Source of the DNA: a virus | Length of the DNA: 64,000 nt | Direction: 5' to 3' (one strand) | IMG/VR virus record: IMGVR_UViG_3300028045_001344 | Span: 1-64,000 of that record | Shown: piece by piece, positions 1 to 64,000 of the stretch | Numbering within the stretch: the stretch's first letter is position 1 | How the letters are laid out: each line of letters starts with the position of its first letter | The notes under the pieces: model-generated | Seen by the model: the letters and a program-made list of their open reading frames with translations, nothing else | What the model was told of the DNA's origin: nothing | The model's database searches: none | Position numbers and translations under genes: made by a program

Positions 1-1875
1 TCGCACTGGATCAGGCGGATAAATGTTAATTAATCTATCAACTTCATTATTAACAATGTCATTCCACATTTGAAAATAATTATTATTTGTTATTATATAG
101 GTTTCGTACATGTCACCAGGAGAACACTCACCAACACTACAATTTAATGCTTGGGCTTGAACGTGAGCTTCTGTTGTGGACCCCCATGTTTGTGCGGGTT
201 CGTCGGTGATCATAATAATATAAGGATAGGCGTCAGTGCGCCAGCTAATTCCAACAGGATCGCTAGGGTCTGTTAAAGAATCCATTACATCCCAACTTGG
301 CTCATTACCTCCACCATTACATGACATATTCAATAGTGCTGCTCGAAAGGATGCAACATCCACCAGTGAAGGTTGCGAGCGCAATTCATAACGTGCTGAT
401 GAATTGGTTTGGTACTGGCCGGGAAATGAAACAAGAGCAAATCTGTGCTCAGTGTTTTGAAACTGTGAAATGTATTGTGTTATTCCTTGTGTTAGTGCTG
501 CGATAAACGGGCACATTGAACCAGAAATGTCTATCACAAAAACCATATCAACTTTGGCGTGAGGATTTAAATCTTCGTCGATTGCCCCATCGCAATCATT
601 ATCCAAATGATCACAAATTTCGAGTTGTGGAGATACAGCGCCAATACAATCAGACCACACGCCTAGTGTGCAAGAACTAGTTCCAACGCGACATTCGCCA
701 ATTCCAGCAGTCGCAGTATTTCCACAGGTCATTCCCATTCCGTCTATAGTACCATCACAATCATCATCCCAGTTGTTGCATGTTTCTGGTGTTATGTTAT
801 AGAAATAGCATGGACCCCATGCACCATACTCATCGCACAACTCAACTCCAACACCACAATTAACAGGCGTATTTGTAACAGGATCAAGTATATTTTGATT
901 ACATATGCGAGCTTGACCAAGCACACAACTGCACCCCTCGTCAACTACACCATCGCAATCATTATCAATCATATCACAAAGTTCTGCCGTGGGCTGGACT
1001 GCATCGCAATTTACCCACGCACCGCTTGAACATTCCTCAACGCCGGAGCCACAGGCACTAGCGCATCTGCGTATCAACCCTTCATCCACTGCGCCATCAC
1101 AGTCGTTGTCCGCACCATCGCAGGTTTCGGCTTCGGGATAGATCGCATCAATACATTTTGATTCTCCGCTATCACACAGCACTCTTCCAAATGCACAAAT
1201 TCCTACTGCTTGAGATGGTCCGCAAGTTGTTCGCCTTATATCATCAACTGTCCCGTTACAGTCATCGTCAATTTCGTTACATGTTTCCGCAGTGGGAAGT
1301 GTTTGATTATTGCACGGGCCCCAACTACCATCAATACAAAATTGCTGCCCTTGTTGGCATATTGAATCTCCACCGAATACAGCCAGCGTCGGACCTCGCC
1401 AACAACTTAAAGGCGCGAGGGCTTCGTCGATCTCATCGTTACAATCATTGTCGCGCCCATCGCAAACTTCTGTTGCTGTTGGATTTACTGATTTTCGTAA
1501 ATCGTCACAATCGCCACCGCAGGAAGTATAGCCATCGTTGTCAAAATCAAATCCTTCATCAACCTCTCCATCACAATCATTATCTAAATCGTCGCAGATT
1601 TCTTCAGCGGGAGAAACAAAGCCCGCGCAAGTTTCAACGCCTTCGTCGTCACACTCAATTGTTCCAAATTGGCAAACGCCTGTTTTATAAATATCATGAT
1701 CTTTGAGGTTGTCGGCTAAAATGACTGTGCCGTTGTTGGTGATACCGCAGGGTCGATTTAAGTGGCAAACTTTGGCTATACCACTGCCGTCATCGCAAGA
1801 CGAGCACCCTTGAAGAATGGTCGCTACCGCGATGGAAAATAGAAAAACTTTGTAATAGGAAAACTTAATCCCCAC
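1..1875 (-). CDS. MopE-repeat / von Willebrand A lipoprotein (C-terminus beyond window)
   Basis: Open from a GTG at 1875 to the window edge, at least 625 codons, with an in-frame TGA 15 bases upstream of the GTG. The N-terminus has basic residues, a hydrophobic stretch and a lipobox (L-Q-G-C, Cys about 24), followed by S-S-C, so a secreted lipoprotein is predicted. Seven copies of a C-D-x-x-D-N-D-C-D-G-x-x-D-E-type repeat follow (MopE-like putative metal-binding motif, common in Myxococcota surface proteins). After these comes a von Willebrand A domain with the MIDAS start D-I-S-G-S and a later I-T-D-E. No clear ribosome site precedes the GTG, so the start is less certain than the reading frame. 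In a phage it could be a surface protein displayed by the infected cell, or an adhesin. It lies downstream of the tagged-protein operon in the same orientation. The fold is well supported; the function is unknown. Confidence 0.8.
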   Translation of the reverse strand, partial: MGIKFSYYKVFLFSIAVATILQGCSSCDDGSGIAKVCHLNRPCGITNNGTVILADNLKDHDIYKTGVCQFGTIECDDEGVETCAGFVSPAEEICDDLDNDCDGEVDEGFDFDNDGYTSCGGDCDDLRKSVNPTATEVCDGRDNDCNDEIDEALAPLSCWRGPTLAVFGGDSICQQGQQFCIDGSWGPCNNQTLPTAETCNEIDDDCNGTVDDIRRTTCGPSQAVGICAFGRVLCDSGESKCIDAIYPEAETCDGADNDCDGAVDEGLIRRCASACGSGVEECSSGAWVNCDAVQPTAELCDMIDNDCDGVVDEGCSCVLGQARICNQNILDPVTNTPVNCGVGVELCDEYGAWGPCYFYNITPETCNNWDDDCDGTIDGMGMTCGNTATAGIGECRVGTSSCTLGVWSDCIGAVSPQLEICDHLDNDCDGAIDEDLNPHAKVDMVFVIDISGSMCPFIAALTQGITQYISQFQNTEHRFALVSFPGQYQTNSSARYELRSQPSLVDVASFRAALLNMSCNGGGNEPSWDVMDSLTDPSDPVGISWRTDAYPYIIMITDEPAQTWGSTTEAHVQAQALNCSVGECSPGDMYETYIITNNNYFQMWNDIVNNEVDRLINIYPPDPVR

Positions 1876-1932
1876 ACTATACTTATATCATAGAAAGAGA
1901 AAAGGTATAAATTTTATTTTTTGGATTTTATT

Positions 1933-1951
1933 CTAACCCGCACGGGGTTAG
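1933..1951. other. Inverted repeat between the tagged operon and the lipoprotein gene
   Basis: Seven-base perfect arms (ctaaccc / gggttag) around a 5-base loop in the 89-base gap. On the transcribed strand the hairpin is followed by AATAAAATCC rather than a T-run, so it is not a classical intrinsic terminator. It could be a transcript 3'-end stabiliser or a protein site. Confidence 0.4.
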
Positions 1952-1964
1952 TATCGAAAGCCAC

Positions 1965-2249
1965 TCATTCTTCAAGTTGTTCTTCTTCATCCCCCGCCAC
2001 GGCGAAGGCATCAGACACCCTTTTCTGCGCTGCGACTGCGCGTTCCCATCGGGCAGTACCGGGCGTAAATTCTTCTTCCTCTGGTTCTTCCGGTCCATAG
2101 CCCGCTGGGGTTACATCAGTGATCGAATACTTTCGCTTCTTTTTTTCGTAGGTGTCAACCTTACTTTGGAGGTGGGGTGGCAACACTTCTGAAAGTTTAG
2201 CAAACTCCTCTTTAATAATTTGTTTTAGTTTGGATTTTGTAATTTTCAT
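1965..2249 (-). CDS. Small acidic protein with class-II N-terminal tag
   Basis: A 94-residue protein beginning MKITKSKLKQIIKEEF. This is a short amphipathic Lys-rich helix ending I-x-E, a start I recall as frequent in proteins of marine myoviruses. The rest is charged and low in hydrophobics, with an acidic C-terminus rich in E and Q and no recognisable domain. The start overlaps the stop of the preceding gene by four bases (ATGA type), so it is co-translated with the tagged operon and is its last gene. The tag suggests a virion-packaged protein processed by the head protease; that is inference. No enzymatic function is suggested. Confidence 0.7.
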   Translation of the reverse strand: MKITKSKLKQIIKEEFAKLSEVLPPHLQSKVDTYEKKKRKYSITDVTPAGYGPEEPEEEEFTPGTARWERAVAAQKRVSDAFAVAGDEEEQLEE

Positions 2250-2851
2250 AGGTATAGTTTTCCTTGTTGTTTTAGTTTATCAGTCATTTCTGAATTGTTT
2301 TTGCGATATAGCATGGAGATAGGTTTATGATTCCACTCGCCACCAGTCTTCTCTGCCCATCTTTGTGCAGACAGTTGGGTGCAATTGTCGGCTTCTTCTG
2401 GTGTCAAGGTGTTTTTTAGATCATCAAGTTGGATCTTCTCAATGTCATCTCGCTGGTCCATATATTTTTTCCATACTATATAGGCTTCTTCGCTTACGCC
2501 TTGTCGATCAGACATAAGACCGCTGCCGTTTTTGGTGGCATATTCCATCGCTAAATCGTAAAGAAGCGGACCCCAACCGCTGACGGCTTCGGATTTTCTT
2601 ACCTCAAAGGCTCTACTACACAAATCACCATTGATGCCCCATTGAGTAATCCAGACTTTTCCAAAAATTCTACCGAATTTGTCACGCTGTTCTTGCTGTG
2701 TTGGTTCTTCTCCCGTTGCTTCACTCACAATCTTAAACACAATGTCTTCGCCATCATCAATCATTCGAATTTGAATTCCCTCGGGTAGATCGGAAGGTTG
2801 CTTCATTCCTTCGTTAAGATAGGTGCGCCAGTTTTCAAATAAGAGTTTCAT
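2246..2851 (-). CDS. Tagged protein with GNAT-like acetyltransferase segment
   Basis: A 201-residue protein opening with the operon's shared tag MKLLFENWRTYLNE followed by Gly. The middle contains G-W-G-P-L-L-Y-D-L-A-M-E-Y-A and G-L-M-S-D-R-x-x-V-S-E-E-A, a signature I associate with small GNAT-fold proteins of phages (helix, then substrate loop). No canonical acetyl-CoA loop can be proven by eye. The tag ends in L-N-E, fitting a T4-type prohead protease site, so the mature protein would start at about residue 15. Three bases separate it from the preceding gene and no strong Shine-Dalgarno is seen, so translation is probably coupled. Likely a head-packaged effector; substrate unknown. Confidence 0.6.
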   Translation of the reverse strand: MKLLFENWRTYLNEGMKQPSDLPEGIQIRMIDDGEDIVFKIVSEATGEEPTQQEQRDKFGRIFGKVWITQWGINGDLCSRAFEVRKSEAVSGWGPLLYDLAMEYATKNGSGLMSDRQGVSEEAYIVWKKYMDQRDDIEKIQLDDLKNTLTPEEADNCTQLSAQRWAEKTGGEWNHKPISMLYRKNNSEMTDKLKQQGKLYL

Positions 2852-2854
2852 AAA

Positions 2855-3475
2855 TTATTTTGGTGCGGCGAGCATATCCTTTAGGCTTGGCCAAAATGTG
2901 GCAGCTAAATAAGCTTTCACTTCACCAGCCTTCACTGCTGCAAGGAGCGATTCAAAACCCGCGAAAGCGGTGTTGCCTGACTTTGCGGCTGATGCAGCAC
3001 CGACTCCTGAATATATCATTAGAAAAGCGATCAAGAGGTGAAACAATAAATCAGTAGCTTGTTTTGCTTTGGTTTCATCTTTAATTCTCAAAACCTTCTC
3101 GACAAAAAACCTAATAGGCTTGTGAAATAGGTGATGAAATTTATCTGCATAATGATTAATCTTTTCTGCTACTTTTTCAATGCCTAGATCTTTTCCTGTC
3201 CAACCTTTCACGGCGTTCCCAAACACTTTCGCAATACCTGTGAAAAGTTTCACAATCGCGGGGGCAGCAAGAGTAACGCCAAGACCAAATAATACACCTT
3301 CATCAAGTGGTTGCCTGGATTCTATCTCTTGCGCGATCTCCTCCGTAGTATCACCCACATCATCGCCAAAAAGTCCAGCGATCTTTCCAAAAGTCTTTTC
3401 TAAAAAGCGATCAAACGCTTCTTCTTCTTCGGCTTCGTTAATATAACCTCGCCATTGTTCCATTAATAGTTTCAT
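2855..3475 (-). CDS. Tagged membrane protein, possible pore or pilot protein
   Basis: I start this gene at the ATG at 3475, giving 206 residues, because that places the shared tag MKLLMEQWRGYINE at the N-terminus and leaves two bases after the previous stop. An upstream in-frame start at 3520 would overlap that gene and bury the tag. After an acidic linker there are two to three hydrophobic segments: one starting G-V-L-F-G-L-G-V-T-L, one starting D-L-L-F-H-L-L-I-A-F-L-M-I-Y, and a weaker one near the C-terminus. Lys/His-rich helices lie between them. A packaged membrane-active protein could help DNA or effectors cross the host membrane. No family recognised. Confidence 0.65.
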   Translation of the reverse strand: MKLLMEQWRGYINEAEEEEAFDRFLEKTFGKIAGLFGDDVGDTTEEIAQEIESRQPLDEGVLFGLGVTLAAPAIVKLFTGIAKVFGNAVKGWTGKDLGIEKVAEKINHYADKFHHLFHKPIRFFVEKVLRIKDETKAKQATDLLFHLLIAFLMIYSGVGAASAAKSGNTAFAGFESLLAAVKAGEVKAYLAATFWPSLKDMLAAPK

Positions 3476-3477
3476 AA

Positions 3478-4509
3478 TTATACCGCTGCGTTTTTCATTT
3501 CCCTTTTTCTTTTTTGCCATTTGTTTCTGGCAGCATTAAAAGTTCCCATGTCTGTTATAATTACTTTTTTATATTTGTTTTCCAGATCATATTTTTCAAT
3601 AGCTGCCATAATCTTATCCATCTTACCGATTTCGTATCTAAGTTCGCGCTTTTCGGCTGGTGTGAGGTCGCCGTGCTTCATTTTGTTAAATATCTTTTTG
3701 GTCTTTACGGCGGGTCCACCAATATAAAGAGCAGACGAATGTGGAACGTTCATAACGTTGGTGTCCACGACCCATTCGTTTTCCGCCTTAAACATTTTCG
3801 CTGCGTTGACTATCCCTGTATAAAGGATGAGCCGCATAAAACCTTTGGAGATATATTTACCTAACTCGTCTTGCTTCCACGAATCGGCTTTCTTAAGTTG
3901 GTCTTGGAGAGCCGGAAATAACAAATCAACCAGGTCTTGCAGACTATTTATGCGATCTAGGTTGGCATACAATTCTTGGGCGATAGGAGTTTTTACATCC
4001 CACTCCCTAAGAAAGTTTTGCATCGTGACCATGGCTTGGTTATCCACCTTCTCGCGTGTGACTTTCCACATCGTCTCGCCGATGTCAGCAGAATCAAAAA
4101 TATTTCCGATTACGCGCTCTGCGTGTTGTTCGTCGCCTTGATTCTTTTCCGTCAAGCGATAAAATGCTTTTAGTCCGTCTTGCGCTAGGAAATCAGGATT
4201 ATCATATTCTATTTTTACAATAGAATCGTTTATCTCGGCAAAATCTTTGCCGTCCATTACAATGGTTGCGTCTCTAATGTTGCCGTGCATTTGCATAAAA
4301 TTGGAGGGATTATCAGCAAAGCCAACGATGTCTGAGCTAGAAGCTCCGGGTGTCTTGATGACTTTATTATCTCCCAAATCTTTCATAATATCCGGTCGGT
4401 AATCGTCATCAAAATAGATGGAGATATAAAACTTCTTCGGCATAGAGACATCCGAAACATTTTCTAACTCTTTAAGATAAGAGCGCCAGTTTTCCATCAA
4501 GAGTTTCAT
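3478..4509 (-). CDS. Tagged protein of unknown function, 343 aa
   Basis: Begins MKLLMENWRSYLKE followed by Leu, the shared tag. The body is mixed alpha/beta: a beta-rich part early (F-Y-I-S-I-Y-F), a central segment F-Y-R-L-T-E-x-x-x-G-D-E-Q-H-A-E-R-V-I-G, and a basic C-terminus (K-x-x-K-R-K-R-E). The D-E-Q-H-A-E-R-V-I-G stretch resembles the region around the catalytic Glu of some phage ADP-ribosyltransferases, but I cannot place the other motifs, so this is only a possibility. The start overlaps the stop of the preceding ART-like gene (ATGA), which itself follows another tagged gene. Probably a head-packaged effector by virtue of the tag. Confidence 0.6.
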   Translation of the reverse strand: MKLLMENWRSYLKELENVSDVSMPKKFYISIYFDDDYRPDIMKDLGDNKVIKTPGASSSDIVGFADNPSNFMQMHGNIRDATIVMDGKDFAEINDSIVKIEYDNPDFLAQDGLKAFYRLTEKNQGDEQHAERVIGNIFDSADIGETMWKVTREKVDNQAMVTMQNFLREWDVKTPIAQELYANLDRINSLQDLVDLLFPALQDQLKKADSWKQDELGKYISKGFMRLILYTGIVNAAKMFKAENEWVVDTNVMNVPHSSALYIGGPAVKTKKIFNKMKHGDLTPAEKRELRYEIGKMDKIMAAIEKYDLENKYKKVIITDMGTFNAARNKWQKRKREMKNAAV

Positions 4510-4871
4510 TTCTTTTTTATCAACTCTTTTTTAATCACCTTAATGTTTTCGGGCTCCAAGATAATCCAGTTGTCGTCAAGTCTAACACTATCGAAACCAA
4601 GCCCATCTAATTCACCAAGAGAGTATTTATCATATTCATCCCATCCTGCTACTTTTCCCGGCTTTAGTTCCGCAGTCATCAACCACTTTGTTGATACGGC
4701 CCCACTCTCGCCACGCAAGATTTTATCCCTGTCTTCGTTAAACCAAAAAACTCCTTGAGCTGAAAACTGTTTATCAAAATCTCCAATGGGCACAGAACTT
4801 CCGTGGTAAGCGGTGACAATTTCATCTTCTTCTCGTAGATGCTTGCGCCAGTTTTCAAAGAGAACCTTCAT
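4506..4871 (-). CDS. Tagged mini ADP-ribosyltransferase-like protein
   Basis: A 121-residue protein: tag MKVLFENWRKHLRE, then a compact domain beginning I-V-T-A-Y-H-G-S-S (residues 18-26). This is followed by F-S-A-Q-G-V-F-W-F-N-E-D, then G-L-G-F-D-S-V-R-L, ending I-I-L-E-P-E-N-I-K-V-I. The order Y-H-G, then G-x-F/W-F, then G-[YF]-D-[GS]-V, then a terminal hxxP-x-x-I-K is typical of the small ART-like domains in phage and polyvalent proteins. T4 Alt, the classic head-packaged ADP-ribosyltransferase, also carries a capsid-targeting N-terminus, so tag plus ART is a close parallel. The catalytic Glu is not certain and the domain may be degenerate. Start overlaps the previous stop. Confidence 0.6.
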   Translation of the reverse strand: MKVLFENWRKHLREEDEIVTAYHGSSVPIGDFDKQFSAQGVFWFNEDRDKILRGESGAVSTKWLMTAELKPGKVAGWDEYDKYSLGELDGLGFDSVRLDDNWIILEPENIKVIKKELIKKK

Positions 4872-5503
4872 GGTTGAACCACATTCACTCCCTTGGGTCG
4901 GCCTAATAAAATCTTCATATGTATGCTTCCGCCAAGCTTGCGCTTATACCAGCCAGGATGGTTTGGGTATTTTCCTTCTGGGTGTGGTCCAATCCATTCT
5001 ATATCTTTTCCTAAAACTTTTCGCACGTCTTCTTCGTTATCAACGAAGGGAACATTATGATACTTAATCATTACGTGGGCAATCGCATCCGACAACTCAC
5101 CATAGTTTCCTTCTGTATTTAATAATTCAGCAGTCTTTTCTTTGTATGCTTTTATGCCTTCTGATCCACCATCGGAGGCACCAACGGTCATTTTAATTCC
5201 TGCTGGTTTTGTTTTTGCGCCTCTCACTGCATCGGGTTCGGGGTCAGCATCCACATCAACTGCCAGCCACTTATCATAATCCGATGGCATATCACTAGCA
5301 GATCGAATATCCACATTTCCACCAATCTTTGCGTAAGATTTGTCAATCATAGCATAGATCTCATCGGTAATATCAATATTGTCTGGATCGTTTGTTAGCT
5401 CGTCGGTGGGAAGCTCAACCCATTTATTCTTTTTGCCGTCGCTATAATCAGCAAACACCTTTTCGTCTAAATATTTTCGCCAACCTTCAAATAATAACTT
5501 CAT
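4868..5503 (-). CDS. Tagged protein, conserved phage type, function unknown
   Basis: I start at the ATG at 5503 because a GAGGGA ribosome site lies seven bases upstream and it exposes the tag MKLLFEGWRKYLDE. An in-frame ATG at 5575 sits within a few bases of the promoter-like octamer at 5580-5587 and would hide the tag. The 211-residue protein contains D-E-I-Y-A-M-I-D-x-S-Y-A-K-I-G-G-N, then W-L-A-V-D-V-D-x-D-P-E-P-D-A, G-A-S-D-G-G, and I-E-W-I-G-x-H-P-x-G-x-Y-P. I recall this combination from uncharacterised marine phage proteins. An alpha/beta transferase-like (possibly GNAT-like) fold is possible. Function not assigned. Confidence 0.65.
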   Translation of the reverse strand: MKLLFEGWRKYLDEKVFADYSDGKKNKWVELPTDELTNDPDNIDITDEIYAMIDKSYAKIGGNVDIRSASDMPSDYDKWLAVDVDADPEPDAVRGAKTKPAGIKMTVGASDGGSEGIKAYKEKTAELLNTEGNYGELSDAIAHVMIKYHNVPFVDNEEDVRKVLGKDIEWIGPHPEGKYPNHPGWYKRKLGGSIHMKILLGRPKGVNVVQP

Positions 5504-5579
5504 CGTTTTCCCTCGGTCTTTTTCATTTTGAATCTCCGCACTAAGAAGTTGTTCTAATGAAAACTTATCTACCATATAC

Positions 5580-5587
5580 TAAATAGT
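5580..5587 (-). promoter_or_regulatory. ACTATTTA octamer (putative late promoter)
   Basis: Intergenic copy of the octamer that precedes eight transcription units in this window, always in the gene orientation. It lies about 77 bases upstream of the ATG chosen at 5503, inside the 87-base gap between two tagged genes. Confidence 0.5.
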
Positions 5588-5590
5588 TTC

Positions 5591-6424
5591 TTAAAATGTC
5601 TCTTGCTCTACCTCTTTGATTACAGCAGCAGGTAAGTTCTTTTTAGCGTAGCCAATAATAGATTGACGGTAATCGTTTTTGAAGAAATCTGTTACTTCAT
5701 CTTTTGTATATCGAACTTCACCCTTGGCGAGTTCTTTGGGATGGGCATAAAAATTAATAAATTCTCCAATAGAATCGTCTAACTTCGCTGAGAAAGGAAC
5801 TTTAGACATTTTTGCTCGTTTGTAAGTTCCACGAGCATATGCTTCAATTTCAGACGGGTCAAGGTAATAAAGACCAAGAGCATCAATGGAGGCTAATCCA
5901 CCTTGAAACGCTTTCTTTTGTTGTTTTCCGGCTTTTTTTAATACGTCGATAGATTGTCCACCGTGCGTAAGTTCGTGAACCGTGGTATCTTTCATCTTTT
6001 CTATGAGTTCGGACATATCACCTATTCTAAACTCATCTGAAAGAGACACATTGACGGCTACGATACGATCACGCACCATTTCACCATCAGAATCATCATC
6101 AGAAGTCATCGTCTGCCCACTGACACTAAACTTTTTGCCTTCTCCAAAAGCAGTGGAAGGTTCAACTCGTAATTGAAAAGTTATTTTCTTGATACCCTCC
6201 TCCTCTAGAGATTTTGGAAGGCCACCAAAGTATTTGTTATCATATGCAACGCTCTCAAGTGGATGTTTTATGGACCCAAAACGGGGTTTAATGCGGGGCT
6301 CCCCTTTGTTGGCACTCAGGTGATCTTTAATCTTATTCACGATATTTCTTACCATCGTTGTTGCTTCGCCTTCAAACTTGGCTTCTTTTAGCACTTTCCG
6401 CCAGTTTTCAAATAAGAGTTTCAT
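5591..6424 (-). CDS. Tagged zinc metalloprotease-like protein
   Basis: A 277-residue protein: tag MKLLFENWRKVLKE followed by Ala, then a domain containing T-T-V-H-E-L-T-H-G-G-Q (about residues 147-157). This is the HExxH zinc-binding and catalytic motif (His150, Glu151, His154). A downstream S-E-I-E-A-Y-A-R-G (about 191-199) supplies a plausible third ligand Glu, as in gluzincin-type families. No signal peptide or membrane segment. Start forms TAATG with the stop of the previous gene. The motif is clear; the substrate is not. If the tag directs head packaging, the enzyme would be held in the capsid and delivered into the host, where it could cut a host protein or assist entry. Confidence 0.7.
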   Translation of the reverse strand: MKLLFENWRKVLKEAKFEGEATTMVRNIVNKIKDHLSANKGEPRIKPRFGSIKHPLESVAYDNKYFGGLPKSLEEEGIKKITFQLRVEPSTAFGEGKKFSVSGQTMTSDDDSDGEMVRDRIVAVNVSLSDEFRIGDMSELIEKMKDTTVHELTHGGQSIDVLKKAGKQQKKAFQGGLASIDALGLYYLDPSEIEAYARGTYKRAKMSKVPFSAKLDDSIGEFINFYAHPKELAKGEVRYTKDEVTDFFKNDYRQSIIGYAKKNLPAAVIKEVEQETF

Positions 6425-6741
6425 TAAAATGTCTCCTGCTCTCCGTCTTCATAAGTTATAATTGTTTTGTTGGAAGGGTGAGGATTAATATGAACCTTAA
6501 TAAAATCGTCCATTGAATCAAAGATCGCAATTCCTCCGCGTGGTGGTGGATAGAGCCAATGAATGATGGCTTGTCCACTTGCTAATTTAGCGCCCTCAAT
6601 CACAACACCCGCGCCGGAAACGCCAGTTTGATCCTCGTCGCGATAAACTGTGAAAGTTCGAATACCTCTTGGTGCCAAGGATGAAGGAGGGCTAGGCTTT
6701 AGTTCTTCTAATGCCTCCGCGTGTTTCTTTTTTGTGGTCAA
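6424..6741 (-). CDS. Untagged small protein within the tagged operon
   Basis: A 105-residue protein starting at a TTG two bases after the preceding stop, with GGGGGA upstream as ribosome site. It lacks the tag shared by its neighbours. Composition: a basic, proline-rich N-terminus, then a beta-rich core (G-I-R-T-F-T-V-Y-R-D-E-D; G-V-V-I-E-G-A) and a P-P-P-R-G-G turn, ending D-G-E-Q-E-T-F. The next gene also ends Q-E-T-F. No family recognised. It could be a cytoplasmic partner (chaperone or immunity-like protein) of an adjacent tagged protein, but nothing in the sequence proves that. Confidence 0.55.
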   Translation of the reverse strand: MTTKKKHAEALEELKPSPPSSLAPRGIRTFTVYRDEDQTGVSGAGVVIEGAKLASGQAIIHWLYPPPRGGIAIFDSMDDFIKVHINPHPSNKTIITYEDGEQETF

Positions 6742-6743
6742 AA

Positions 6744-7442
6744 CTAACTTCCCCCTGCACCGGGGGGTGCCGAACCTTTATAGTTAGACTTGAGCTGTTT
6801 CCAGCCTGGAAGTTTTGTTTGTGCGTTTTTCTTTTTGGTGGGAGTGATGACTTGATTTATTTCTTTGTTTGCTCTGTGAGATGTAATGGGGTAATCATTT
6901 TCGTCTAGTTCTTCTTCCTCAGTTTTTTTCTTGGGACCAAAAAATATTATATTGTCGCCCGCTATGCCAATCTCAAAATTAGCCGGAAGATTCTTTTTTA
7001 AGAAGCGCAAATACATTTTAGTACGTGTGGTTTGACCTTTGCTGCCAACTTCCCCGCCCTTATCAATCCCTTCAAATACAAAACGCAAAATTCCCCGATT
7101 CACTTCAGGGTTTGAAATAAAATCATTAACAATCGCTACAACAGTAGACATAATTCGTAAAGGGTGTCCCTCTCCTGTCTGTTTCATAGACGCATCGGCT
7201 TCAAAGTCCAAGGTCCATATAGGGACTTTTCGTTTGACATATTCACCATCTTCCCAAGTTGTGCTTTTTTTGAAAAACACTTGATAGTCACTTCCGTCTT
7301 CCCCGTTTGGATCATCCGACGACACAAAATTATATTCTACTTCGTATTCATCATTAGAGCCAAGTTCCCAGTCAAAAGGTTCTGCGCTTGCATCGCCAAT
7401 CTCTTTAAGATAGTTGCGCCAACTTTCAATCAATAGTTTCAT
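6744..7442 (-). CDS. Tagged protein of unknown function, 232 aa
   Basis: Starts MKLLIESWRNYLKE followed by Ile, the shared tag. The body has an acidic N-terminal half with beta-strand character (Y-E-V-E-Y-N-F-V, Y-Q-V-F-F-K-K), then V-V-A-I-V-N-D-F-I and T-R-T-K-M-Y-L-R-F-L-K-K-N-L-P. The C-terminus is a Lys-rich, probably disordered tail ending P-P-G-A-G-G-S. A GGAG ribosome site lies about ten bases before the ATG, and the gene overlaps the end of the upstream gene by 17 bases. The basic tail could bind packaged DNA. No family recognised; the grouping with head-delivered proteins rests on the tag. Confidence 0.6.
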   Translation of the reverse strand: MKLLIESWRNYLKEIGDASAEPFDWELGSNDEYEVEYNFVSSDDPNGEDGSDYQVFFKKSTTWEDGEYVKRKVPIWTLDFEADASMKQTGEGHPLRIMSTVVAIVNDFISNPEVNRGILRFVFEGIDKGGEVGSKGQTTRTKMYLRFLKKNLPANFEIGIAGDNIIFFGPKKKTEEEELDENDYPITSHRANKEINQVITPTKKKNAQTKLPGWKQLKSNYKGSAPPGAGGS

Positions 7443-8052
7443 CTTTTACCAACTCCTTGTTTACAATCGTGTATCCTTGGACTTCGCCTATGTTGATAAA
7501 ATCAAACTGATCCAGGATAACCATTTTCTGTGGGCAATTCGTTTTGTTATTAAGATAGAAGCAAGAAATCTGTCCTACAATTTCGCTAAACAATGCCGGG
7601 ACAGCCACCGGAGGAACCATTTTGACATGAGCATTGTATGCTTTTATTTCCCCACCATAGGAAAAAGGAACTTTCCTTTGGACGTGTCCGCCAAAGTCGT
7701 GAACAGTTCTAAATTTAGCATTTGTTTCGGCGTCAAAAATTGGATGTTCTGCGTCAGCCGTAGACACAAGAAGAACGCCATCTTCCTGCACTTGCTTGAT
7801 CATTTGTTTAGAAGATTTATAAGGATGATAATCAACAAACTCTACATCAACTACACCAACCACCCTTTCAAAGAACTTATTAACCCACTCACCTAATGCC
7901 TCATAACTTGCCTTGGCTCCTGGTTGTTCCATCGGGGCATCTATATATGCCTGACCAACTAATTGACGATAGAGATCCCATCCGTTCTCACCAGGCTTAA
8001 GCATTAATTTCTCATTAATATACCCGCGCCAATTTTCAAATAATAGTTTCAT
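7426..8052 (-). CDS. Tagged protein with V-H-D-F-G-G-H putative metal-binding motif
   Basis: A 208-residue protein: tag MKLLFENWRGYINE, then an alpha/beta domain. Its core reads F-R-T-V-H-D-F-G-G-H (about residues 112-125), then a G-G-E-I-K-A-Y-N-A-H stretch, then F-S-E-I-V-G-Q. The combination of V-H-D-x-x-G-H, x-A-x-x-A-H and E-x-x-G-Q recurs in a family of uncharacterised domains in phage and polyvalent proteins. The His and Glu pattern suggests a metal centre. No exact enzymatic role is known to me. ATGA overlap with the previous gene, so same transcript and coupled translation. The tag suggests head delivery. Confidence 0.6.
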   Translation of the reverse strand: MKLLFENWRGYINEKLMLKPGENGWDLYRQLVGQAYIDAPMEQPGAKASYEALGEWVNKFFERVVGVVDVEFVDYHPYKSSKQMIKQVQEDGVLLVSTADAEHPIFDAETNAKFRTVHDFGGHVQRKVPFSYGGEIKAYNAHVKMVPPVAVPALFSEIVGQISCFYLNNKTNCPQKMVILDQFDFINIGEVQGYTIVNKELVKDETID

Positions 8053-8816
8053 AGTTCTCCCACTTGTTCTGGTGAAAGAATTTTTACGTGCGGCATATTC
8101 ATCTTCTTATGAAAAGTCTTTGTTAAGTAATTGTGAGAGATCTTAGGAGCGATGACGGCAGTTATTTTCCAATTATCTACAAACGCTTCATTCCAATTGC
8201 TGTCCTTGACAATACGAGGCTTCCAATCTTCTTCATCAAAGACAAAGATCTGGTCCACATAATCTACACAGCGATAAGAAATTCCTACACCCTTGTTTGC
8301 TCCTGATGACTTTGTTCTTTCAGGATTAGCCAAAGTATAATCCACCCCTGCACCACTCATAACATCGTTCATGTCATTAGCCAACAAACTGATATGACCA
8401 TCTACCACAAACCCATAATCGCCCCAGGTAGAAGGTGTTACCTCTCCGGGTAAGTATGCGGCACAACTTAACTCGTCTTTGCTAGAACCTTTTAAGAGTC
8501 TAGCACTTCCCATTCTATCTGTCCAGTGAATTGTTATGAGACTGTTTAAGAAAGCACGATCAGCGTATTTGTTATATGTTTTTTTAATTCCGCGTCCGGT
8601 TTTGATAACTTCAGGATAATCACTGTCCATCACAGGGTTCCGCATCCGATCAAATCCGCCCATTTTGCACAAGGCTTTCGCAAATTCTTCACGAGTGTTG
8701 TCATCTTCCTTCAGGAATTTACGCCAGTTTTCAATTAAGATCTTCATATCTTTTGATCCTCCGACTACTTGTTCCAAGTCTTCATCGGTAAGTTCTCCGT
8801 CATCATTTTCCATCAC
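8049..8816 (-). CDS. Tagged protein, ART-like possibility, with GG-leader-like N-terminal extension
   Basis: The shared tag MKILIENWRKFLKE begins at the ATG at 8747, with GGAGGA ten bases upstream. The frame stays open upstream to a GTG/ATG pair at 8816/8813. That extension reads E-L-T-D-E-D-L-E-Q-V-V-G-G-S-K-D, which looks like a double-glycine (bacteriocin/Nif11-type) leader, although the two glycines are encoded by the GGAGGA itself. Either start is possible. The body contains T-I-H-W-T-D-R, then S-C-A-A-Y-L-P-G, W-G-D-Y-G-F-V-V-D-G-H-I-S-L and V-D-N-W-K-I-T-A-V. This recalls ART-fold phage proteins but is not conclusive. First tagged gene of the operon, likely head-packaged. Confidence 0.6.
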   Translation of the reverse strand: MMENDDGELTDEDLEQVVGGSKDMKILIENWRKFLKEDDNTREEFAKALCKMGGFDRMRNPVMDSDYPEVIKTGRGIKKTYNKYADRAFLNSLITIHWTDRMGSARLLKGSSKDELSCAAYLPGEVTPSTWGDYGFVVDGHISLLANDMNDVMSGAGVDYTLANPERTKSSGANKGVGISYRCVDYVDQIFVFDEEDWKPRIVKDSNWNEAFVDNWKITAVIAPKISHNYLTKTFHKKMNMPHVKILSPEQVGEL

Positions 8817-9027
8817 TCTTGAGGTATTGGGTTAGTTCTTTTTTTTGAGAGGTAGTCAAGGTTTTGCTCAAGACTTCCTTGACGCTAGTGAACGGAGCTT
8901 CTATAAAAGTTTTTCTATCCGCATCACAATAGGGGCAATTCATAAAAATACCTTTTCTTATTCCACCAAGACACAACGAACACTGCGCTTTTATATAAAG
9001 CACATGTTCGTCGCTGTCGTCGCTCAC
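8803..9027 (-). CDS. Small zinc-ribbon protein
   Basis: A 74-residue protein starting at GTG 9027. It has a C-S-L-C near residues 16-19 and C-P-Y-C near 31-34, a two-knuckle zinc ribbon, followed by a helical C-terminus. It heads the tagged operon but has no tag. The octamer ACTATTTA ends only five bases before the GTG, so if that is the promoter the message would be leaderless or the true start lies further in. No family assignment; a small regulatory or adaptor protein is possible. Confidence 0.55.
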   Translation of the reverse strand: MSDDSDEHVLYIKAQCSLCLGGIRKGIFMNCPYCDADRKTFIEAPFTSVKEVLSKTLTTSQKKELTQYLKSDGK

Positions 9028-9032
9028 TTATA

Positions 9033-9040
9033 TAAATAGT
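9033..9040 (-). promoter_or_regulatory. ACTATTTA octamer heading the tagged operon
   Basis: Copy of the shared octamer between the terminator after hsp20 and the first gene of the tagged operon. This makes 9027-1965 a separate transcription unit. Extended context on the coding strand is GATACTATTTATATAAG. Confidence 0.5.
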
Positions 9041-9063
9041 ATCAAAACAAACCTTAATGGTAT

Positions 9064-9094
9064 AAAAAAAGGGCATCTTGCAAGCAAGACACCC
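9064..9094 (-). terminator. Intrinsic terminator after hsp20
   Basis: On the transcribed strand an 11-base-pair stem (GGGTGTCTTGC with GCAAGATGCCC, two G-U pairs) closes a two-base loop and is followed by seven T residues. It lies 29 bases after the hsp20 stop codon. Confidence 0.85.
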
Positions 9095-9122
9095 TGATTC
9101 TACTCTACCTAGTAAATATAGA

Positions 9123-9530
9123 TTACTTAATCTTAATTTGTCGTGGCTTGGTGGCTTCACTCTTTGGGAGCGTCACCACAAGAACCCCGCTTTTATAAGA
9201 CGCGCAAATGTTTTCAACATCACAACCGTTCGGAAGTTCATAACTTTTTGAATATTTAGTTGCGTAAGCGTAGTGATCTTTTTTGTCACCCACATCGTAA
9301 CTCACAGTTAATACCGAATTTTCCAGTGCGATGTTAAAATCTTTCTTTTCCAATCCTGGTGCTGCTAAAGAGATTTCATAATCTTCTTCATTCTCGCGCA
9401 CGGTGGGGGCATGTCGATCCCGTGATTGTTTTACCAACGGAGATTTATAAATCTCACCCCATCCATTAAACATTTCATCCAAAATGTTTAGCCCATAGTT
9501 CTTGTTATCCCTAAATGTCAATGCAGTCAT
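9123..9530 (-). CDS. Small heat shock protein Hsp20 (alpha-crystallin family)
   Basis: I start at the ATG at 9530, where AAGGAGG lies eight bases upstream; an ATG at 9551 precedes that site and is unlikely. The 135-residue protein has a variable N-terminus, then the alpha-crystallin domain: Y-E-I-S-L-A-A-P-G-L-E-K-K-D-F-N-I, a tyrosine-rich middle, and the family signature x-Y-K-S-G-V-L-V-V-T-L-P-K. It ends with the short I-K-I-K tail that packs into the oligomer. Hsp20 proteins are ATP-independent holdases; small HSPs are known in T4-like cyanophages. It has its own sigma-70-like promoter and a terminator, so it is a single-gene unit, probably acting with the phage GroEL. Confidence 0.92.
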   Translation of the reverse strand: MTALTFRDNKNYGLNILDEMFNGWGEIYKSPLVKQSRDRHAPTVRENEEDYEISLAAPGLEKKDFNIALENSVLTVSYDVGDKKDHYAYATKYSKSYELPNGCDVENICASYKSGVLVVTLPKSEATKPRQIKIK

Positions 9531-9549
9531 TCTTGCATCCTCCTTGTGC

Positions 9550-9579
9550 ATAATAAAAGCACGGTTTGGTTAGCGTCAA
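9550..9579 (-). promoter_or_regulatory. Sigma-70-like promoter of hsp20
   Basis: TTGACG at 9574-9579, an 18-base spacer, and TATTAT at 9550-9555 on the coding strand. Initiation would fall just upstream of the AAGGAGG of hsp20. Confidence 0.65.
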
Positions 9580-9588
9580 GTTAAAAAA

Positions 9589-9858
9589 TCACCCTAAAAG
9601 TAATTTTTTGGCGAATTTGATTTTTTCATTAATAATCTGTGGAGTACCCACCGCGATGAGCGAGCCCCCGTGAGACAAAGAAATTTCTACAAATTGATGA
9701 TCGGGGCTCAAGCCTTCGGGCAATTTGTTTTGGTGGAGCAGCATAATATATTGATCGCTTGGATTTACCGAAACAATGTGATTGGGGTTCAGGGATGTTT
9801 CACGCAAATAAAATTCATCGTTTTGGTTTGCGCGAACAACTTGAGTTAGTTTAATCAT
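9589..9858 (-). CDS. FlbD-like small protein
   Basis: An 89-residue protein beginning M-I-K-L-T-Q and containing F-Y-L-R-E-T-S-L-N-P-N-H-I-V-S-V, then a strand Y-I-M-L-L and S-L-I-A-V-G-T-P-Q-I-I-N-E-K-I. The arrangement (I-K-L-T, F-x-L-N-x-x-x-I, strand, V-x-x-x-x-x-I-x-x-K-I) matches the small FlbD family, which is also widespread in phages. Its start overlaps the end of the preceding gene. Role in the phage is unknown. Confidence 0.55.
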   Translation of the reverse strand: MIKLTQVVRANQNDEFYLRETSLNPNHIVSVNPSDQYIMLLHQNKLPEGLSPDHQFVEISLSHGGSLIAVGTPQIINEKIKFAKKLLLG

Positions 9859-10228
9859 TTGTGTTTTCTTCTCCCTCTACTGCTAAAATGTCCTGGGCTG
9901 ATACTTCTTGCGTCCCTTGTGGAATGGCTGAAGTGTGAAAATCTTCTTCTGGTTTTATTCCCAATTTAATGTTGGTGTCGGCTTTCACATAGCCGCCTAA
10001 AATTGATCCGAAATCTAATAGCTTTTGATCTATCTTCGATAATTTAAGTCGGGCTTCATCCATCGCCGCTAGTGTTTCAGTAATGTTCCCTTGATTGCTA
10101 TATGAAATCGCATCACTCAAATTTATTTCTAAGTGGGGAAGATCGTTTTCTTTGATGTTCCCCAACAATTCATATACCGTTGTTGGGATGTCTTCGAAGT
10201 CGCACTGATATGCTATTGTTACTTTCAT
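9851..10228 (-). CDS. Conserved phage protein of unknown function, 125 aa
   Basis: Begins M-K-V-T-I-A-Y-Q-C-D-F-E-D-I-P and continues as two predicted helices. One is rich in conserved-looking polar residues (D-A-I-S-Y-S-N-Q-G-N, then M-D-E-A-R-L-K-L-S-K-I-D-Q-K-L). A G-Y-V motif follows, then an acidic low-complexity tail. No cysteines beyond one, no membrane segment. Sits between a FlbD-like gene and another unknown, stop-to-start distance zero, so clearly one operon. I recall similar small helical proteins in marine myoviruses but cannot name a function. Confidence 0.65.
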   Translation of the reverse strand: MKVTIAYQCDFEDIPTTVYELLGNIKENDLPHLEINLSDAISYSNQGNITETLAAMDEARLKLSKIDQKLLDFGSILGGYVKADTNIKLGIKPEEDFHTSAIPQGTQEVSAQDILAVEGEENTND

Positions 10229-10951
10229 TTATGATGAGATTCCTTTTTTGTTTGGTTTCATTAAGTGTCTTTCTTCTACGCTAATAGGGCTACTGTGACC
10301 CATTGGCAAGATTGTGTATCCCTTCCCACCTTTGACAGCCGACAAAGTATCGGCGGAGGTACTTATCACAAAGCATAAACGACTCGCGAATCTCCGGCTG
10401 CGGTCAGACATTGGCGAGTTGCGACCGAAGGTAGAGCGCAATTGTACCATGCACCCTTTTTCAAACTTTGGTACATCGCGAGCGTTGCTCATTACATTTT
10501 GGGCGTATTTGTTGGTGGACATTTTCATATATTTATGACGCGGTGGAATATATTCTTCGTCATTAATAATGTGGGAAGCCATGTCCGTCCAATAGCCCGC
10601 GTTAAGATAATAGCGAGCAAGCAACTTTGCATCTTCGCGATGCTTTGCGTTGTATTCTTCGGTCCATCCCTTGAGTTTTTCTTTTTCGCCGGGAGAATAT
10701 CGGCTCTCAACCTTTTCAAACGACGAAAGTTGGCCCGCAGTCAAGAAATCGTTTTTATCGTGCCACTCTTTAAGAGAGGTTACAAAACTTTTGGTTGAAG
10801 TGTTCAGGTTCTCTTTTAGGATCTTATCTAGGCGAGCACCCAAATTAGGATCGGTCTTTTTTTCCTTGCGAGCATGATGATCGTGAACCGAATTAGTTCG
10901 CGGGTTTGCATAAAATCGTTGTCTAGCGTAAATTTGATTTGTTCCAGTCAT
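10229..10951 (-). CDS. Conserved phage protein of unknown function, 240 aa
   Basis: I choose the ATG at 10951 because a perfect AGGAGG lies five bases upstream. The in-frame ATG at 10987 lies four bases from the -10 hexamer of the promoter below and would not be in the message. The N-terminus is basic (Y-A-R-Q-R-F-Y-A-N-P-R-T-N-S-V-H-D-H-H-A-R-K-E-K-K). The middle has K-E-W-H-D-K-N-D-F-L-T-A-G-Q and Y-Y-L-N-A-G-Y-W-T-D-M-A. The C-terminus has a C-F-V-I-S-T and basic turns. Helical and charged, possibly nucleic-acid binding. No family named. Confidence 0.7.
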   Translation of the reverse strand: MTGTNQIYARQRFYANPRTNSVHDHHARKEKKTDPNLGARLDKILKENLNTSTKSFVTSLKEWHDKNDFLTAGQLSSFEKVESRYSPGEKEKLKGWTEEYNAKHREDAKLLARYYLNAGYWTDMASHIINDEEYIPPRHKYMKMSTNKYAQNVMSNARDVPKFEKGCMVQLRSTFGRNSPMSDRSRRFASRLCFVISTSADTLSAVKGGKGYTILPMGHSSPISVEERHLMKPNKKGISS

Positions 10952-10977
10952 AAAGCCTCCTACCAACTTATGTTTTA

Positions 10978-11006
10978 ATACTACCATAGTTAAATATATG
11001 AGTCAA
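10978..11006 (-). promoter_or_regulatory. Sigma-70-like promoter upstream of the 240-aa gene
   Basis: TTGACT at 11001-11006, a 17-base spacer and TAGTAT at 10978-10983 on the coding strand. A start point near 10971 fits the AGGAGG-ATG at 10951 and argues against the ATG at 10987. Confidence 0.6.
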
Positions 11007-11046
11007 GAACTTTATTTAATAAGGGTTTTCGTGGTAGGATAAACCA

Positions 11047-11340
11047 CTATTGAAGGAGACTGATTATATAAGCACCCACGGAACCAACCAGCACAGAAAG
11101 AATGAGCCATGTAATTTTATCGCCTCTTTTCTTTTCTTCCTCAACTACACGCAAGCGAGCATAAAGACCTTTGTCGGGATTATAAACGGCTTCTTTGATT
11201 TTGGACACGTCTGCACTCATAGTTGTTTGGCTATTATTAATAATTTCAATAGCAGATAAAAGCTTTTCTTCAAGTGAGGTTATGCGAGCGCATAATTCAT
11301 AAACTTTGACTTCACTTTGAGATGGGTTTTTATCAGGCAT
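11047..11340 (-). CDS. XhlA-like coiled-coil protein with C-terminal membrane anchor
   Basis: A 97-residue protein. Residues about 10-70 are heptad-like helix (E-L-C-A-R-I-T-S-L-E-E-K-L-L-S-A-I-E-I-I), followed by Y-N-P-D-K-G-L-Y-A-R-L-R-V-V-E and a short basic stretch. A single C-terminal membrane segment reads I-T-W-L-I-L-S-V-L-V-G-S-V-G-A-Y-I-I. This plan (amphipathic coil, basic hinge, terminal anchor) fits the XhlA/holin-associated family of lysis helpers. The octamer ACTATTTA ends four bases before the ATG, so it is probably expressed late. Holin or membrane-scaffold roles are both possible. Confidence 0.6.
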   Translation of the reverse strand: MPDKNPSQSEVKVYELCARITSLEEKLLSAIEIINNSQTTMSADVSKIKEAVYNPDKGLYARLRVVEEEKKRGDKITWLILSVLVGSVGAYIISLLQ

Positions 11341-11344
11341 ACAC

Positions 11345-11352
11345 TAAATAGT
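11345..11352 (-). promoter_or_regulatory. ACTATTTA octamer downstream of groEL
   Basis: Copy of the shared octamer in the 18-base gap between groEL and the XhlA-like gene, reading ACTATTTAGTGTATG into the start codon. If it is a promoter -10, the message is leaderless. Confidence 0.45.
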
Positions 11353-11358
11353 GGTTAG

Positions 11359-12933
11359 TTACGGCTTTTGCTCCACAATTCCCACATCAGTGGTCAATAA
11401 TGTTGATGCCGCCGAAGCTGCGTTTTGGAGAGCGCATCGAGTAACCTTGAATGGATCAATAATACCATAAGTAAACATATTTACTATTTCCCCTGTAGAA
11501 ATGTCCAAGCCAGATTCAGGGTTCGTATGAGTTTCTACCTTCTCTAAATAAATGTCGGGAGACAACCCGGCATTGGAAACCATTTTTCTGAATGGCTCCT
11601 TGATTGCTTGCTTTACAATGTCCACTCCAATTTGTTGTTCGTGTGTTTCGGTTTCCACCTCGATCTTCTTTGCTACTCGCAACAAAGGTGCAGAGCCACC
11701 AGCCATGATGCCTTCTTGCTGCGCTGAATGGACTGCTTCCAAGGCATCTTCAACTCTGTGTTTCTTTTCCATCATTTCTATTTCAGTGATACCACCTACT
11801 TTAATAACAGCAATAGCTGACGCAAGGCGCGTTATTCTTTCTTGTATCTTTTCGCATATATTAAGACTAGACTCCTTTTCAATCTCCTCTTTTAGCAACT
11901 CAATTCTCTTCTCCACTTCTTCATCGTCTTGGTTGCCACCAACAATAATGGTTGCTCTCTTGTCCGACTCAATACTTTGGGCTGTGCCAAAGTGTGGTAG
12001 TGTGATATCTTTGAGATGAAGTCCGCTTTCTCGTGATATAAAAGTTGCTCCCGTTGAAATGGCTAAGTCCGCTAATATATTTCTCCTTTCCTCTCCGTAA
12101 CGCGGTGCTTTGATCCCTGCTACTCGCATAGATCCTTTCATAGAATTCATAATCATGGCAGCAAGAGCTTGGCCTGAGATATCTTCTGCAATAATAATAA
12201 ATGCTCGACCATCTCGTGCCGCGATTTCTAATGACGGTAGGATATCATCAATGGTGGTGATATTTTTATCTGTTACCAAAATTAAACAATCTTCATGTTT
12301 CATTACCCCGCGACGTTCATCAGTGATGAATGCATTGGCAAGTAACCCCGAATCAAATTGAAAACCCTCGGTCAACTCTAAAGAAGTTTCATTGGACTTG
12401 GCTTCTTTGATTGTTATTGCTCCGCCCTTACCAACCTGATCAACAGCACTAGCAATCAGTTTTCCAATCCCCTTATCACCATTCGCAGAAATCGTGGCTA
12501 CTTGTTCAATTTCTTCTTTAGTGGAAACAGGACGAGAGTGCTCTTTTAGTTCAGTCACAATCGCATCCACAGCCAAATCAATTCCGCGTTTCAATTCTAT
12601 AGGAGAGGCACCTGTGACCAAATGTGTCTGCGCTTTCTGAAGAATTGCCCTAGCCAAAACTGTTGCGGTAGTGGTTCCGTCACCCGCCATGGAGTTAGTT
12701 ACTTCGCTGGCTTGCTTAATAACTTGAGCCCCAAGATTTTCAAAGGGATCTTCGAACTCAACAAACCTCGCAACCGTCACACCATCTTTTGTTATAAGAG
12801 GTCGTTGATTGTGGTTCTTTAGTATTACATTCCTGCCACGAGGACCGAGTGTTGCGCCAACTGCGTCGGCTAACTTGTCCACACCGTTCATTATGGCTTC
12901 GTTTAGTTTTCTTCCCGATCTATAATGCTTCAT
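11359..12933 (-). CDS. groEL: Phage-encoded GroEL chaperonin
   Basis: A 524-residue group I chaperonin without gaps. The N-terminus has A-T-L-G-P-R-G-R-N-V (ATP-loop region), then K-D-G-V-T-V-A and the nucleotide-binding G-D-G-T-T-T-A-T-V-L-A near residue 84. The apical domain starts near 190, and the late E-G-I-M-A-G-G-S-A-P-L-L corresponds to E-G-x-V-x-G-G-G. It is about 24 residues shorter than E. coli GroEL and lacks the terminal Gly-Gly-Met repeats. Chaperonins folding capsid proteins are known in phages (EL, for example). The gene overlaps the end of the DUF262-HNH gene by 14 bases, so it is co-transcribed with the modification island. A GroES-like partner is predicted at 32292-32657. 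Confidence 0.97.
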   Translation of the reverse strand: MKHYRSGRKLNEAIMNGVDKLADAVGATLGPRGRNVILKNHNQRPLITKDGVTVARFVEFEDPFENLGAQVIKQASEVTNSMAGDGTTTATVLARAILQKAQTHLVTGASPIELKRGIDLAVDAIVTELKEHSRPVSTKEEIEQVATISANGDKGIGKLIASAVDQVGKGGAITIKEAKSNETSLELTEGFQFDSGLLANAFITDERRGVMKHEDCLILVTDKNITTIDDILPSLEIAARDGRAFIIIAEDISGQALAAMIMNSMKGSMRVAGIKAPRYGEERRNILADLAISTGATFISRESGLHLKDITLPHFGTAQSIESDKRATIIVGGNQDDEEVEKRIELLKEEIEKESSLNICEKIQERITRLASAIAVIKVGGITEIEMMEKKHRVEDALEAVHSAQQEGIMAGGSAPLLRVAKKIEVETETHEQQIGVDIVKQAIKEPFRKMVSNAGLSPDIYLEKVETHTNPESGLDISTGEIVNMFTYGIIDPFKVTRCALQNAASAASTLLTTDVGIVEQKP

Positions 12934-14449
12934 TTACTTTGGCTCCCTTTGCGCGGTTCGCCTTCCTTGGAATGAGGCGTCCATTGTCGGGAGTTGTTGT
13001 TCCACCTTGAGCCACCGGAACTATATGATCCGCTTCGATATGTTTTGTTTGAGAAAAAACATCGCTAGCTGCAATATCGGGATCAACGTGACCCTCGACG
13101 AACATGGCTCGTTTTTGGCTCTTTGAATAGGCATCTTTGGATTTTCTGATTTTAGAAATTGCGCCTTTCTCGATGAAATCCGTTTCCACCGTTGCAAACC
13201 ACTCTTTGATTTTGTTCTCTCTCATTTCCCAAGTCATCACTATTTTTTTGTTTCCAGTTGGCACACCCTCGGAATCTATTTCCTTCGCGGTTCGCTGGGA
13301 GAAGTAGAAATAATAAGAAGCATTTACAAAGGATTCTGTTTCCTTCTCAAAGTCGGTCCACCCCCTGGTGGCTTCATCTTCCTCAGTCCTCCACAAAAAG
13401 CCTAAATATGCATCAAGAACCGCTTTATAGTCTTTAATCTTATAAACATTCTCAATGCAATTACTTACAAGGAGCCACATATTGCTCCACTGTCCTTTGA
13501 GAAGACTTTTTGTGCTTTGGTCTTTGAGCATATTTGCCATTGTAGATAAAATATCTTTGGTTCTTTTCTCCAACTTTTCATTAATATTTTTAGTCTGATA
13601 ATAAAAAGAATCTAATGAGGCATCGTTGCATGGCATTACACCCGCACTCGCGCCCGATTTGGCATATTCATACATCAAGTGTTGTGCAAAGATCTTATCA
13701 GTTTCGCGTTTTTGAGCCTCACTGTTACTCATTACACATGTAAATGCCGCACGGGTTCCTAATTTTTCATCTAAATCCGCGCATTTTCTTACAAACGAAG
13801 CAATATTGCCGCCATTATACGCATTTCGACAATCTTGTTTACTCCAAACCAATGAAGAATTAACTGAAATTATATTTTTATGCAAAAGGTCAACGGTGGC
13901 TCCGATGATTATTTTTATAGAAATTTTTTTAGACATAAAATATTGTTGTAAGTCTTCAGGAAGCGCAGTAAACTTTTTATCCTTTTTTTGACCAGGAACC
14001 TTAACAGTAAATCTGCCCTCAACATAGGCATTAAGATAAGATAAAGTATTATGAGCATCTTCGATCAAATATTTCGCAGTGAGCGAATCTTCTCCCATTT
14101 CAGAATTGGGCAAAATCTTGTGTGAAAGCTTGATAAAATATTCGGCATCTGATGCTTTATTATTTCGATTGCAATAAGCTATTACTGCTGGCAAATCAAC
14201 CGCGATAATTTGATTTAGGTTCAGATTTAGAAAAACGTTCTGAATGTATTCTTTGCCTTTTTTAAGATTCCAACCCGCCCCACGGCTAACTGCGTTGCCA
14301 GTCTCGGAATGATAAGTGACACCACCCCACCTTTGTCTGTCAAAGTCCACATAGCTTCGAGCAAAGATGGCAAGAGCTTGTTGGATTGTAATTTCTTGGG
14401 AATCGTATTTGAGAGAGAGCCCCTCAAGTGTTTGAATAATGTTCGTCAT
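12920..14449 (-). CDS. DUF262-like / HNH nuclease (GmrSD-related candidate)
   Basis: A 509-residue protein. The N-terminal part has D-F-D-R-Q-R-W-G-G-V-T and W-N-L-K-K-G-K-E-Y-I-Q-N-V-F-L-N, which resembles the Q-R-x-x-W and y-I-x-S-L-l-x-G elements of DUF262 (ParB-like NTPase half of GmrSD). The C-terminus is a clear HNH: E-A-D-H-I-V-P-V-A-Q-G-G-T-T-T-P-D-N-G-R-L-I, then N-R-A-K-G. DUF262-HNH proteins include type IV restriction enzymes that cut hypermodified DNA; some phage HNH proteins are homing endonucleases instead. It has a strong GGAGG site and lies after a methyltransferase, nuclease-like and Mom-like gene. The HNH call is firm, the DUF262 call moderate. Confidence 0.65.
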   Translation of the reverse strand: MTNIIQTLEGLSLKYDSQEITIQQALAIFARSYVDFDRQRWGGVTYHSETGNAVSRGAGWNLKKGKEYIQNVFLNLNLNQIIAVDLPAVIAYCNRNNKASDAEYFIKLSHKILPNSEMGEDSLTAKYLIEDAHNTLSYLNAYVEGRFTVKVPGQKKDKKFTALPEDLQQYFMSKKISIKIIIGATVDLLHKNIISVNSSLVWSKQDCRNAYNGGNIASFVRKCADLDEKLGTRAAFTCVMSNSEAQKRETDKIFAQHLMYEYAKSGASAGVMPCNDASLDSFYYQTKNINEKLEKRTKDILSTMANMLKDQSTKSLLKGQWSNMWLLVSNCIENVYKIKDYKAVLDAYLGFLWRTEEDEATRGWTDFEKETESFVNASYYFYFSQRTAKEIDSEGVPTGNKKIVMTWEMRENKIKEWFATVETDFIEKGAISKIRKSKDAYSKSQKRAMFVEGHVDPDIAASDVFSQTKHIEADHIVPVAQGGTTTPDNGRLIPRKANRAKGAKVNEAL

Positions 14450-14542
14450 TATGACCTCCGTCGCGATAACCTACGCGATTTTGTATTTTAATTTTCAAAG
14501 TGCCTCTTTAAACTAAAAGACAAACTCTGAATTGTTCTACGA

Positions 14543-15544
14543 CTATATCATACCTTTAGAATTTTTTGTAGAATTTTTTATTCTTTTTGTTGCCATTTCA
14601 AAATACTTTTCATCGTTTTCAACACCAATAAAGAGTCGCCCTTCTTGGATAGCAACAACTCCGGTTGTACCAGACCCCATGCAACAATCCAACACAACAT
14701 CGCCCTCATTAGAATAAGTTTTAATAATGTAAGACATAAGTTCTTCCGGTTTTTGTGTTGGGTGGCCACCTGTCTCGGATTTTCTAATCCTCGGATTTGA
14801 AATTTTTATCACGCTTCGGGCATGGCGAAAGCCAGCGTTCTCTTTAATAATGTCGTTGGATTGAACTCCATAACAAGAAGATTTGTTTTTCCATGGTTTT
14901 CTTACCCACCCCGTCTTTTCCAATTCCTCTAGGGAAGCAGCAGTATACCCCTCTTTCTTCTTTTCGTTTTCAATTTTCACATATGCTGCTTCGTCAATTA
15001 GTGTTTTTTCTTCCTCAGTCTTCAAATGAACCCATATTGAATTGCCATTCTTAGTTATACAATATTTTTTTTTATCAATTTCCTCAAAAAATTGATCATC
15101 CCCATTATATTTTTTTAACTTTCTATGAATGGAGTAAGGCTTGCCTTTAGTTTTTTGTTCATTGTAGGTTGCTTTGGGTTTAGAGAATATTATAATATGT
15201 TCATGACTTCTCATAGGTTGCCGTTTGACATTTAGTTGACCCGAAGATATTGTTTTCTCCCAAATTAGGTCATATCTGAATTTTAGTGTCTTACAAAAGT
15301 CCTTATTAGACGTGATCAAACTTGTCACGAAAGGCTGAGTTGCGGTTAGCACAACCATCCCGTTAGGGACAACTATACGCTCAAAAGCCTCCCACATTTT
15401 TTCTAAATTGATTATTGCATCCCATCTATTGTTTGTAGTTCCATAAGGTAAATCAGCGGCAACCAACTGCACAGATGAATCAGGGAGAGTTGACATAACT
15501 TTCAAACAATCCCCAAACATTAATTTATACCCCTCTTTTTTCAT
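14543..15544 (-). CDS. DNA methyltransferase (N6-adenine or N4-cytosine, beta-type order)
   Basis: A 333-residue enzyme. Motif IV comes first (A-D-L-P-Y-G-T-T, about residues 30-37, a variant of DPPY). Motif I comes last (V-V-L-D-C-C-M-G-S-G-T-T-G-V near the C-terminus), with a large target-recognition part between; this is the order of beta-class amino methyltransferases. A G-G-H-P-T-Q-K-P motif before motif I is typical of the N6_N4_Mtase family. It overlaps the adjacent nuclease-like gene by 20 bases, as R-M partners often do. It may protect phage DNA from that nuclease or from the host. Target sequence unknown. Confidence 0.93.
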   Translation of the reverse strand: MKKEGYKLMFGDCLKVMSTLPDSSVQLVAADLPYGTTNNRWDAIINLEKMWEAFERIVVPNGMVVLTATQPFVTSLITSNKDFCKTLKFRYDLIWEKTISSGQLNVKRQPMRSHEHIIIFSKPKATYNEQKTKGKPYSIHRKLKKYNGDDQFFEEIDKKKYCITKNGNSIWVHLKTEEEKTLIDEAAYVKIENEKKKEGYTAASLEELEKTGWVRKPWKNKSSCYGVQSNDIIKENAGFRHARSVIKISNPRIRKSETGGHPTQKPEELMSYIIKTYSNEGDVVLDCCMGSGTTGVVAIQEGRLFIGVENDEKYFEMATKRIKNSTKNSKGMI

Positions 15545-16121
15545 AAGCCCTCTCCAAATCAGCTCGTGAAATTTTGAAATCTTTCAACGCTTGCCAACAT
15601 CTATTAGTAGATGTACAAACAGGCCTGAGCGCATACTCCACATTTTTGTTTCCAAGATTAGCTTCCTTGGTGCCATGCGCCCCATGTCCATGTTGATCGA
15701 GTAAGGATTGCATTTCCTTTTTAGGCACAAGATAAAGCTCCAAAGTGTCATCAAGTTGAAGAACTTCGAAAACATAATCCACTTGCTGCCAAGGTCTTAG
15801 TTGCACAAAATTGATATTTCCTTTCTCATTAGTTATGGAAAACTTATATTCCCAATGACGGCCGGAAGTATTTTTATAATCTCCGAGATCCTTAGTTGCG
15901 GGAACTTTACTAAGAAACTTATTGTAATGGCGAATATGTAACCTCTCCATCAAAGGACCATAAGATTGAGAAGTTAGTAGTCGAATCATCCCAGGTCTAT
16001 CGCCCTTATAACATTCAGAATAAATTTTCTCAAATCCTTCACTCTTATTCTTGAGTTTGATAAATTCTTGACGAATCAACTTATGTTCTGAGATAAAATG
16101 TTGTGCTTTTTGAAAATCCAT
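15525..16121 (-). CDS. Candidate PD-(D/E)XK restriction endonuclease
   Basis: A 198-residue protein immediately upstream of, and overlapping, the methyltransferase gene. It contains L-G-D-Y-K-N, then W-E-Y-K-F-S (an E-x-K after a D, as in PD-(D/E)XK nucleases), N-F-V-Q-L-R-P-W-Q-Q-V-D-Y (the V-Q-x-R-x-x-Q-x-x-D-Y string I associate with type II enzymes), and A-H-G-T-K. No helicase or methylase domain. The placement next to a methyltransferase and these motifs make a restriction enzyme the best reading. Alternative: a nicking or homing enzyme, or an inactive relative. Confidence 0.5.
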   Translation of the reverse strand: MDFQKAQHFISEHKLIRQEFIKLKNKSEGFEKIYSECYKGDRPGMIRLLTSQSYGPLMERLHIRHYNKFLSKVPATKDLGDYKNTSGRHWEYKFSITNEKGNINFVQLRPWQQVDYVFEVLQLDDTLELYLVPKKEMQSLLDQHGHGAHGTKEANLGNKNVEYALRPVCTSTNRCWQALKDFKISRADLERAYEKRGV

Positions 16122-16124
16122 GTT

Positions 16125-17060
16125 TTATTCTCCCCTCTCTCTAGGATAAGCTAACTGTAGCACCCCTGGATTGTGTTTGTCAAATAGTTTTTTCAATTTC
16201 TTTGTTTCTTTCTTAGTCCGCCCAAGAATATATATATATTTATGTTTTGTTGGCGACTTCCGTTTGCTGCACCGTTCCTGGTGTGCCTTACGTTCTTGTT
16301 TTAATTGTTTAGAAATGTCTTCTGGGATTGTTTTCCAATTTACTTTTTTATAATTCTTCTTGGTGCCCACCATTTTATACCACTCGGGTTGCCATTCGAT
16401 CTCTAGTTTTTTTGCATAGCGGACGATCTGACTTCGGTCGGCAAAACCACTGCTACCAAACCAACCACGCTTGGGATTGTCGGGGTCAAGGTATTGACTT
16501 CCAGCACCAAATTTCTGCCCTAAATAGATAAAATTACAGGCTTGATAGATTGTTCCTAACTCCTTTGCCTCGGGATCGGAATAGGCTGAAAATGCTCTAA
16601 ATTCAGTGTTTTTTACCATATACTTAATGGACTTGGTTATGAGCCACGAAGCCAGATTTTTGGGAGCCCACGAGATACAGGCACCTCGGCTTATTAGTTT
16701 TTCTTTATTTTTATTTTCTTCGCCCAAAATGTTAGAAAATGAATTGGGGGTTGCCATAATAATGACCCCGGCTAATGCGTCACTCTTTTTTAGTCGCGCT
16801 GTGAAGCGATGCGTTAACCAGATGGGTAGTTTGCCAAGCCACTCGTGTCGTTCAATAAATTGTTTAATTTCGTCGCACTGTTCTTTGTTAGTTTTATCAA
16901 CATAAGAAAACTCGAAGTCTTCAATTCTTAAATTATTATATTCTTCCTGGGTAAGTTCGGCTTCGTGGAGATCTTTTATTAAGTTTTGTTGCCGGATCTC
17001 GTATTGCCAACAATGATTCTTTTTGTAATCTTTAAATCTGTCGTAAACTTCTTGCTTCAT
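16125..17060 (-). CDS. Mom-like DNA hypermodification protein
   Basis: A 311-residue protein with a GNAT-like core: F-T-A-R-L, G-V-I-I-M-A-T-P, L-I-S-R-G-A-C-I-S-W-A-P-K-N-L-A-S, F-R-A-F-S-A-Y-S-D-P-E-A-K-E-L-G-T-I-Y-Q-A-C-N-F-x-Y-L-G-Q, then a P-E-W segment and a basic tail (K-H-K-Y-I-Y-I-L-G). The R-G-A-C-x-S-W, A-Y-S-D-P-x-A-x-E-x-G-T-I-Y-Q and Y-L-G blocks match proteins related to phage Mu Mom, which carbamoylmethylates adenine and blocks many restriction enzymes. First gene of the island, followed by nuclease-like, methylase and DUF262-HNH genes. Start overlaps the previous stop (ATGA). Confidence 0.75.
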   Translation of the reverse strand: MKQEVYDRFKDYKKNHCWQYEIRQQNLIKDLHEAELTQEEYNNLRIEDFEFSYVDKTNKEQCDEIKQFIERHEWLGKLPIWLTHRFTARLKKSDALAGVIIMATPNSFSNILGEENKNKEKLISRGACISWAPKNLASWLITKSIKYMVKNTEFRAFSAYSDPEAKELGTIYQACNFIYLGQKFGAGSQYLDPDNPKRGWFGSSGFADRSQIVRYAKKLEIEWQPEWYKMVGTKKNYKKVNWKTIPEDISKQLKQERKAHQERCSKRKSPTKHKYIYILGRTKKETKKLKKLFDKHNPGVLQLAYPRERGE

Positions 17061-19111
17061 TCTTCGCTCATGAGATTTTCTACCATCTCAACGAGCATAT
17101 TATATGAACCGTGGGCTCTTGTCAAGTGTTCTTTTATATTCATTTCGGGGGCAGCGGCCGCACTACCTTCACCCACTTCAATAACCGCAGAGTTAACATC
17201 AAACAAAGTGGGAAACATTGTCCCAAAATCTTGAACCACAGCCATTATTTTATCTTGAACTTTCTTTACACTGTCTTTAACAAACTGAACTCCACTTTCA
17301 TAAAGCTTTATCGCGTACTCTTTAATGTTTTTCCATGCCTTCGCCGCCACTGCTTTAATAGCATTATAAATCTTTTGACCTTCAGCTCCTAATTGTTTGA
17401 GTTTATCCGTTGTCGTACTAATAAATTGTTGTGCTTTCTGCTTGGTTTTAGCAAGCAAACCAGACCATGGTCCTTCGGTTAACACCATGGCTTCCCATAA
17501 CAAACCAAGCTCTTGATTTTCGGTAGAAGATAAAAGAGTTGAGGGGGTTTTGTTTTCTGTCAAAGCATCTAGACGAAAGGCAATACCACGATTCGCCAAG
17601 CCGCTTCCGCCACGCGACCGAAAATCATATTTAGTTTCACCAACATGATCCGAAAACCATTTGTCATCTAAAAGCGCCCAACTTGATTTGGAAAAATCTG
17701 TATCATCCCACTTAAGAACTGCGTCAGCAATTGCTTCTTTGGTAACAAATTTATTTTCTCCGGTTACTGCTTCGCGCAAAATAAGCTTACGTGCTTCTGG
17801 TGATTTCATCCAGTCTTGAGTAGCTTGCGCAATTTTTGGGACGGCTTCGTTTAACGCCCCTTGCATATTAACAAGGGCTTCTTTTTTTGCGGCATCATTC
17901 ATCTCTGCCAGTTTCTTTTTTTGGTTTGCCTCAACTTTAGCAATCGCTTGAGGATTTTTAGCGAGCGCCGTCAATTGAGTTAGTTTTTGTTTGCATTCCT
18001 CTCCCGTACAATCACCCAAGATTGTATCAGAAACATCACCTTGCAAAGCAGTAGCCGCTTGACCTGTTTCTTTAGCATACTGTTCGCGCATTGGTTCAAA
18101 AGTTGCCGTTCCTTCTCCGGTTGCTCTGCCGCCGAACTTCTCTAAGATTGATTCTACTGTTTTATAATAATCCTTTTTGGATGCTGCACCTTTTCCTTCA
18201 ACATCTTTAAACGCCGCTTCAAAAATAGCAACGGCTTCTGGTCCTTGTGCTGAAGCATATTGCGCACCCGTCGCAGCTTTCACAGAAACATTTTTTCGAT
18301 CTTTCCCAAGCCACACAAAAATATCGGTCTTGGGTTCTGTACTTTTAACTTTGTGTCTGAGATAAAGATCAGTTAACTTAACACTATCAAGCGTACCACC
18401 TGAAGCCCGTTGAGCTTTTGTGGGCTTGCCTCCCCATTTGATTGCGCCAATAACATCATCAGCAGAAACTTGATCCGCTGCATCTTCATTACGGCTTCCG
18501 GCTAACTCATTAGCTTTTGCTTCAGATTGACCGCCCGCAATATTAATTGCATAAATTAAGTTGCCTTCATATTTGGTGGCATATCCTGATTTGGCTTGTT
18601 TGGAAGGCTTATAGGCAAAGTACCATCGCTCTTTGGTGCCGTCTTCCATTTCATAAAGAACTATAATTCCTTTGCCCTTATCTCTAACACCACCCGGCAA
18701 TTTTTTCTTAGGATGACATTGTTGGTAGAGGGCAGCATCGGCAGATGAATAAGCTTCAATGCCCGCAGCACGTAATTGTTTCGCGAGTTCTGCGGTGAAT
18801 GTTCCTCGCTGCATCGGGGCACCATAAATTTTCCATTCTCGTTTAAATTCTTTTTTAGAATCTTGTGATTGTTCATAAGGAGGATCTGCCATTGTAAATT
18901 TTTGGTATTGTTGTTGAAGAATTTCCAATGCCAATTTAGCAACTTCCTCACCAGTTTCGTCCTGTGTAAATCTGTTCTCTGTGGGAACAAAATCGCAAGC
19001 TAACTCCTTCTGCGTGAGCGTGGCACTTGTTTTTTTGGTAGACCTCTTTTCGTTGGCTTCTGCAATCTCTTGCATAATCATCTCATTTAGTTCTTTGATA
19101 GTTACTTTCAC
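17057..19111 (-). CDS. Large class-II-tagged virion or ejection protein candidate
   Basis: A 684-residue protein starting at GTG 19111 (GTGA overlap with the endolysin stop). N-terminus M-K-V-T-I-K-E-L-N-E-M-I-M-Q-E-I-A-E-A resembles the second kind of tag seen at 1965 and 31536 and contains M-x-E and I-A-E|A-type sites. Residues about 90-260 are alpha/beta with Y-F-A-Y-K-P. A helical stretch includes R-K-L-I-L-R-E-A-V-T-G-E. The C-terminal third has Lys-rich amphipathic helices (W-K-N-I-K-E-Y-A-I-K-L-Y; V-K-D-S-V-K-K-V), resembling membrane-active or ejected proteins. No catalytic motif recognised. I recall relatives in marine myoviruses as structural proteins. Confidence 0.6.
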   Translation of the reverse strand: MKVTIKELNEMIMQEIAEANEKRSTKKTSATLTQKELACDFVPTENRFTQDETGEEVAKLALEILQQQYQKFTMADPPYEQSQDSKKEFKREWKIYGAPMQRGTFTAELAKQLRAAGIEAYSSADAALYQQCHPKKKLPGGVRDKGKGIIVLYEMEDGTKERWYFAYKPSKQAKSGYATKYEGNLIYAINIAGGQSEAKANELAGSRNEDAADQVSADDVIGAIKWGGKPTKAQRASGGTLDSVKLTDLYLRHKVKSTEPKTDIFVWLGKDRKNVSVKAATGAQYASAQGPEAVAIFEAAFKDVEGKGAASKKDYYKTVESILEKFGGRATGEGTATFEPMREQYAKETGQAATALQGDVSDTILGDCTGEECKQKLTQLTALAKNPQAIAKVEANQKKKLAEMNDAAKKEALVNMQGALNEAVPKIAQATQDWMKSPEARKLILREAVTGENKFVTKEAIADAVLKWDDTDFSKSSWALLDDKWFSDHVGETKYDFRSRGGSGLANRGIAFRLDALTENKTPSTLLSSTENQELGLLWEAMVLTEGPWSGLLAKTKQKAQQFISTTTDKLKQLGAEGQKIYNAIKAVAAKAWKNIKEYAIKLYESGVQFVKDSVKKVQDKIMAVVQDFGTMFPTLFDVNSAVIEVGEGSAAAAPEMNIKEHLTRAHGSYNMLVEMVENLMSEE

Positions 19112-19881
19112 TTTAATACCTCATCCAATTTCAGTCCCGCGCAATCGATCTTTCGTTTTGTAACGTGATAATGGCTTACCACACCTTTAAACTTTGCGTT
19201 CTTTGCGTCACTATAAATAGTTTCTACTAATTGATTATTCTCCATCGGGGCAACAAGAGGAATATCATAGATTCCATTGAGACTTTTAGCCAACGCTTTG
19301 AACGCTTTTATCTGTTCGGGATAGAATCCTAAATGGGGTTCGAGAGTGCGACCATGAACCCGTGATTCTTCCAGCACCGGACGAGGACCGAAGCCTTTCT
19401 TGATATAATTAATTTGATATTTCGGATAATATGCATTAGAGATCTCAACCCCAATACTCGCATTATTGACTTTGCGACTTCCGGCATGATAAGCGACGTG
19501 ATTGGTGTCCATGGTTTGATAAATGGTTCCATCATTGTCAATAAGAAAATGAACTGATAACTTCCTTTTTAATAAAACCTTGTAACAACTGTGTGAAGAT
19601 AAACAAACATCCCAATGAGCCATAAACATGGTAGGTGTTCGTGCGATGGAAGACTTGCGATAACAATATTCTGGGAGTTCCCAGCCTTGATCGTCCTGGA
19701 ACGTTACAACTTTTTCCCAATTAATAAAATGGCTTTCGCCATTCACAATAATATTCTTCTGGGTGGTGAAAACCGAAGGGCTTTCGTTGACGTTCTGATC
19801 TTCTTTTATTAGTTCTTCCCGACGAAAAGTTGTGTTCGGGTCGCGGCACTTCAAAGAAGATAAGAAGTCAAACAATTTCAT
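19108..19881 (-). CDS. N-acetylmuramoyl-L-alanine amidase endolysin (Amidase_2)
   Basis: A 257-residue protein with an amidase_2/PGRP core. M-A-H-W-D gives the first zinc His (about 89), then V-H-F-L-I-D-N-D-G-T-I-Y-Q, H-V-A-Y-H-A-G-S (His about 132), I-G-V-E-I-S-N, and V-S-H-Y-H-V-T-K-R-K-I-D-C-A-G, where Cys (about 247) stands in the third ligand position. These enzymes cleave the amide bond between muramic acid and the peptide stem. No signal peptide or cell-wall repeats, so release would need a holin. About 80 extra N-terminal residues precede the core. Overlaps the ClpP-like gene by 14 bases. Confidence 0.92.
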   Translation of the reverse strand: MKLFDFLSSLKCRDPNTTFRREELIKEDQNVNESPSVFTTQKNIIVNGESHFINWEKVVTFQDDQGWELPEYCYRKSSIARTPTMFMAHWDVCLSSHSCYKVLLKRKLSVHFLIDNDGTIYQTMDTNHVAYHAGSRKVNNASIGVEISNAYYPKYQINYIKKGFGPRPVLEESRVHGRTLEPHLGFYPEQIKAFKALAKSLNGIYDIPLVAPMENNQLVETIYSDAKNAKFKGVVSHYHVTKRKIDCAGLKLDEVLK

Positions 19882-20509
19882 CAGCGATGCCCCACTTTAC
19901 GGCTTGCTCGGCACTAAAATATGTATCTGTCTTTTTTCGGAATATTGCTTTAAGTTCCTTGAGGCTTAGTTTCGTTTCTTCAAGGAGTGCGCTTGTTAGT
20001 TGTTGCTGATACCATCGTACTTCGCGAATATCTGTTTCTAGTTCTTTGATAGAACCAAAGTGACCACCTTGAACGGAGTGCATCATCAGCCTACAATTCT
20101 TTCCAACCTTGCGTTTGCCGGGTGTTCCCCCTGCTAAAAGTAAAATACCAGCAGACATAATCTTTCCTACGCCAAATGTTTCTATGTCGCAATCCCTTCT
20201 AACCAATCGCATACAATCATAGATAGCAAACATGTCCTGAACGTGGCCACCCTCGGTGGAAACAAGAAGCTCAATAGGATCGCAAGGTTCATCAGGATTT
20301 TCCTTTTTGGATTGCTCATCGCAGATTTTATCATGCAAAATTTGAAGGGCTTGAATTGCCTCTCTCCCTTGATCTTCGTTAATCTCTCCATAGATGGCGA
20401 ACGATCTTAAGTAAGAGTCTCCGCCCAAATCGGGAAACATTAATACTTGGGGTTCATCCTTGTCTTCAGTGTCTTCGGCTTCGCCAGGTGCTTCTTCATT
20501 GGTCGTCAT
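19868..20509 (-). CDS. clpP: ClpP-like serine protease
   Basis: A 213-residue S14-family protein. After an acidic 20-residue head come a strand R-S-F-A-I-Y-G-E-I-N, V-S-T-E-G-G-H-V (substrate loop), G-x-x-x-S-A-G with catalytic Ser near 119, and C-R-L-M-M-H-S-V-Q-G-G with catalytic His near 144. The C-terminal T-Y-F-S-A-E-Q-A-V-K-W-G-I-A-D-E-I is the usual ending. ClpP forms a barrel that normally works with a Clp ATPase; none is seen in this window. ClpP homologues occur in many phages either as auxiliary proteases or as capsid-maturation proteases. Its place beside the endolysin does not favour the latter, but it cannot be excluded. Confidence 0.9.
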   Translation of the reverse strand: MTTNEEAPGEAEDTEDKDEPQVLMFPDLGGDSYLRSFAIYGEINEDQGREAIQALQILHDKICDEQSKKENPDEPCDPIELLVSTEGGHVQDMFAIYDCMRLVRRDCDIETFGVGKIMSAGILLLAGGTPGKRKVGKNCRLMMHSVQGGHFGSIKELETDIREVRWYQQQLTSALLEETKLSLKELKAIFRKKTDTYFSAEQAVKWGIADEIV

Positions 20510-20909
20510 TATTTGCTTCCTTGTGTCTGTCTTCTTGATAAATATCAGTCAAAACTCTCATGGCGCTTTTCCAATCAAAAACTTCAAGTTGCCACTTGTA
20601 GTCTTCGGGATAGTGTTCCTTAAAAAGTTGTATGGTTTCTTTTTTCCAATCATCAAACTCGTTGTCTAACTCATTACGTTTAAGTTTAGCAAGTTCTGAA
20701 TCTAATGTCAAGGCAATTGATCGCTGATATAGTTGATCCATAAAAGAAACTTTATAGACGATGGTGCCCATAAGTTTGAGGCACTGATCACCAACCTTGC
20801 GAACTAGGTGTGCGGTAGCAGACCATCCAGAACGGAAAGTCAAAAATGATTTGATAATATAACCAATAAAAAAACCAACAACCAATAAGGTAAAGTTTGT
20901 ATCTTCCAT
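20496..20909 (-). CDS. Membrane-anchored protein with cytoplasmic helical domain
   Basis: A 137-residue protein with an N-terminal membrane segment (F-T-L-L-V-V-G-F-F-I-G-Y-I-I, residues about 6-20), then a helical domain with K-V-G-D-Q-C-L-K-L-M, R-N-E-L-D-N-E-F-D-D-W-K-K-E-T-I and a W-x-x-A-M-R-V-L motif. Similar anchored proteins occur in T4-like marine phages but their role is not known to me. Overlaps the ClpP-like gene by 14 bases and follows a tiny hydrophobic gene. Location near endolysin suggests a lysis or membrane function; this is inference only. Confidence 0.65.
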   Translation of the reverse strand: MEDTNFTLLVVGFFIGYIIKSFLTFRSGWSATAHLVRKVGDQCLKLMGTIVYKVSFMDQLYQRSIALTLDSELAKLKRNELDNEFDDWKKETIQLFKEHYPEDYKWQLEVFDWKSAMRVLTDIYQEDRHKEANNDDQ

Positions 20910-20918
20910 TAGTTATTA

Positions 20919-21014
20919 TTATACACAATCACTCAGTAAAAGTAAAATTATTGTGAGAGATAAAAGTATCCCAATGTGAAAGCCCGCAGAAAAGATGGCT
21001 ATTTTTTCAGGCAT
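20919..21014 (-). CDS. Candidate 31-residue hydrophobic membrane peptide
   Basis: In the 128-base gap there is an ATG-to-TAA frame of 31 codons whose product has one strong membrane segment (F-H-I-G-I-L-L-S-L-T-I-I-L-L-L) and the short polar end S-D-C-V. Its stop is nine bases before the ATG of the next membrane protein gene. No clear Shine-Dalgarno is visible, so it may be chance, but the length of uninterrupted hydrophobic coding in an otherwise packed genome is suggestive. Holin- or spanin-like helpers can be this small. Confidence 0.4.
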   Translation of the reverse strand: MPEKIAIFSAGFHIGILLSLTIILLLLSDCV

Positions 21015-21037
21015 AAGCCAGGTTTAGATTGCTAACT

Positions 21038-21772
21038 CTATTTCTTTTGCAACCGGGCAAAAATACGGTCAGCAATTTGATTGACCTTTGCTTCTTGTGC
21101 TTTGGCTCGTTTTTCTTTACGAAGTCGTGCGATAACTCGTTTGCGAACTGCTTCGTTGAGTTTCTTGTCGTCAATAACTTCAATGCCGTGTTTTGCGAGT
21201 GCTTCTTCCAGTCCTTCGAACTCTTCTTCTTCGCCTTCGACTTCAACTTCTTCTTCGCCATCAACATCACTCATTTCCACTTCGGCTTCCACTTCTTCTT
21301 CACCACCTTCGAGTGCGCCACTTGCTTCTAGTTGTGCTGCGAGATCGACAATTGCTTGTGCAGCTTCAGGAGTAATTTCGGCATCGCCTCCTGATGCTTC
21401 CGCATCAAGTTCTGCGCCTTCTTCGTCCGCGATTTCATCTTCTGCACCAAGTTCATCTTCAAGTGCATCTTCTTCTTCGTCCGCTTCTCCCATATAAGCA
21501 CGACCGCCATCCTCTTTCTCATCACCCTTGCTTGGGTAAGGCCCATAAGCACTAGCCCCTGATTCGGTTTCGTCGCCTTTGCGAGTTTCTTCATAATCGC
21601 GGGCTGTTGGGTCATCTGGAGCTTTTCCTAGATCACCATAGCTTGAACCTTTGCGACCCGCGCCGGTTTCTGAAAAAAAGCTTTCACTTAACTCGGGAAT
21701 GTCTGCGAGCCTCATCATCCTGCGGACGGTTGCCTCATTCAGTAGAGATTTTGATTTCTTGTTTTTTGCCAT
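21038..21772 (-). CDS. Acidic head-type structural protein
   Basis: A 244-residue protein with a basic start (M-A-K-N-K-K-S-K-S-L-L-N-E-A-T-V-R-R-M-M-R-L-A), an extremely Glu/Asp-rich middle (about 80-180) and a basic helical end. The L-L-N-E-A start contains an L-x-E|A site like the T4 head-protease consensus. The opening L-L-N-E-x-T-x-R-R-x-M-x-L-A is one I recall from structural proteins of marine myoviruses. T4 prohead core proteins (gp67, gp68) have similar acidic composition. AAGGAG precedes the start by ten bases and the octamer lies 40 bases upstream, so late expression is likely. Confidence 0.7.
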   Translation of the reverse strand: MAKNKKSKSLLNEATVRRMMRLADIPELSESFFSETGAGRKGSSYGDLGKAPDDPTARDYEETRKGDETESGASAYGPYPSKGDEKEDGGRAYMGEADEEEDALEDELGAEDEIADEEGAELDAEASGGDAEITPEAAQAIVDLAAQLEASGALEGGEEEVEAEVEMSDVDGEEEVEVEGEEEEFEGLEEALAKHGIEVIDDKKLNEAVRKRVIARLRKEKRAKAQEAKVNQIADRIFARLQKK

Positions 21773-21811
21773 GTTGCGATTGTCTCCTTAAAACTTAATC
21801 GGTTTATACAA

Positions 21812-21819
21812 TAAATAGT
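21812..21819 (-). promoter_or_regulatory. ACTATTTA octamer upstream of acidic head protein
   Basis: Copy of the shared octamer, 40 bases upstream of the ATG at 21772 and with AAGGAG between. Coding-strand context is ACACACTATTTATTGTATAA. Confidence 0.55.
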
Positions 21820-21842
21820 GTGTAATAAGACAAAAAACCATA

Positions 21843-22082
21843 TTATAGTATCTTTAGCCTTTCAAACGTTTTTGATACTTTCGCCAAGGCTTTATTTTCA
21901 ATCTGTTTGATGCGGGATGGTGTCAGCTTTAATCTCTCTCCAATTTTCTTTAGGGTCAAGTGATCCTCTTTCTGAACTGTTATTTCTACGCAGTTAAGAT
22001 CCTGTGGGTAGTCCATCCACAAGCGACATTCTTGAACTTCGCAACACTTTTTTTCCTTTCGGCATTTAGTAAAACACATCAT
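21843..22082 (-). CDS. Mini sigma-factor-like protein (region 4 HTH)
   Basis: A 79-residue protein. The first 30 residues are Cys-rich (C-F-T-K-C, K-C-C-E-V-Q-E-C-R-L-W, D-L-N-C), a possible zinc or redox site. Residues about 42-75 read L-T-L-K-K-I-G-E-R-L-K-L-T-P-S-R-I-K-Q-I-E-N-K-A-L, matching sigma-70 region 4 (L-T-L-x-E-I-G-x-x-L-x-x-S-x-x-R-V-x-Q-I-E-x-x-A-L). It lacks regions 2 and 3. It could recognise a phage -35-like element, act as a gp55-like or anti-sigma partner, or be an activator. The octamer found upstream of eight transcription units is a natural candidate target. ATGA overlap with the gene before it. Confidence 0.75.
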   Translation of the reverse strand: MMCFTKCRKEKKCCEVQECRLWMDYPQDLNCVEITVQKEDHLTLKKIGERLKLTPSRIKQIENKALAKVSKTFERLKIL

Positions 22083-22399
22083 AAGTCGGGGTGCTCCTGT
22101 TCCAACATATCAAAAATGTTTTCTACTTCATCATCCTCTAATGCGAAGGCACCTTTAGTTTGTTTCATCTCTACTAAATTCTTTTCTACCTTCTTTAATT
22201 GCGCCTTGCTTTGAACTTTAGTATCCCCTTTCATCTTCGCTATAAAGTTCATAAAGTCCTCATCCCTATTGATGTATCCGTCTATCATTCCACGCAAAAA
22301 TTTGGCTTGGGTAAGACTATCATACTGAAGTTGAACCTTGAACTTGGCTTTGTCGTTTGCTGGAATTGTAAAGATTATCTTTTTGGTCTTCTCAATCAT
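22079..22399 (-). CDS. Conserved phage protein of unknown function, 106 aa
   Basis: Begins M-I-E-K-T-K-K-I-I-F-T-I-P and contains L-Q-Y-D-S-L-T-Q-A-K-F-L-R-G-M-I-D-G-Y-I-N-R-D-E-D-F-M, then a Lys/Glu helix and an acidic end. The F-x-x-x-I-x-G-Y-I-x-x-D segment resembles a ribbon-helix-helix-like or adaptor helix pair that I recall next to the mini sigma gene in marine phages. Overlaps both neighbours by four bases. A regulatory partner of the sigma-like protein is plausible but unproven. Confidence 0.65.
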   Translation of the reverse strand: MIEKTKKIIFTIPANDKAKFKVQLQYDSLTQAKFLRGMIDGYINRDEDFMNFIAKMKGDTKVQSKAQLKKVEKNLVEMKQTKGAFALEDDEVENIFDMLEQEHPDL

Positions 22400-22887
22400 T
22401 GTCTTTCCATTGTTTTAACCGATGGACCGCTGATCCAACTAAATTGACCCGAATCAAACACTACCAACGCTGAAGGGAATGGGGCTGAATTTTGTTTATC
22501 GTTTCCGTTTGTGAACTTCAGCCGACCCTTAATAAAGTAAATAGCGTTTGCTTCCATCACATAATCGTGCCAATACTTAGTGTCGGTACGGGAAGGGATC
22601 AGCATAACCACAGTCGCATTGTTCTGAGTTGATTCCTCATAAGATTTCTTTACCCACTTACTTATGTCTCCATAAGGAGGGTTGACAAAGACAACCTCGT
22701 TTTCCCAACTCTGCGAAAGGCCATCGTCTTCCCTGGTATAATACTTCTCACACTTAGCAGTGGTAGGAGTGCTACACGGGTCAAGGGTAAACTTAAACTT
22801 CTTATTGAGTTTAGCGAAGAACTCCGGTGGGGTTCCCCACTCATTAGTCTTTGAGCTAAACATCGTCTTTTGTGTTTGTGTATCCAT
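22396..22887 (-). CDS. dam: Phage N6-adenine methyltransferase (Dam-type, PF05869-like)
   Basis: A 163-residue enzyme of the short phage Dam family. Features: N-E-W-G-T-P-P-E-F-F-A-K-L (N-terminal signature), F-T-L-D-P-C-S (AdoMet-binding), V-F-V-N-P-P-Y-G (catalytic N-P-P-Y), V-V-M-L-I-P-S-R-T-D-T-K-Y-W, and F-I-K-G-R-L-K-F. It methylates adenine in DNA, usually GATC. It is independent of the longer methyltransferase at 14543-15544, so the phage has two methylases plus a Mom-like protein. AAGGAAA lies seven bases before the start; overlaps the upstream gene by 32 bases. Confidence 0.92.
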   Translation of the reverse strand: MDTQTQKTMFSSKTNEWGTPPEFFAKLNKKFKFTLDPCSTPTTAKCEKYYTREDDGLSQSWENEVVFVNPPYGDISKWVKKSYEESTQNNATVVMLIPSRTDTKYWHDYVMEANAIYFIKGRLKFTNGNDKQNSAPFPSALVVFDSGQFSWISGPSVKTMERQ

Positions 22888-23128
22888 CTTTTATTTCCTT
22901 TATCAAATCGTTTGCACGATCCCAACATTCGGGACAGTAAAGTCGAACTGTATCTTCTTTAACAACAACACTCCAACTCATTACCATTTCTTTATTCTTT
23001 TTATCGAAGTCCTTTTGACAAACTAAACATTCTTCGCCTAACTTATTAAAGAGCCCCACTTTTTCTTGGAGGTCTTTCTTGGCTTCTTTCTCTTGTTTCC
23101 GTTTTAGTTTCTTTTTTAGGCTAGACAC
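22856..23128 (-). CDS. Small zinc-finger protein, conserved in phages
   Basis: I start at the GTG at 23128, which overlaps the dUTPase stop (GTGTCTAG). A longer upstream frame would overlap dut by 90 bases. The 90-residue protein has a Lys-rich helix (S-L-K-K-K-L-K-R-K-Q-E-K-E), then C-L-V-C-Q-K-D-F-D-K-K and, about 25 residues later, C-P-E-C-W, forming a C2-C2 zinc site, ending in charged residues. I recall near-identical plans in marine myoviruses beside dUTPase or Dam. Function unknown, possibly nucleic-acid binding. Confidence 0.75.
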   Translation of the reverse strand: MSSLKKKLKRKQEKEAKKDLQEKVGLFNKLGEECLVCQKDFDKKNKEMVMSWSVVVKEDTVRLYCPECWDRANDLIKEIKDGYTNTKDDV

Positions 23129-23621
23129 TTTTTTCTTCTTTCTTATCTGTCGATCCAAGCGCACCCTCCCCGCGATCAGAAATGGTAATCGGATACCAAT
23201 CGTAAAGGTCGCCACTCGCAGTCTCTAGCGCACGGAAATGAACCACCGGAGTCATTACTGCTTGAGCAATTTTGGTTTGAGGTTCAATGATTTGTGTGTC
23301 GGTTCCAATATTGTGGAGGTTTACAAACACTTCACCATCGTATCCCGAATCAACAACACATGCTCCCACGATCAACGAACGCTTTGCTGCAATTCCTGAA
23401 CGGTTTTTGATCTCAAGCATATACCCATGAGGTACGCCGAAGCGATATCCCGTGGACAAGACTGCGCACTTACCAGGCTCAATCGTTACACTGTCTTGGT
23501 TTGGGCTCGGCAACAGTCCTTGGGGCTCGGGGTTAAAATATAAATCCAAACCCGCATCACTTGGGTTTGCTCTTTCTGGTGGGTGAACATCCTTTCTCAA
23601 TCTTGTATATTCAATAATCAT
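23121..23621 (-). CDS. dut: dUTPase (dUTP diphosphatase)
   Basis: A 166-residue trimeric-type dUTPase with all five motifs: S-D-A-G-L-D-L-Y, E-I-K-N-R-S-G-I-A, G-A-C-V-V-D-S-G-Y-D-G-E-V, E-P-Q-T-K-I-A-Q, and the C-terminal R-G-E-G-A-L-G-S-T. It hydrolyses dUTP to dUMP and pyrophosphate, keeping uracil out of phage DNA. AAGGAAA lies before the start. It sits with other nucleotide and replication genes and overlaps the following zinc-finger gene by eight bases. Confidence 0.96.
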   Translation of the reverse strand: MIIEYTRLRKDVHPPERANPSDAGLDLYFNPEPQGLLPSPNQDSVTIEPGKCAVLSTGYRFGVPHGYMLEIKNRSGIAAKRSLIVGACVVDSGYDGEVFVNLHNIGTDTQIIEPQTKIAQAVMTPVVHFRALETASGDLYDWYPITISDRGEGALGSTDKKEEKSV

Positions 23622-23960
23622 TTATCTTTCCTTTGAGGCACTTGCCTCACTTCTAAAACTCAACCAAGAACGAACCAAGTCTCCTCGGCCCGGACCTTGC
23701 GAGTGTGTGTTATACCACATAACTTTCCATCCTATCTCCTCGTAGTCGGTCAAGATGGAGGAGTCTTTATGTAAAATATCTGTCCACTCTGAAGGGACAT
23801 CAATTTCCAGACCCTTGGGCTTGCGAGTTTCTGCCAATTTACTTCTCAGTCGTTCATTAATGGTGCGCCTGATTGTTCTTTTCAAGACATGTCTCATCTT
23901 GATTGTATTTCCTTCTGGTGGATTTAGGTCTTCAATCAGCACCTCATATTCATTCTTCAT
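23622..23960 (-). CDS. Small basic protein of unknown function, 112 aa
   Basis: I start at the ATG at 23960, which forms TAATG with the stop of the preceding gene; an ATG at 23999 would overlap that gene by 40 bases. The protein has N-E-Y-E-V-L-I-E-D-L-N-P-P, a basic helix (L-K-R-T-I-R-R-T-I-N-E-R-L-R-S-K-L), D-V-P-S-E-W-T-D-I, G-W-K-V-M-W-Y-N-T and a Ser/Arg-rich end. Possibly DNA or RNA binding; no family recognised. Confidence 0.6.
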   Translation of the reverse strand: MKNEYEVLIEDLNPPEGNTIKMRHVLKRTIRRTINERLRSKLAETRKPKGLEIDVPSEWTDILHKDSSILTDYEEIGWKVMWYNTHSQGPGRGDLVRSWLSFRSEASASKER

Positions 23961-24190
23961 TAAAAATAACACCTCTCGCACATGAAAATTAAGATCCATC
24001 CTCCTGACATTGGATCTTTTACTATATCAAATTCTTTAACCTTTTTGTGCTCCCGACCTAATTTATTAGCGTGAAATACTCCGCGCTCAAGCAAGTATTC
24101 GGAGATACTTCCTTCTGCTTCAGCTTCCGCCTCATCAGATCCAATAATTAATCTATACACCTCTAGCGTGTGTTCTTCTTGTGTAAACAT
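23960..24190 (-). CDS. Small protein of unknown function, 76 aa
   Basis: Begins M-F-T-Q-E-E-H-T-L-E-V-Y-R-L-I-I, with a middle E-A-E-A-E-A-E-G-S-I-S-E-Y-L and a C-terminal C-E-R-C-Y-F that could be half a zinc site. It lies three bases after the DnaE stop codon and is coupled to the next gene by TAATG. The position directly after the polymerase suggests a small replication accessory, but the sequence does not say so. Confidence 0.55.
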   Translation of the reverse strand: MFTQEEHTLEVYRLIIGSDEAEAEAEGSISEYLLERGVFHANKLGREHKKVKEFDIVKDPMSGGWILIFMCERCYF

Positions 24191-24193
24191 TTT

Positions 24194-27100
24194 TTACCCC
24201 ACTAATATAAAATTATGCTTAACAGAGCGAGTCGAAAAACCCCACTGGTCATCATAATCTAGTTTTGTTATATATGGTCGGTTCAGATGAACCTTGTCTT
24301 CAGATCTCACATTCCAGCACTTAATGTCCGTGCTTTGACAAGTATCGTCAATCACATTTATAATCCAAAAGTCCCGACCATTCTTTGTTTGCCTGACGGT
24401 TACGCTTCTTGGAATAAGCCAACACAGCCCCAGGTCTTTATCAAATTGTGCGATGGGAGGAACGCAGTTGTGTTCTATTCGTTCGCGTACCTTTTTGTCC
24501 ATAACCAACTCAAACGGAAAGATTCCCGTAAGAGAAACAACATTCTCAATTCGTTCTTCTTCTGTAAAATCTATCTCACCACAATACTTGGTTATATTAT
24601 CCTCAAGCCTCTTTTTGTTCTTTGGTCGATCACTTACGGTTGAAAGCCATAAGTGCTTACAATGTTTAAAGCGATCATCTGCAATAGAATCACAAGCACC
24701 GGACCTCACCAGAACATCCAAAGCCTTTTTATTTAATTTAGAATAGCTGACGTTCTCGTTGAATAGAAAATCCTCTACATGTTTAAAGGGTCGGTTCTGT
24801 AAAATTTGATCCATGGCTTTTTCGCCAAGACCTTTGATGGAGGTGAGAGGCTGAACTAGCTGACCATCTGTGGATATATCCCACGATCTTCCTGAAGTAT
24901 TTATTTCAACTTCTTGGATGTCATAGCCCAAATTCTTTACTACATTAATGGCTCGCTCTTTTCTGCCCTCGGGTTCTTTATTCAAGAACGCCGCACACCA
25001 TTCAGCCGGATAGTAATTTAGAAGCCAAGCGCACTGGTAAGATAGTATACTATAACCGACAGCATGGGACTTATTAAAACCATAACCACTAAAATACTCA
25101 AAAGTGTTCCAAAGGTCTTCTGCTTGTTTTTTGCTAATTCCCTTTTCTGAACATCCTGCCACGAACTTAGTATGAATTCTAGTCTTTTCCTCTGCACCTT
25201 TTCCTGTTCCTTTCTTTGTTAATAGTTTGCGTAAAAGATTACCCTCGTCCAAGGAAATGTCTTTTCCCAGTCGGTGGGCAAGCAAAGCAATCTGCTCTTG
25301 GAAAATCAAAAACCCATAAGTTTCTTCCGTCACTTCTTGTATGATTGGGTGAGGATATTTTATGTATTGTGGATTTTCTTTTGCCTCTACATAATCTCTA
25401 TCGACCTTTGCGCCTAACGGTCCTGGTCTAAAGATGGAAGTGATCGCCGCGATATCGACCAAACTTGTTGGCTTGGCTTTTTTACAAAAGCCCTGTGCTC
25501 CTGGTTCTGTGAATTGAAAGACACCAGCCCATTTACCTTTATGGAAAATGTTTTTATAAATATCCTGATTATCAAAGTCTAGTTTATCAGGATGCAAGTG
25601 CTCATCATAGAAATTCTTAATCTCTACAAACAAGGGATCTGTAATCCCTTTGTGCCTCTCTAGAACTTTGCCAATGGCATCTTCAATCATTCTAAGAGTG
25701 CTCAAGCCAAGAATGTCAAATTTGATAAAGCCCATTGGTTCAAGATGCCTGACGTTTTGTCCTTCGGTCCAAGGTGTTTGTCTTACTCCACCACTATAGA
25801 TCAAGGGCATATATTTATTTAAGTTCTCTCCGACTACAAGACCACCGGCATGGCGCGAACAAGATCTAACCTGTCCAACTAGAGTGCGGACATGTGTTTC
25901 TACTTCTGGATAATCTCTAAGGAATTGTTGCAGCGTTGTGCTATACTTCATTACTTCATCAAAAGTCGGAGCGTAGACACCTGTCTTTATACCATGATCC
26001 CTTTTGGCTGGTCCTATTGATTCGCCAACCATTTTGCTTGTAACTTTATTAACCTCCTGAAAGGGTACTTTATAAAGCTTAGAAATGTCTTTTATGAGTG
26101 ACCGTAGTTGTAGCGTGTTCCAGTTAGAAATCGGAACTACATTATCTTCACCCCATTCCTTGACTAACATTTCCTTCAGCACAAACGGATCTGACACATC
26201 ATAATCAATGTCTGGATAATCTGTTGCGTCTGCTCTCAAGAACCTAGAAAATAATAGCCCATACTTAATAGGATCTACTTGTGTAATGCCCAAAGCATAC
26301 GCAACTAATGATCCACCGGCTGAACCTCGCGATGGCCCCGTTAACTGTGTTGATGTAGCTTTGTCGGCAATCGCTTTCATTGTTAAAAAATATCTGCTAA
26401 AGCCGCGGTCCTTGATAACCTCTAGTTCATGCTTGAGGCGATCAAGATATTCTTGACTGTGTTTGGTTTGCGATTGCAAGCCATTGGATGCAGCAACACT
26501 CAATGCGGTATCTTCATCTAGTCCATCGGGTATAACAAAAGATGGGAGCCTAACTGTATTGTCTGGATAAAACTTTTCAATTCTGTTGTGAGCTATATCA
26601 TAAGTTCGCTCAATAGATTCCATAATCAGATCGTCATCATATTTCTCACCCAACTGTGAAGAATACTTTTTATAGGATTCCCACATTTGATCTCCGTTTT
26701 TAGGATATAGTTCGTGAGGAACCTGCTCTAGTGATTCTGGCATGTCGCCATGAAATGCCGCCAGGCCTGGGTGGAGTCTCTTATATAATTCACGATCTTT
26801 CCACACTTCGGGGTTGTAAAAGTGGCTGTCGCAAGTGGAAATGAGTTCCACTCCATATTCTTTTGCAACCTGAATAACAAAATGATTAAGATTGTGTTGG
26901 TCTTGATCGCTCCACCACTGAAGTTCACCATACCATCTATCTCCAAAAATACCTAACATATTCTCGGTTGTTGTTCGCATAGCCTCTAGTATCTTTTCAT
27001 CACCGTCATCTTTATTTTTCCAATAATCTGTAGCATAAACTCCACCTAAACACGCACTAGATGCGATGACGCCCTCGCCATGTTCGCGGAGCATTTCTAA

Positions 27101-27586
27101 ATCAATTCTTGGGAACCGATAAAAGTTTCCTGGCTTATAAGATTGAGACACCAACTTGAATATATTATTTAATCCAGTTTGGTTTTGAGCTAGAAGAACC
27201 AAGTGAGAGCGACGATTGATGCCGTCTTTAACTTTCTTTGAAGACACTTCGTTTTCTACAGCAAACCCAGTATTGGCTTTTTCTTTTTTTCTTTTCTTGT
27301 CCGCTTTTGCTTCTTCGTTAAGTATTGCCCACTCTTTAATAGAGGGAATGAAATATGCCTCGCATCCATAAATGGGTTTAAAGTTCTTACCCTCCTTTTC
27401 CATTGACTTGGCGTGAAGAACCTGATAGGCTAGTCCATTACAGTTGCCATGATCAGTTAGTGCAAGCGCATCCATACCATTTTCATAGGCAAAGTCCATG
27501 TGCTGCTGTGGATAACCGATGGCGTCGAAAGGCGAACCAGCAGTGGAATGGGCATGTAATCCTACAAACGGAATCTTTGATTTCAT
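24194..27586 (-). CDS. dnaE: Family C DNA polymerase (DnaE-type alpha subunit)
   Basis: A 1130-residue bacterial-type replicative polymerase. Residues 1-270 are the PHP domain (L-H-A-H-S, T-D-H-G-N). The palm has G-P-S-R-G-S-A-G-G-S-L-V-A-Y and, near residue 458, D-Y-P-D-I-D-Y-D, carrying the catalytic Asp pair of the P-D-x-D-x-D signature. G-Y-G-F-N-K-S-H-A-V-G-Y-S is the usual fingers block, followed by a helix-hairpin-helix region (S-I-K-G-L-G-E-K-A) and an OB-like end. It is complete through the active domains but slightly shorter than E. coli DnaE (1160), without a recognisable tau-binding tail. A second polymerase (family A) is at 40919-42151. Confidence 0.96.
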   Translation of the reverse strand: MKSKIPFVGLHAHSTAGSPFDAIGYPQQHMDFAYENGMDALALTDHGNCNGLAYQVLHAKSMEKEGKNFKPIYGCEAYFIPSIKEWAILNEEAKADKKRKKEKANTGFAVENEVSSKKVKDGINRRSHLVLLAQNQTGLNNIFKLVSQSYKPGNFYRFPRIDLEMLREHGEGVIASSACLGGVYATDYWKNKDDGDEKILEAMRTTTENMLGIFGDRWYGELQWWSDQDQHNLNHFVIQVAKEYGVELISTCDSHFYNPEVWKDRELYKRLHPGLAAFHGDMPESLEQVPHELYPKNGDQMWESYKKYSSQLGEKYDDDLIMESIERTYDIAHNRIEKFYPDNTVRLPSFVIPDGLDEDTALSVAASNGLQSQTKHSQEYLDRLKHELEVIKDRGFSRYFLTMKAIADKATSTQLTGPSRGSAGGSLVAYALGITQVDPIKYGLLFSRFLRADATDYPDIDYDVSDPFVLKEMLVKEWGEDNVVPISNWNTLQLRSLIKDISKLYKVPFQEVNKVTSKMVGESIGPAKRDHGIKTGVYAPTFDEVMKYSTTLQQFLRDYPEVETHVRTLVGQVRSCSRHAGGLVVGENLNKYMPLIYSGGVRQTPWTEGQNVRHLEPMGFIKFDILGLSTLRMIEDAIGKVLERHKGITDPLFVEIKNFYDEHLHPDKLDFDNQDIYKNIFHKGKWAGVFQFTEPGAQGFCKKAKPTSLVDIAAITSIFRPGPLGAKVDRDYVEAKENPQYIKYPHPIIQEVTEETYGFLIFQEQIALLAHRLGKDISLDEGNLLRKLLTKKGTGKGAEEKTRIHTKFVAGCSEKGISKKQAEDLWNTFEYFSGYGFNKSHAVGYSILSYQCAWLLNYYPAEWCAAFLNKEPEGRKERAINVVKNLGYDIQEVEINTSGRSWDISTDGQLVQPLTSIKGLGEKAMDQILQNRPFKHVEDFLFNENVSYSKLNKKALDVLVRSGACDSIADDRFKHCKHLWLSTVSDRPKNKKRLEDNITKYCGEIDFTEEERIENVVSLTGIFPFELVMDKKVRERIEHNCVPPIAQFDKDLGLCWLIPRSVTVRQTKNGRDFWIINVIDDTCQSTDIKCWNVRSEDKVHLNRPYITKLDYDDQWGFSTRSVKHNFILVG

Positions 27587-27593
27587 ACCCTAC

Positions 27594-27622
27594 ATGTTAT
27601 AGGAGTGTGAGGGGGTTGTCAA
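27594..27622 (-). promoter_or_regulatory. Sigma-70-like promoter before dnaE
   Basis: TTGACA at 27617-27622 and, 17 bases on, TAACAT at 27594-27599 (an alternative is TATAAC with a 15-base spacer). Initiation would fall within a few bases of the ATG at 27586, so the message would have almost no leader. The -35 is perfect, the rest weak. Confidence 0.4.
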
Positions 27623-28560
27623 GTATTTTCTTCATCGTCTACCCCAATTTTTTTCCATGTTCTATATCTTAACATATCGGACTTGGGCCGATTCATTAAC
27701 TTTTGATGTTCTGAGCCAATATATTTACAATAACCTTCCCATGTGCTTATGTCATAATACCATTCCATCTCAATCCAAGTGGTTGGTTTTTGAGTATCAA
27801 TGGCTTCAAAAATATCCTTGAGATCAAAATATCTTCCTGAGTGTCTTTCGGCAAACGGTAGTTTGTTGATGGGGTATTTTCCATCTCTCAGTGGAGAGTT
27901 TGGATCGAACTCTCCTGTGGCTTTTTTCCAGAACAATTGTGAAAATCTTGTCACCTCACTTGCATCAAATGCAAAACCAATGTATTCGTTATCAATCACT
28001 GAATTACCTTCGGGCGTAGTTAGTAAAAAGTTTCCTGGTCGGGATATTGTTTCTCTCCATTTGCGTATGTGTTGTGATGGGAACACTCCATAAGAAAAGG
28101 CTACATAATATTTATCTGGTGTTACCCATTTGGATAGTTGGTAACAAGTTTTGTGAGCCACTTTTGCGCCGTAGATAATGCTCCACACCAATGATTCTTT
28201 TTTCCTCTGATCTTTGGGGTGTATCTCAACATAATAAATAGGAATTGCTTTTTTACTTTCACTTGGGAAGGTGTCAAACTTTCTTCCAATCCAAGCAGGA
28301 TCTTCAACCATCTCTCCTAGTCTGTGTTTTATTAGTGGTTGCATTTTAGAATCGCATACAATCCAAATAGTTTCGCACCCTGCGGTGGCGCATTCCAACA
28401 CAGCTCGCTCGACTGCTAAAAAGTTTTGGGCTATGGGCTGAAGACAGTCGTGCCAAGGTAAATTATAATCCAAACGCTGCCCGGACACAGGAACAATGCC
28501 AGCAAGATGAAACGAATTAATGTTAACGATGTTTTCTTCACTGGAATATTCTTGCGACAT
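27619..28560 (-). CDS. Nucleotidyltransferase-like phage protein, 313 aa
   Basis: Contains L-A-G-I-V-P-V-S-G-Q-R-L-D-Y-N-L-P-W-H-D-C-L-Q-P-I-A then F-L-A-V-E-R-A-V-L-E-C-A-T-A-G-C-E-T-I-W-I-V-C-D. The order (glycine turn, conserved L-P and A-V-E-R-A-V helix, then T-I-W-I-V strand) resembles the start of the sugar-nucleotidyltransferase Rossmann-like fold. The rest is alpha/beta with many aromatics. It is paired with a Rossmann-like gene (28538-29467), a pairing I recall from marine phages. Sugar-nucleotide or DNA-base modification chemistry is possible; unproven. Confidence 0.6.
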   Translation of the reverse strand: MSQEYSSEENIVNINSFHLAGIVPVSGQRLDYNLPWHDCLQPIAQNFLAVERAVLECATAGCETIWIVCDSKMQPLIKHRLGEMVEDPAWIGRKFDTFPSESKKAIPIYYVEIHPKDQRKKESLVWSIIYGAKVAHKTCYQLSKWVTPDKYYVAFSYGVFPSQHIRKWRETISRPGNFLLTTPEGNSVIDNEYIGFAFDASEVTRFSQLFWKKATGEFDPNSPLRDGKYPINKLPFAERHSGRYFDLKDIFEAIDTQKPTTWIEMEWYYDISTWEGYCKYIGSEHQKLMNRPKSDMLRYRTWKKIGVDDEENT

Positions 28561-29467
28561 AAGATTCTACTAATGGATTTTTATTTATTATATCATCAAA
28601 CGAATCAACATTAAATTTTAATGTATCTGTTGAATCGTAAAGTGTTTTACCGAGGGACTGGATCTCACGAATAGAATTCTCTATCCTTACCGCATAATAT
28701 TTATAACGACTTTTGTTTAGCATGTCGCGACCATTCCTTGCCCCGCGAATGCCAGCACCCTTCATCATCTTGAGTGTTTTGAAGCGAGCATTGATATCAG
28801 AATAATCAAAAGAGTTGAGTTGCTTCTCTGTAAGACAAGAAATAGATACAGCATCTTTATACACTTGGTTGCCGTCAACTCTATCGGTGGGATAGAAAAG
28901 TATTTCACTAACGAATTCTGTGTTATCTTGTATATAATCGTATTCATGTTTCATTCCGCTTCGTACATCAAACCAATCATAAACTTTATATTTCTTTTGT
29001 GGAGGCTGTGTGGGTGTTGGTAAACCAGAAACTCCTTCATCGGTAAAGATAATTAACTCCTCAAAGTTTATTTTTGCCATTCGAGCTTTGTGAGTAAAGA
29101 CTTTAAGTTCTTTATCCCCTACCTTGATTGAAGAAGCCTTATCCGCTACAGGATTTAGTCCAGATAGAGTTAGATAAAAATATAGTTTTTCCCATAATAT
29201 ATCTTTGTTGCTCCCAATAATTTTAGTTGAAGTTGGGCTCACCAGAGTGTGTGAATTATTTTCTAAGCCAAAGAAAGATAAATCTTGCTCGGGACTAAAA
29301 TGATCAAAGCGGTGGGGGTGCTCAAGCTTTACATAGGCAAAGGGTATATTGTTGAGAAAACAATAAAGAAGCGCACTGAGCGAAGAACCAATTACAAATT
29401 TATCATAGGTAAAACTGATGTTTCTTATTTTAGAATGCATAAAAGTAAAATGTCCATATGCCATCAT
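28538..29467 (-). CDS. Rossmann-like (possible flavoprotein) phage protein
   Basis: A 309-residue protein whose N-terminus has F-V-I-G-S-S-L-S-A-L-L-Y-C-F-L-N-N-I-P-F-A-Y-V, a strand-glycine turn-helix-strand like the dinucleotide-binding start of FAD/NAD proteins, with G-x-S-x-x-A replacing G-x-G-x-x-G. Later there are D-W-F-D-V-R-S-G and a basic G-A-G-I-R-G-A-R-N-G-R-D segment. Start codon is uncertain: 29467 or the ATG at 29440. Overlaps the nucleotidyltransferase-like gene by 23 bases, so both probably act together. Function unknown. Confidence 0.55.
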   Translation of the reverse strand: MMAYGHFTFMHSKIRNISFTYDKFVIGSSLSALLYCFLNNIPFAYVKLEHPHRFDHFSPEQDLSFFGLENNSHTLVSPTSTKIIGSNKDILWEKLYFYLTLSGLNPVADKASSIKVGDKELKVFTHKARMAKINFEELIIFTDEGVSGLPTPTQPPQKKYKVYDWFDVRSGMKHEYDYIQDNTEFVSEILFYPTDRVDGNQVYKDAVSISCLTEKQLNSFDYSDINARFKTLKMMKGAGIRGARNGRDMLNKSRYKYYAVRIENSIREIQSLGKTLYDSTDTLKFNVDSFDDIINKNPLVESYVARIFQ

Positions 29468-29508
29468 AACAATAACACATGGACTTCCTTATATGAGTTT
29501 CTTCTTTG

Positions 29509-30552
29509 TTATTTAATGAATTTATACATGGACGGATCTACTTTACGCACTTGGGGTAAGAACCACACTCCATTGATTAACGGCTTCCGCAAAGAGGGAT
29601 GTGAATTAATTCTCTTTACTTCATCTCGAAACCATTGTCTTTCCGCCTGTATTGCCTCTACTGACTTGTTAACAATTACAACATCCTCTAAATGCACAAA
29701 CAAATAAATATTTGGAGAAGATTGGGAATTCGTCTTATCAAATGCAAACGAAACAATGTCCTTACGCAGTTTGCCACGACGAGTTGCAAAATAAACAACA
29801 TTGTTGTTACGGTTGTCGCCCGCTTTTGATCCATCCCATTTAAACGGTAACTGATTACAGTGATTCACAACAAAGTCAACATCCTCGGGGCGCAGATATG
29901 TTTTTATCTTTCCCCGGACTTGTGATGCTGCTTCCTTCTTTGCCACCTTTGTAGCAATCCATTTTTCAATAGTTGCTCCTTTGATGGAGGAATTGCTATA
30001 AATGCTTGTCATTAGCTCTAGAGCTGTCTCCATCCAAAGTTCAGGATTTTGTTCGCGACAGCAACCAGCCTTGCGATCAAAATAGCCATTGTTAACTCGG
30101 TTAGCAATTTGAACCTTTACGTCACAAGAAGTGTTTGGGGAAGACGGCAAATGATCGTTTTGATCACAACCAAAATCATACCACTCATCTTCTGATGGGT
30201 TATCTATCTTGAACTTACCAGAATTAACCAACAATTCAACATTCTCCCCTTCTTTGAGACGACGTTGCATAGCTTTAGTACGTGTAAAGCCGTCGCGCAA
30301 TATCAGATTACCACGAGTGTCTTCACTCACTGTGCAAGGTGATAGTTGTCCATACTTTCTCCAACCCGAATCGTCAGCACGATTCCGCATTGACTCCATC
30401 ATTGATGGCACGTTTGCGTTTAAAACATCCGTATCCCTTACTTGGCTTGGTTTGTCGTCTAAATCGAAAATGTCAGGATTGACAAATTGACTATATTTTG
30501 AATCGAAACCTTTGTCTTGATCTCGATATATGTTATATGTTTCTATTTTCAT
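29509..30552 (-). CDS. ParB/Srx-like domain protein
   Basis: Starts at ATG 30552, where AGGAGG lies nine bases upstream; an in-frame upstream start at 30594 precedes that site. The 347-residue protein has near its first third G-Q-L-S-P-C-T-V-S-E-D-T-R-G-N-L-I-L-R-D-G-F-T-R-T-K-A-M, the ParB-like core (G-x-x-x-P-x-x-V ... D-G-x-x-R). After it come C-C-R-E-Q-N-P-E and helical segments with K-G-A-T-I-E-K-W-I that could be an HTH. ParB-like domains bind CTP or act as nucleases; phage versions serve partition, transcription control or nicking. It has its own promoter. Confidence 0.65.
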   Translation of the reverse strand: MKIETYNIYRDQDKGFDSKYSQFVNPDIFDLDDKPSQVRDTDVLNANVPSMMESMRNRADDSGWRKYGQLSPCTVSEDTRGNLILRDGFTRTKAMQRRLKEGENVELLVNSGKFKIDNPSEDEWYDFGCDQNDHLPSSPNTSCDVKVQIANRVNNGYFDRKAGCCREQNPELWMETALELMTSIYSNSSIKGATIEKWIATKVAKKEAASQVRGKIKTYLRPEDVDFVVNHCNQLPFKWDGSKAGDNRNNNVVYFATRRGKLRKDIVSFAFDKTNSQSSPNIYLFVHLEDVVIVNKSVEAIQAERQWFRDEVKRINSHPSLRKPLINGVWFLPQVRKVDPSMYKFIK

Positions 30553-30621
30553 AATAGAAACCTCCTTTATTAAATTACACACTGCCCGTTTCATAAAGAG
30601 AACTGACCTTGTATTGTCACT

Positions 30622-30650
30622 ATAATATCATATCTAATTTTGGATTTCAA
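30622..30650 (-). promoter_or_regulatory. Sigma-70-like promoter of the ParB-like gene
   Basis: TTGAAA at 30645-30650, 17-base spacer, TATTAT at 30622-30627, about 70 bases before the ATG at 30552. One of the best sigma-70 matches in the window. Confidence 0.7.
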
Positions 30651-30651
30651 G

Positions 30652-30978
30652 TTAAATCGACAAAGAGCCCAATTTTTTTTGGATCTGTTCAGCCATCTTT
30701 AAATTAAGAATTGTGACTTCTTTCATTTCCGCAATAATAAATTCTCGGTTTTCATCATAAGCGCCTTCAGTCATTATACGAATACCTTCTGAGCGAGCAC
30801 ACATTTTTACAAAATCATCGTGGACAAAAGAAATCATTTCTTGCTTTATCGGATCATCTCCGCACAACGCAGTGGCTTCAGCCAACTTTGCACTTGCATC
30901 TAAATAATCTGTAGTTACCTGCACGAAGCCACTTTCAAACATTTCCATCATTTCTTGTTCTTCGTTATTCTCGTCCAT
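30652..30978 (-). CDS. Small helical acidic protein, 108 aa
   Basis: I start at ATG 30978, six bases after GAGG; an upstream start at 31038 would overlap the cupin gene by 74 bases. The protein is helical and acidic (N-N-E-E-Q-E-M-M-E-M-F; Y-L-D-A-S-A-K-L-A-E-A-T-A-L; C-A-R-S-E-G-I-R-I-M-T-E-G-A) and ends in a Lys-rich helix. No domain recognised. Overlaps the cupin gene by 14 bases and may be co-transcribed with it. Confidence 0.55.
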   Translation of the reverse strand: MDENNEEQEMMEMFESGFVQVTTDYLDASAKLAEATALCGDDPIKQEMISFVHDDFVKMCARSEGIRIMTEGAYDENREFIIAEMKEVTILNLKMAEQIQKKLGSLSI

Positions 30979-31534
30979 AATCATCCTCATATCGTGTGAT
31001 ATCATCTTCGCCAAAGTATGTTCCAATTTGGGTTTCAATGAAGACTAAATCTTCTGCTTCGTGCGTATTTTCAATACGATGCTTCATTCCATATGGGATC
31101 ATCACTATGGCAGCAGGGGCGATCTCGTCAGTCTCCCCGTCGCAAGTTAGCTTACCGTGCCCTGAGATGACTACCCACACTTCTGCTCTTTTCTCATGGG
31201 ACTGGTAACTCAGCCTCCCTTTTGGGGTTACAGTAATTTTCTTAACTTTGCAAGTCGAATCATTTAATAAAATTTCATACTTGCCCCATGGTCGGACTTC
31301 TTGAGAGCCTCTTTTTTGTTTTTCCTCTTGGTTGAGTTTGGATAATAAACCATACCAGCGACGAGGACGATTTTTCATTCCAATGTCCAATCTACGTTTA
31401 CCTACAATCTCATCAGGAACAGCACTAAAGCCATCATCTCTCATCATAATATCACAGGCATCAATAACTTCCAGATCAGCTAAAAGACGCGACTGTTTTT
31501 CAATCGCTTTTGTAAGGGTATCTTTATTTTCCAC
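30965..31534 (-). CDS. Mannose-6-phosphate isomerase type II / cupin
   Basis: A 189-residue protein. The C-terminal 115 residues read R-P-W-G-K-Y-E-I-L, V-K-K-I-T-V-T-P-K-G-R-L-S-Y-Q-S-H, A-E-V-W-V-V-I-S-G-H-G-K, I-P-Y-G-M-K-H-R-I-E-N, I-E-T-Q-I-G-T-Y-F-G-E-D-D-I-T-R-Y-E-D-D-Y-G-R. This is the cupin of ManC-type phosphomannose isomerases, with metal His in S-H and H-R-I. The nucleotidyltransferase half of ManC is absent and about 75 unrelated residues precede the cupin. It could isomerise a hexose phosphate for a sugar-modification pathway. Confidence 0.85.
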   Translation of the reverse strand: MENKDTLTKAIEKQSRLLADLEVIDACDIMMRDDGFSAVPDEIVGKRRLDIGMKNRPRRWYGLLSKLNQEEKQKRGSQEVRPWGKYEILLNDSTCKVKKITVTPKGRLSYQSHEKRAEVWVVISGHGKLTCDGETDEIAPAAIVMIPYGMKHRIENTHEAEDLVFIETQIGTYFGEDDITRYEDDYGRE

Positions 31535-31535
31535 A

Positions 31536-32282
31536 CTAACCTCGAATCTTGCTTTCGGCTAATTTAAGATAGTATTGTTTTTTCATCGCCTCTGTTTTTG
31601 ATTTAGGGCGGAAGGCACTCCACTTGTCATACATTTCTTTAAATTGAGTTTTCTTGTTATCAATCATAGACCAATATTCGGCTTCGGCATCTTCAACGAC
31701 ACCGAGTTCTGTATATCCCTTGTCACCACCAGCCCAAACGTCTTTGATGGGTTCTCCGGTATTAGTGTAGAGGCGAATAGAATATTCTTCTGGATTGTCT
31801 CGATCTGGACCTCCATAAAGAAATGAATCTTGCTTGTAATCTGCCGCCAGATTCCGCGCTGTGTCAAAAAGACTTTTACCACTTGGGGGTACATCGCCCC
31901 TAGGTTGCTCATAAGCTAACACAGAATATTCTTCCACCACAACCCCTTTGGGGCCGCCTTGTTTATATCCGCTTCGGTACATGTCCACCCAAGGAAATCC
32001 AGATGCCTTAAGACGAATCTTGAGTTTATCTTGGTTCTTATTATTTATCTCTCGTTGTTTGTCTTGCTCTGCTGGTGGCAAATCCTTATCTACTCCGCGA
32101 TGGGCTGTCAGCATAACAAAGGGAATATTTTTATTTTCTATATTATCCTTTACCCGTGATAAAGTAGTTTCGTTAAGGTGCTGTTTTGTTGGCTTCTCTA
32201 GCACTAGAGAGCCGTGGTCCGATAACGCATCGGTAGCCTCCACAACCATATTTTTTAAATCTGTTAAAGTTATTTTTTTCAT
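31536..32282 (-). CDS. Class-II-tagged DUF3293-like protein
   Basis: A 248-residue protein beginning M-K-K-I-T-L-T-D-L-K-N-M-V-V-E-A, the second type of tag (L-x-x-M-V-x-E|A). The body has I-P-F-V-M-L-T-A-H-R-G followed by E-I-N-N-K-N-Q-D-K-L-K-I-R-L-K-A-S-G-F and V-E-E-Y-S-V-L-A-Y, an arrangement like the DUF3293 fold (strand T-A-x-R, N-x-x-x-x-x-x-L helix, G-x-x-x x-x-G, strand). The C-terminus is polar. Unlike most tagged genes it lies among replication genes. A head-packaged protein is possible. Confidence 0.55.
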   Translation of the reverse strand: MKKITLTDLKNMVVEATDALSDHGSLVLEKPTKQHLNETTLSRVKDNIENKNIPFVMLTAHRGVDKDLPPAEQDKQREINNKNQDKLKIRLKASGFPWVDMYRSGYKQGGPKGVVVEEYSVLAYEQPRGDVPPSGKSLFDTARNLAADYKQDSFLYGGPDRDNPEEYSIRLYTNTGEPIKDVWAGGDKGYTELGVVEDAEAEYWSMIDNKKTQFKEMYDKWSAFRPKSKTEAMKKQYYLKLAESKIRG

Positions 32283-32291
32283 ACTTTTTCC

Positions 32292-32657
32292 TTATTCATC
32301 AATCACACCGACAACATAATTTTGATGAATGATGTTAAACGTGTTATCCTCAATTTTTATTTCTTCGATCATGGACTTGTCTACAACGAGTGAAGCATTT
32401 CCGCTATTCTTTGCAGAGGTGGTAAATACGTCGTCCATCGTTCCTCTTTGTGTTGCCCAAGTGGGCTGATCGGGATTAAGATCTCTTAAGAACAAATCGC
32501 AATCTTTCGCCGCGCAGACAAACTTAACTAAACCATATCTTTCCTGCTCGCCGAGGCTCGCGCCATCAGGAATCAGAACAGGGCTCAAATCTGGTTTTTT
32601 TACCTGCGGTATTTTTTGGACAAGCAAGTGTTTATTAAATGGCTTGAACTTACACAC
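32292..32657 (-). CDS. GroES-like co-chaperonin candidate
   Basis: A 121-residue protein starting at GTG 32657 within the stop of the upstream gene. Layout fits GroES and T4 gp31: K-P-F-N-K-H-L-L-V-Q-K-I at the start (like R-P-L-x-D-R-V-x-V), a mobile-loop-like stretch ending S-P-V-L-I-P-D-G, Y-G-L-V-K-F-V-C-A-A (like G-x-V-x-A-V-G), then G-N-A-S-L-V-V-D and a final Y-V-V-G-V-I-D-E. Insertions and low identity leave doubt. It would cap the phage GroEL (11359-12933), although the genes are 20 kb apart. Confidence 0.5.
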   Translation of the reverse strand: MCKFKPFNKHLLVQKIPQVKKPDLSPVLIPDGASLGEQERYGLVKFVCAAKDCDLFLRDLNPDQPTWATQRGTMDDVFTTSAKNSGNASLVVDKSMIEEIKIEDNTFNIIHQNYVVGVIDE

Positions 32658-32910
32658 CGGGCATTTCCTTCTTTACGATTTCCATAAAAGTGCCTAGGTC
32701 GTCTAAATCTACCTTTGTCTTCACAGCGTTATAGGCTTTTTTGACTAATGAAATCTCATTATTAGTAAGCCATTGGTTTTCAATATATTCCGTGCGCAAG
32801 TCCTTACGCTGATCTTGAAAGGGCTGGATTGCTCCATCGATGGCGCGATAAGATTTGATGAGATCCGTCACGCGCTTTTTCTTTTCTTCTGTAATTGTTA
32901 TTGTTGCCAT
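32650..32910 (-). CDS. Small helical protein of unknown function, 86 aa
   Basis: Begins M-A-T-I-T-I-T-E-E-K-K-K-R-V-T-D-L-I-K-S-Y and contains two helices rich in Lys, Asp and Gln, with D-Q-R-K-D-L-R-T-E-Y-I, N-E-I-S-L-V-K-K-A-Y-N-A-V-K. The pattern of a long charged helix, E-Y, then L-V-K-x-A resembles small DNA-associated DUF2312/GapR-like proteins, but weakly. Follows the RNR gene by 17 bases. Function not assigned. Confidence 0.5.
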   Translation of the reverse strand: MATITITEEKKKRVTDLIKSYRAIDGAIQPFQDQRKDLRTEYIENQWLTNNEISLVKKAYNAVKTKVDLDDLGTFMEIVKKEMPGV

Positions 32911-32927
32911 TTTATTTCCTTTTTAGT

Positions 32928-34790
32928 TTAGATAAATTTAACTTCACATGCGCCACCGGCACATGCTACTTCACCAGACAAATTAGTATTGTCATCCACT
33001 TCTATAATCTTGGTTAAGTCAATCTCCTTTAATGAATCGATCATACTATTGTATGTAGCCTCATCACAGTCTTCAAATGGTGCCTGGACATAGTTTCCGC
33101 CGCTAAACGGAAGGACAGATAGTCCATTATAAAATTCACGATTCTTCCACATCCATTCGCCCACCTCATCCCATTCATGATCTTTGATAGAAACTGTAGC
33201 ACTAATGTTATGGGTATTGTTTCCTGAATTGTGACCCGGACGAATCCATTTCTCTGAAAATCCTTTCACTCGTTGCAAGAGTTGTAGGGCCGTTTCATCA
33301 CGTAAGATTGCACCTTCGGGGGCTTTTTGAGGGACCGAAATCACGGCTGTGTCGTGTGGTCTGAAATATTCATCCTCTACTAACTCTGGATGATTGGCTG
33401 ACAGGTAATGATAAATATCTTCGTTCTTTCCGACACGCAAGCGACGAATATAATAATCACTATGCCATGCGTGTATCCCACTAGAACAGCCAAGCACAAT
33501 AGAAGAAGTTCCGGCTGGCTTGATGGTGGTTACTCTTGCGGCGGATCGAATACCAATCAACTCGGCAACTTTTTTGTTTTCCTCTACTGCAATTTGTGCA
33601 GCTTCTTCAAGATCAAATTCCTGTACTTTGCCAGAGCCAACGCCGGTCATACTCACTCCAACTAATGCTTCACGCTCTGTGGTGCGTTGCCAAACAGATC
33701 TCAAATAATGAAACTGTGTATATCCAGCCTGAAGCGTTCCCAGGAAAGATGCTGCTCGCACTCGCTCATTTAAATCTTCTTGACTCGTTACATCGGAAAC
33801 GTTTACTTCACAAAGATTGCAGAACTGAAAAGGTCGTAAGGCAATTTCGCAACAAGGATTAGTTCCCCAATCCTTATCATTAGTAAAATAAATTCCTGGT
33901 TCTCCTGAGTTAGAAAGTTGTATGCGTTGCCAGAGTTCTTTAAAAAATTTCTTGCGTATGCGATGTCTTACAAGAGAGGCACTGTTGTTCGCTCTAGCCC
34001 GTTGGGGATTTGTCTCCCACCAACTACCAGACTTACAGGAAATCATTTCTTTATCGTCCGCTGAAAACAAACTAATAAGAGCAGCACGTCTTATTCCCCC
34101 TGCCAAAACTGCGTCTGCGATGTGGCAAACAATATCATGAACTTCAATGGGCTCAAGCTGATCACCGTCGAGCTTCTCATTTAAAATTCCTTTAATCTGG
34201 CGGATACACGTCTTGAGTGGTTCTGGACCAGGAGCTTTGCCACCAGAAGTTACAAGCTTTGCACCCTTGGATCTAATATCGCTAAAGTCAAAATCTATTG
34301 TGGAGGTTCCCTCAAAATAAGAGCGCATCAATACTTTAACAGCATCAGCCCATCCCTCGATAGAGTCACCAACTAAAAAACGGCGCTTACGATCTTCTCG
34401 GGGCTTGCGGATCTCTGGTAGCTTTTCTACATGATGTTTTTGTACTGAAAAGCCAACACCAGTTCCGCCTAAAAGCAAAAAAAGAATTTCACTAAAAGCT
34501 CGCCAATCATCGACAGGCAAATAGCCACAGTTATAAATACGGTTAGGGCTAATTTCAATTGACTTCCCCGCGAACTGCATTGAACGCATAGAGGGAAGAA
34601 CCTTCCTGTCTTCCACATATTTGTATGCCGCATCTATTTCTCCATTAAGCATCGTATATTTTTTCCGATGCATTTCTTTATTTCTTCCAACAAGTTCCTT
34701 CCAGTTTTCTCTACGATTTTTTTCCTCCATATGTTTCGCATATTTCATAAAGACAGTTATGTCTGATAAGATCTTGCTTGAGATGTCCAT
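32928..34790 (-). CDS. nrdJ: Class II (adenosylcobalamin-dependent) ribonucleotide reductase
   Basis: A 620-residue monomeric RTPR-type enzyme. Features: L-P-S-M-R-S-M-Q-F-A-G, N-R-I-Y-N-C-G-Y (first redox Cys), G-G-T-G-V-G-F-S-V-Q, N-P-C-C-E-I (second-site region), F-C-N-L-C-E-V-N (finger-loop thiyl Cys and Glu), T-I-K-P-A-G-T-S-S-I-V-L-G-C-S-S-G-I-H, and a terminal C-A-G-G-A-C reducing pair. It reduces ribonucleoside triphosphates using a B12 cofactor and works with or without oxygen. The host must provide cobalamin. Co-directional with helicase and small genes. Confidence 0.95.
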   Translation of the reverse strand: MDISSKILSDITVFMKYAKHMEEKNRRENWKELVGRNKEMHRKKYTMLNGEIDAAYKYVEDRKVLPSMRSMQFAGKSIEISPNRIYNCGYLPVDDWRAFSEILFLLLGGTGVGFSVQKHHVEKLPEIRKPREDRKRRFLVGDSIEGWADAVKVLMRSYFEGTSTIDFDFSDIRSKGAKLVTSGGKAPGPEPLKTCIRQIKGILNEKLDGDQLEPIEVHDIVCHIADAVLAGGIRRAALISLFSADDKEMISCKSGSWWETNPQRARANNSASLVRHRIRKKFFKELWQRIQLSNSGEPGIYFTNDKDWGTNPCCEIALRPFQFCNLCEVNVSDVTSQEDLNERVRAASFLGTLQAGYTQFHYLRSVWQRTTEREALVGVSMTGVGSGKVQEFDLEEAAQIAVEENKKVAELIGIRSAARVTTIKPAGTSSIVLGCSSGIHAWHSDYYIRRLRVGKNEDIYHYLSANHPELVEDEYFRPHDTAVISVPQKAPEGAILRDETALQLLQRVKGFSEKWIRPGHNSGNNTHNISATVSIKDHEWDEVGEWMWKNREFYNGLSVLPFSGGNYVQAPFEDCDEATYNSMIDSLKEIDLTKIIEVDDNTNLSGEVACAGGACEVKFI

Positions 34791-34792
34791 TT

Positions 34793-36169
34793 TTAATTCG
34801 TCCCCTTTATTAGTTTTTTGTATTTGTCTAGCATAAATTTAACTTGTTCTTCATTTGAAAGTGCCGGTGATGATGCCGCATCATTTTCATATTTACCCAA
34901 CACCTTAATATCGACATTTGCGGGGTCCATAAAGATAGAGAACACCAAGCCGTCAGCACCATTTCTATTCTTGGCAATATAAATTCTTCCACCATTTGTT
35001 TGCTTATCCTCTGATGTTCTTGAAACAGAAAAGATAAAGTCCGCGATGAAGCATTTATTGAAAGCCTCAGATATTGCTTGCATGGTGATAATTTCTTGGT
35101 TGAGCCCTGTTCGGTTAGTTTGAGAAGCTGTCCACCCAACACAATTATTTTCTTGCATAAGTGCGCGGAGGTCTTCATAGATCGTTTCTAGTTCTTCTCT
35201 CTTTTCTTTACGCGCAGACAATGTGCGTAACAGATCCGCATAATCAACAATAATCATGTCTGGAATAGTGCCTTGTTGTTTAAGTTTTTCCAGATGAGCG
35301 CGAATTGTATTGGTGGTAGCTGTTTTCGTGGGATACTCTTTTATAATCAAGCTTCCATCTAAACCATCTAAAGTTTTCTTGATGTCCACTTTACGATCCT
35401 TGACTTCGTTCAAGCGAATTCCTGTGATACACGAATCATAACGACCAGCGATGACAGTATCACCCAACTCAAGCGTGTAATGCACCACGGTCATTCCGGC
35501 TTTCACGGCAGTCGCGCCAAGATGAACTAAGACCATTGACTTTCCCACACCAGTAGGAGCGATTACGACACCCAATTCTTTGCGACCACCACCACCCCCG
35601 GTGATCTGATCTACTTTTTCCCATCCCGTCGTGATTGTTTCGCGGGTACTAAGTTCAAATCTTTTTTCAAAATCTTTGATATAATCGTAACCAAAATCTG
35701 CATTTGCACCAGCCTTCAACGCATCATTTATGAGTACAGAAATCTCATCAAAAGAGCATTTTTGGAGGAGTGTAGACGATTTTATCATCGCCTCTCGTAA
35801 CTTCTGCTTACGGCAGAATTCCAAAGCGGTGTCTTTTACAAATTCGGCTGATTGTAATATGGTAATATCAGATAAGACATGAGCAAAATACTCTCTTATT
35901 TGTTTCTGAAGTGTTTCATTTTCGTCTTCTATTTGAGAACGAACAATCGTCTTCATTATTTCAGTTGATGGTTGGGTTCCGTATTTTGTTTTGTAGTTGA
36001 ATATTTTTTGAACAAAAACTTGCAGATGCTTGAATTCTAAAAACTCAACATCCAATACTTCTACCATGCGATCAGCAAAGACGCGATCATCTAATATAAG
36101 AAAGGCTAGTTTTTCCTGAAAGGATTTACCATATTTTGAAAATGAGGCGGGGTCGGTTTTTAAGGTCAT
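34793..36169 (-). CDS. Replicative DNA helicase (DnaB / T4 gp41-like)
   Basis: A 458-residue hexameric-helicase type protein. An N-terminal helical domain (residues 1-150) precedes the RecA-like motor: T-G-W-E-K-V-D-Q-I-T-G-G-G, Walker A A-P-T-G-V-G-K-S (204-211), L-E-L-G-D, Walker B M-I-I-V-D-Y-A-D-L-L near 305, and motif W-T-A-S-Q-T-N-R. It unwinds the fork 5'-3' for the polymerase. The RNR gene follows two bases after its stop. No primase gene is seen in the window. Confidence 0.95.
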   Translation of the reverse strand: MTLKTDPASFSKYGKSFQEKLAFLILDDRVFADRMVEVLDVEFLEFKHLQVFVQKIFNYKTKYGTQPSTEIMKTIVRSQIEDENETLQKQIREYFAHVLSDITILQSAEFVKDTALEFCRKQKLREAMIKSSTLLQKCSFDEISVLINDALKAGANADFGYDYIKDFEKRFELSTRETITTGWEKVDQITGGGGGRKELGVVIAPTGVGKSMVLVHLGATAVKAGMTVVHYTLELGDTVIAGRYDSCITGIRLNEVKDRKVDIKKTLDGLDGSLIIKEYPTKTATTNTIRAHLEKLKQQGTIPDMIIVDYADLLRTLSARKEKREELETIYEDLRALMQENNCVGWTASQTNRTGLNQEIITMQAISEAFNKCFIADFIFSVSRTSEDKQTNGGRIYIAKNRNGADGLVFSIFMDPANVDIKVLGKYENDAASSPALSNEEQVKFMLDKYKKLIKGTN

Positions 36170-36198
36170 TGTAAGTCTCGATTCCTGAATATTCTGTA

Positions 36199-36227
36199 AG
36201 TGTATAAGAGTGGTTCAAAAGTGTCAA
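36199..36227 (-). promoter_or_regulatory. Sigma-70-like promoter before helicase gene
   Basis: TTGACA at 36222-36227 with TACACT 17 bases downstream (36199-36204), 30 bases before the helicase ATG. The -35 is perfect, the -10 moderate. Confidence 0.5.
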
Positions 36228-36233
36228 GTCTTA

Positions 36234-37217
36234 TTAAGTGCCACGGAGTAAATAGTCTCGGTGGTCGGCAAGAAACGATCTAAATTTCTGAAATAATGGA
36301 TTCCAGTTGTATTCATGTATGCCATCAGTCGCCATCATTTTTAACACTTCGGTTCTATTGAGGGTAGGGGCAAACTGTTCTACTGTGTCTTTTATATGTA
36401 GTGAATTTTTAACAGAAATAGAGGGAGAATAAAGTTGCATTAATTTATAATTTAGTTCCACCTTTTTCTTCTCCTTTAAAATATCTTTATATAATTTGAG
36501 CCCAGTCTCATCACTTCTGCAATACTTAAACACCTCGTCGGGAGTATAAGATTTTTCTTCCCGCAAGAAACTTAATTTTTTAGATATTGTCTTCATGCCC
36601 GCGCCCTTTATGCCCGGTAAGTTATCAGACTTGTCACCATCAATGGCTCGGGCAAGCGCGAAATTGTTAGGATGAATATCAAACTCCTCAAGGATTCGAT
36701 TCTTGTTTAAGAAGATGTCCTTGATCGGTTTATACACCAGCGTCTTGTCGTCACACAGTTGATAAAAATCTTTGTCCATAGACACAATAATCTTTATGTC
36801 TTCTTTGAGTGAAGGCATATGACAAATGTATCCTATCACATCGTCAGCCTCAATGTCTTCTACCATCAATTGTGCGACGGGCATCTTGTTAAGATACTCA
36901 ATTGTGCGCTTCATTTGATCATAACGATTTTGTGTTTCTTCTAGAGCATCCATACCGCTATAGGCTCGGTTTAGTTTGAGTGGCTTGCGCCCTTCTTTGT
37001 ATTGCTTCGCCAAGGTTCTGCGCTTGGCACTACCACCTCCACCATCCCAAACAACAATTATCTTATCTGGATTTATCTCTCGTGCTGTCTTTTGTAAGGA
37101 CATCAAGAAACCTTTCGTTCCACCAATGGGTGATCCCGTCGCACTAATGCTAGGGTTCATAACATAGTTGCGAATGAATGTATTCATCGCGTCAATGATT
37201 AAGATTTTATTCGCCAT
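36234..37217 (-). CDS. 5'-3' exonuclease / RNase H (FEN family)
   Basis: A 327-residue FEN-type nuclease like T4 Rnh. Catalytic blocks: I-L-I-I-D-A-M-N-T-F-I-R, V-V-W-D-G-G-G, V-E-D-I-E-A-D-D-V-I-G-Y, I-V-S-M-D-K-D-F-Y-Q-L, and the helix-hairpin-helix G-I-K-G-A-G preceded by D-G-D-K-S-D-N-L-P. It removes RNA primers and 5' flaps. The start overlaps the small unknown gene upstream by 19 bases. In T4, rnh also lies near the recombination/SSB genes. Confidence 0.95.
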   Translation of the reverse strand: MANKILIIDAMNTFIRNYVMNPSISATGSPIGGTKGFLMSLQKTAREINPDKIIVVWDGGGGSAKRRTLAKQYKEGRKPLKLNRAYSGMDALEETQNRYDQMKRTIEYLNKMPVAQLMVEDIEADDVIGYICHMPSLKEDIKIIVSMDKDFYQLCDDKTLVYKPIKDIFLNKNRILEEFDIHPNNFALARAIDGDKSDNLPGIKGAGMKTISKKLSFLREEKSYTPDEVFKYCRSDETGLKLYKDILKEKKKVELNYKLMQLYSPSISVKNSLHIKDTVEQFAPTLNRTEVLKMMATDGIHEYNWNPLFQKFRSFLADHRDYLLRGT

Positions 37218-37600
37218 CGCGCTTCGACCTTGTTGAAATTATCGGGGAAATGCTTCTTTAGAAACCTAAGCATCTGACCCGTGTTACGACTCACTGCTTG
37301 TACGTCAAGAGCAGAGTTCTCTGTATTATAAGAAAAAACCATCTGTTTGTTGAGAGTGAGGAAGGAGCCATCCATAAAATATAGCCTGATCATACTATGC
37401 TTGTCCCATAAATTTGGCGCAAATGGGCCGGGGCACAATTCTTTCACCTTATTTAGTAGATCTTTCTTCTCCTTCATTTCACGCCAAACTTCTTGCTCTA
37501 CTCTGCGCGTGTTATGTTCAAGGAGAGCATCCGTTTTCTCTATCCGTCGTTGCTTGGTTCTGTCATCGAGAACAAATTTTGCCCAACTAGGAATGGTCAT
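37199..37600 (-). CDS. Small unknown protein between uvsX and rnh
   Basis: A 133-residue protein with a basic N-terminal helix (D-R-T-K-Q-R-R-I-E-K-T-D-A-L-L-E-H-N-T-R-R-V), then C-P-G-P-F-A-P-N-L-W-D and a strand-rich part M-I-R-L-Y-F-M-D-G-S-F-L-T-L, ending F-P-D-N-F-N-K-V-E-A. It overlaps uvsX by 14 bases and rnh by 19. In T4, small genes (dsbA, 33, 59) occupy the interval near rnh and 32, but I see no match to any of them. A recombination or helicase-loading accessory is possible from context only. Confidence 0.6.
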   Translation of the reverse strand: MTIPSWAKFVLDDRTKQRRIEKTDALLEHNTRRVEQEVWREMKEKKDLLNKVKELCPGPFAPNLWDKHSMIRLYFMDGSFLTLNKQMVFSYNTENSALDVQAVSRNTGQMLRFLKKHFPDNFNKVEARWRIKS

Positions 37601-38717
37601 TTTGCTTTACCCCCTCAACATCATCACCATAAAAGTCTTCTGACTTGCCGGTCTTGGTTTCAAATTTACGAATAACTTCTTCATCCATAATATCATAAAC
37701 AAGTTTGGCAAACTTTTCGTCGGTCTGCATTAGCTTAGGGAAGGTTGCGCCTTGGAATTTCTTATCGTATCCATCAAGCGTAAACCACGCTCCACTATTC
37801 TTTAACTTGTCCGATGTTTTGATCGCAGTCAACAAGGATTCATCATTGAGGATACCAACATCCTCGCCTCCCCATAGAATTTTAAAGTTACAGATGCGAC
37901 CCTGTGTTCCAAACTTGGATTTCTCTAGCTTGGCTTTCACTTCGCTGCCGATTCTAAAACCTGCTTCATCTTCTACAAAGGTCTTCTTTCCTTTTAGACC
38001 CGTGAGCCATATTCTTAATGAATAGGCATAGATCATAGCCTTACCACCAGGAGTAAACCAGGGTTGCGAAAGCATCATCATTGGGTTAGAGACATTAATA
38101 TTTGTCTTGAGTTGGTTCAGGACCAACAAGGTTGATTGTGTTCTCGATAAGGACACCACCAATTTCTTCATACCCAAAGATAGAACGCGAGGCATTTGTG
38201 CCATAGAAGATTGGGGATTGAAATCCTTTTCCAGATCCGCACGACATGGAGTCATCGCGAGTGAGTCAATAATAAATAAGAAACGAGTGTCGGGATCACC
38301 AGCCATAACGGTTTCCATTGATTCCAATACCTGCTCAATATCATCAGGCTGGATTATGATAACACTATCCTCGCCATCTACAGTGCAACCAAGTTTCTCT
38401 AAAAACTCTTTGCTCATTGTAGATTCAGAATCAAAGTAGAGAACTTTAATATTCTTCTTCTGTGCTTCCCTCGCTACTTGTCCAGCCATATAAGACTTGC
38501 CTGAACTTTCTAAGCCAGCGATCTCGGTGCAGCGACCAACTGGGATACCTGCGAGTTGACCACGACAGGTAATGGAGTCGAGCCATCGTGAGCCTGTGGA
38601 GATCCAATCCTTTACATCAGCCGGATTCTCTTGATCGCCAGTAAACGCAATTGTTCTTCCCGCTTTTTTATTTATTAGTTTTAAAATATCTTTCGATGAT
38701 AAGTTTCCGTTGCTCAT
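37587..38717 (-). CDS. uvsX: UvsX/RecA-like recombinase
   Basis: A 376-residue recombinase. ATG at 38717 (or 38723, six bases earlier) both follow AGGAGAGGG; further upstream in-frame codons lie within the terminator hairpin. Walker A is G-L-E-S-S-G-K-S (about 68-75), then V-L-Y-F-D-S-E-S, L-F-I-I-D-S-L-A (Walker B), and L-N-Q-L-K-T-N (loop 2). The C-terminus is acidic (D-D-V-E-G-V-K-Q), like T4 UvsX. It drives strand exchange and recombination-dependent replication, with the SSB encoded just upstream. Confidence 0.96.
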   Translation of the reverse strand: MSNGNLSSKDILKLINKKAGRTIAFTGDQENPADVKDWISTGSRWLDSITCRGQLAGIPVGRCTEIAGLESSGKSYMAGQVAREAQKKNIKVLYFDSESTMSKEFLEKLGCTVDGEDSVIIIQPDDIEQVLESMETVMAGDPDTRFLFIIDSLAMTPCRADLEKDFNPQSSMAQMPRVLSLGMKKLVVSLSRTQSTLLVLNQLKTNINVSNPMMMLSQPWFTPGGKAMIYAYSLRIWLTGLKGKKTFVEDEAGFRIGSEVKAKLEKSKFGTQGRICNFKILWGGEDVGILNDESLLTAIKTSDKLKNSGAWFTLDGYDKKFQGATFPKLMQTDEKFAKLVYDIMDEEVIRKFETKTGKSEDFYGDDVEGVKQNDHS

Positions 38718-38734
38718 AATCATGCCCTCTCCTA

Positions 38735-38796
38735 CAAAAAAGAAAGCCCCGTGGCTCGATGAACAAACCAATAAACAAAAAAGTCACGGGGCTTTC
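38735..38796 (-). terminator. Intrinsic terminator between SSB and uvsX
   Basis: Perfect 12-base arms (GAAAGCCCCGTG / CACGGGGCTTTC, 38785-38796 and 38742-38753) around a 31-base loop, followed on the transcribed strand by TTTTTT. It ends transcription after the gp32-like gene. The uvsX ribosome site follows immediately, so readthrough or processing may set the SSB to UvsX ratio. Confidence 0.85.
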
Positions 38797-38818
38797 AAAA
38801 CCACTTAGGTTTTTTTAA

Positions 38819-39550
38819 CTACGCTGATAATTCCCGAATGGCATCATCAACACCGGAAGGCGCGGTGGCGCTAACAGCTTCCATCGTGCCGCCAGAAGGA
38901 TCAAGATACGATTCCAAAATCGCCTGAACCTCGGTGGTGGTTTTTTTGGTAAACAAAGCATCCACATCAGGAATTGAATCCAAAAGAGCCTTGATCTCGC
39001 CTTTAGGGGCAAGTGCAGAAGACTTACGTTTTGGAACCAAATTGGTCTGCGGAAATGCACCCTTAGTTTTCGGCAAAGTATAAGTCAATGTAAAATCAAC
39101 TCCTGTCTGTACCTCGGTGATGTCACCGTAATCAGGATTCAAGACATAACCAAGCAACGCTTCGTAAATTGTCTTTCCGTAACCCCAGATGCGAACACCC
39201 GCTTCTTCTTCACCACGCACAATTACGGGTGAGAAAAATCTCTGACGAACAAAAAGGCTCTTTGCCATTTTTTTGCTCTCATCAGTTCCCTCTTGCCATA
39301 GTTGTGAAGCGAATTCACAAACCGGACAACCGTCACCAAACTGCCGCTTGGGACACAACACACCACCACGAACATTATCACCTAAGTTATAATGAAAGTG
39401 GAAAACCTTGAACGGATCTCCATCCTCAGTTGGTACAAGTCGAATCTCTTGATCCCCCTCGGTTGGTCGCCAAAAAGCATTATCGCTTTTCTTTCCACCC
39501 GATTCGGATTCCTGTAGTTTCGCTCGCATCTTTGCTAAATCTAATGCCAT
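38819..39550 (-). CDS. Single-stranded DNA-binding protein (gp32-like)
   Basis: A 243-residue protein with a charged N-terminus (M-A-L-D-L-A-K-M-R-A-K-L), an OB-like core containing H-F-H-Y and a zinc cluster C-P-K-R-Q-F-G-D-G-C-P-V-C (Cys about 66, 75, 78), the hallmark of T4 gp32. It ends with an acidic/hydrophobic tail (D-D-A-I-R-E-L-S-A) that in gp32 recruits replication proteins. AAGGAG precedes the start and a strong terminator follows the stop. It coats ssDNA for replication and recombination. Confidence 0.93.
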   Translation of the reverse strand: MALDLAKMRAKLQESESGGKKSDNAFWRPTEGDQEIRLVPTEDGDPFKVFHFHYNLGDNVRGGVLCPKRQFGDGCPVCEFASQLWQEGTDESKKMAKSLFVRQRFFSPVIVRGEEEAGVRIWGYGKTIYEALLGYVLNPDYGDITEVQTGVDFTLTYTLPKTKGAFPQTNLVPKRKSSALAPKGEIKALLDSIPDVDALFTKKTTTEVQAILESYLDPSGGTMEAVSATAPSGVDDAIRELSA

Positions 39551-39564
39551 TGTATTTTATCTCC

Positions 39565-40440
39565 TTAAGGTGAGGTCGGCAAATCTTCCGACCCCCCAAT
39601 TGTTTTTGTTTGCCCTTGAATGGCTGAAGTATGCGCGACACAATAAATGTAATCTTCATCATAATCAGTTTCAAAGATTCCGTATGAAACCCGCACATCG
39701 GCTTCCATTTTTCTCTTAAGAGAATTCTTTATCTCTCCGAACAAATTGTTTTCTGTTTCCAGTCTCATCTTGTTACAAGCATAATAGTATACCCGATCAC
39801 TCACGTTGTCAAGAGAAAAAAACATCTTATCTACATTTTTTTTTGGCTCCACAAATCCAATAGTAGAAATGCGGGTTCCAATAGGTAAAGAAGAAAAGGT
39901 GTCAGTCACAGGGGGAATGTGATTGAATACATTAATCATATGTAGTGAAGACACGATGGCTTCATTAAGACTAACATAGTGATTCTTCAAGGACGTAGGA
40001 GGTATTGCCCTCTCTACTAAAACGTTGTCCACAAGATAGAGTCGATCAAAAACACCAGATCGAGCATACTCTTGCAGGACATTGAAGACCAAGTTATTAA
40101 TTAATTTTCCTTGTGCTCCTAAAAAATCTTCTTCTGGCTTTATGTATAGCACACTAATGTTACAGTGTCGTAAATATTCTAAAAGAGAAAGTGATGTGAC
40201 GGAGGCTTTTCCGCCGCCGCCTACCACAAATAGAATATCCCCACTCACCCCTTCAAAAAACTTAGTCATATCCGGGCAATTCTTTTCATAATCTTCAATG
40301 TTTTGGCTCTCTTTTAGACTAAACGTATTGGCACTAGGCGACAAGCCTATGTCTATTTTATATGCCTTATATTGAGAATATTGAGCAAAGTTATCTGCGA
40401 TGGCGCAACCTGCTTTGCCTAGTCCGATTACTGTATCCAT
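39565..40440 (-). CDS. Tubulin/FtsZ-like GTPase
   Basis: A 291-residue protein with a tubulin/FtsZ-type N-terminal domain: I-G-L-G-K-A-G (6-11), a Y-K-I-D strand end (27-30), D-I-L-F-V-V-G-G-G-G-K-A-S-V-T-S (68-83, matching the G-G-G-T-G-S/T-G phosphate loop), L-V-D-N after a V-L-Q-E-Y-A helix, and N-E-A-I-V-S-S-L-H-M-I-N (159-170, the N-x-x-A/I-x-x-x-D-like helix). The G-box is degenerate (G-G-G-G-K-A-S), so GTPase activity is uncertain. The C-terminal part is shorter than FtsZ. It lies 14 bases from the SSB gene. Phage tubulins (PhuZ, TubZ) position DNA or capsids. Confidence 0.7.
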   Translation of the reverse strand: MDTVIGLGKAGCAIADNFAQYSQYKAYKIDIGLSPSANTFSLKESQNIEDYEKNCPDMTKFFEGVSGDILFVVGGGGKASVTSLSLLEYLRHCNISVLYIKPEEDFLGAQGKLINNLVFNVLQEYARSGVFDRLYLVDNVLVERAIPPTSLKNHYVSLNEAIVSSLHMINVFNHIPPVTDTFSSLPIGTRISTIGFVEPKKNVDKMFFSLDNVSDRVYYYACNKMRLETENNLFGEIKNSLKRKMEADVRVSYGIFETDYDEDYIYCVAHTSAIQGQTKTIGGSEDLPTSP

Positions 40441-40617
40441 TTACTTCTCTTTGGTTTCGCCGTATGACACCAGTTCAAACGTGGGGCTATTGCGATATCG
40501 CCCAACATGATTGGAAACCTTCTCGTTGAGCACAATCATTATTGCTTCTGGATCAGTGCTCACTAATGTAACTTCTTCGCCGTTTTCTATATAAACTAAT
40601 TTATATTTCTTGCTCAT
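40441..40617 (-). CDS. Small basic protein, 58 aa
   Basis: Starts at ATG 40617, eight bases after AGAGG and overlapping the MazG-like stop (ATGA). The product, M-S-K-K-Y-K-L-V-Y-I-E-N-G-E-E-V-T-L, is beta-rich and charged. An in-frame longer start at 40650 would overlap the upstream gene. No function recognised. It directly precedes the tubulin-like gene (no gap). Confidence 0.5.
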   Translation of the reverse strand: MSKKYKLVYIENGEEVTLVSTDPEAIMIVLNEKVSNHVGRYRNSPTFELVSYGETKEK

Positions 40618-40922
40618 TCCGAAACCTCTTGTAAAACATAACGCCTCCAAAATCCTCCGCGTTTGCGGTTTTTGATAATCCGTGCCCCTTCAAGATCCCA
40701 TTTATTTATTTCAGCAATTGATAAAAGAACTTCCTGAATGTCCGCTAGTTCTTCTACGCATGGCTCCTCAAGAAACTCTTGAACTTCTTCTGTGAGTTTG
40801 TCCTTGAGTCTTTGTTGATAGTCGTCATTGACGGCTACATAAACTTTGCACTTCTTTCCCTGCTCATTAATAATCTCTGGGATCTTATCTCTCACAAGTT
40901 TGTTATATTTTTTTGTTGTCAT
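40614..40922 (-). CDS. MazG-like nucleoside triphosphate pyrophosphohydrolase
   Basis: A 102-residue protein with the all-alpha NTP pyrophosphohydrolase pattern: Y-N-K-L-V-R-D-K-I-P-E-I-I, L-T-E-E-V-Q-E-F (E-E-x-x-E metal site), V-E-E-L-A-D-I-Q-E-V-L, then K-R-G-G-F-x-x-R. It resembles the phosphoribosyl-ATP pyrophosphohydrolase-like branch of MazG proteins. It hydrolyses NTPs or dNTPs and is common in phages for nucleotide-pool control. Overlaps the family A polymerase by four bases. Confidence 0.88.
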   Translation of the reverse strand: MTTKKYNKLVRDKIPEIINEQGKKCKVYVAVNDDYQQRLKDKLTEEVQEFLEEPCVEELADIQEVLLSIAEINKWDLEGARIIKNRKRGGFWRRYVLQEVSE

Positions 40923-42151
40923 CTAAACCTCTTTAAGTTTCCAAAGTGTGTTCCAAGGCTGGTGTTCACTTTAAACTTTCCTAAATCCGTATCACCGAAT
41001 TTTTTAATTATATCATCGATAAGATCTTTGTCTTCCCGATGAAAGTCAATTACCATGCTATCGTGAATGAGCCCCATTGTAAAGGACTTTTTATTTTCTA
41101 ATAATTTATTTACTGCGATTGCTCTCCTTAAGAATGTATCGGAAGTGGTGCTTTGTATAACTGCATTGAGAGCATGGAACTCGTCGGCTATAATTTTTCG
41201 ACCAAACGGATTGGTGACGACGCTTCCGTCCCAATATTTATTTAATACTTTTCTTTTGTCATAGTGTTTTTCTACTTGGGGAATACCAAGTGATGCACCC
41301 AAAGGGCCATAAAGCCATCCAAAGATTTTGCGCTTGATGTCATCACGATTCAACTTGTGATCTGATAGCCTATTAAAAATTGATCCATGCCAATCATGTA
41401 TGTCCTGTTGTGGTTGCTCTTGATCGTTCAGCGCAAGAAGACAGCGCAACTCCGCTGCATTGAAATCCAATTCGATAAACCAAGTATTCGTTGGTTTAAC
41501 CACTCTCCGGTAATCCTTGCTCATTGTAAGCAGTGGAAAAGAATTTTTATGGGTGGTCAAGCGACCAGTAATCGTCCCAAACATATTGTAGTCAATAAAT
41601 GGTCTTACCGCATTTAGCTTGGAATAAAAACTTCGAGTTTTAGTTTCGTGAAGTTTATCAACAATTTCCTTCGGCTCAATTAATAATTTATGATCTCGGA
41701 TATCAGTTAATAATCCCGACAACTCAACTAAAAAACTATAGTCTTCTGGTTCTGGGATAGTAGATAATACATGTTTTGTTATTTGACTCTTGAGGTTAAA
41801 ATATTCAATTACAAAACTGTGTGGAACTAAATCATAAAAACACTCCTCGTCCAGTTCGCAGAATCCAGTCTGGAAAGATTTAATATAAGCCGAGTATTTT
41901 TTCTTAATGGTGGACCATTCTTTTTTTAATTCATCGGGGCAACACTCGTCAAGGGTTCTCGTCTTGGCATACAAGGACGCATACTTGATACCATAGCCCT
42001 TTAAGGTTGAATGATATGCCCACGTCTTGGAGAGACGCCCATAATCTGGATCTTCTACAATGTGATTGTCGCAATAAATGCTCTTACAGTGTTGTTTTTG
42101 ATCTACGATTTCGAACAAAGAGGTATCTGGTTTATGGTTGGAAAGATCCAT
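40919..42151 (-). CDS. Short family A DNA polymerase (PolA-like)
   Basis: A 410-residue polymerase with the family A active site. Motif A is E-L-D-F-N-A-A-E-L-R (near 229); motif B is R-D-D-I-K-R-K-I-F-G-W-L-Y-G (near 272-285, with the R, K, F and Y at the conserved spacing); motif C is I-H-D-S-M (near 362). The 3'-5' exonuclease domain is absent or degenerate and the first 200 residues are not recognisable. Start is probably ATG 42151 (an in-frame start at 42178 is possible). The window also has a full DnaE. A gap-filling or repair role would fit. Confidence 0.9.
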   Translation of the reverse strand: MDLSNHKPDTSLFEIVDQKQHCKSIYCDNHIVEDPDYGRLSKTWAYHSTLKGYGIKYASLYAKTRTLDECCPDELKKEWSTIKKKYSAYIKSFQTGFCELDEECFYDLVPHSFVIEYFNLKSQITKHVLSTIPEPEDYSFLVELSGLLTDIRDHKLLIEPKEIVDKLHETKTRSFYSKLNAVRPFIDYNMFGTITGRLTTHKNSFPLLTMSKDYRRVVKPTNTWFIELDFNAAELRCLLALNDQEQPQQDIHDWHGSIFNRLSDHKLNRDDIKRKIFGWLYGPLGASLGIPQVEKHYDKRKVLNKYWDGSVVTNPFGRKIIADEFHALNAVIQSTTSDTFLRRAIAVNKLLENKKSFTMGLIHDSMVIDFHREDKDLIDDIIKKFGDTDLGKFKVNTSLGTHFGNLKRFR

Positions 42152-45100
42152 CAGGTAGAACAATATCATAGACATCACGCAAGGTCAAGGCTTTTTGTTC
42201 AGTTATATTTTTGAATTTATTTATTATTTTATCATCCTTGTTTTGAACCGTCAATCCTGATTTGTCCTCGAAGACCCCGTTAGTCTCATGCGCGATGCGC
42301 TGTAATGATTTCGTAAATTTATTGGAATCACTTGATGCCAATGAATTGGAATAGAGATTTTCTATCTGTTTTATCATCGCATCCTCCTCACTAAAGGATA
42401 AGATTCGATCTGATTCAGAAATGCGTATAGCAAAATAAAACTTAAGCCAAAACAAATCATCATATGTTCGCATAAATTCTACATCACTCAATAGTTCGCG
42501 AGTTTCTATCTTCTGAAATGTTCCGTCTCCACATTTATTAAACTGGCTAGTGACAATGAAGGGGTGCTTCGCCACATAAGAGTTATAAAAGTTCAAGGTA
42601 TAGATTTGTAGCAAGTCGATGTCGGTTTCAAAAGATCGGATATATTCACCAGGAGATCGAAGAACGGGAGGGTTGTGCAAATATAAATTATCAAAACTTA
42701 AACGTGGTAACGTCAACCAATCAGCGTAATCCACCACCCACTTATCATAGGCTGATTTTCGCAACTCCCATTCACGTAGCAGCCGTGGGTGGTCATTGAT
42801 GGCTTGAGTATATTGTTCGCGCTTAGTAGAATATTCCTCGACATCCCCAAAAGCCAAAACCCAATCTTTTTCGCGAGGGGGCTCGTCGGGATACGCAGTG
42901 TGACTTCCATAATCAAAAGGAAGTGTTTCGAATGTGTCAAGCGAAGGCTGGCTCTCGGCTTCGTTGTATGGCGTAGTCGTAGATGGAACTTCAATTGGGG
43001 CGCACCCTCCGTCAGATGCAACACTCAACACAAACAAGAGCATATCTGCATATCTGTTAGTATCAGTGGGGTCAAGTGAAATTAAATATCTCACGATCTC
43101 ATCCATTTCTCGGGGAGTGATGGACGGAGATGAAGTGTTCGCGCCATTACTGGCACTTTCCCAGGGAATGATAGCCTCTCTAAATCGAGGGTCATCTACA
43201 AATAAATATCTGGTTGGCTGTTGAGGAAACGTTTCCCCGGCACGTCGATATACTTCACGACGCCATCTTTCATAAGGAGTAAATTGACCATCAATCATGT
43301 TTCCATCATTCCACTGACGGCCGTTCAATATGCGAGCATATGCGCCGCTAAAATCAACCTTCTTAATAACAAAATCGCTCCGATAATTACTTGCCACCGT
43401 GGACAAATTGGTTGAGTCATCTACCCCCGCAGTACCCGCATCGCTAGCTCCGGTTCCTGAACTATTTCGCTGCCACTGAAACCAGTGAAATGGGACAACG
43501 CCCATGCCACTAAATGGTTCGCGAGAATAAGCCACGAAGTATCCAGGGGCGTTGCTGATCCACGATGTTCCAACTGATAGGGGCGGGATCTCGTTTCCTG
43601 TAAGTTGTTTTATGGGAACACCACCCAGAAGTTGAGAACTCAAAATTAGAATAATCTCAAACAGATCAGCCAATGCGCCGCCAAAGAGATCTCCCATTTG
43701 ATCGTCAGGCAAGCCTTTTTCGTAAGAGTTTAAAGAATTTAAGTTCCCACTTCCGTCCGAAAGTTCTCTCGGGACACGGTATGTCTGATATTCATTCCCA
43801 TTACGAAAAGGATAATTTTTAACTGGATAACCACTGTTATCTGGTGTTGCTATTTGATATCGTTCAATCTTTGTTTCACAACTACCAAACACAGGAGGAG
43901 GGTGAAAAATATATCTGTTATTTCCCGCCTCGGTGCCATAAGCTGCGGCTCCTAAAGTTGCGGTGCGGGCTTGCCACTGATTATAAACAAATTGATGAAG
44001 ACATGGTTGCTGCCCGGATGGGAGAGCTTGCCATCCAAAGCCCCCGCGAGGAGATCGTCCAAAAATGTCTGGACCTATTTCGGCTCGGATTACTAATTCC
44101 TGCCAAGATGGGGCTCGCTCTAGAATCCCAGGCTGATTAACTAGGTTAGGGGCTCTATCAAACTTTGAGCCATCTTCATTAGAGGTGATATATTTTATCC
44201 AGCTCGTAAGAAATTTATGCTTGCCAACAATGTCCCACCCCAACCGGGTGCGTAAAAATTCCAACTCGCCAGTCTGGGGTAATTGATCGCCTCCTCTCAA
44301 AACGGGGGTACATAGTCGATTAGCATTACGCCCGAATGGTTGTCCAATCGTGGGATCTAATTCTGGTGACTGATAGCCGCCACCTCCCGGATGAAGACCA
44401 TCCTTTTGTTTCTTGAAAGGAAATGGAAAAAGTTGGTTAGGGCCGAAGCCAGTGCTTATAGTCTCATCAGCCAAGTCTCTCGGCACCTGTGTTCTTGCGA
44501 GCGTAGGCAGATTTGTACCGGAAACTATGAGGTGAACATTCCGGGTTGCTCCAAGCCAGTTAGTATATTCTTGCGTTGAATTCTCATTCCATTCGCGCCA
44601 AACTTCAGCGATTTCCGCTTTGAGTTTGCTGTATATCCATGCAGGACCAAAAGCTTCAGCCGCGTCGGGTGTCATCGCGAACTTATTCGCAGTGGCAGCC
44701 CATGGCAAAGTACAAACATTTACAATAAGTGTAGACACTTCATCGCGCATGTTCCCCCTTTTGTCCTGTAGTTGGAGTTGAATCGTGTGTCTCCCCGAGC
44801 GCACAGGAATAAAATAAACATCAGTTCCCGTAAGGTTTGTGGGCGAAATTGTATCCGGTGAATTGGGAGTAAGGTAAAAGGGTGTTTCAACACCGTGTTC
44901 TTCGTCTTCTAATACTGTCCAAGTATAAGATTTGATTTCACTAGAAAACGTGTTTATGGTACTACCAGCCGCACTTATGCGAATTGGTTGTGGCTTCCAT
45001 GCGCCCAATCCAGTTCGTCGTGAAAATGTACTACCGAATCCACCCACATCATAATACTTATAAACAGTCTCCCGTAATACTTGCCCGTTTCGTGTTTGGG

Positions 45101-46382
45101 GAAGCGGAGCAGTAAGCCATCGGAAATCGTCTAACGTGGTGGGACCATAGGCACCTTGGGAACTTGGAGCACCAACATTGAATTGACCAGTACCCGTGGC
45201 AGAGGGGGCAGCAATATTTATAATTTGAGCTTGAGTTTTATCAGCGTTCAGAGACGCTTCTGGACCCTCAACGAATGAAGATTGAGGTAATATCAGGTCG
45301 GTCGATTGTATCAACGCAATTTCAATCTCATCTACAACTTCTTGAATCTTGAACCTAGAGCGAAGTGGATCGTTACAATCTAATAACTCCGCGATATATC
45401 CAATCGCACCTTCTTCTTGACCGGGTTTTTTGAATTCCACCTTTTGATTTTTCAAATCACCAAACCACTCGGGAGCACAGGGAAGTGGTAGTTGTGGTTG
45501 TGATCCACTCATGGGCGGTTCGACTGGTGCTTCGGGGTAACGACTCATATATTTTTGCATCACCTCTGATTTCAAGTCTGCGACCAACCGCCAAGGTGCA
45601 TTTTTATCTACCCAAAAACCAAATAGACGAGCAGCACGGGTAAAGAAAACAAAGTTTACATCACCAATATAGTCGTCATATTTTACTTGATCGTCGCCAT
45701 GACTTGCTAACTCCAATTCAATAACAATTCCGGTAGTCGTAATGGGGCAATATTTAGAAGTGATATATCCAGTTCGGGTGAATGGGAAATCGGGCTGCAC
45801 AGTTTTAAGATAAGTCTGAAACAGTTTCATGAAATCTTTAAAATCAGTAAGCTCTCTTTTATTTTTTCCTTGGTCTAGAAAGGTTGCGGCGAAGCCTTCA
45901 TACATAACTGTTATGTGTTCATAGTAGCGATTTTGAACTGAGGTCCATCCTCTTTTGGGTTCCATGGCTAGGAACTTTGTATCTTCAGTAAATATTTTTC
46001 CTTCGTTTGCCGCGATACGCATGTAATTTTGTAAATCCGTAAAGGCATCCACAACAAAATTTAATGCAAAGGTGTCGCCGGTTTCGCTCGGGAGTCTCTT
46101 TAGATATTTTTCGTCTACAAAGACTGGATTATAGTCTGTATCTATTTTTCCATAAAGCCCACGGTTATACCAAATATCAATGGGCGTGGGCACTTCATCG
46201 TCGTTATAGGGATACGCGAGATCTTTATATTCTTTGCGCTCAATAAAGAGTTCTTCAGAAGGCATTGAGTTTGTGGCTACAGGTTTAATTTCTTCGCCGG
46301 GTGCTGGTTTTTGGTTAGCTAAAACCTCGGAAGTCAAATAAGCATCCACTAGAGGTATTTCGTTGTTCTTCTTTTTAGCCAT
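42132..46382 (-). CDS. Giant virion/baseplate protein, 1416 aa
   Basis: The largest gene in the window. The N-terminal 250 residues contain F-V-V-D-A-F-T-D-L-Q-N-Y-M-R, then K-R-G-W-T-S-V-Q, Y-Y-E-H-I-T-V-M-Y, F-M-K-L-F-Q-T-Y and P-F-T-R-T-G-Y-I-T-S, a series I recall from large structural proteins of marine T4-like phages. A beta-sandwich-like (PKD/Ig-like) segment lies near 480-570 (S-Y-T-W-T-V-L-E; R-S-G-R-H-T-I-Q-L-Q-L-Q-D-K-R-G). The C-terminal half is Pro/Asn/Gly-rich. Last gene of the structural block; probably baseplate or tail-fibre associated. Confidence 0.7.
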   Translation of the reverse strand: MAKKKNNEIPLVDAYLTSEVLANQKPAPGEEIKPVATNSMPSEELFIERKEYKDLAYPYNDDEVPTPIDIWYNRGLYGKIDTDYNPVFVDEKYLKRLPSETGDTFALNFVVDAFTDLQNYMRIAANEGKIFTEDTKFLAMEPKRGWTSVQNRYYEHITVMYEGFAATFLDQGKNKRELTDFKDFMKLFQTYLKTVQPDFPFTRTGYITSKYCPITTTGIVIELELASHGDDQVKYDDYIGDVNFVFFTRAARLFGFWVDKNAPWRLVADLKSEVMQKYMSRYPEAPVEPPMSGSQPQLPLPCAPEWFGDLKNQKVEFKKPGQEEGAIGYIAELLDCNDPLRSRFKIQEVVDEIEIALIQSTDLILPQSSFVEGPEASLNADKTQAQIINIAAPSATGTGQFNVGAPSSQGAYGPTTLDDFRWLTAPLPQTRNGQVLRETVYKYYDVGGFGSTFSRRTGLGAWKPQPIRISAAGSTINTFSSEIKSYTWTVLEDEEHGVETPFYLTPNSPDTISPTNLTGTDVYFIPVRSGRHTIQLQLQDKRGNMRDEVSTLIVNVCTLPWAATANKFAMTPDAAEAFGPAWIYSKLKAEIAEVWREWNENSTQEYTNWLGATRNVHLIVSGTNLPTLARTQVPRDLADETISTGFGPNQLFPFPFKKQKDGLHPGGGGYQSPELDPTIGQPFGRNANRLCTPVLRGGDQLPQTGELEFLRTRLGWDIVGKHKFLTSWIKYITSNEDGSKFDRAPNLVNQPGILERAPSWQELVIRAEIGPDIFGRSPRGGFGWQALPSGQQPCLHQFVYNQWQARTATLGAAAYGTEAGNNRYIFHPPPVFGSCETKIERYQIATPDNSGYPVKNYPFRNGNEYQTYRVPRELSDGSGNLNSLNSYEKGLPDDQMGDLFGGALADLFEIILILSSQLLGGVPIKQLTGNEIPPLSVGTSWISNAPGYFVAYSREPFSGMGVVPFHWFQWQRNSSGTGASDAGTAGVDDSTNLSTVASNYRSDFVIKKVDFSGAYARILNGRQWNDGNMIDGQFTPYERWRREVYRRAGETFPQQPTRYLFVDDPRFREAIIPWESASNGANTSSPSITPREMDEIVRYLISLDPTDTNRYADMLLFVLSVASDGGCAPIEVPSTTTPYNEAESQPSLDTFETLPFDYGSHTAYPDEPPREKDWVLAFGDVEEYSTKREQYTQAINDHPRLLREWELRKSAYDKWVVDYADWLTLPRLSFDNLYLHNPPVLRSPGEYIRSFETDIDLLQIYTLNFYNSYVAKHPFIVTSQFNKCGDGTFQKIETRELLSDVEFMRTYDDLFWLKFYFAIRISESDRILSFSEEDAMIKQIENLYSNSLASSDSNKFTKSLQRIAHETNGVFEDKSGLTVQNKDDKIINKFKNITEQKALTLRDVYDIVLPDGSFQP

Positions 46383-46409
46383 CGTTATAGTGTTTCCGTT
46401 TTATGATTA

Positions 46410-48881
46410 CTAGAATCGCCCAGGGCGTCGTCCAGGGAACTCAGTTGCGGGGGCTTGCTCAGCACGATCCAGAACCGCAGTCGAGTGTTCAGGAGCCGTA
46501 ACTCCATTCCAAATAATTGGAGGTGATGTTGAATTGCCAGGGATTTTTTGTGATCTTTTGATTTGTTCCAACGAGGGAATAGGAACGGTGGATTCCGCAG
46601 TTAAAGTTGTTTCAAATCTCCCATCCTCGATCACGCTCTCAACCTTCGTGACCAAATAATAGCCACCAATACCAATTCTAAAAGAATACGAACCTTCTTT
46701 GGCTGCGTTGCCAAGACCCATAGATGCGGGATCAACAAAGATTAACATACCTGGCTTAAATACTGGATTACCAATCATAGTAATAGAGCATTTATAAACA
46801 TCACTAAACAAGAAATTTCCTTCGGCAGCTTTTTGTGCATTAGCTACTCGGGATTCCCGCGCAAATGGAAGATCCGTTCGTGTAAACGAAAGCTTTTTCA
46901 TAATTCCTTTATCACTGCCACTATAGAGGTGGAAAATACCTTGTGTTTTATCTTTCGCCGCATCACCTTGCAGAGAGCTTCCAACAGCCCCACCAATATA
47001 TAAAAACATATATTGTTGGAGATCTTTTGCACCCTTTGCCTGTGCGGAATTACGAATGGCAACGCTGGTGTCTTTGATTAATTTTCTTCCTACTAGATTT
47101 TGTCCCGCTTTTTTACCCAAGGAAAAATTACCCATACTCAGTCGCGTGTGGGTGGCTTTTCCGATGGAACCGTAGCTTGAGGGGTTTAGAGATGCCACAA
47201 CCAGCTCAGAACATATTCGTCGTATAAATGTTTGAAATGGCATTTTGCTAAGTTCTTTTGAAATTATATTTTTTTGAAACCAAATATTAAAAGTATTAAG
47301 AGAGATCGGAATATCGCTCAATGGAACTGCTTCCAAGGCTCCGGTTGAATCTGTGGGATTGATCATGTCTATGGTGCCCAACATAAAACGAAACTGATTA
47401 TGGTTATCAAATGGAGCGCCGCCTCCGCTTTCTTCTTGTTGTATAATATTGATTGCCGAGTTAATGAGATCTCCCAAAAAGAAAAAGTTAATGCGAGTGG
47501 TGGGCTTTATATTGTTACCTTTTTTGGCGGCTTTTTCTTTGGCGTCGTTGAGGATTCCTTCTATTTTGCCCTCGTCCCCGCCAGCCGATATAATACGACG
47601 ATTCAAACGAGATAAAGTATTATGTGATTCGTTTTCATTTGCGGAAGATAAATCAAAGCCGCCCTCGCTGATAATTTTGCCAATTCGATCTTGGCGATGT
47701 GCTTGAAGCTTGCTGTTTCTTTTTTTTGAATCATCTTTTAGATTCTCAAATTGCTCCTCATTTATCTTCATATAATCCTCCCGCTGCTTCTTGGTGATAT
47801 TGAAGTGTAAAATGCGGCGGTCTTGAGGATCTTCAAGCGAGCGCAAAAGACGACTATAACTTTCTAAACGTGTATCCCTTTGGGTTGCGGCAAGTTTATC
47901 GTTTAGTCTTTTCTCTTTCTGCTCCCTTCTCGTCACAGCACTGTCGAGGTTTGCACCGCCAAAGAAACCTGTTTTTTCTTCGCCACTAGCCTCATCGGAA
48001 TCCACAGCCGATTGCGTTTCGTCTTGAGTAATTCTAATTTCTCTTTTGAGCCTGTCAATCGACCGAAGATAATCGAGGTTTTCGACATATAAAAGATCTG
48101 CGCGAGGAGACATCATCCTTCCCTCAATTGCTGCTATATATTTAATCGTTAAATTGACGGAGCCATCTTCGCCAATATCAATGTCGTGCGTTTGCAGTGT
48201 CAAAAGAAAAGTTACTTGGGAATTCCTCAAGACCGATGGATCTCTAAACACTACCCGCTTCGGGTCGTCGGGAACTGACCACCCCACCACCACTTTTATT
48301 TGAAACATTGAGTCATTGTATTCTCTACGACCATTGACGATGTGTACTCTTCCTCTTGGGGGAGCCAATAGATCAGCAAAAGAAAGCGGGTCTTTATCGA
48401 GCCCTTTGCCTCTTGTTTTGAAAACCCCCTCAAAGCTTTGGAAATGCAGCTTTAGAGTTGCTTCAAAGGAAAAGCCAGTGTCAGCCGGTGTCGTTCCCAT
48501 ATCATCCCACGTAAAACTCTTGAGCCCTACATCGCTACCGCGTTTTCGGGCGCTCTGTGTAATTGATTCTATAGTGGTGCGGTCATCAAATATAAATTCC
48601 CTCTCAAACATCTGTGGGACTTTGGTTTTCTCATCTCCTGTGGATTGAAAAACTTTATAAAGCCTAATCTTTGGGACCATTAGCGGCAACTGTTCAGTGC
48701 GAAGATCTAAAATCTCTTGACCACCACTTGCCAATAACTTATTCATTAAGCCTGTGGGATCTCCTTCAAGCTGAACAAAGTTGGGATAAACTTTGGTCGC
48801 ATTTGCTGCAACAGTCTTGTGAAAGAAATCTAATAAAAAAGCTTGTTCATCAAACTTGGCATCTTCTTTAGGATCGGGCAT
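46410..48881 (-). CDS. Baseplate hub-like structural protein, 823 aa
   Basis: A large protein with beta-rich ends and a long charged coiled-coil middle (about 280-440; K-R-L-N-D-K-L-A-A-T-Q, E-D-P-Q-D-R-R-I-L-H-F-N-I-T-K-K-Q). The C-terminal third has P-V-F-K-P-G-M-L-I-F-V-D and G-I-G-G-Y-Y-L-V-T-K-V, the kind of strand pair seen in gpD/gp27-type hub barrels (Phage_GPD-like: N-x-x-x-x-P-G, Y-x-V). It lies between the LysM/gp53-like gene and the giant baseplate gene. Hub assignment is by pattern and position. Confidence 0.6.
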   Translation of the reverse strand: MPDPKEDAKFDEQAFLLDFFHKTVAANATKVYPNFVQLEGDPTGLMNKLLASGGQEILDLRTEQLPLMVPKIRLYKVFQSTGDEKTKVPQMFEREFIFDDRTTIESITQSARKRGSDVGLKSFTWDDMGTTPADTGFSFEATLKLHFQSFEGVFKTRGKGLDKDPLSFADLLAPPRGRVHIVNGRREYNDSMFQIKVVVGWSVPDDPKRVVFRDPSVLRNSQVTFLLTLQTHDIDIGEDGSVNLTIKYIAAIEGRMMSPRADLLYVENLDYLRSIDRLKREIRITQDETQSAVDSDEASGEEKTGFFGGANLDSAVTRREQKEKRLNDKLAATQRDTRLESYSRLLRSLEDPQDRRILHFNITKKQREDYMKINEEQFENLKDDSKKRNSKLQAHRQDRIGKIISEGGFDLSSANENESHNTLSRLNRRIISAGGDEGKIEGILNDAKEKAAKKGNNIKPTTRINFFFLGDLINSAINIIQQEESGGGAPFDNHNQFRFMLGTIDMINPTDSTGALEAVPLSDIPISLNTFNIWFQKNIISKELSKMPFQTFIRRICSELVVASLNPSSYGSIGKATHTRLSMGNFSLGKKAGQNLVGRKLIKDTSVAIRNSAQAKGAKDLQQYMFLYIGGAVGSSLQGDAAKDKTQGIFHLYSGSDKGIMKKLSFTRTDLPFARESRVANAQKAAEGNFLFSDVYKCSITMIGNPVFKPGMLIFVDPASMGLGNAAKEGSYSFRIGIGGYYLVTKVESVIEDGRFETTLTAESTVPIPSLEQIKRSQKIPGNSTSPPIIWNGVTAPEHSTAVLDRAEQAPATEFPGRRPGRF

Positions 48882-48887
48882 ATCTTT

Positions 48888-49226
48888 TTACACATCCAAT
48901 ATTTGTAACACCTTTTCAAGTGGCAACGGAATAGTAATCACATTCCCAATCTGAGCGTGTGACTCAGTGGGGCGTCTATTATACCATGCAATCACCCACC
49001 ATAAAGAAGGATCTTTATAATATTGATCTGCCAATTTATAAAAACGATCTCCCAGTGACCAAATATGAGAAAAGTTTGTGAGTTGATTTATCTCAGAGGT
49101 AGATGGATACTTTAATTCTCCCGTCATATATTGACTGATGAACTTTACGTTTCTGTTTTTGAATATCTGTCTATACTCGCTACTGCCATTTACTCGAATA
49201 TCTCTGCCGTCGTATCTTGAAGTCAT
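48888..49226 (-). CDS. LysM-like / gp53-type baseplate protein
   Basis: A 112-residue protein whose second half reads G-D-R-F-Y-K-L-A-D-Q-Y-Y-K-D-P-S-L-W-W-V-I-A-W-Y-N, then I-G-N-V-I-T-I-P-L-P. This is the L-A-x-x-Y-Y-x-x-x-x-x-W-W-x-I-A-W-x-N ... G-x-x-I-x-I-P pattern of LysM-type tail/baseplate proteins (T4 gp53 family and gpX of P2). In the virion such proteins bind near the hub or inner tube end. AGGAAC precedes the start. Good motif support. Confidence 0.8.
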   Translation of the reverse strand: MTSRYDGRDIRVNGSSEYRQIFKNRNVKFISQYMTGELKYPSTSEINQLTNFSHIWSLGDRFYKLADQYYKDPSLWWVIAWYNRRPTESHAQIGNVITIPLPLEKVLQILDV

Positions 49227-49238
49227 TATATTTTGTTC

Positions 49239-50159
49239 CTATTTTTTTAGAGGGATCTGCACCCCACCTAAAGAATTACGTGCTGCGATCTTTTTATTCA
49301 ACTCCTGTTTTCTTTTGGCGGCTTCGGCTGGATTGTTTAATCCAGGGTAAGCGTTATTGATATTAGCTTGTTGGTCCGGTGTGATCTGTCCCGCAGCGGA
49401 TTGTTGTGGAACTGTGAGGATCTCTGATGCTGCCATCGCAATATCCTCACCGGCATAATCCAAATTCATTTGACGATCAGTAATTGGCATTTCAAAAAAA
49501 CTACTAAAGGGCTCTGAGTCACTTTGGTCGGGGTATTCCTGATATGGAAAGTTAGCGAAGCCTGTTCGGGGGCGCTTCTTTATCCAACCTAATTGGTTTT
49601 GATGTAATACCGTGAAAGTGCAGCTAATGTTTACCACTTTGGCAAAAAGCTTGCCACCCCCAAGAAAAAATCCCACATCAACATTTGGACTATAGGTAAG
49701 TCCATCCACTGTTCCCAGTAAGCCAGCTAATTCTGCCCCTGAAGTTCCATCGACCATAGAATTTGATGCTAGGTTCATAAAATTTAATTTAAAATAAGGA
49801 GCAGCCTGAATTGCGGTTGCGCTTTCGCCTCCATCGTAAGATGGATAGAGCATCTGGATCAAGCCAGTAATACGCTCAAGATTATCGATAGCTTCATCGT
49901 AAGATCCGGCAACTACATCAAATCCAATACTAATTTTTCTTCCGGTTCGTTGGAAAGATTGTATAGGGTCCATTCTGCCATAAGCATTTTCTGAATTCCA
50001 TTCCGAAGAATAGACATCATCAAATTGTGTAAGGAAAGCTTTAAACTTTACAGAATTTCCCGTAGGAACGTGAAAAAAGTCTATTATTTGGTTGCCTTGA
50101 TTTGCGAGATTATCCGTTTGATCAGCTTCTCCTTCAAATGGTTTATTGGGTGCTGCCAT
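49239..50159 (-). CDS. Tail/baseplate structural protein, 306 aa
   Basis: Contains V-K-F-K-A-F-L-T-Q-F-D-D-V-Y-S-S-E-W-N, V-Y-G-R-M-D-P (here A-Y-G-R-M-D-P) and S-F-Q-R-T-G-R-K-I-S-I-G-F-D-V, then I-T-G-L-I-Q-M-L-Y-P. This 'F-x-R-T-x-R-x-I-x-x-x-W/F' pattern is typical of tube-cap or baseplate proteins I recall in marine T4-like phages (related in fold to tail tube). The last 60 residues are Gln/Asn/Ala-rich. It follows the tape measure and precedes the LysM-like gene, the usual place of tube-initiation proteins. Confidence 0.65.
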   Translation of the reverse strand: MAAPNKPFEGEADQTDNLANQGNQIIDFFHVPTGNSVKFKAFLTQFDDVYSSEWNSENAYGRMDPIQSFQRTGRKISIGFDVVAGSYDEAIDNLERITGLIQMLYPSYDGGESATAIQAAPYFKLNFMNLASNSMVDGTSGAELAGLLGTVDGLTYSPNVDVGFFLGGGKLFAKVVNISCTFTVLHQNQLGWIKKRPRTGFANFPYQEYPDQSDSEPFSSFFEMPITDRQMNLDYAGEDIAMAASEILTVPQQSAAGQITPDQQANINNAYPGLNNPAEAAKRKQELNKKIAARNSLGGVQIPLKK

Positions 50160-50162
50160 CTC

Positions 50163-52727
50163 TTATCCCGTCCTCAAATTTAATTTCTTATCCATTACAT
50201 TAATTACTGCGCGGGCAAATTCTCTATCATTTAATATAAGTTGCACGGTTGTGGGACCAGCCTGTGTTTGGCTTGCTTGACGCGAACCTGCTTGAACGCC
50301 TTGTTTGATATTTTGTGCGGCGGCTTGCGCGGCTCCTGCTGGAAGTGGGGTGCTACTCGGGGCGAAGGTAGATGCTAATCCAGAAGTTGCCACAACTACC
50401 TCAAGGCCGGCTTTGTCCGCCGCATCAATCGCTGATTCCAAGCCCTCCATAGACGCAGTAAACGCCACTGATTTTTTAACACTTATGTCACTCAATGAAC
50501 TACCCAAGCTTGCTAGAGCTTGAAGGTCTTCGGTTTTTATCATAGCAAGAGCAGTTGCTAATGAACCTACACCCGCAGCTATTGAAACAAATCCAGCAGC
50601 AATCGCCGGGAGGACTAAAACGTTTGGTATGAGAAGGGAAAAAAGCGCGACTATTGGGGCAATAAGACTAGCTAGACCAAAAGCGGCAATTGCAATTCCT
50701 GCCCCAATCATAAGAAATGCGGCTCCCATACCCAACAAACCAGGAATAACAACTAATCCGGCAGTCACCATCAACTTAGCCATCAGTAGCATCACCCCCA
50801 TGAAGACTACAATAGCTGCTACAGCCCCCAGGATTTGGAATCCATTCAACCCCGCAAACGCAGCCACAAGTTGCGCGACCCCAAGAGCAGCCAAGCCAAT
50901 ACCTGCGCCAACCATTAATATAGCGAAACCCAATTTCATCAGAGAGTTTCCACCACTTTTTGCTGCGGCAGCAACGCGCCTGATGCCTTGGGCTAAATTC
51001 TTAGCCATGCTTTTGCCAACCTCGGCTATAGGTTTTTTCATAGCGTCAATGGGGTGGCGCATCATTGTTGCTGTACTTATGAATAATGCCCCAATTGCGA
51101 CAAATGCTTTTATTCCCACAACAAGAGCTGCCATCACCGAAATCACAATTCCTAAAACGTGAAACACTGTTTCATTCTCACTCACAAATTCGCTTATCCA
51201 ACTAAGGACTGATGATAATACGTCCACCACCGGACCCACCGATATAGCAAAAGCCATCATTATGTTTTTGAGTTTTTCAGTTACAGCTTGAGACTTCTCA
51301 ATCATCTCATTAAGGTTTTTTTGTTTCTCCATCACTTCTTGTGAATTATTTCCAAACATTTTTCCGGCTGTATCTAGATCGGAAATACCTGCGGCGGCAG
51401 CTATAGCTTTCTTTTCAAATTTATTCAAGCTTTCCCAACTTTTACCTGATTGGGTGACGGCATCTTGCATCATCTTAATTCGTTCATCATCGCTGGCTGT
51501 GAGCAGTTCCACACTATTCAATAACGGACCACCAAGAAGCGCATTAAGTTTTCCGGCTGCTTGAGCAGCACCCTCAAAAGTATCAAATTGCTCTGTAATT
51601 CCCAGAAGGGCTTGCATTTCAATTCCTGTAGACTTTGCTGTGATAGCAAGATTCTTAAATATCCTCTCACCGGCTGCTCCATAGGCAATTAGCTTGGGAG
51701 CCGCAGCAGCAAAATCCGATGCCATCTTTGCGGGTCCAACACCGATCCCACCAGCGAACTCAGCCAATTGTGTTTGTTGCTTCATCGCACCTTCAGCAGA
51801 AAAGCCCATATGTTTTGTAAGAAGCTCTAGGTTCTGTGCTGTCGTTTCTCCACCAATGCCGAGTTTTGTTAGTGCGGCTGTTCCTTGTGCAATCGTTGTG
51901 GCTGATGCTTTGCTTAAGTTACTAAAGCTGGACATATTTGCGTGGAGTGCTCCCATCGCTGCGCCAGCTTCACCAGCACCCACTCCCAAATGAGTCATAC
52001 CGCGACTCGCATCTGAAATAGCTTCATTATAATCACCAGCCGCGCCGGTCGCCGCATTAAAAGAAGTGGCGGCTTGATCATAAGAAAGGGCGGCTGCCAT
52101 GGTTGATTGAAAAACTTTAGCTGCTGTTCCTGCCAACAAGTTCATCGGCGCAAAAGTTTCTTTTATTTGTTTCTTAAACTTTTTCTGTGCCTCAACATTA
52201 TTAGCCAGTCCGTCCAATGTTTCTGACATTTTACCCATAAAGGTTTCTTGATATTTTGAAGCAAGACCTATGGATCTACCAAGGTTGATTGCGAGTCCTG
52301 ATGCTGATTCAAGTTGCGCGTTGTGTTTTCTAGATTCCTCAGTTACTTCTTCTTGCCAATTTTTTAGTGTCTCTATTAAAAGAATCTGTTCTTTAAGTTT
52401 TTCCTCCGCTACATCTCCATCGGCAATCATGGTTGCCAATTTCTCTTGCTGTAATCTTAATGTACTAGCAAGTAATTCCTCTTGGGCTTTTAAGCGTTCA
52501 GATGATTCGCCCGTTACTTTCTCAATTGCTTGAGTGATTTCCAGTTCTTTATATGCAATCTCAAGTCTCTTATCTGAAGATTCAAGTATAAAATCTAAAA
52601 ATTGTTTTTGTTCTCGCAGATTTGCGAGGTGTTCTTTGGAATTTTGTAGGCCTTTTTTCTCCATCTCCAATTGTTCTTTTTGGAGTTTATTGAGTCTTTC
52701 TTGCTCTGCTGGAGTGAGTTTAGCCAT
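50163..52727 (-). CDS. Tail tape measure protein
   Basis: An 854-residue protein with a 150-residue coiled-coil start (L-N-K-L-Q-K-E-Q-L-E-M-E-K-K-G-L), Ala/Gly-rich helices in the middle, and three or more strongly hydrophobic segments between about 530 and 760 (F-H-V-L-G-I-V-I-S-V-M-A-A-L; G-F-A-I-L-M-V-G-A-G-I-G-L-A-A-L; V-V-I-P-G-L-L-G-M-G-A-A-F). This is the composition of tape measure proteins. The gene follows the chaperone-frameshift gene and a 112-residue gene, as in most long-tailed phages. At about 1.5 A per residue, it implies a tail near 125 nm, an estimate from general scaling. Confidence 0.88.
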   Translation of the reverse strand: MAKLTPAEQERLNKLQKEQLEMEKKGLQNSKEHLANLREQKQFLDFILESSDKRLEIAYKELEITQAIEKVTGESSERLKAQEELLASTLRLQQEKLATMIADGDVAEEKLKEQILLIETLKNWQEEVTEESRKHNAQLESASGLAINLGRSIGLASKYQETFMGKMSETLDGLANNVEAQKKFKKQIKETFAPMNLLAGTAAKVFQSTMAAALSYDQAATSFNAATGAAGDYNEAISDASRGMTHLGVGAGEAGAAMGALHANMSSFSNLSKASATTIAQGTAALTKLGIGGETTAQNLELLTKHMGFSAEGAMKQQTQLAEFAGGIGVGPAKMASDFAAAAPKLIAYGAAGERIFKNLAITAKSTGIEMQALLGITEQFDTFEGAAQAAGKLNALLGGPLLNSVELLTASDDERIKMMQDAVTQSGKSWESLNKFEKKAIAAAAGISDLDTAGKMFGNNSQEVMEKQKNLNEMIEKSQAVTEKLKNIMMAFAISVGPVVDVLSSVLSWISEFVSENETVFHVLGIVISVMAALVVGIKAFVAIGALFISTATMMRHPIDAMKKPIAEVGKSMAKNLAQGIRRVAAAAKSGGNSLMKLGFAILMVGAGIGLAALGVAQLVAAFAGLNGFQILGAVAAIVVFMGVMLLMAKLMVTAGLVVIPGLLGMGAAFLMIGAGIAIAAFGLASLIAPIVALFSLLIPNVLVLPAIAAGFVSIAAGVGSLATALAMIKTEDLQALASLGSSLSDISVKKSVAFTASMEGLESAIDAADKAGLEVVVATSGLASTFAPSSTPLPAGAAQAAAQNIKQGVQAGSRQASQTQAGPTTVQLILNDREFARAVINVMDKKLNLRTG

Positions 52728-52750
52728 GGCTTTTAGTCTATTTAATTATC

Positions 52751-53089
52751 TTATTTAAAAGGCCATTTCAAGCCAGTCTTTCTAGTAAATGCGGTAGTGG
52801 CTTGTTTAAGTTTTGACTTGTCTCTATAGGTGCGAGGGTTGTCTAAACCATAAGTGCGAAGCGAATCTATATATCTCTTTTCGCGTCCAATTGCGGTGGT
52901 AAACGAACGAATATCGCTGGGCTTCCCCTTGAGTTGAACTGGCACAGAACTGCCACCAAACATAGCACCCAGTATAGATTCAACTCCAAAACCCAACATC
53001 CTCAACCAACTCTCGTCAAGCTTGTCTCCGTTGGTTAGGTCAATTATAATAGGAGAAATTTCTTCTTCTTTCAAGTCTTCCATGGACAT
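52751..53089 (-). CDS. Small tail-region protein, 112 aa
   Basis: Contains L-D-E-S-W-L-R-M-L-G-F-G-V-E-S-I-L-G-A-M-F-G, P-V-Q-L-K-G-K-P-S-D-I-R-S-F, G-R-E-K-R-Y-I-D-S-L-R-T-Y-G-L-D-N-P-R-T, and ends T-G-L-K-W-P-F-K. The block R-E-K-x-Y-x-D-x-x-x-x-Y-G-L is one I recall from a small protein family next to the tape measure in marine myoviruses. Role unknown; a tail-assembly helper is likely from position. GAGG precedes the start by four bases; an ATG two codons later is an alternative. Confidence 0.65.
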   Translation of the reverse strand: MSMEDLKEEEISPIIIDLTNGDKLDESWLRMLGFGVESILGAMFGGSSVPVQLKGKPSDIRSFTTAIGREKRYIDSLRTYGLDNPRTYRDKSKLKQATTAFTRKTGLKWPFK

Positions 53090-53102
53090 ACTACCTCATA
53101 TA

Positions 53103-53110
53103 TAAATAGT
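53103..53110 (-). promoter_or_regulatory. ACTATTTA octamer before tape measure unit
   Basis: Copy of the shared octamer 14 bases before the ATG at 53089. Between it and the chaperone extension stop at 53153 lies a GC-rich segment (GCCCCGCGCACCCGGC) followed by TTTTTATTT that may act as a weak terminator. Confidence 0.5.
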
Positions 53111-53152
53111 AGTCCTATGAAATAAAAAGCCGGGTGCGCGGGGCTATAATTG

Positions 53153-53350
53153 CTAGCTCCGGGATTTGGATTTTCTCATTTCGGAGTCCATATGTTCTTT
53201 CTCGTCTTTTAGTTGCTTCGCCAAGCGATTTACAAACCATTCGCGTAATTGAATTGGGAGGCTGTATGCTTCGATAAAACTCCAACCACCGTGATACTTT
53301 AAGATGAAAAACTGTTCATAGGTATACTCAACGTATTCAGGCGTTAGGCC
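53153..53350 (-). CDS. Tail chaperone frameshift extension (no start codon of its own)
   Basis: An open frame of 65 codons continuing past the end of the gp26-like gene in the +1 (equivalently -2) frame. It has no ATG, GTG or TTG before well inside it, yet encodes a coherent protein-like sequence: G-L-T-P-E-Y-V-E-Y-T-Y-E-Q-F-F-I-L-K-Y-H-G-G-W, then S-L-P-I-Q-L-R-E-W-F-V-N-R-L. The frame is open upstream only as far as a TAA about 20 bases before the T7 run. It most likely is translated by frameshifting in the run, giving a longer fusion product, as for the G-GT chaperones of other phages. In related phages I recall a separate gene with the E-Q-F-F-x-L-x-Y-x-G motif here. Confidence 0.65.
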   Translation of the reverse strand, partial: GLTPEYVEYTYEQFFILKYHGGWSFIEAYSLPIQLREWFVNRLAKQLKDEKEHMDSEMRKSKSRS

Positions 53351-54173
53351 AAAAAAAGTTGGCAGAAAAGGGTATGTTTATCTGTGTGTCCGCGTCACAA
53401 CTCTCACACGAATAATCGTGGCTCAAATCAACGTTGGGCGAAGCCTTTTCATAGATTGATTTAAGATGAGTTGCATCGCGGGCAGGCATAAGATCAACGA
53501 ACTTTTCTACCAACCCCCTATCCGTTTCCCCATTGATGGAGACAATAAATAACTTATACTGATCTGTCAGATTTGTTTCTGGAAGATTATGTTTTTTTCT
53601 TTTCTCAGATTGATTGAACATTTTCTTTTCGTCGCCGCCTGTCAGGAGACGACACTCAACCGTAACATTAGTTACAGGCAATTCAATCTTAAAAGTTCCA
53701 CCAATAGAAATACTAGCTTCGTTTTCAAAATCTCCACACTCTACTTCTTCTAAGTTGAATGAATGATCAGAGGCGTTACCACATGCTGGGCATGTTACCT
53801 TTGTTTTATAGTCGGGTCCAAAACCATTTATTCTAGCCGCAATAAGTATTGCGTTTTTGTCACCTGAATATAAGTCATCAACTTTTACATCTTTATCAAC
53901 TATAATATTCTGAAGCATCCGATCAACGGCAACTCCTTTCTTTAATAGTGATTTTGATGTAAGAATATCTGTATCCTTGGCAGTCATATAACGAATCTCA
54001 AGGGACTCCTTACCGTGCAAGGGATGATCTTCAGCGTAAAACCGACCCTTTGTTGGTAAATCAACAAATTCCGTTGGTAATACAAAATCTAAAATTGAAC
54101 TTTTTTCTGTTATGGGTGGCGCTTCTGCGCCGGTTTGATCTTTAGCCCCGAGTCGATCCTCGTTTCTTGGCAT
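53337..54173 (-). CDS. gp26-like baseplate/tail chaperone (T4_baseplate, PF12322-like)
   Basis: A 278-residue protein; start at ATG 54173 with AGAGG five bases upstream. Contains F-V-L-P-T-E-F-V-D-L-P-T-K-G-R-F-Y, H-P-L-H-G-K, E-I-R-Y-M-T-A-K-D-T-D-I-L-T-S, R-M-L-Q-N-I-I-V-D, two cysteine pairs (C-P-A-C near 135; C-E-S-C near 260), and A-N-F-F-W-P at the end. This matches the family called T4 baseplate protein (gp26-like). Its place between tail tube and tape measure is that of tail assembly chaperones, and a T7 run at 53351-53357 just before its stop suggests a frameshift product. Confidence 0.82.
   Translation of the reverse strand: MPRNEDRLGAKDQTGAEAPPITEKSSILDFVLPTEFVDLPTKGRFYAEDHPLHGKESLEIRYMTAKDTDILTSKSLLKKGVAVDRMLQNIIVDKDVKVDDLYSGDKNAILIAARINGFGPDYKTKVTCPACGNASDHSFNLEEVECGDFENEASISIGGTFKIELPVTNVTVECRLLTGGDEKKMFNQSEKRKKHNLPETNLTDQYKLFIVSINGETDRGLVEKFVDLMPARDATHLKSIYEKASPNVDLSHDYSCESCDADTQINIPFSANFFWPNA
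53351..53357 (-). promoter_or_regulatory. T7 run: predicted ribosomal frameshift site
   Basis: Coding strand reads AAC TTT TTT TGG in the zero frame, five codons before the stop of the gp26-like gene. A +1 slip on TTT (or -2) keeps Phe-tRNA fully paired and continues into the 65-codon extension; a -1 slip would stop after two codons. No start codon serves the extension. Confidence 0.6.
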
Positions 54174-54198
54174 ATACACCTCTTTGTTATGTTATAAA

Positions 54199-54756
54199 TT
54201 AATTTGCGCCTTGCGCGTTAGATGGGAGCTTACCAGCGCCCTCATAGACATTGATATAAGCATTGTCGTATTTGACGGTAATGTCAACATTTTGCATTTC
54301 CTCGCTACCATAGTCGAGGTCGCCGAACTTGACATCCTTAATCCAAGCATTGTTGAGAACCCAATCTTCAACAACCGTTCCATCGGAATTTAGTTGATGA
54401 ATTGTAATTGTACCAAGGGCATTGACTGATTTAGCCTTAGAGACTGTAGCAAGTACACCATCGTTTACCGGCATTTCATATCCAGATGCTTGAAGCATTT
54501 TCATCACTGCTTGTGCTCCATTCGCCGTAGCAGAAATAACATCCACCACCGTAAAGGAAACCTCGTTCCATTGTACTCGACCGGGATAATAAAACGTATG
54601 ATTCAAATACTTGTGTTCGCTCTCTGTAATTGAAAATGAAGGTTTATTCACTTTTGAGATCAAGAAGGTAGGAATTACATTGTCCTGTCCTGCCACTGTT
54701 AAAAGGAACCTATACGATCTTTTAGGTTCCAGTTCTGGGTTTTGCCAAAATGCCAT
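54199..54756 (-). CDS. Tail tube protein (gp19-like)
   Basis: A 185-residue protein of the T4 gp19/Phage_T4_gp19 family: F-W-Q-N-P-E-L-E-P-K-R-S-Y-R-F-L-L-T-V (start), I-S-K-V-N-K-P-S-F, N-H-T-F-Y-Y-P-G-R-V-Q-W-N-E-V-S-F-T-V-V-D (the conserved strand pair), and near the end Y-G-S-E-E-M-Q-N-V-D-I-T-V-K-Y-D. It forms the inner tube of the contractile tail. AGGAG lies seven bases before the start. Order sheath, tube, chaperone, tape measure is the usual one. Confidence 0.93.
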   Translation of the reverse strand: MAFWQNPELEPKRSYRFLLTVAGQDNVIPTFLISKVNKPSFSITESEHKYLNHTFYYPGRVQWNEVSFTVVDVISATANGAQAVMKMLQASGYEMPVNDGVLATVSKAKSVNALGTITIHQLNSDGTVVEDWVLNNAWIKDVKFGDLDYGSEEMQNVDITVKYDNAYINVYEGAGKLPSNAQGAN

Positions 54757-54796
54757 TTATTATTTTCTCCTATCCTAATTAGTATCTAATCTGGGA

Positions 54797-57256
54797 TTAG
54801 TCTTCAAAAGATGCTCCTGTGCTTGTAATTACAAAATCAATTGCGATGAATTCAATGGCTCGTGCGGGCTTGAGAAAAATCTTCGCATACATGATGTTTC
54901 TATCAATCAGGTCTGGTGTTGTCGTTGATTCATCTAGAACCACACGATAATCTGTCAAGCCCTGTCCCGCAACAATGCCATTGAGAAATGGCACCACTTG
55001 ACCCGTAAATCGATCCCAAGTTGTTTGAGTGTTTTGGTCAAACAATAGCCGTGAAGCGATTCGTGAAACGTTCTTCTTGATGTGTAGCATCAACCTACGC
55101 ACATTCACCCGATCCAAAGCAGATTGTGTGGTCTGTAGGGTCTTTTGACCAAACACCACAATCCCTTCAGAGGGGAACGAAGCAATAGGATTAATATTTA
55201 CTTCATAAAGGTTGTCTCGATCTTTAGACGTAAGCTTTTGTTTTACATTTACAACCGGGATTCCCGCAGAGCCCTCAGTTAAGCCGCCCCTTGTAAATCC
55301 TGCTGGCGCAAACCAAACTTCAGACTTTCGTTGTGCGCTTGAAAAGGTTCCTAATGCTGCCACAGAGGGTGGGCACCAAAAAGTTTGACCATTCTCGGTA
55401 TCTCTGGCTTGAACCCAGGGATAATAAGTACAACCGTAACTCGAATTCAATCCTCGTTCTTCCAGCGAAGTAATTGCGCTACTTATATTACCGCCGCGAT
55501 CCTGTGCCGTTGCGTCGTCTTCCGCTGTTGGAGTATATCCAAAAGGAATGTCAATGACACCCAATGTATCCGCACGGTCTTCACAAGTTTTAATCAAGTG
55601 GTCAGTTAAGCCAATATTGATTAAGCCGGGTGCGGACATTAGGTTGCACTCTACAACTTCAGGGTCCGCACATGTGTCAATCGCAATCTTCATTGAATTG
55701 AAAGTGTAGCTTCCGACTTCAGTAGCGTTGGCACCGGAAGATCCATTCGCTCCCCAAATAGTGTTTCGGAAAGGGTCAGCTTCAGTAATGTCTAGTCCAT
55801 CGTTTCCGCCGATTAGGGGAAGTGTAAAGGAATCAAAACCTGCTTGAAGAACTGAATTCCATGTATTAGTTCCAGTAATTGCTAAAGAGTTACCGACCCC
55901 ACGAGAGCCGCTATAATAATAGACATCAGTCGATGATGTCATTCCTGCGGCTGGTGTCAGTGTTGAACTTGCCGCAGCCGAACCAGTATATCGCGTCAAA
56001 TCTTCCAGCGTAAAGTGGAAGGCATATTCTTGAGCCTCGTTGGAAGCCGGGTCGCCAGTAGAATCAAGTTGATATGGTCCAATGCCAAGGACTAAATCCT
56101 TGTAAGATGGCTCAAATCGTGTGCTTGTTCCCAGTGTGGTATCAATTCCAAAAAATGCATCCTTCGGGCTTGATAGGTTTCCTTCAACCGAACTGGCTCG
56201 CATAGGAAATTTAGGAAATTCAAAACTGGCTGAAGGAATCCCAAATGTATTGACTTGTTCGGTGGCGGAGGCAAGAGACTCGCCGCCGAGAATGCTGCTG
56301 CCGTCTACAAATACATTTGTGTTGAAGGTGTCTGAACCTGTGTTGCAAATGGTTCCTCCGGTAAAAGCGCCGATTGTGCCTGAAACGATTGTAAATCCTT
56401 TCCATCTCACCGGACCTTCAAAACCAAATGGAAGGTAGGCTTCATTAGTTGCCGCATTTTCAACATCGCTATTCATCACCATATAGATGTATTTAGACAT
56501 ATTGGGATAATTTCCGTATTCTCGATATCGTCGGTCAGTATAACTCCAATCAACATACATATCACCAATTTGTTTAGCGACATAGTTTGGAGAAGCCGGA
56601 TTTAGATCGCAGTTGGCATATGATTCCACAACCTGCTTGGCATTATCACTATCCGCTGCCATTCTAATTTGAACCGTAAAAGTTCCATAAGGGACCAAGG
56701 GGTCTGATGAAGATTTCACATCGGTAATTGAAATCTTAAAGTTCTTTTGTTCCCATTCGCCAGCGTCCAATGTTCTAAATTGAAAAAGGTTTTGAACGTT
56801 GAAGCTTCCCGAAAGACCACCGAGGTCTTGTGAGAAAACCCAAGGTGAGTTTGCTTTAGTAGCTTCTCGTCTTTGATCGTTTTGCTGATCACCATAAGAT
56901 GAGCCTGAAACCAAAGGCAACAACACGCCAATTGGATTATCTCCTATGCTCTCCTCTCTTACAGTCCTCTCGTAAGTCTCTCCAAGCCAGTAAGTCTTGG
57001 TGGTTTCGTTTATATCTCCGTTGGTCAGCGTAGGATTGGTATTGAAAACCTTTCTAATATAATTTTTAGAAGTGGTGGAAAAGTTGAAAGATAATGTCTC
57101 GGTCGTTGTTCCCGCAGCATTTGCCACTTCCATTTGCCATCCACCGTTCGCCCCTTGGACAAAACCGCAGGTTCCCGAAATCTGGATAGCAGCATCGGCA
57201 GGACTCGTTCCTTTGAGTCTCAAGGAGCCCGTTTCTGCGTAGAAGATCGCACCCAA
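54797..57256 (-). CDS. Tail sheath protein, C-terminal 5/6 (frame-broken)
   Basis: An 819-codon frame whose only start is a TTG inside the N-terminal sheath gene; read upstream in its own frame it gives Y-T-G-S-L-G-A-I-F-Y-A-E-T-G, continuous with sheath sequence. The C-terminus (about residues 690-819) is the classic sheath end: L-Y-E-V-N-I-N-P-I-A-S-F-P-S-E-G-I-V-V-F-G-Q-K-T-L, then V-N-V-R-R-L-M-L-H-I-K-K-N-V, F-V-I-T-S-T-G-A-S-F. It should form one protein with 57220-57717. Break is at about 57262-57280 and looks like a sequence error or a lesion. Confidence 0.85.
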   Translation of the reverse strand: MGAIFYAETGSLRLKGTSPADAAIQISGTCGFVQGANGGWQMEVANAAGTTTETLSFNFSTTSKNYIRKVFNTNPTLTNGDINETTKTYWLGETYERTVREESIGDNPIGVLLPLVSGSSYGDQQNDQRREATKANSPWVFSQDLGGLSGSFNVQNLFQFRTLDAGEWEQKNFKISITDVKSSSDPLVPYGTFTVQIRMAADSDNAKQVVESYANCDLNPASPNYVAKQIGDMYVDWSYTDRRYREYGNYPNMSKYIYMVMNSDVENAATNEAYLPFGFEGPVRWKGFTIVSGTIGAFTGGTICNTGSDTFNTNVFVDGSSILGGESLASATEQVNTFGIPSASFEFPKFPMRASSVEGNLSSPKDAFFGIDTTLGTSTRFEPSYKDLVLGIGPYQLDSTGDPASNEAQEYAFHFTLEDLTRYTGSAAASSTLTPAAGMTSSTDVYYYSGSRGVGNSLAITGTNTWNSVLQAGFDSFTLPLIGGNDGLDITEADPFRNTIWGANGSSGANATEVGSYTFNSMKIAIDTCADPEVVECNLMSAPGLINIGLTDHLIKTCEDRADTLGVIDIPFGYTPTAEDDATAQDRGGNISSAITSLEERGLNSSYGCTYYPWVQARDTENGQTFWCPPSVAALGTFSSAQRKSEVWFAPAGFTRGGLTEGSAGIPVVNVKQKLTSKDRDNLYEVNINPIASFPSEGIVVFGQKTLQTTQSALDRVNVRRLMLHIKKNVSRIASRLLFDQNTQTTWDRFTGQVVPFLNGIVAGQGLTDYRVVLDESTTTPDLIDRNIMYAKIFLKPARAIEFIAIDFVITSTGASFED

Positions 57257-57717
57257 TGATCCTGTATAAGCGAGCCAGTAGCACCGGCACCATCTGGGTC
57301 AGCCACCAAAAAAAGACCCCAAGCACCACCAGTACGGCCGTTACTAATTTCTCCGGCTTTCCATCCGGCAAATCCAGTTGCCGTTGCGTCAGGATGCTCT
57401 TTGCCTAAAAGACGCACAAACGTAACAGGAGAACTATTGCGTAAAAATGCTTGAGTCGCGTAAGCTCCATATGTGGGAGCCAAGCCAGAACCACCGTTTC
57501 GCCAAACGTCAGTACCATCGCCACCCGGCCTTGGGTTTCCAAAAATTTCTACAAATTCAGAAAATGAATCTACTTGAACCGGACGAAGCCCTGGTCCTCT
57601 TTGTGCTCGACCAATGACAACAGGTCCAATTGGTCCGGGTAGTTCAGGAAGTTGCGAATTATCTATCTCCGCCATTTGTACTCCGGGGCTTACAAATTTA
57701 AATTTATTTACTGGCAT
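57220..57717 (-). CDS. Tail sheath protein, N-terminal part (frame-broken)
   Basis: A 165-codon frame with AAGGAG ten bases before its ATG. It starts M-P-V-N-K-F-K-F-V-S-P-G-V-Q-M-A-E-I-D-N-S, the standard sheath N-terminus, with G-P-I-G-P-V-V-I-G-R-A-Q-R-G-P, F-V-R-L-L-G-K and G-A-W-G-L-F-L-V. After G-A-T-G-S-L it runs into 16 unrelated codons and a stop, while the correct continuation lies in the -1 frame. The two parts add to about 970 residues, long but acceptable for this phage group. T4 gp18 is 659 residues. An intact sheath is essential for a contractile tail. Confidence 0.85.
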   Translation of the reverse strand: MPVNKFKFVSPGVQMAEIDNSQLPELPGPIGPVVIGRAQRGPGLRPVQVDSFSEFVEIFGNPRPGGDGTDVWRNGGSGLAPTYGAYATQAFLRNSSPVTFVRLLGKEHPDATATGFAGWKAGEISNGRTGGAWGLFLVADPDGAGATGSLIQDHWVRSSTQKRAP

Positions 57718-57764
57718 TTATATATTTCTCCTTAAGAAAGCTCAATCTTATTACAAGTCTCTAA

Positions 57765-57772
57765 TAAATAGT
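57765..57772 (-). promoter_or_regulatory. ACTATTTA octamer upstream of tail sheath
   Basis: Copy of the shared octamer 47 bases before the sheath ATG, inside the 85-base gap, with AAGGAG between. Context GCATACTATTTATTAGAG. Confidence 0.55.
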
Positions 57773-57802
57773 ATGCAGGGACACCAAATGCAAAAGGAAT
57801 TA

Positions 57803-58681
57803 CTATGGACGATATTTTCCTGGTTGTCCTTCTATCGGACGATAGTGAGGTTTATCCCCAAAGATCGTTCTTTCGCGTGGCGTTCGCAACTCAACCGCAT
57901 TCTGACGAATAACTTTAGAAGGTTGCGGATCATTTTTGCCCTGCCCTATTAGATAACCAAGAGCTTGAATCTGAATGGTGGTGGCAAAGTTGCGACGGTC
58001 ATCGCCCATATCACTCACATTATTTTGCTGACCGAAGTCTTGCTGAATAAAACACTCATACCGATGTTCACCACGATGGGCAAAAAACTGATTCACTCCG
58101 TAAGTCTTTGTAACAAATGGTTGTAACAATTCATTCATCTGTTGTTGATACTCTGTCTGAATAGTGATGGCATAAGTAATATCTACATACACAGGCATTG
58201 GCACCGATATCTGTTCATAAACTATTTTTTTATTTTTATTTTTACTGGGGAAATTTATTTGTCCCCCGCTGGGCTTTACTACGCCACCCACACCATATTG
58301 TCGTGCGCTATCGGCGTTAAGAAAATTAGCCGTTTTATTGGGCTGAATGGTGCGGGCGATTGTAATGGAGCCACCCTTATAATCCTTGACTGGTGGTATG
58401 TTACCATAATAAGAACCTTTTTTATTCAAATCTTTATTTACCGCTGTTCGTTCAATCGTAATAACGGGGTAATTAACAATACCAGATCGGGTTCGTATTT
58501 GATTGGACCGCTGTCCTGATCGTTCCCCCGCAACCCAGATACACGAAACCTTTTGCCAGCCTTCGTTGGTGGAGCAAAATAGATCCATAGTTTCATTAAG
58601 CCAGTCGTAAAGGGCAAAATCTATAGTTTCAAAAGTTGAAGCCTTGTAGGGCAGCAACGGGTTTAGAGTTTCTATAGTCAT
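57803..58681 (-). CDS. Tail completion / sheath stabiliser-like protein (gp15 position)
   Basis: A 292-residue protein: F-E-T-I-D-F-A-L-Y-D-W-L-N, C-S-T-N-E-G-W-Q-K-V, I-W-V-A-G-E-R-S, Y-P-V-I-T-I-E-R-T-A-V, D-Y-K-G-G-S-I-T-I-A, and V-D-I-T-Y-A-I-T-I-Q-T-E-Y-Q-Q-Q-M-N-E. This strand/helix series is typical of the tail terminator-like proteins of marine T4-like phages, which I associate with the gp15 position. The C-terminus is basic and Pro/Arg-rich. Starts in TAATG with the previous gene; the sheath follows. Confidence 0.65.
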   Translation of the reverse strand: MTIETLNPLLPYKASTFETIDFALYDWLNETMDLFCSTNEGWQKVSCIWVAGERSGQRSNQIRTRSGIVNYPVITIERTAVNKDLNKKGSYYGNIPPVKDYKGGSITIARTIQPNKTANFLNADSARQYGVGGVVKPSGGQINFPSKNKNKKIVYEQISVPMPVYVDITYAITIQTEYQQQMNELLQPFVTKTYGVNQFFAHRGEHRYECFIQQDFGQQNNVSDMGDDRRNFATTIQIQALGYLIGQGKNDPQPSKVIRQNAVELRTPRERTIFGDKPHYRPIEGQPGKYRP

Positions 58682-59175
58682 TATTCAGTATTAAAAACTC
58701 CTGATCGTGCTTGAATACACTTGGCTGCTACTTCCATCTTATATGGTATTTGGCCGAAGATGGCTCTTGGTTGAGCGATGTTAACAATCTCATAAAGAAT
58801 TTGTCCGTAAAGCACAAAGTCGCCCTCTTGAACATTTACATCTTGATCCTCCGTCAATCTTCGTTTATGGAAATGAATAGTTATGCTAGAGGTTCTGTCG
58901 ATACCATCTTTGAGAGTGGTTGTTTCAGAGCCCTCCCAGTCAATCAATGCCATAACTCTAATGGGAGGAAGGAAAGTCTTTTTAATTGCTTCCTCGTATA
59001 AGGGGTGAAAGTTTGTATGCTCCATGCTGATAGGATAATAGATTATAGTTTGACCAATGACCCGTTCAATGAGTTCATCGTTGACTTGCTTAACTAAATC
59101 TCTTTCAGGTCGTCCAAGAAACAGTGGTGGTGGTGGCGCATCGGGGCGTGACCATTTGTTGTTTTCATCAGCCAT
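58681..59175 (-). CDS. Neck protein (gp14-like position)
   Basis: A 164-residue protein: P-P-P-P-L-F-L-G-R-P-E-R-D-L-V-K-Q-V-N-D-E-L-I-E-R-V-I-G-Q, then I-I-Y-Y-P-I-S-M-E-H-T-N-F-H-P-L-Y-E-E-A, and V-Q-E-G-D-F-V-L-Y-G-Q-I-L-Y-E-I-V. The block Y-x-I-S-x-x-x-T-x-F-H-x-L-Y-x-E-A is characteristic of a neck protein family in T4-like marine phages. It sits in the neck cluster next to the gp13-like gene. AGGAT lies before the start. Confidence 0.7.
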   Translation of the reverse strand: MADENNKWSRPDAPPPPLFLGRPERDLVKQVNDELIERVIGQTIIYYPISMEHTNFHPLYEEAIKKTFLPPIRVMALIDWEGSETTTLKDGIDRTSSITIHFHKRRLTEDQDVNVQEGDFVLYGQILYEIVNIAQPRAIFGQIPYKMEVAAKCIQARSGVFNTE

Positions 59176-59179
59176 TTAT

Positions 59180-60415
59180 CTATCCTGTATAAATCCCCAT
59201 TGGGACATGCGTCATTACTGCTTCTGCGTCCGCTGCCATTTCAGCATCGCCTTTGATCAAGGCACCATAAGTCAATTTTTCTAGTTGAGCTTTTAGTTCT
59301 TCTTTGAGTTTTTCTTGTTCCTCTTTTGCCTGAGATAAAAGATCAGAGGCATTTAGGGTTATATCGTTGCCTGGAATTGGAATGGTTGCAAATTTACCTC
59401 TTATCTGGCCGAGCATTTCTTTAGATATAGCAAGGGCATATTTTCTAATCCATTGTTTACCTATACTATTGATATTATTGTAAGGCAAGTTGGCAAACGG
59501 AAGTGTGTTCATGTTATTGATGCCGTCCACACCAACTTGAGCTGCGGGGTCTTGCGTCCAAGTATCTTGCGGGATACTAAAGTTAAACCACATTCGTCGC
59601 GGATAGCTTACGCAAGGAGGTGGATATATTTTTAAATAATTATCTCGTATTTCATAAGAATAGTGACTTCCGCGTGTATAAAGATTTGTTTCAAATTGTT
59701 GTGCTTGTAATTTGTTCTGCCACGCAGGAACGATTTCAAAAGTGGAGTCGTCGGCATACATTCCATAAGAACTTAGGTTTCCATAAACACCACCACCAAC
59801 ATTCATGTATCCAAAGAATCGCCACATAGCGGCGGGGGATTTATAATAAACTCGTTCAATTCTTACTTTCTTGTTTTGAACCAAGTCTTCCCACACACTC
59901 CCCGACTGTGATGCTGAAACGATTGACTGAAGGTTGTAATCCTGAACTCCACCCGTCAGCGCAAATGATGCTGAATACATACGAACATTATCGCCAAAAC
60001 CCGCAGATTGGGCTAAACCACTTCCGATACGTTCCGAATAGGCAAAGTCAAATGTAGGAAATTTTAAAGCGACAGACGAACCACTAAGGCTGGATGAGAG
60101 TGGGCCTGCTTTCATTTCTCCGTCTTGATCAAAGGTTCCCGTTGTCGCACCGAGAAAATCAGATAAAACATTCTCAGCTTGATGGGAATTGATGATTGAA
60201 GAATATTCTAAGACTCCCAATTCGTATGAAGTATATACGTTCCCCTCCATAAGTTCAATATCAAGAACATCGCCGCCTAACATTTTATATGTAAATGCAA
60301 CCTGATCAACAGCCCCCGAAATAAAATCATCATTATCTAAATATACTCCATAAGGTAAATTCGCGCTTGTCACATTCGCCGCATTACCAGTAACCGGCAA
60401 GATAACCTTGCTCAT
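59180..60415 (-). CDS. Neck / head-completion protein (gp13-like position)
   Basis: A 411-residue protein with Y-E-L-G-V-L-E-Y-S-S-I-I-N-S-H-Q-A (a helix typical of gp13-like proteins), V-R-I-E-R-V-Y-Y-K-S-P, E-I-R-D-N-Y-L-K-I-Y-P-P-P, then I-R-K-Y-A-L-A-I-S-K-E-M-L-G-Q-I-R-G-K-F and a terminal coiled-coil helix. Lies directly after the major capsid terminator and before gp14-like. It has no Shine-Dalgarno of its own and overlaps the stop of an 11-codon leader frame (ATGA), so translation may be coupled to it. Confidence 0.72.
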   Translation of the reverse strand: MSKVILPVTGNAANVTSANLPYGVYLDNDDFISGAVDQVAFTYKMLGGDVLDIELMEGNVYTSYELGVLEYSSIINSHQAENVLSDFLGATTGTFDQDGEMKAGPLSSSLSGSSVALKFPTFDFAYSERIGSGLAQSAGFGDNVRMYSASFALTGGVQDYNLQSIVSASQSGSVWEDLVQNKKVRIERVYYKSPAAMWRFFGYMNVGGGVYGNLSSYGMYADDSTFEIVPAWQNKLQAQQFETNLYTRGSHYSYEIRDNYLKIYPPPCVSYPRRMWFNFSIPQDTWTQDPAAQVGVDGINNMNTLPFANLPYNNINSIGKQWIRKYALAISKEMLGQIRGKFATIPIPGNDITLNASDLLSQAKEEQEKLKEELKAQLEKLTYGALIKGDAEMAADAEAVMTHVPMGIYTG

Positions 60416-60447
60416 TTGACTTTAGGTGTTAGTATTGGAAGCGCCAT
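60412..60447 (-). CDS. Candidate 11-residue leader peptide coupled to neck gene
   Basis: ATG at 60447 after AGGAG (11 bases), then 11 codons (M-A-L-P-I-L-T-P-K-V-K) and TGA overlapping the ATG of the neck gene (ATGA). The neck gene has no ribosome site, while this frame has one and lies right after the octamer. It would deliver ribosomes to the neck gene by termination-reinitiation. Confidence 0.45.
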   Translation of the reverse strand: MALPILTPKVK

Positions 60448-60468
60448 AAACTATATATCTCCTGTATC

Positions 60469-60476
60469 TAAATAGT
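60469..60476 (-). promoter_or_regulatory. ACTATTTA octamer after major capsid terminator
   Basis: Copy of the shared octamer between the capsid terminator and the neck operon, 21 bases before the leader ATG. Its position after a terminator supports a promoter role. Confidence 0.55.
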
Positions 60477-60490
60477 AATTTGTTAATAGA

Positions 60491-60539
60491 AAACAAAAAG
60501 AAATGCTCCCACCTCTCAAAAAGAAAGGGGGAGCATTTC
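60491..60539 (-). terminator. Intrinsic terminator after major capsid gene
   Basis: Perfect 11-base arms GAAATGCTCCC / GGGAGCATTTC (60529-60539 and 60500-60510) with an 18-base loop, then TTTTTGTTTT on the transcribed strand, 34 bases after the capsid stop. Confidence 0.88.
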
Positions 60540-60572
60540 AAAGTTTAAGATTATCTCCTAACTAATCAAATA

Positions 60573-62393
60573 TTAGCCAAAGAGATTTTCCACGACGACA
60601 AGACCGTACATATCAGGTCGAACCATATGCTTTCCGTAACGAGTCATTACACCCTTTCGTGGCGTAAAGTTCTCTGGATCGAAAATGGTTGGGGTGGTCT
60701 GTAGAGGCACATAAGGTGCATATACATATCCACTCTCAAGGAATCCGCTTCCTTTGCGACCAACAAGTAAGAGATTTCGTGGGAAGTATGGGTCAACATA
60801 CACATCCCACTTCTTACTAATCGAGCCCGTCTTCACAGCACCAGCAGTTCCGCGATTTTCATCTGCGGTTGTGTCAGCACGGAAGCCGTTTGTAAATTCA
60901 AGAATGTTCGCAACTTCAGGAGAAGTAACAATAAAGTTAGCTCCACCGCGAAGCGTCTTACGATGAATCTGTGCTGAAACGTCATTGACAGTCTCAAGCA
61001 AAGTCTCATACCATTCTGAAACAGTACCCGTGAAGGTGGGTGGCGCAGCAAGCGCAGCGCCAGTAATCCTATCCACAAAAACTCCTGGTCGTCTGGACCA
61101 GTGGAAAGTAGAAGCAGTCGCACCTTTGATAAGGTCTTCAAGGATTTCTTGATCAATTTCAAGAGCAATCGCTTCAGACAAAATCGAGGTAAGCTCAACT
61201 TCAGCATCCAAATTGTGATAAGCATTGATGTCCTGCTGTAGTTCTGGTGTCCATTTAGCACGAAGCTTTTTGGTCATCGCGGTGATAGAAACACTATCAA
61301 CTTTGATGTCAATTTCAGCAATCGCAGAACCAGAATTTGCCGTTCCGCAAGAATCTCCACCACCAGCAACGGTGCCAAGAGCTTCCAGATCCCAAACAGG
61401 CGCACCAACAATAGCTCCGGGTGGGCCAGCGTTAGCGAAATTATCAGCAATAACAAAACTAGCTGAAACACAAGCATTAAGCGCGGCTGTAGCTTGAGCC
61501 ACATCCGAACCTGAAACAACTACCAAGAGGTTGGCTGGAGCCACGCCTTTTGGATCTGTATAGTCAGGTTGCGTCAAACGACGGATTTGCAATTCACCCG
61601 TTTTATTGATGCCATTAATACGAGCACCAGTTGCGAGAGCCGGAAGCCCTACCGCACCACTGAGCAAGCAGATTGAAACATCATCTTGAACATTGAACTG
61701 CGTAAGCTGAGCTACGGCAATTTGACCAACAACCAAAGCGGCAGCGCCAGCCTCGTTGACGGCACCAAGATCAGGATCAAATCGAATAAGACGATCTCCC
61801 TCGTCGGTGGCTCGCGTTCCGACAACATTGTTCCATCCACCGAGCACGCCGCCGTCGCGTGTTGCGATTAGGGTCGGCACAGTGATCGAGTTTGAACCAG
61901 TCGTTGCGGCATATCCATTGGACAGATTATAAAATCCTTGTTCGTCCGCATTTGTTAAGGGTGGACCTGCTCCAAGCGTTACGCCATTGGCAATACCAGA
62001 CCCAGTAACACCACCACCATAGATAGATTCACATGCGTCATCTCCAAGTTTATCATTCGCTGTAGTAAAGTCGAGGAAGAAGATAAGACCACTCGGCAAG
62101 CTCATAGGCTGAACCGAGACAAGCTCATTCGCTACCAGTCCGCCGAATACACGACGAACGATTGGAAATGCAACTGCTGCAAATCCTTCAACATCACCAC
62201 TAGCCATGGTGGAAGCTTCACGAAGAAGTTCCTTGGCTTGGTTTTCTAGAAGACATGCCATACTGTTTTTGTTATGGTCGCCTTCAATTCCTTCTAAAAG
62301 TCCAGTGTTCTCCCATTTTGATAAGAGAGCATTGGCTTCACGCGAAAGATCACGATTAATGATTCCTTCGGTTAGTTTTTCAATAATACTCAT
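60573..62393 (-). CDS. Major capsid protein (gp23-like)
   Basis: A 606-residue HK97-fold capsid of the T4 gp23 type. The N-terminal 59 residues are a helical delta-like domain ending K-E-L-L-R-E|A-S-T-M, a candidate prohead-protease site (L-x-E). After it come F-A-A-V-A-F-P-I-V-R-R-V-F, V-S-V-Q-P-M-S-L-P-S-G-L-I-F-F-L-D-F (the gp23 signature), E-L-T-S-I-L-S-E-A-I-A-L-E-I-D-Q-E-I-L, and the terminal G-M-T-R-Y-G-K-H-M-V-R-P-D-M-Y-G. AAGGAG precedes the start; a strong terminator follows. It assembles on the scaffold encoded just upstream. Confidence 0.96.
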   Translation of the reverse strand: MSIIEKLTEGIINRDLSREANALLSKWENTGLLEGIEGDHNKNSMACLLENQAKELLREASTMASGDVEGFAAVAFPIVRRVFGGLVANELVSVQPMSLPSGLIFFLDFTTANDKLGDDACESIYGGGVTGSGIANGVTLGAGPPLTNADEQGFYNLSNGYAATTGSNSITVPTLIATRDGGVLGGWNNVVGTRATDEGDRLIRFDPDLGAVNEAGAAALVVGQIAVAQLTQFNVQDDVSICLLSGAVGLPALATGARINGINKTGELQIRRLTQPDYTDPKGVAPANLLVVVSGSDVAQATAALNACVSASFVIADNFANAGPPGAIVGAPVWDLEALGTVAGGGDSCGTANSGSAIAEIDIKVDSVSITAMTKKLRAKWTPELQQDINAYHNLDAEVELTSILSEAIALEIDQEILEDLIKGATASTFHWSRRPGVFVDRITGAALAAPPTFTGTVSEWYETLLETVNDVSAQIHRKTLRGGANFIVTSPEVANILEFTNGFRADTTADENRGTAGAVKTGSISKKWDVYVDPYFPRNLLLVGRKGSGFLESGYVYAPYVPLQTTPTIFDPENFTPRKGVMTRYGKHMVRPDMYGLVVVENLFG

Positions 62394-62408
62394 TATTTTT
62401 TTTTCTCC

Positions 62409-63623
62409 TTAAATAATGCCCGCAAGTCGCCTCAGTCTATCGACTTGATTTTGACCAGCGGGTTGTTTTTCTTTATTTGATTTCAATATAAGCGGATTGT
62501 TTTTATTCACTGCTTCATTCAATGTCTTCGGAGCAGTCTTGCTCTTGGACGAAAGATTTTCATTCAATGTATCATAAACAATCTTGGCTTCTTCTACTGA
62601 ACCAACTTTTGAAATTGCTTCGACAAGTTTTTCTTTTTGTCGCTCATTCAAGGAGTCGCTTTTCAGGATGCGATTCGTGTAGATTAATTTTGCGTTAGAA
62701 AAATTAACTTCTTCTAACTTCTTTGTTGCCTTTAGTGCAATACTCTTAAGATTATCAAAATCTTTTTTCTGCTTATTCAATTTAAGCTTCTGAGATTTAT
62801 TTTGCTCTTGCAACTTCTTTAATGCTTGGCGCAATTGTTCTTGCTCCTCTGCAAATTCTGTGTCTTGTTCTTGCGCTAAAGCAATATCAAGACCTCGTTC
62901 GTTTTGTCCCATAGTTGGGTGTGTATGAAAGATATCCCCGGAAGGAACATTCTTCATATCGACTACTAATGCCTCGACGATTTCATCAAGTAGTTCTTCG
63001 TCAAGTTCTTCGTTCTCATCAATTTCTTGTTCTCTCGAATCCTCAAAAATTTCAGGGGCGATTTTTTCAGCACCCTCGTTTTTGGGTTTGTCTTTCTTTT
63101 CTTCTTCTTTAGATTGTTTAATGGCTTTATCTCGCGATCCTTTCCATTCAGCTTCTTTAGATTCAACTTCGCCATCACCATCATAATCCTCGTAGGCATC
63201 TTCCTCATTCAGTGCTTGGGCAATTGCCTCAAGAAGATTGTCCTCGCTCACTTCAAAGAGTTCTTCTTCGTCGGCAGCAACTTCACCACCAAGATCCATT
63301 TCTTCTTCGCTCTCGGCTGCTTGTGCTGCCGCGACTATTTGATCTAGATCAAGAACCATTGGCTCTTCTTCTTCGGGGCACGGACACATGTTCTCGCCAT
63401 CGGTCGCAGCAATCGGCATTTGATCGGCGATGCCTGGTTCCGCATCAAGACCTTCCTCGTCTTCCATACCAAACATATCTTCCTCTTGTTCTAAAAGGGA
63501 TGTGACGGCTTCTTTGATTTCTCCTGAATACTTTTCGAGAACTTCTTGTTCTGCGTTTTTCATCGCCGCTTCTCGAAGTGCTTCGGCGTCAATGACGGCT
63601 TGATCTAACATAGTTGATGACAT
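62409..63623 (-). CDS. Prohead core scaffold (gp22-like)
   Basis: A 404-residue highly charged protein: an N-terminal helix, a very acidic middle (about 45-215, including a C-P-C-P turn), a coiled coil (L-R-Q-A-L-K-K-L-Q-E-Q-N-K-S-Q-K-L-K), and a conserved end E-V-N-F-S-N-A-K-L-I-Y-T-N-R-I-L-K, S-L-N-E-R-Q-K-E-K-L-V-E-A-I-S-K-V, then L-R-R-L-A-G. The E-V-N-F-x-N-A-K-L-x-Y-x-N block is typical of gp22-type cores. Several L-x-E sites would be cut by the head protease. TAGGAG seven bases before the start; octamer further upstream. Confidence 0.88.
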   Translation of the reverse strand: MSSTMLDQAVIDAEALREAAMKNAEQEVLEKYSGEIKEAVTSLLEQEEDMFGMEDEEGLDAEPGIADQMPIAATDGENMCPCPEEEEPMVLDLDQIVAAAQAAESEEEMDLGGEVAADEEELFEVSEDNLLEAIAQALNEEDAYEDYDGDGEVESKEAEWKGSRDKAIKQSKEEEKKDKPKNEGAEKIAPEIFEDSREQEIDENEELDEELLDEIVEALVVDMKNVPSGDIFHTHPTMGQNERGLDIALAQEQDTEFAEEQEQLRQALKKLQEQNKSQKLKLNKQKKDFDNLKSIALKATKKLEEVNFSNAKLIYTNRILKSDSLNERQKEKLVEAISKVGSVEEAKIVYDTLNENLSSKSKTAPKTLNEAVNKNNPLILKSNKEKQPAGQNQVDRLRRLAGII

Positions 63624-63656
63624 TTATTTCTCCTAAAAAATTACAGTGGTCTTCAA

Positions 63657-63664
63657 TAAATAGT
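63657..63664 (-). promoter_or_regulatory. ACTATTTA octamer upstream of scaffold
   Basis: Copy of the shared octamer 34 bases before the scaffold ATG, with TAGGAG between. Coding-strand context ACTTACTATTTATTGAAG. Confidence 0.55.
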
Positions 63665-63693
63665 AAGTAGGATTAGTAAAATACTATAAATCA

Positions 63694-63942
63694 TCACCCT
63701 GTCGGACCAGGAGGCATCCACGGTGCTGTTTTGCACAAGGCTCGAATTTCTGTATGCGTATAAGTCGAAAGTCCAAGCGTTGCAACCCAAGCTGGTGGTT
63801 CACCTTTCCATTTTAAAATTGCTTGAGATCCGTCTATTGATTTGGCTAATGTATTTATGCTGCTTTCCAGACAATCATTCACAATAGATGGTGTAATATC
63901 AGAAATGCTTATTGTTGTATATGTTAGGTTATTGTTGCTCAT
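63694..63942 (-). CDS. Small structural-type protein, 82 aa
   Basis: Starts at ATG 63942, five bases after AAGGA and one base after the preceding stop. The product has Y-T-T-I-S-I-S-D-I-T-P-S-I-V-N-D-C-L-E-S-S-I-N-T-L-A, then W-K-G-E-P-P-A-W-V, Y-T-H-T-E-I and a terminal P-W-M-P-P-G-P-T-G. A small, partly helical protein; the Pro/Gly end and location before the scaffold suggest a virion part. No family recognised. Confidence 0.6.
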   Translation of the reverse strand: MSNNNLTYTTISISDITPSIVNDCLESSINTLAKSIDGSQAILKWKGEPPAWVATLGLSTYTHTEIRALCKTAPWMPPGPTG

Positions 63943-63943
63943 T

Positions 63944-64000
63944 TTATCCTTCTCCACAAGTTCCTGCATCTGAATTAACTAAAGTTCCCGACACACTGTT
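63944..64000 (-). CDS. C-terminal end of upstream gene (partial)
   Basis: The frame entering from the window edge reads N-S-V-S-G-T-L-V-N-S-D-A-G-T-C-G-E-G and stops (TAA) one base before the next ATG (TAAAATG). Only 18 codons are present, so no function can be given. The Gly/Ser/Thr composition suits a virion protein. Confidence 0.5.
   Translation of the reverse strand, partial: NSVSGTLVNSDAGTCGEG

Follow-up and report, generated by a model that had tools for sequence, protein, structure and literature searches.

A protein with a predicted, degenerate tubulin/FtsZ fold encoded directly ahead of SSB in the replication operon of uncultured phages

Introduction

The phage tubulins known so far, PhuZ and TubZ among them, are GTPases that assemble into filaments. 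The viral DNA analysed here, a stretch of 64,000 nucleotides (the window) from IMG/VR record IMGVR_UViG_3300028045_001344, contains an ORF with some tubulin-like motifs that lies among genes of DNA replication. This raises the question of whether its product belongs to the tubulin/FtsZ superfamily and, if so, what it does there. A sequence-only reading had pointed to the tubulin/FtsZ GTPase domain on account of a G-x-G-x-A-G start, a G-box and an N-E-A-I helix. All these motifs are present in the ORF, which we named tub1: GLGKAGCAIAD at residues 6-16, VVGGGGKASVTS at residues 72-83 and LNEAI at residues 158-162. The ORF starts with an ATG, has exactly the following boundaries, and is single-copy in its 151,553-bp virus record, which includes the window.

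39565..40440 (-): tub1, predicted degenerate tubulin/FtsZ-fold protein, 291 aa (ORF, AlphaFold2, fold matches, family)

The tub1 family

Single-protein searches of IMG/VR yielded 33 tblastn-confirmed loci with tub1 relatives, and a 17-row profile extended this number to at least 597 stretches (597 of 600 confirmed by tblastn). Among seven close copies, dN/dS ranges from 0.10 to 0.16 (20 of 21 pairs, one pair being saturated), showing that tub1 is under purifying selection. These relatives and the low dN/dS rule out a chance ORF. The tub1 protein of the window and 106 full-length relatives (107 sequences) have a median pairwise identity of 43% and a minimum of 29%; many contigs are near-identical, with 90 clusters at 95%. 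All tub1 motif counts given below are based on an alignment of 60 rows (A2, 72% identity cut).

The window protein has no match in Pfam (E<=10), PHROG or NCBIfam. It does not reach the curated cut-off of PF00091 (Pfam Tubulin), with nothing at E<=10, and one of 17 family members reaches this profile, with an E-value of 0.0054. Searches of PDB sequences with phmmer and profiles gave chance matches only, and no tub1 relative was found in INPHARED by tblastn. In GTDB genomes, a search of limited sensitivity, made with two short peptide patterns, gave 9 pattern matches and 0 tub1 relatives. Literature searches of the open-licence PMC library listed no description of the family. The family is large and uncultured, and apparently belongs to marine phages; its description provides annotators with a family that the searched copies of Pfam, PHROG and NCBIfam miss.

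Predicted fold of tub1

The AlphaFold2 model of tub1, obtained with 17 alignment rows, has a pLDDT of 89.9 and a pTM of 0.88, and shows two domains joined by helix H7, as is characteristic of the superfamily. With Foldseek, the model matched 545 PDB chains at E<=1e-3, the best being S. aureus FtsZ (2.6e-15). With VIA-align, a comparison in which 269 of 1000 chains were left unaligned, tub1 superposed on CetZ (3zid_B; Z 24.1, rmsd 3.0, 255 aligned), TubZ (2xka_A; Z 23.0, rmsd 3.0, 270 aligned) and FtsZ (2r6r; Z 22.2, rmsd 3.8, 270 aligned), with Z scores that are too close for the nearest subfamily to be named. Based on this model and these matches, tub1 almost certainly has the tubulin/FtsZ fold, as the sequence-only reading had proposed. 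That reading had called for structure prediction, with another Rossmann fold as the opposing outcome; the match obtained is full-length and to tubulin/FtsZ. Similarity to other Rossmann-type proteins is restricted to weak matches of single members to TrkA_N (E 0.01) and GFO_IDH_MocA (0.22), and such an assignment was rejected.

Conservation of the nucleotide and interface motifs

The positions in tub1 of the superfamily motifs, and of a family hallmark that is not a known tubulin motif, are as follows; tub2 is a second tubulin of the same genome, described below.

40396..40425 (-): T1 loop, residues 6-15, G-L-G-x-A-G-C-x-I-A, kept (60-member counts)
40189..40221 (-): place of T4 (G-box), residues 74-84, degenerate (60-member counts)
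40057..40074 (-): QEYARS, residues 123-128, family hallmark (Q123, R127 and S128 invariant in 60)
40012..40041 (-): S5/T5 region, residues 134-143, with N139 (93%) (alignment and register with tub2)
39925..39981 (-): helix H7, residues 154-172, with N159 (93%) and a conserved HMIN (model, alignment)
39871..39924 (-): place of loop T7 and helix H8, residues 173-190 (acidic pair not conserved, no helix in the model)

The glycine-rich T1 loop is well preserved, with 95-100% conservation at G6, L7, G8, G11 and C12 across the 60 members. The asparagines N139 of T5 and N159 of H7, which we take from tubulin positions to be those contacting guanine, are each conserved at 93% in the 60 members and are in register with those of tub2. 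The T4 signature of active GTPases, GGGTG[ST], is found in none of the 60 members, the family exhibiting approximately G-[SA]-G-x-[IV]-S-G-A-S-L at this place; the degeneracy of the G-box, seen earlier in the single sequence, is therefore a family-wide property. The columns of the T7 slot are variable. The best acidic ones are those of D180 (41% D) and residue 187 (48% E), and D-x-x-D/E occurs in 12 of the 60 members, outside conserved columns; no acidic pair of the NxDxxD type is conserved. No helix H8 is present in the model between residues 172 and 191.

Only some 20 residues, most of them modelled with low confidence (pLDDT<50 at 279-290), follow the strand 264-271, in agreement with the short C-terminal part reported previously. 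This tail varies among members, and the long linker and conserved C-terminal peptide of FtsZ are not found. The C-terminal helix H11 and the acidic tail of the PhuZ/TubZ type are absent from the model. The earlier remark that tub1 is not obviously PhuZ or TubZ is borne out by the missing H11 and by a different gene neighbourhood.

Seven residues, L7, G8, D30, L84, Q123, R127 and S128, are invariant across the 60 members. Three of them lie in QEYARS, the most conserved stretch of the family, for which we know of no counterpart in tubulin or FtsZ. Judging from this conservation, QEYARS may be the family's own working site.

Taken together, these features make tub1 a genuine member of the tubulin/FtsZ superfamily, albeit a degenerate one. 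The fold is already known; the family, absent from the three libraries and from the literature searched, is a branch of the superfamily lacking the sequence marks of an active GTPase and the anatomical marks of PhuZ and FtsZ. Since the T4 signature is lost, the T7 acids are not conserved and H8 is missing in the model, tub1 is most likely a pseudo-GTPase that would not form normal dynamic filaments. According to PMC3678025, the protofilaments of phiKZ TubZ, tubulin and FtsZ have an interface in common, which is formed by loop T7, S9 and the base of H8. With T7 and H8 absent, tub1 would be expected, from its anatomy, neither to trigger GTP hydrolysis in a neighbouring subunit nor to stack normally.

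Genomic context of tub1

The genes surrounding tub1 in the window are all on the same strand:

34793..36169 (-): DnaB-like replicative helicase (PF03796, E 2.6e-18)
36234..37217 (-): 5'-3' exonuclease (PF02739, E 6.1e-27)
37587..38771 (-): UvsX-like recombinase (phrog_97, E 2.6e-54)
38819..39550 (-): SSB (gp32-like), next gene downstream of tub1 (phrog_1192, E 1.8e-27; synteny)
40441..40650 (-): orf69, small ORF (beside tub1 in 6 loci)
40614..40922 (-): 102-aa ORF, presumably MazG-like (synteny; without Pfam match)
40919..42178 (-): DNA polymerase family A, 419 aa, upstream of tub1 (PF00476, E 8.4e-12; synteny)

As had been read from the sequence, tub1 adjoins SSB and a recombinase, the PHROG matches placing SSB and then UvsX next to it. 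Only 14 bp separate the tub1 stop from the ATG of SSB, which has a good ribosome-binding site (AAGGAG), and the TAA of orf69 directly abuts the ATG of tub1, so these genes look translationally linked.

Synteny was examined in 105 tub1 loci from 102 distinct contigs, the other loci being partial and left out. In all 102 loci with downstream DNA, the first gene recognised after tub1 is SSB; the other three loci (L026, L028 and L073) stop before the SSB place. The 102 loci represent 99 contigs, since L035, L089 and L092 repeat the contigs of L003, L011 and L012. In 79 of the 102 loci, tub1 and SSB are separated by no more than 100 nt; in 19, a stretch of 328-953 nt with another small ORF lies between them. 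In seven loci (L068, L071, L075, L085, L094, L096 and L097), the ORF in the gap is small, contains conserved cysteines and is predicted to encode a membrane-anchored product, and the other loci with a gap have a different small ORF there. Upstream of tub1, the 105 loci exhibit the family A polymerase (66), the MazG-like ORF (27) or orf69 (6); 5 loci begin there and 1 has none. In TubZRC partition systems, tubZ adjoins the gene of the DNA-binding protein TubR and centromere repeats; the recognised neighbours of tub1 in these 105 loci are the polymerase, MazG-like ORF or orf69, and SSB. After SSB, many loci show the order UvsX, 5'-3' exonuclease, DnaB-like helicase and ribonucleotide reductase, as far as the contigs and the recognition of homologues allow.

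The cultured relatives Immutovirus and Mel-JY01 have the same operon, in which tub1 is absent. In Mel-JY01, the slot of tub1 is taken by a gene for a protein with an S-adenosylmethionine-lyase domain, which was excluded as a tubulin. The 284-kb record G033 has the same operon with other ORFs filling the tub1 slot, according to a search with the A2 profile. These relatives indicate that tub1 has been stably added in a single large group of uncultured phages and, as the operon of the cultured ones lacks it, that replication of this type can proceed without tub1.

Two further genes of the window were observed, those of a B12-dependent-type ribonucleotide reductase (32928-34790, -) and a full-length bacterial-type DNA polymerase III alpha with PHP, palm, finger and HHH domains (24194-27586, -). 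This T4-like phage genome has, besides polymerase III alpha, a short family A polymerase (40919-42178).

A second tubulin in the same genome

The record encodes a second tubulin of 402 aa, tub2, outside the window at 71154-72362 (-) of G000:C1 (equivalent to L113:7154-8362), which accounts for the PF00091 match at 71718-72095 (-) of the same record. In 20 tub2 relatives, T1 (GxGGxGGK), T4 (GGGTGS), T5 (NE), H7 (AN) and T7 (FDSKDL) are invariant, so that tub2 is a tubulin with all GTPase motifs intact. Its model is TubZ-like (Z 32.9, rmsd 2.3, 311 aligned; pLDDT 82.5), and the protein carries an acidic N-terminal extension. When the profiles of tub1 and tub2 were aligned with hhalign, T1, T4, T5, H7 and T7 fell in register, in a match that is weak (E 0.038, probability 1.4%).

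On one side of tub2 is a small ORF and on the other the prohead protease (PF03420, E 4.4e-30); the portal gene (PF07230, E 1.1e-78) lies further upstream. Four other loci have tub2 flanked by the major capsid gene and by a homologue of the 411-aa ORF 59180-60415. Its relatives in other uncultured phages are found beside head genes or elsewhere, in settings that are mostly unannotated, and a tblastn search of INPHARED gave only a weak match in Bacillus phage G (E 0.1).

Co-occurrence of the two genes is patchy. A tub2 gene was found in 3 of 22 tub1 records (the window genome, G002 and G006) and in 3 of the 7 tub1 records above 100 kb; tub1 was found in 1 of 17 tub2 records, that of the window genome, most records being fragments. 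Four tub1 records of 102-184 kb have no tub2 match, the head protease being found in each, and tub1 is therefore apparently independent of tub2. An obligate tub1-tub2 pair was rejected on this basis, as far as fragment records allow. The intact second tubulin of some tub1 phages makes the idea of a two-tubulin virus testable.

Other genes of the window include nine neighbouring ORFs at 2246-8816 (-), otherwise dissimilar, which share the leader MK[LVI]L-x-E-x-WR-x-x-[LI]-x-E at or near their start; it is presumably similar to the leaders that direct internal proteins of T4, which are substrates of the prohead protease, to the capsid. A ClpP-like protease is encoded at 19868-20509 (-) and a GroEL-type chaperonin at 11359-12933 (-) (PF00118, E 1.7e-70). 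A review notes the frequent co-occurrence of HSP60 and tubulin in jumbo phages (PMC7824862).

Possible role of tub1

Based on the anatomy and the context of tub1, we tentatively favour a replication accessory or scaffold protein built on a degenerate tubulin fold, a reading that is plausible and stops short of being probable. Such a protein would still bind a guanine nucleotide or a similar ligand, would lack normal GTP hydrolysis, and would not stack head to tail by itself. Its gene immediately precedes SSB in the replication operon, and the protein would most likely act on SSB-coated replicating DNA; its conserved nucleotide face could dock a partner, which may be SSB, a different replication protein, or a tubulin filament of host or phage, bound at its end. 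The linkage to SSB is fixed while tub1 diverges to 29% identity, which points more to replication than to FtsZ mimicry. Against this role, an operon neighbourhood is not proof of contact between tub1 and SSB, a small ORF intervenes in 19 of the 102 loci, the cultured relatives have the operon but no tub1, and the sequence kinship of tub1 with tub2 is weak (hhalign probability 1.4%). If tub1 acts at the replisome, it would be a case of a cytoskeletal fold taken over for replication, and a natural non-hydrolysing tubulin with which to ask what the fold does without GTP turnover.

A more specific form of this replication role, which we consider unlikely as a whole, is that tub1 is a one-faced pseudo-GTPase at the core of the replication machine: it would bind nucleotide, be unable to lengthen a filament, and link SSB-coated DNA to the tip of a tubulin-type filament, either host FtsZ or tub2 where present. 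If true, it would represent a capping- or kinetochore-like use of the tubulin fold in a bacterial virus.

We rank the alternatives to a replication role in the order FtsZ poison or cap, atypical filament, partner of tub2, and helicase loader of the gp59 type. An inhibitor mimicking FtsZ, one of the two functions suggested from the sequence, would join or cap host FtsZ filaments by its nucleotide face and block division. FtsZ-targeting phage proteins are common (P1 Icd, T5.008, Kil, T7 Gp0.4). The loops kept on the top face and the eroded bottom face are the expected look of a one-ended subunit and, without a T7/H8 end, the growth of FtsZ filaments would stop at tub1. To our knowledge, none of the FtsZ-targeting proteins named above is a tubulin, which counts against this alternative, as does the strict linkage of tub1 to SSB in all 102 loci; typical host-takeover genes are not known to be so locked to one neighbour. 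We regard the inhibition of FtsZ as unlikely, even as the first of the rivals.

The other suggested function, a cytoskeletal protein positioning replicating phage DNA as PhuZ does, would require tub1 to polymerise through an atypical interface. The model shows the full two-domain fold, and the longitudinal contact of 201phi2-1 PhuZ is very small apart from the tail, according to PMC3678025, which indicates that the interfaces of phage tubulins vary. However, the T4 signature, the T7 acids and H8 are missing, and the model has no C-terminal helix or acidic tail like those of PhuZ and TubZ. The first three of these losses lead us to disfavour a DNA-positioning cytoskeleton, which we consider doubtful.

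A role of tub1 as partner of tub2, capping or seeding its filaments, appears very improbable: the window genome encodes both proteins, and tub2 has all GTPase motifs, but the genes are about 31 kb apart, each is found in few records of the other (most records being fragments), and four of the long tub1 records have no tub2.

Equally little credence can be given to the replacement of the T4 helicase loader gp59, with tub1 loading the helicase together with SSB, which was not upheld: the gp59 of cyanophage S-SRM01 lies three genes before SSB and the gp59 N-terminal domain (PF08993) is found in 0 of 7 tub1 records, S-SRM01 serving as a working positive control, but this domain is also missing from relatives without tub1 (G033, Immutovirus and Mel-JY01), so that its absence does not track tub1 and is a hint at most, the tub1 protein itself has no PF08993 (no Pfam match at E<=10), and the folds differ, gp59 being a helical protein.

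Comparison with known systems

With CetZ (3zid), TubZ (2xka) and FtsZ (2r6r), tub1 shares the two-domain fold over 255-270 residues, the T1 loop, and the T5 and H7 asparagines. It differs from them by the lack of the GGGTG[ST] T4 signature, of conserved T7 acids, of H8 in the model, and of a long C-terminal tail, with 13-16% identity. Its likeness to PhuZ and phiKZ TubZ of the nucleus-forming phages consists in a phage-encoded tubulin fold.

The best viral structural match to tub1 is A0A6J5RW92, annotated as 'FtsZ Cell division GTPase' of an uncultured Caudovirales phage in BFVD (TMq 0.77, E 3.8e-14), which is also the best viral match of tub2. Compared by structure model, it differs from tub1 in its length of 452 aa and has 18% identity.

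FtsZl1 is presented by Makarova and Koonin (2010; PMC2875224) as a branch of the superfamily without some structural elements (T6-H7), whose filament formation is doubtful. The tub1 protein shares with FtsZl1 the loss of superfamily structural elements, but keeps H7, lacks T7 and H8, and is encoded in a phage replication operon rather than in a membrane-remodelling context.

With tub2, tub1 shares the tubulin/FtsZ fold and motifs that are in register, whereas tub2 has intact GTPase motifs, an acidic N-terminal extension, a TubZ-like model and a setting among head genes. The tub1 family keeps the tubulin fold without the hydrolysis loop, outside its usual settings, in a replication operon.

What the first reader, a model, noticed from the sequence alone, without database searches (positions are those of the whole stretch)
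53153..53360. Programmed frameshift in the tail chaperone gene
The gp26-like gene sits between tail tube and tape measure, the place of tail assembly chaperones. Five codons before its stop is a T7 run, after which a 65-codon start-less frame in +1/-2 encodes a coherent sequence with E-Q-F-F-I-L-K-Y-H-G-G-W. Frameshifted chaperones are nearly universal in long-tailed phages but I know of none reported for gp26-like proteins of T4-like phages.
Basis: partly seen in the sequence, partly recalled or inferred. Interest (0 to 1): 0.77.

Follow-up and report, generated by a model that had tools for sequence, protein, structure and literature searches.

The report
Plus-one frameshift in phage tail chaperone
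A large group of mostly uncultured tailed phages appears to make a short and a long form of its tail-building helper protein from one gene, by letting ribosomes slip one base forward at a run of seven U's; the trick is known from related phages, but those slip one base backward.

Summary
The gp26-like gene (PF12322; 53337-54173, minus strand) ends at AAC TTT TTT TGG CCT AAC GCC TGA. An open frame without a usable start (53153-53350) continues in the +1/-2 phase and encodes a 65-residue helical domain. The arrangement recurs in 64/64 unique close relatives, 66-69 of 70 intermediate loci and most distant ones, including isolates infecting Bacillus, Listeria, Flavobacterium, Microcystis and Rhodothermus. 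The extension is under protein-level selection (pN/pS 0.22).

Best explanation: programmed +1 ribosomal frameshifting at UUU-Y (here UUU|UGG), giving tail assembly chaperone short (TAC-N) and long (TAC-NC) forms, as lambda gpG/gpGT. Natural variants that break the T7 run (TTC TTT TGG, TTT CTT TGG) allow +1 but not -2 re-pairing. The base before the run is never T here (0/66), but is always T in the cyanophage/T4-like clade (78/78 U UUU UUC), which shifts -1. A gp26 tree separates the two modes.

Not wholly new: the PRFect preprint credits Vladimirov et al. 2022 with the T4-like short/long TAC pair, and a 2025 paper credits them with poly-T -1 signals. What looks new is the +1 mode, its site and its breadth. 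There is no protein evidence yet.

The parts
53337..54173 (-). gp26-like tail assembly chaperone, short form (TAC-N), 278 aa from ATG 54173; an in-frame GTG lies at 54179
   Evidence: PF12322 E 3e-15, phrog_150 E 3e-18; only PF12322 match in the 151,553-base record; AlphaFold2 pLDDT 82
53348..53357 (-). proposed +1 frameshift site TTTTTTTGGC: P-site UUU 53354-53352 re-pairs on UUU 53353-53351, next codon GGC 53350-53348
53153..53350 (-). +1-frame extension (TAC-C), 65 codons plus stop TAG; made only as a C-terminal fusion (TAC-NC, 339 aa from ATG)
   Evidence: at least 566 relatives; pN/pS 0.22; helical domain pLDDT 91.5; best structural match Gp51 of Prochlorococcus phage P-HM1
54199..54756 (-). 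tail tube protein (gp19-like), gene before the chaperone
   Evidence: phrog_4542 E 1e-28
52751..53089 (-). 112-aa ORF of unknown function between the extension and the tape-measure ORF
   Evidence: no PHROG, Pfam or NCBIfam match beyond noise
50163..52727 (-). probable tape measure protein, 854 aa
   Evidence: position and length; no family match beyond noise, so inferred by synteny with annotated relatives

Best explanation
One gene makes two chaperones. Most ribosomes stop at 53337 and give the gp26-like short form (TAC-N). A minority slip +1 when UUU (53354-53352) is in the P site and UGG in the A site: tRNA-Phe re-pairs on the next UUU, GGC is read, and a 65-residue helical C-terminal domain is added (TAC-NC). 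By analogy with lambda gpG/gpGT, many TAC-N and few TAC-NC would coat the tape measure protein, and the extra domain would recruit tail-tube subunits. Shown here: the conserved frame relation, the conserved site, purifying selection on the extension, its lack of a start in this phage, homology of the two-part protein to cyanophage gp26+gp51, and a clean phylogenetic split between +1 and -1 phages. Inferred: that frameshifting happens, its rate, and the chaperone role.
For: Frame and site: +1 phase in 64/64 unique window-group loci and in at least 66 of 70 intermediate loci; +1 re-pairing possible at the Phe site in 64/64 and 69/69. In the distant SP-15 group, 25 of 28 loci are +1 and 20-22 of 24 scored sites allow re-pairing. 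Isolates with the same arrangement: SP-15, LIS04, GXN1, immuto, Mel-JY01, RM378. Direction: TTC TTT TGG and TTT CTT TGG variants permit +1 but not -2. The codon before the run never ends in T (0/66, background 35%), whereas all 78 cyanophage-type loci have T there within U UUU UUC and use -1. Synonymous codons are fixed at the site: GAC 32/32, TTT 63/66, TTT 65/65, CCT 63/63. Extension pN/pS 0.22; Tyr at extension codon 7, after the gp26 stop in most loci and before any ATG at codon 8, keeps its amino acid with TAC/TAT 29/28. Window-type extension vs cyanophage extension, hhalign probability 69 (0/100 column shuffles as high); the fused window and cyanophage proteins align over 263 columns with the F-F junction matched, probability 95.5; the cyanophage fusion aligns with T4 gp51 over 237 columns, probability 98.6. 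The gp26 tree puts 57 plus-one rows and one overlap row together (96/90); label changes 5 against 32 for shuffles.
Against: No peptide, reporter or ribosome-profiling data. No stimulator was found: downstream folding is near background (mean z -0.52; window -0.03). The A-site codon differs by clade (UGG, UAC, CGU), so no single slow codon explains the shift. 33 of 63 relatives have ATG at extension codon 8. Four SP-15-group loci (L211, L214, L216, L220) lack a good UUU site, and L306 appears to be -1. The direct comparison of the window extension with T4 gp51's C-terminus was not significant; the link runs through cyanophages.
Confidence: 0.85

Rival explanations
1. Programmed -2 frameshifting at the T7 run, as reported for phage Mu (from memory), giving the same fusion plus one Phe.
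For: The phase is the same, and in loci with an intact T7 run -2 re-pairing is possible (60/64 and 64/69).
Against: Variants TTC TTT TGG, TTT CTT TGG, TTC TTT CGT and TTT CTA TTC keep the frame relation but would force mismatches at -2.
Confidence: 0.07
2. Transcriptional slippage: RNA polymerase drops one U (or adds two) at the T7 run and standard translation of edited mRNA gives the fusion.
For: A homopolymer run of 7 sits at the site in most loci.
Against: The run is held at 7 and never extended by a preceding T (0/66, though 35% of codons end in T), the reverse of selection for slippage; relatives with runs of 3-4 T keep the arrangement.
Confidence: 0.04
3. The extension is a separate small protein translated by reinitiation or from its own start, as where the stop and an ATG overlap (TAATG) in Cygsa01 and LR756511.
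For: 33 of 63 relatives have ATG at extension codon 8; overlap arrangements exist in two distant phages; databases annotate the piece as separate short genes in some phages.
Against: The window and 23 other unique relatives have no ATG/GTG/TTG in the first 30 codons. 0 of 33 codon-8 ATGs have a Shine-Dalgarno-like motif, against 47 of 60 gp26 starts. Residues upstream of that ATG are conserved. The slip-site codons are fixed for no reason this model gives.
Confidence: 0.04

Closest known systems
TAC genes of T4-like phages (Vladimirov, Gautam, Davidson 2022; known here through PMC10274946, PMC12846349 and memory)
   Same: Same PF12322 chaperone family, short and long forms, C-terminal domain accessed by a frameshift at poly-T near the gp26 stop, gene beside tail tube and tape measure.
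   Different: The reported signals are -1, and T4 itself uses two genes (26 and 51). The window clade shifts +1 at C/G-UUU-UUU-UGG and has a single gene.
Lambda gpG/gpGT tail assembly chaperones
   Same: Two-part product, frameshift near the end of the first frame, position before the tape measure gene; N- and C-domain logic.
   Different: -1 shift at a G-rich site; no detectable sequence relation tested; the gp26-like model has no significant PDB match (HK97 chaperone 2ob9 at E 4.9 is noise).
Cyanophage gp26 + short 'gp51' (Sullivan et al. 2010, PMC3037559)
   Same: The short gp51 is the same extension: -1 frame, 57-66 codons after U UUU UUC in complete loci. Sullivan noted cyanophage gp51 is about 20% of full length and similar at the C-terminus.
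   Different: -1 phase, no GG after the run, T always before the run.
+1 frameshifts in Listeria phage PSA structural genes and in bacterial prfB
   Same: +1 slip of a P-site tRNA at UUU/CUU/CCC-type codons (for PSA; for prfB).
   Different: PSA cases are on proline codons before a pseudoknot or stop, in capsid and tail-shaft genes; prfB uses CUU before UGA (an upstream Shine-Dalgarno is from memory). Here the A site is a sense codon and no stimulator was seen.

Membership tests
PF12322 gp26-like chaperone (T4_baseplate) | Match to the curated model above cut-off | tested here: met
   57 bits against cut-off 24.5, residues 56-277
Frameshifted tail assembly chaperone (TAC-N/TAC-NC) | Gene lies between tail tube and tape measure | tested here: met
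   Tube 54199-54756 by PHROG; tape measure by length and synteny
Frameshifted tail assembly chaperone (TAC-N/TAC-NC) | Overlapping second frame, conserved and under protein-level selection, without its own start | tested here: met
Frameshifted tail assembly chaperone (TAC-N/TAC-NC) | Conserved slippery site near the end of the first frame | tested here: met
   YTT TGG in 64/64; fixed synonymous codons
Frameshifted tail assembly chaperone (TAC-N/TAC-NC) | Short and long products both made and needed for tail assembly | not testable with these tools
   Needs infection experiments
Known -1 TAC frameshift of T4-like phages (U UUU UUC) | -1 heptamer X XXY YYZ at the gp26 end | tested here: not met
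   X is C, G or A, never T, in 66/66; phase is +1; cyanophage-type loci 78/78 met
T4-type two-gene TAC (genes 26 and 51) | Second full-length PF12322 gene carrying the extension in frame | tested here: not met
   One PF12322 match in the 151,553-base record, whose completeness is not stated
DUF6760 (PF20546) | Match above curated cut-off 27 bits | tested here: not met
   Extension scores 15.4 bits, E 0.02; other extensions did not match

The most novel reading that the evidence does not exclude
In the gp26 chaperone lineage the mode of making the long form split once between -1 and +1 frameshifting while the protein junction (Phe-Phe) stayed the same. The +1 clade uses a minimal signal, a P-site YUU followed by Y before a sense codon, with no stop, conserved rare codon, Shine-Dalgarno element or hairpin, and selection keeps T out of the position before the run, which would block -1 slippage.
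Probability: 0.55. Interest if true: 0.65.

Novelty: new variant of a known kind. Interest (0 to 1): 0.55.

Why it matters
It corrects the reading frame and annotation of a chaperone gene in many marine and freshwater phage genomes, where the C-terminal domain is missed or called a separate gene. It gives natural pairs of homologous genes that frameshift in opposite directions at the same protein position, making the sequence rules for +1 versus -1 slippage directly testable. It also places T4 genes 26 and 51 as a duplication nested among frameshifting relatives.

Tried and rejected
DUF6760 / contractile injection system link: one decayed locus found (L308), and no further hit in about 395 genomes of the class; left as a lead. 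Downstream RNA structure: near background. PDB relatives by sequence or fold: none. Direct homology of the window extension to T4 gp51's C-terminus: not significant. Plasmid search: no match. Alignment of all nine gp26 proteins was too divergent for a pattern scan. Sequencing-error reading: rejected by independent assemblies and isolates.

Full report
What is there. The gene for a gp26-like protein (PF12322; phrog_150) runs from about 54173 to 53337 on the minus strand and ends AAC TTT TTT TGG CCT AAC GCC TGA. In the +1/-2 phase an open frame runs on to TAG at 53153-53155 and encodes 65 residues after the T run. The tail tube gene precedes it and a long ORF in the tape-measure position follows, with an unknown 112-aa ORF between. 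The window lies in a 151,553-base virus record with one PF12322 match.

Is it real. A scan with the extension alone found at least 566 encoding places in IMG/VR. In the 88 fetched loci where a gp26-like frame of the required length could be called, the extension was in the same phase, with the gp26 stop 11-26 nt into it. Unique close relatives carry TTT TTT TGG (60), TTC TTT TGG (3) or TTT CTT TGG (1). Upstream codons of gp26 vary synonymously as codon usage predicts, but at the site GAC (32/32), TTT (63/66), TTT (65/65) and CCT (63/63) are fixed; the CCT is partly explained by overlapping coding for Leu. Past the gp26 stop the extension frame has pN/pS 0.22, against 1.01 and 2.36 in the other frames. 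These counts come from related sequences, so they are not independent events.

Distant relatives. The same +1 arrangement follows the gp26-like gene in the Bacillus phage SP-15, Listeria LIS04, Streptococcus GXN1, Flavobacterium immuto, Microcystis Mel-JY01 and the huge phage LR756508, and in Rhodothermus RM378 with TTT TTT TGG. In an intermediate group of 70 unique loci the automatic longest-frame rule called 66 as +1. For L232, L250 and L285 it picked a longer -1 frame, and I judge these also +1 because a +1 frame of at least 40 codons is present in 69. L306 appears to be truly -1. The A-site codon differs by group (UGG, UAC, CGU).

The other mode. Cyanophage and pelagiphage-type loci carry U UUU UUC one codon before the gp26 stop in 78/78 unique cases, with a -1 extension of 57-66 codons in complete loci; L132 and L155 run off their contigs. 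Aeromonas 65.2, Nitratidesulfovibrio SRB7757 and Agrobacterium Atu_ph07 look the same, and further isolates are -1 as well. In several of these a stop-start overlap (for example TGATG) also allows reinitiation. In Cygsa01 and LR756511 the extension has its own ATG overlapping the stop. In T4, gp51 residues 1-201 match PF12322 (E 4e-52) and about 48 residues follow, whereas gp26 is nearly all PF12322. Cyanophage 'gp51' is this extension; Sullivan et al. 2010 noticed its short length and C-terminal similarity.

Homology of the extensions. Profile comparison gives window vs cyanophage extensions probability 69, SP-15 vs window 91.8, cyanophage vs T4 gp51 C-terminus 95.9, each above all 100 column shuffles. 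End to end, the window fusion aligns with the cyanophage fusion (95.5, 263 columns) and the cyanophage fusion with T4 gp51 (98.6, 237 columns). Window extension vs T4 gp51 directly was not significant. The predicted extension is a three-helix domain (pLDDT 91.5), and its best match among predicted viral structures is Gp51 of Prochlorococcus phage P-HM1 (probability 0.99, TM 0.80 on the target, E 0.17).

Why +1. With P-site UUU the +1 codon is UUU or UUC, perfectly paired; CUU to UUU is the prfB case. The -2 alternative fails in variants with TTC before or CTT at the site. The base before the run is never T in 66 unique window-group loci (35% of codons end in T; Asp is GAC 32/32 though GAT is commoner), while it is always T in the -1 clade. 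This mirror pattern fits selection for +1 and against -1 slippage, and speaks against transcript slippage, which should favour longer runs.

Evolution. A gp26 tree of 92 rows puts all 57 +1 rows, with LR756511 (overlap), in one group (96/90); the T4 duplication is one group (100/98) next to -1 phages; five label changes are needed, shuffles need 32. The root is unknown, so which mode came first is open. RM378 and Atu_ph07 have long branches.

Prior knowledge. The PRFect preprint cites Vladimirov et al. 2022 for T4-like phages that carry a short and a fused long TAC gene, and PMC12846349 cites it for poly-T -1 signals in T4-like TAC-N genes and reports a -1 case in Vandenendeviridae. The 2022 paper is not held. 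I found no report of a +1 shift in this family in the open-access library, which is not proof of absence.

Verdict. A well-supported programmed +1 frameshift in a gp26-like tail assembly chaperone: a new variant of a known kind. No protein has been measured.

Noticed in passing
L102:3232-3369 (Synechococcus phage S-RIM8); L312:1953-2090 (HTVC008M): Annotated 'baseplate hub assembly catalyst' (gp51) in these phages starts at an internal ATG of the -1 extension; the real product is probably a gp26-gp51 fusion.
   Followed up: yes
L211, L214, L216, L220 (SP-15-group viral contigs): These keep the +1 extension but lack a good UUU site; a CCC A(GT) a few codons on may be a proline-type +1 site like Listeria phage PSA.
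   Followed up: partly
L094 (LR756511) and L110 (Cygsa01): Extension has its own ATG overlapping the gp26 stop (TAATG), apparently independent switches from frameshifting to reinitiation.
   Followed up: partly
L308 (Bacillota genome G320): A decayed tail-like locus with a gp19-like tube gene next to a DUF6760 match; DUF6760 weakly matches the window extension (E 0.02), a possible link to contractile injection systems.
   Followed up: partly
window 52751-53089 (-): 112-aa ORF of unknown function between the chaperone extension and the tape-measure ORF, without family matches.
   Followed up: no
L306: One relative has TTC TTT TGG CCC but its extension lies in the -1 phase; either a base error or a real change of mode.
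   Followed up: no
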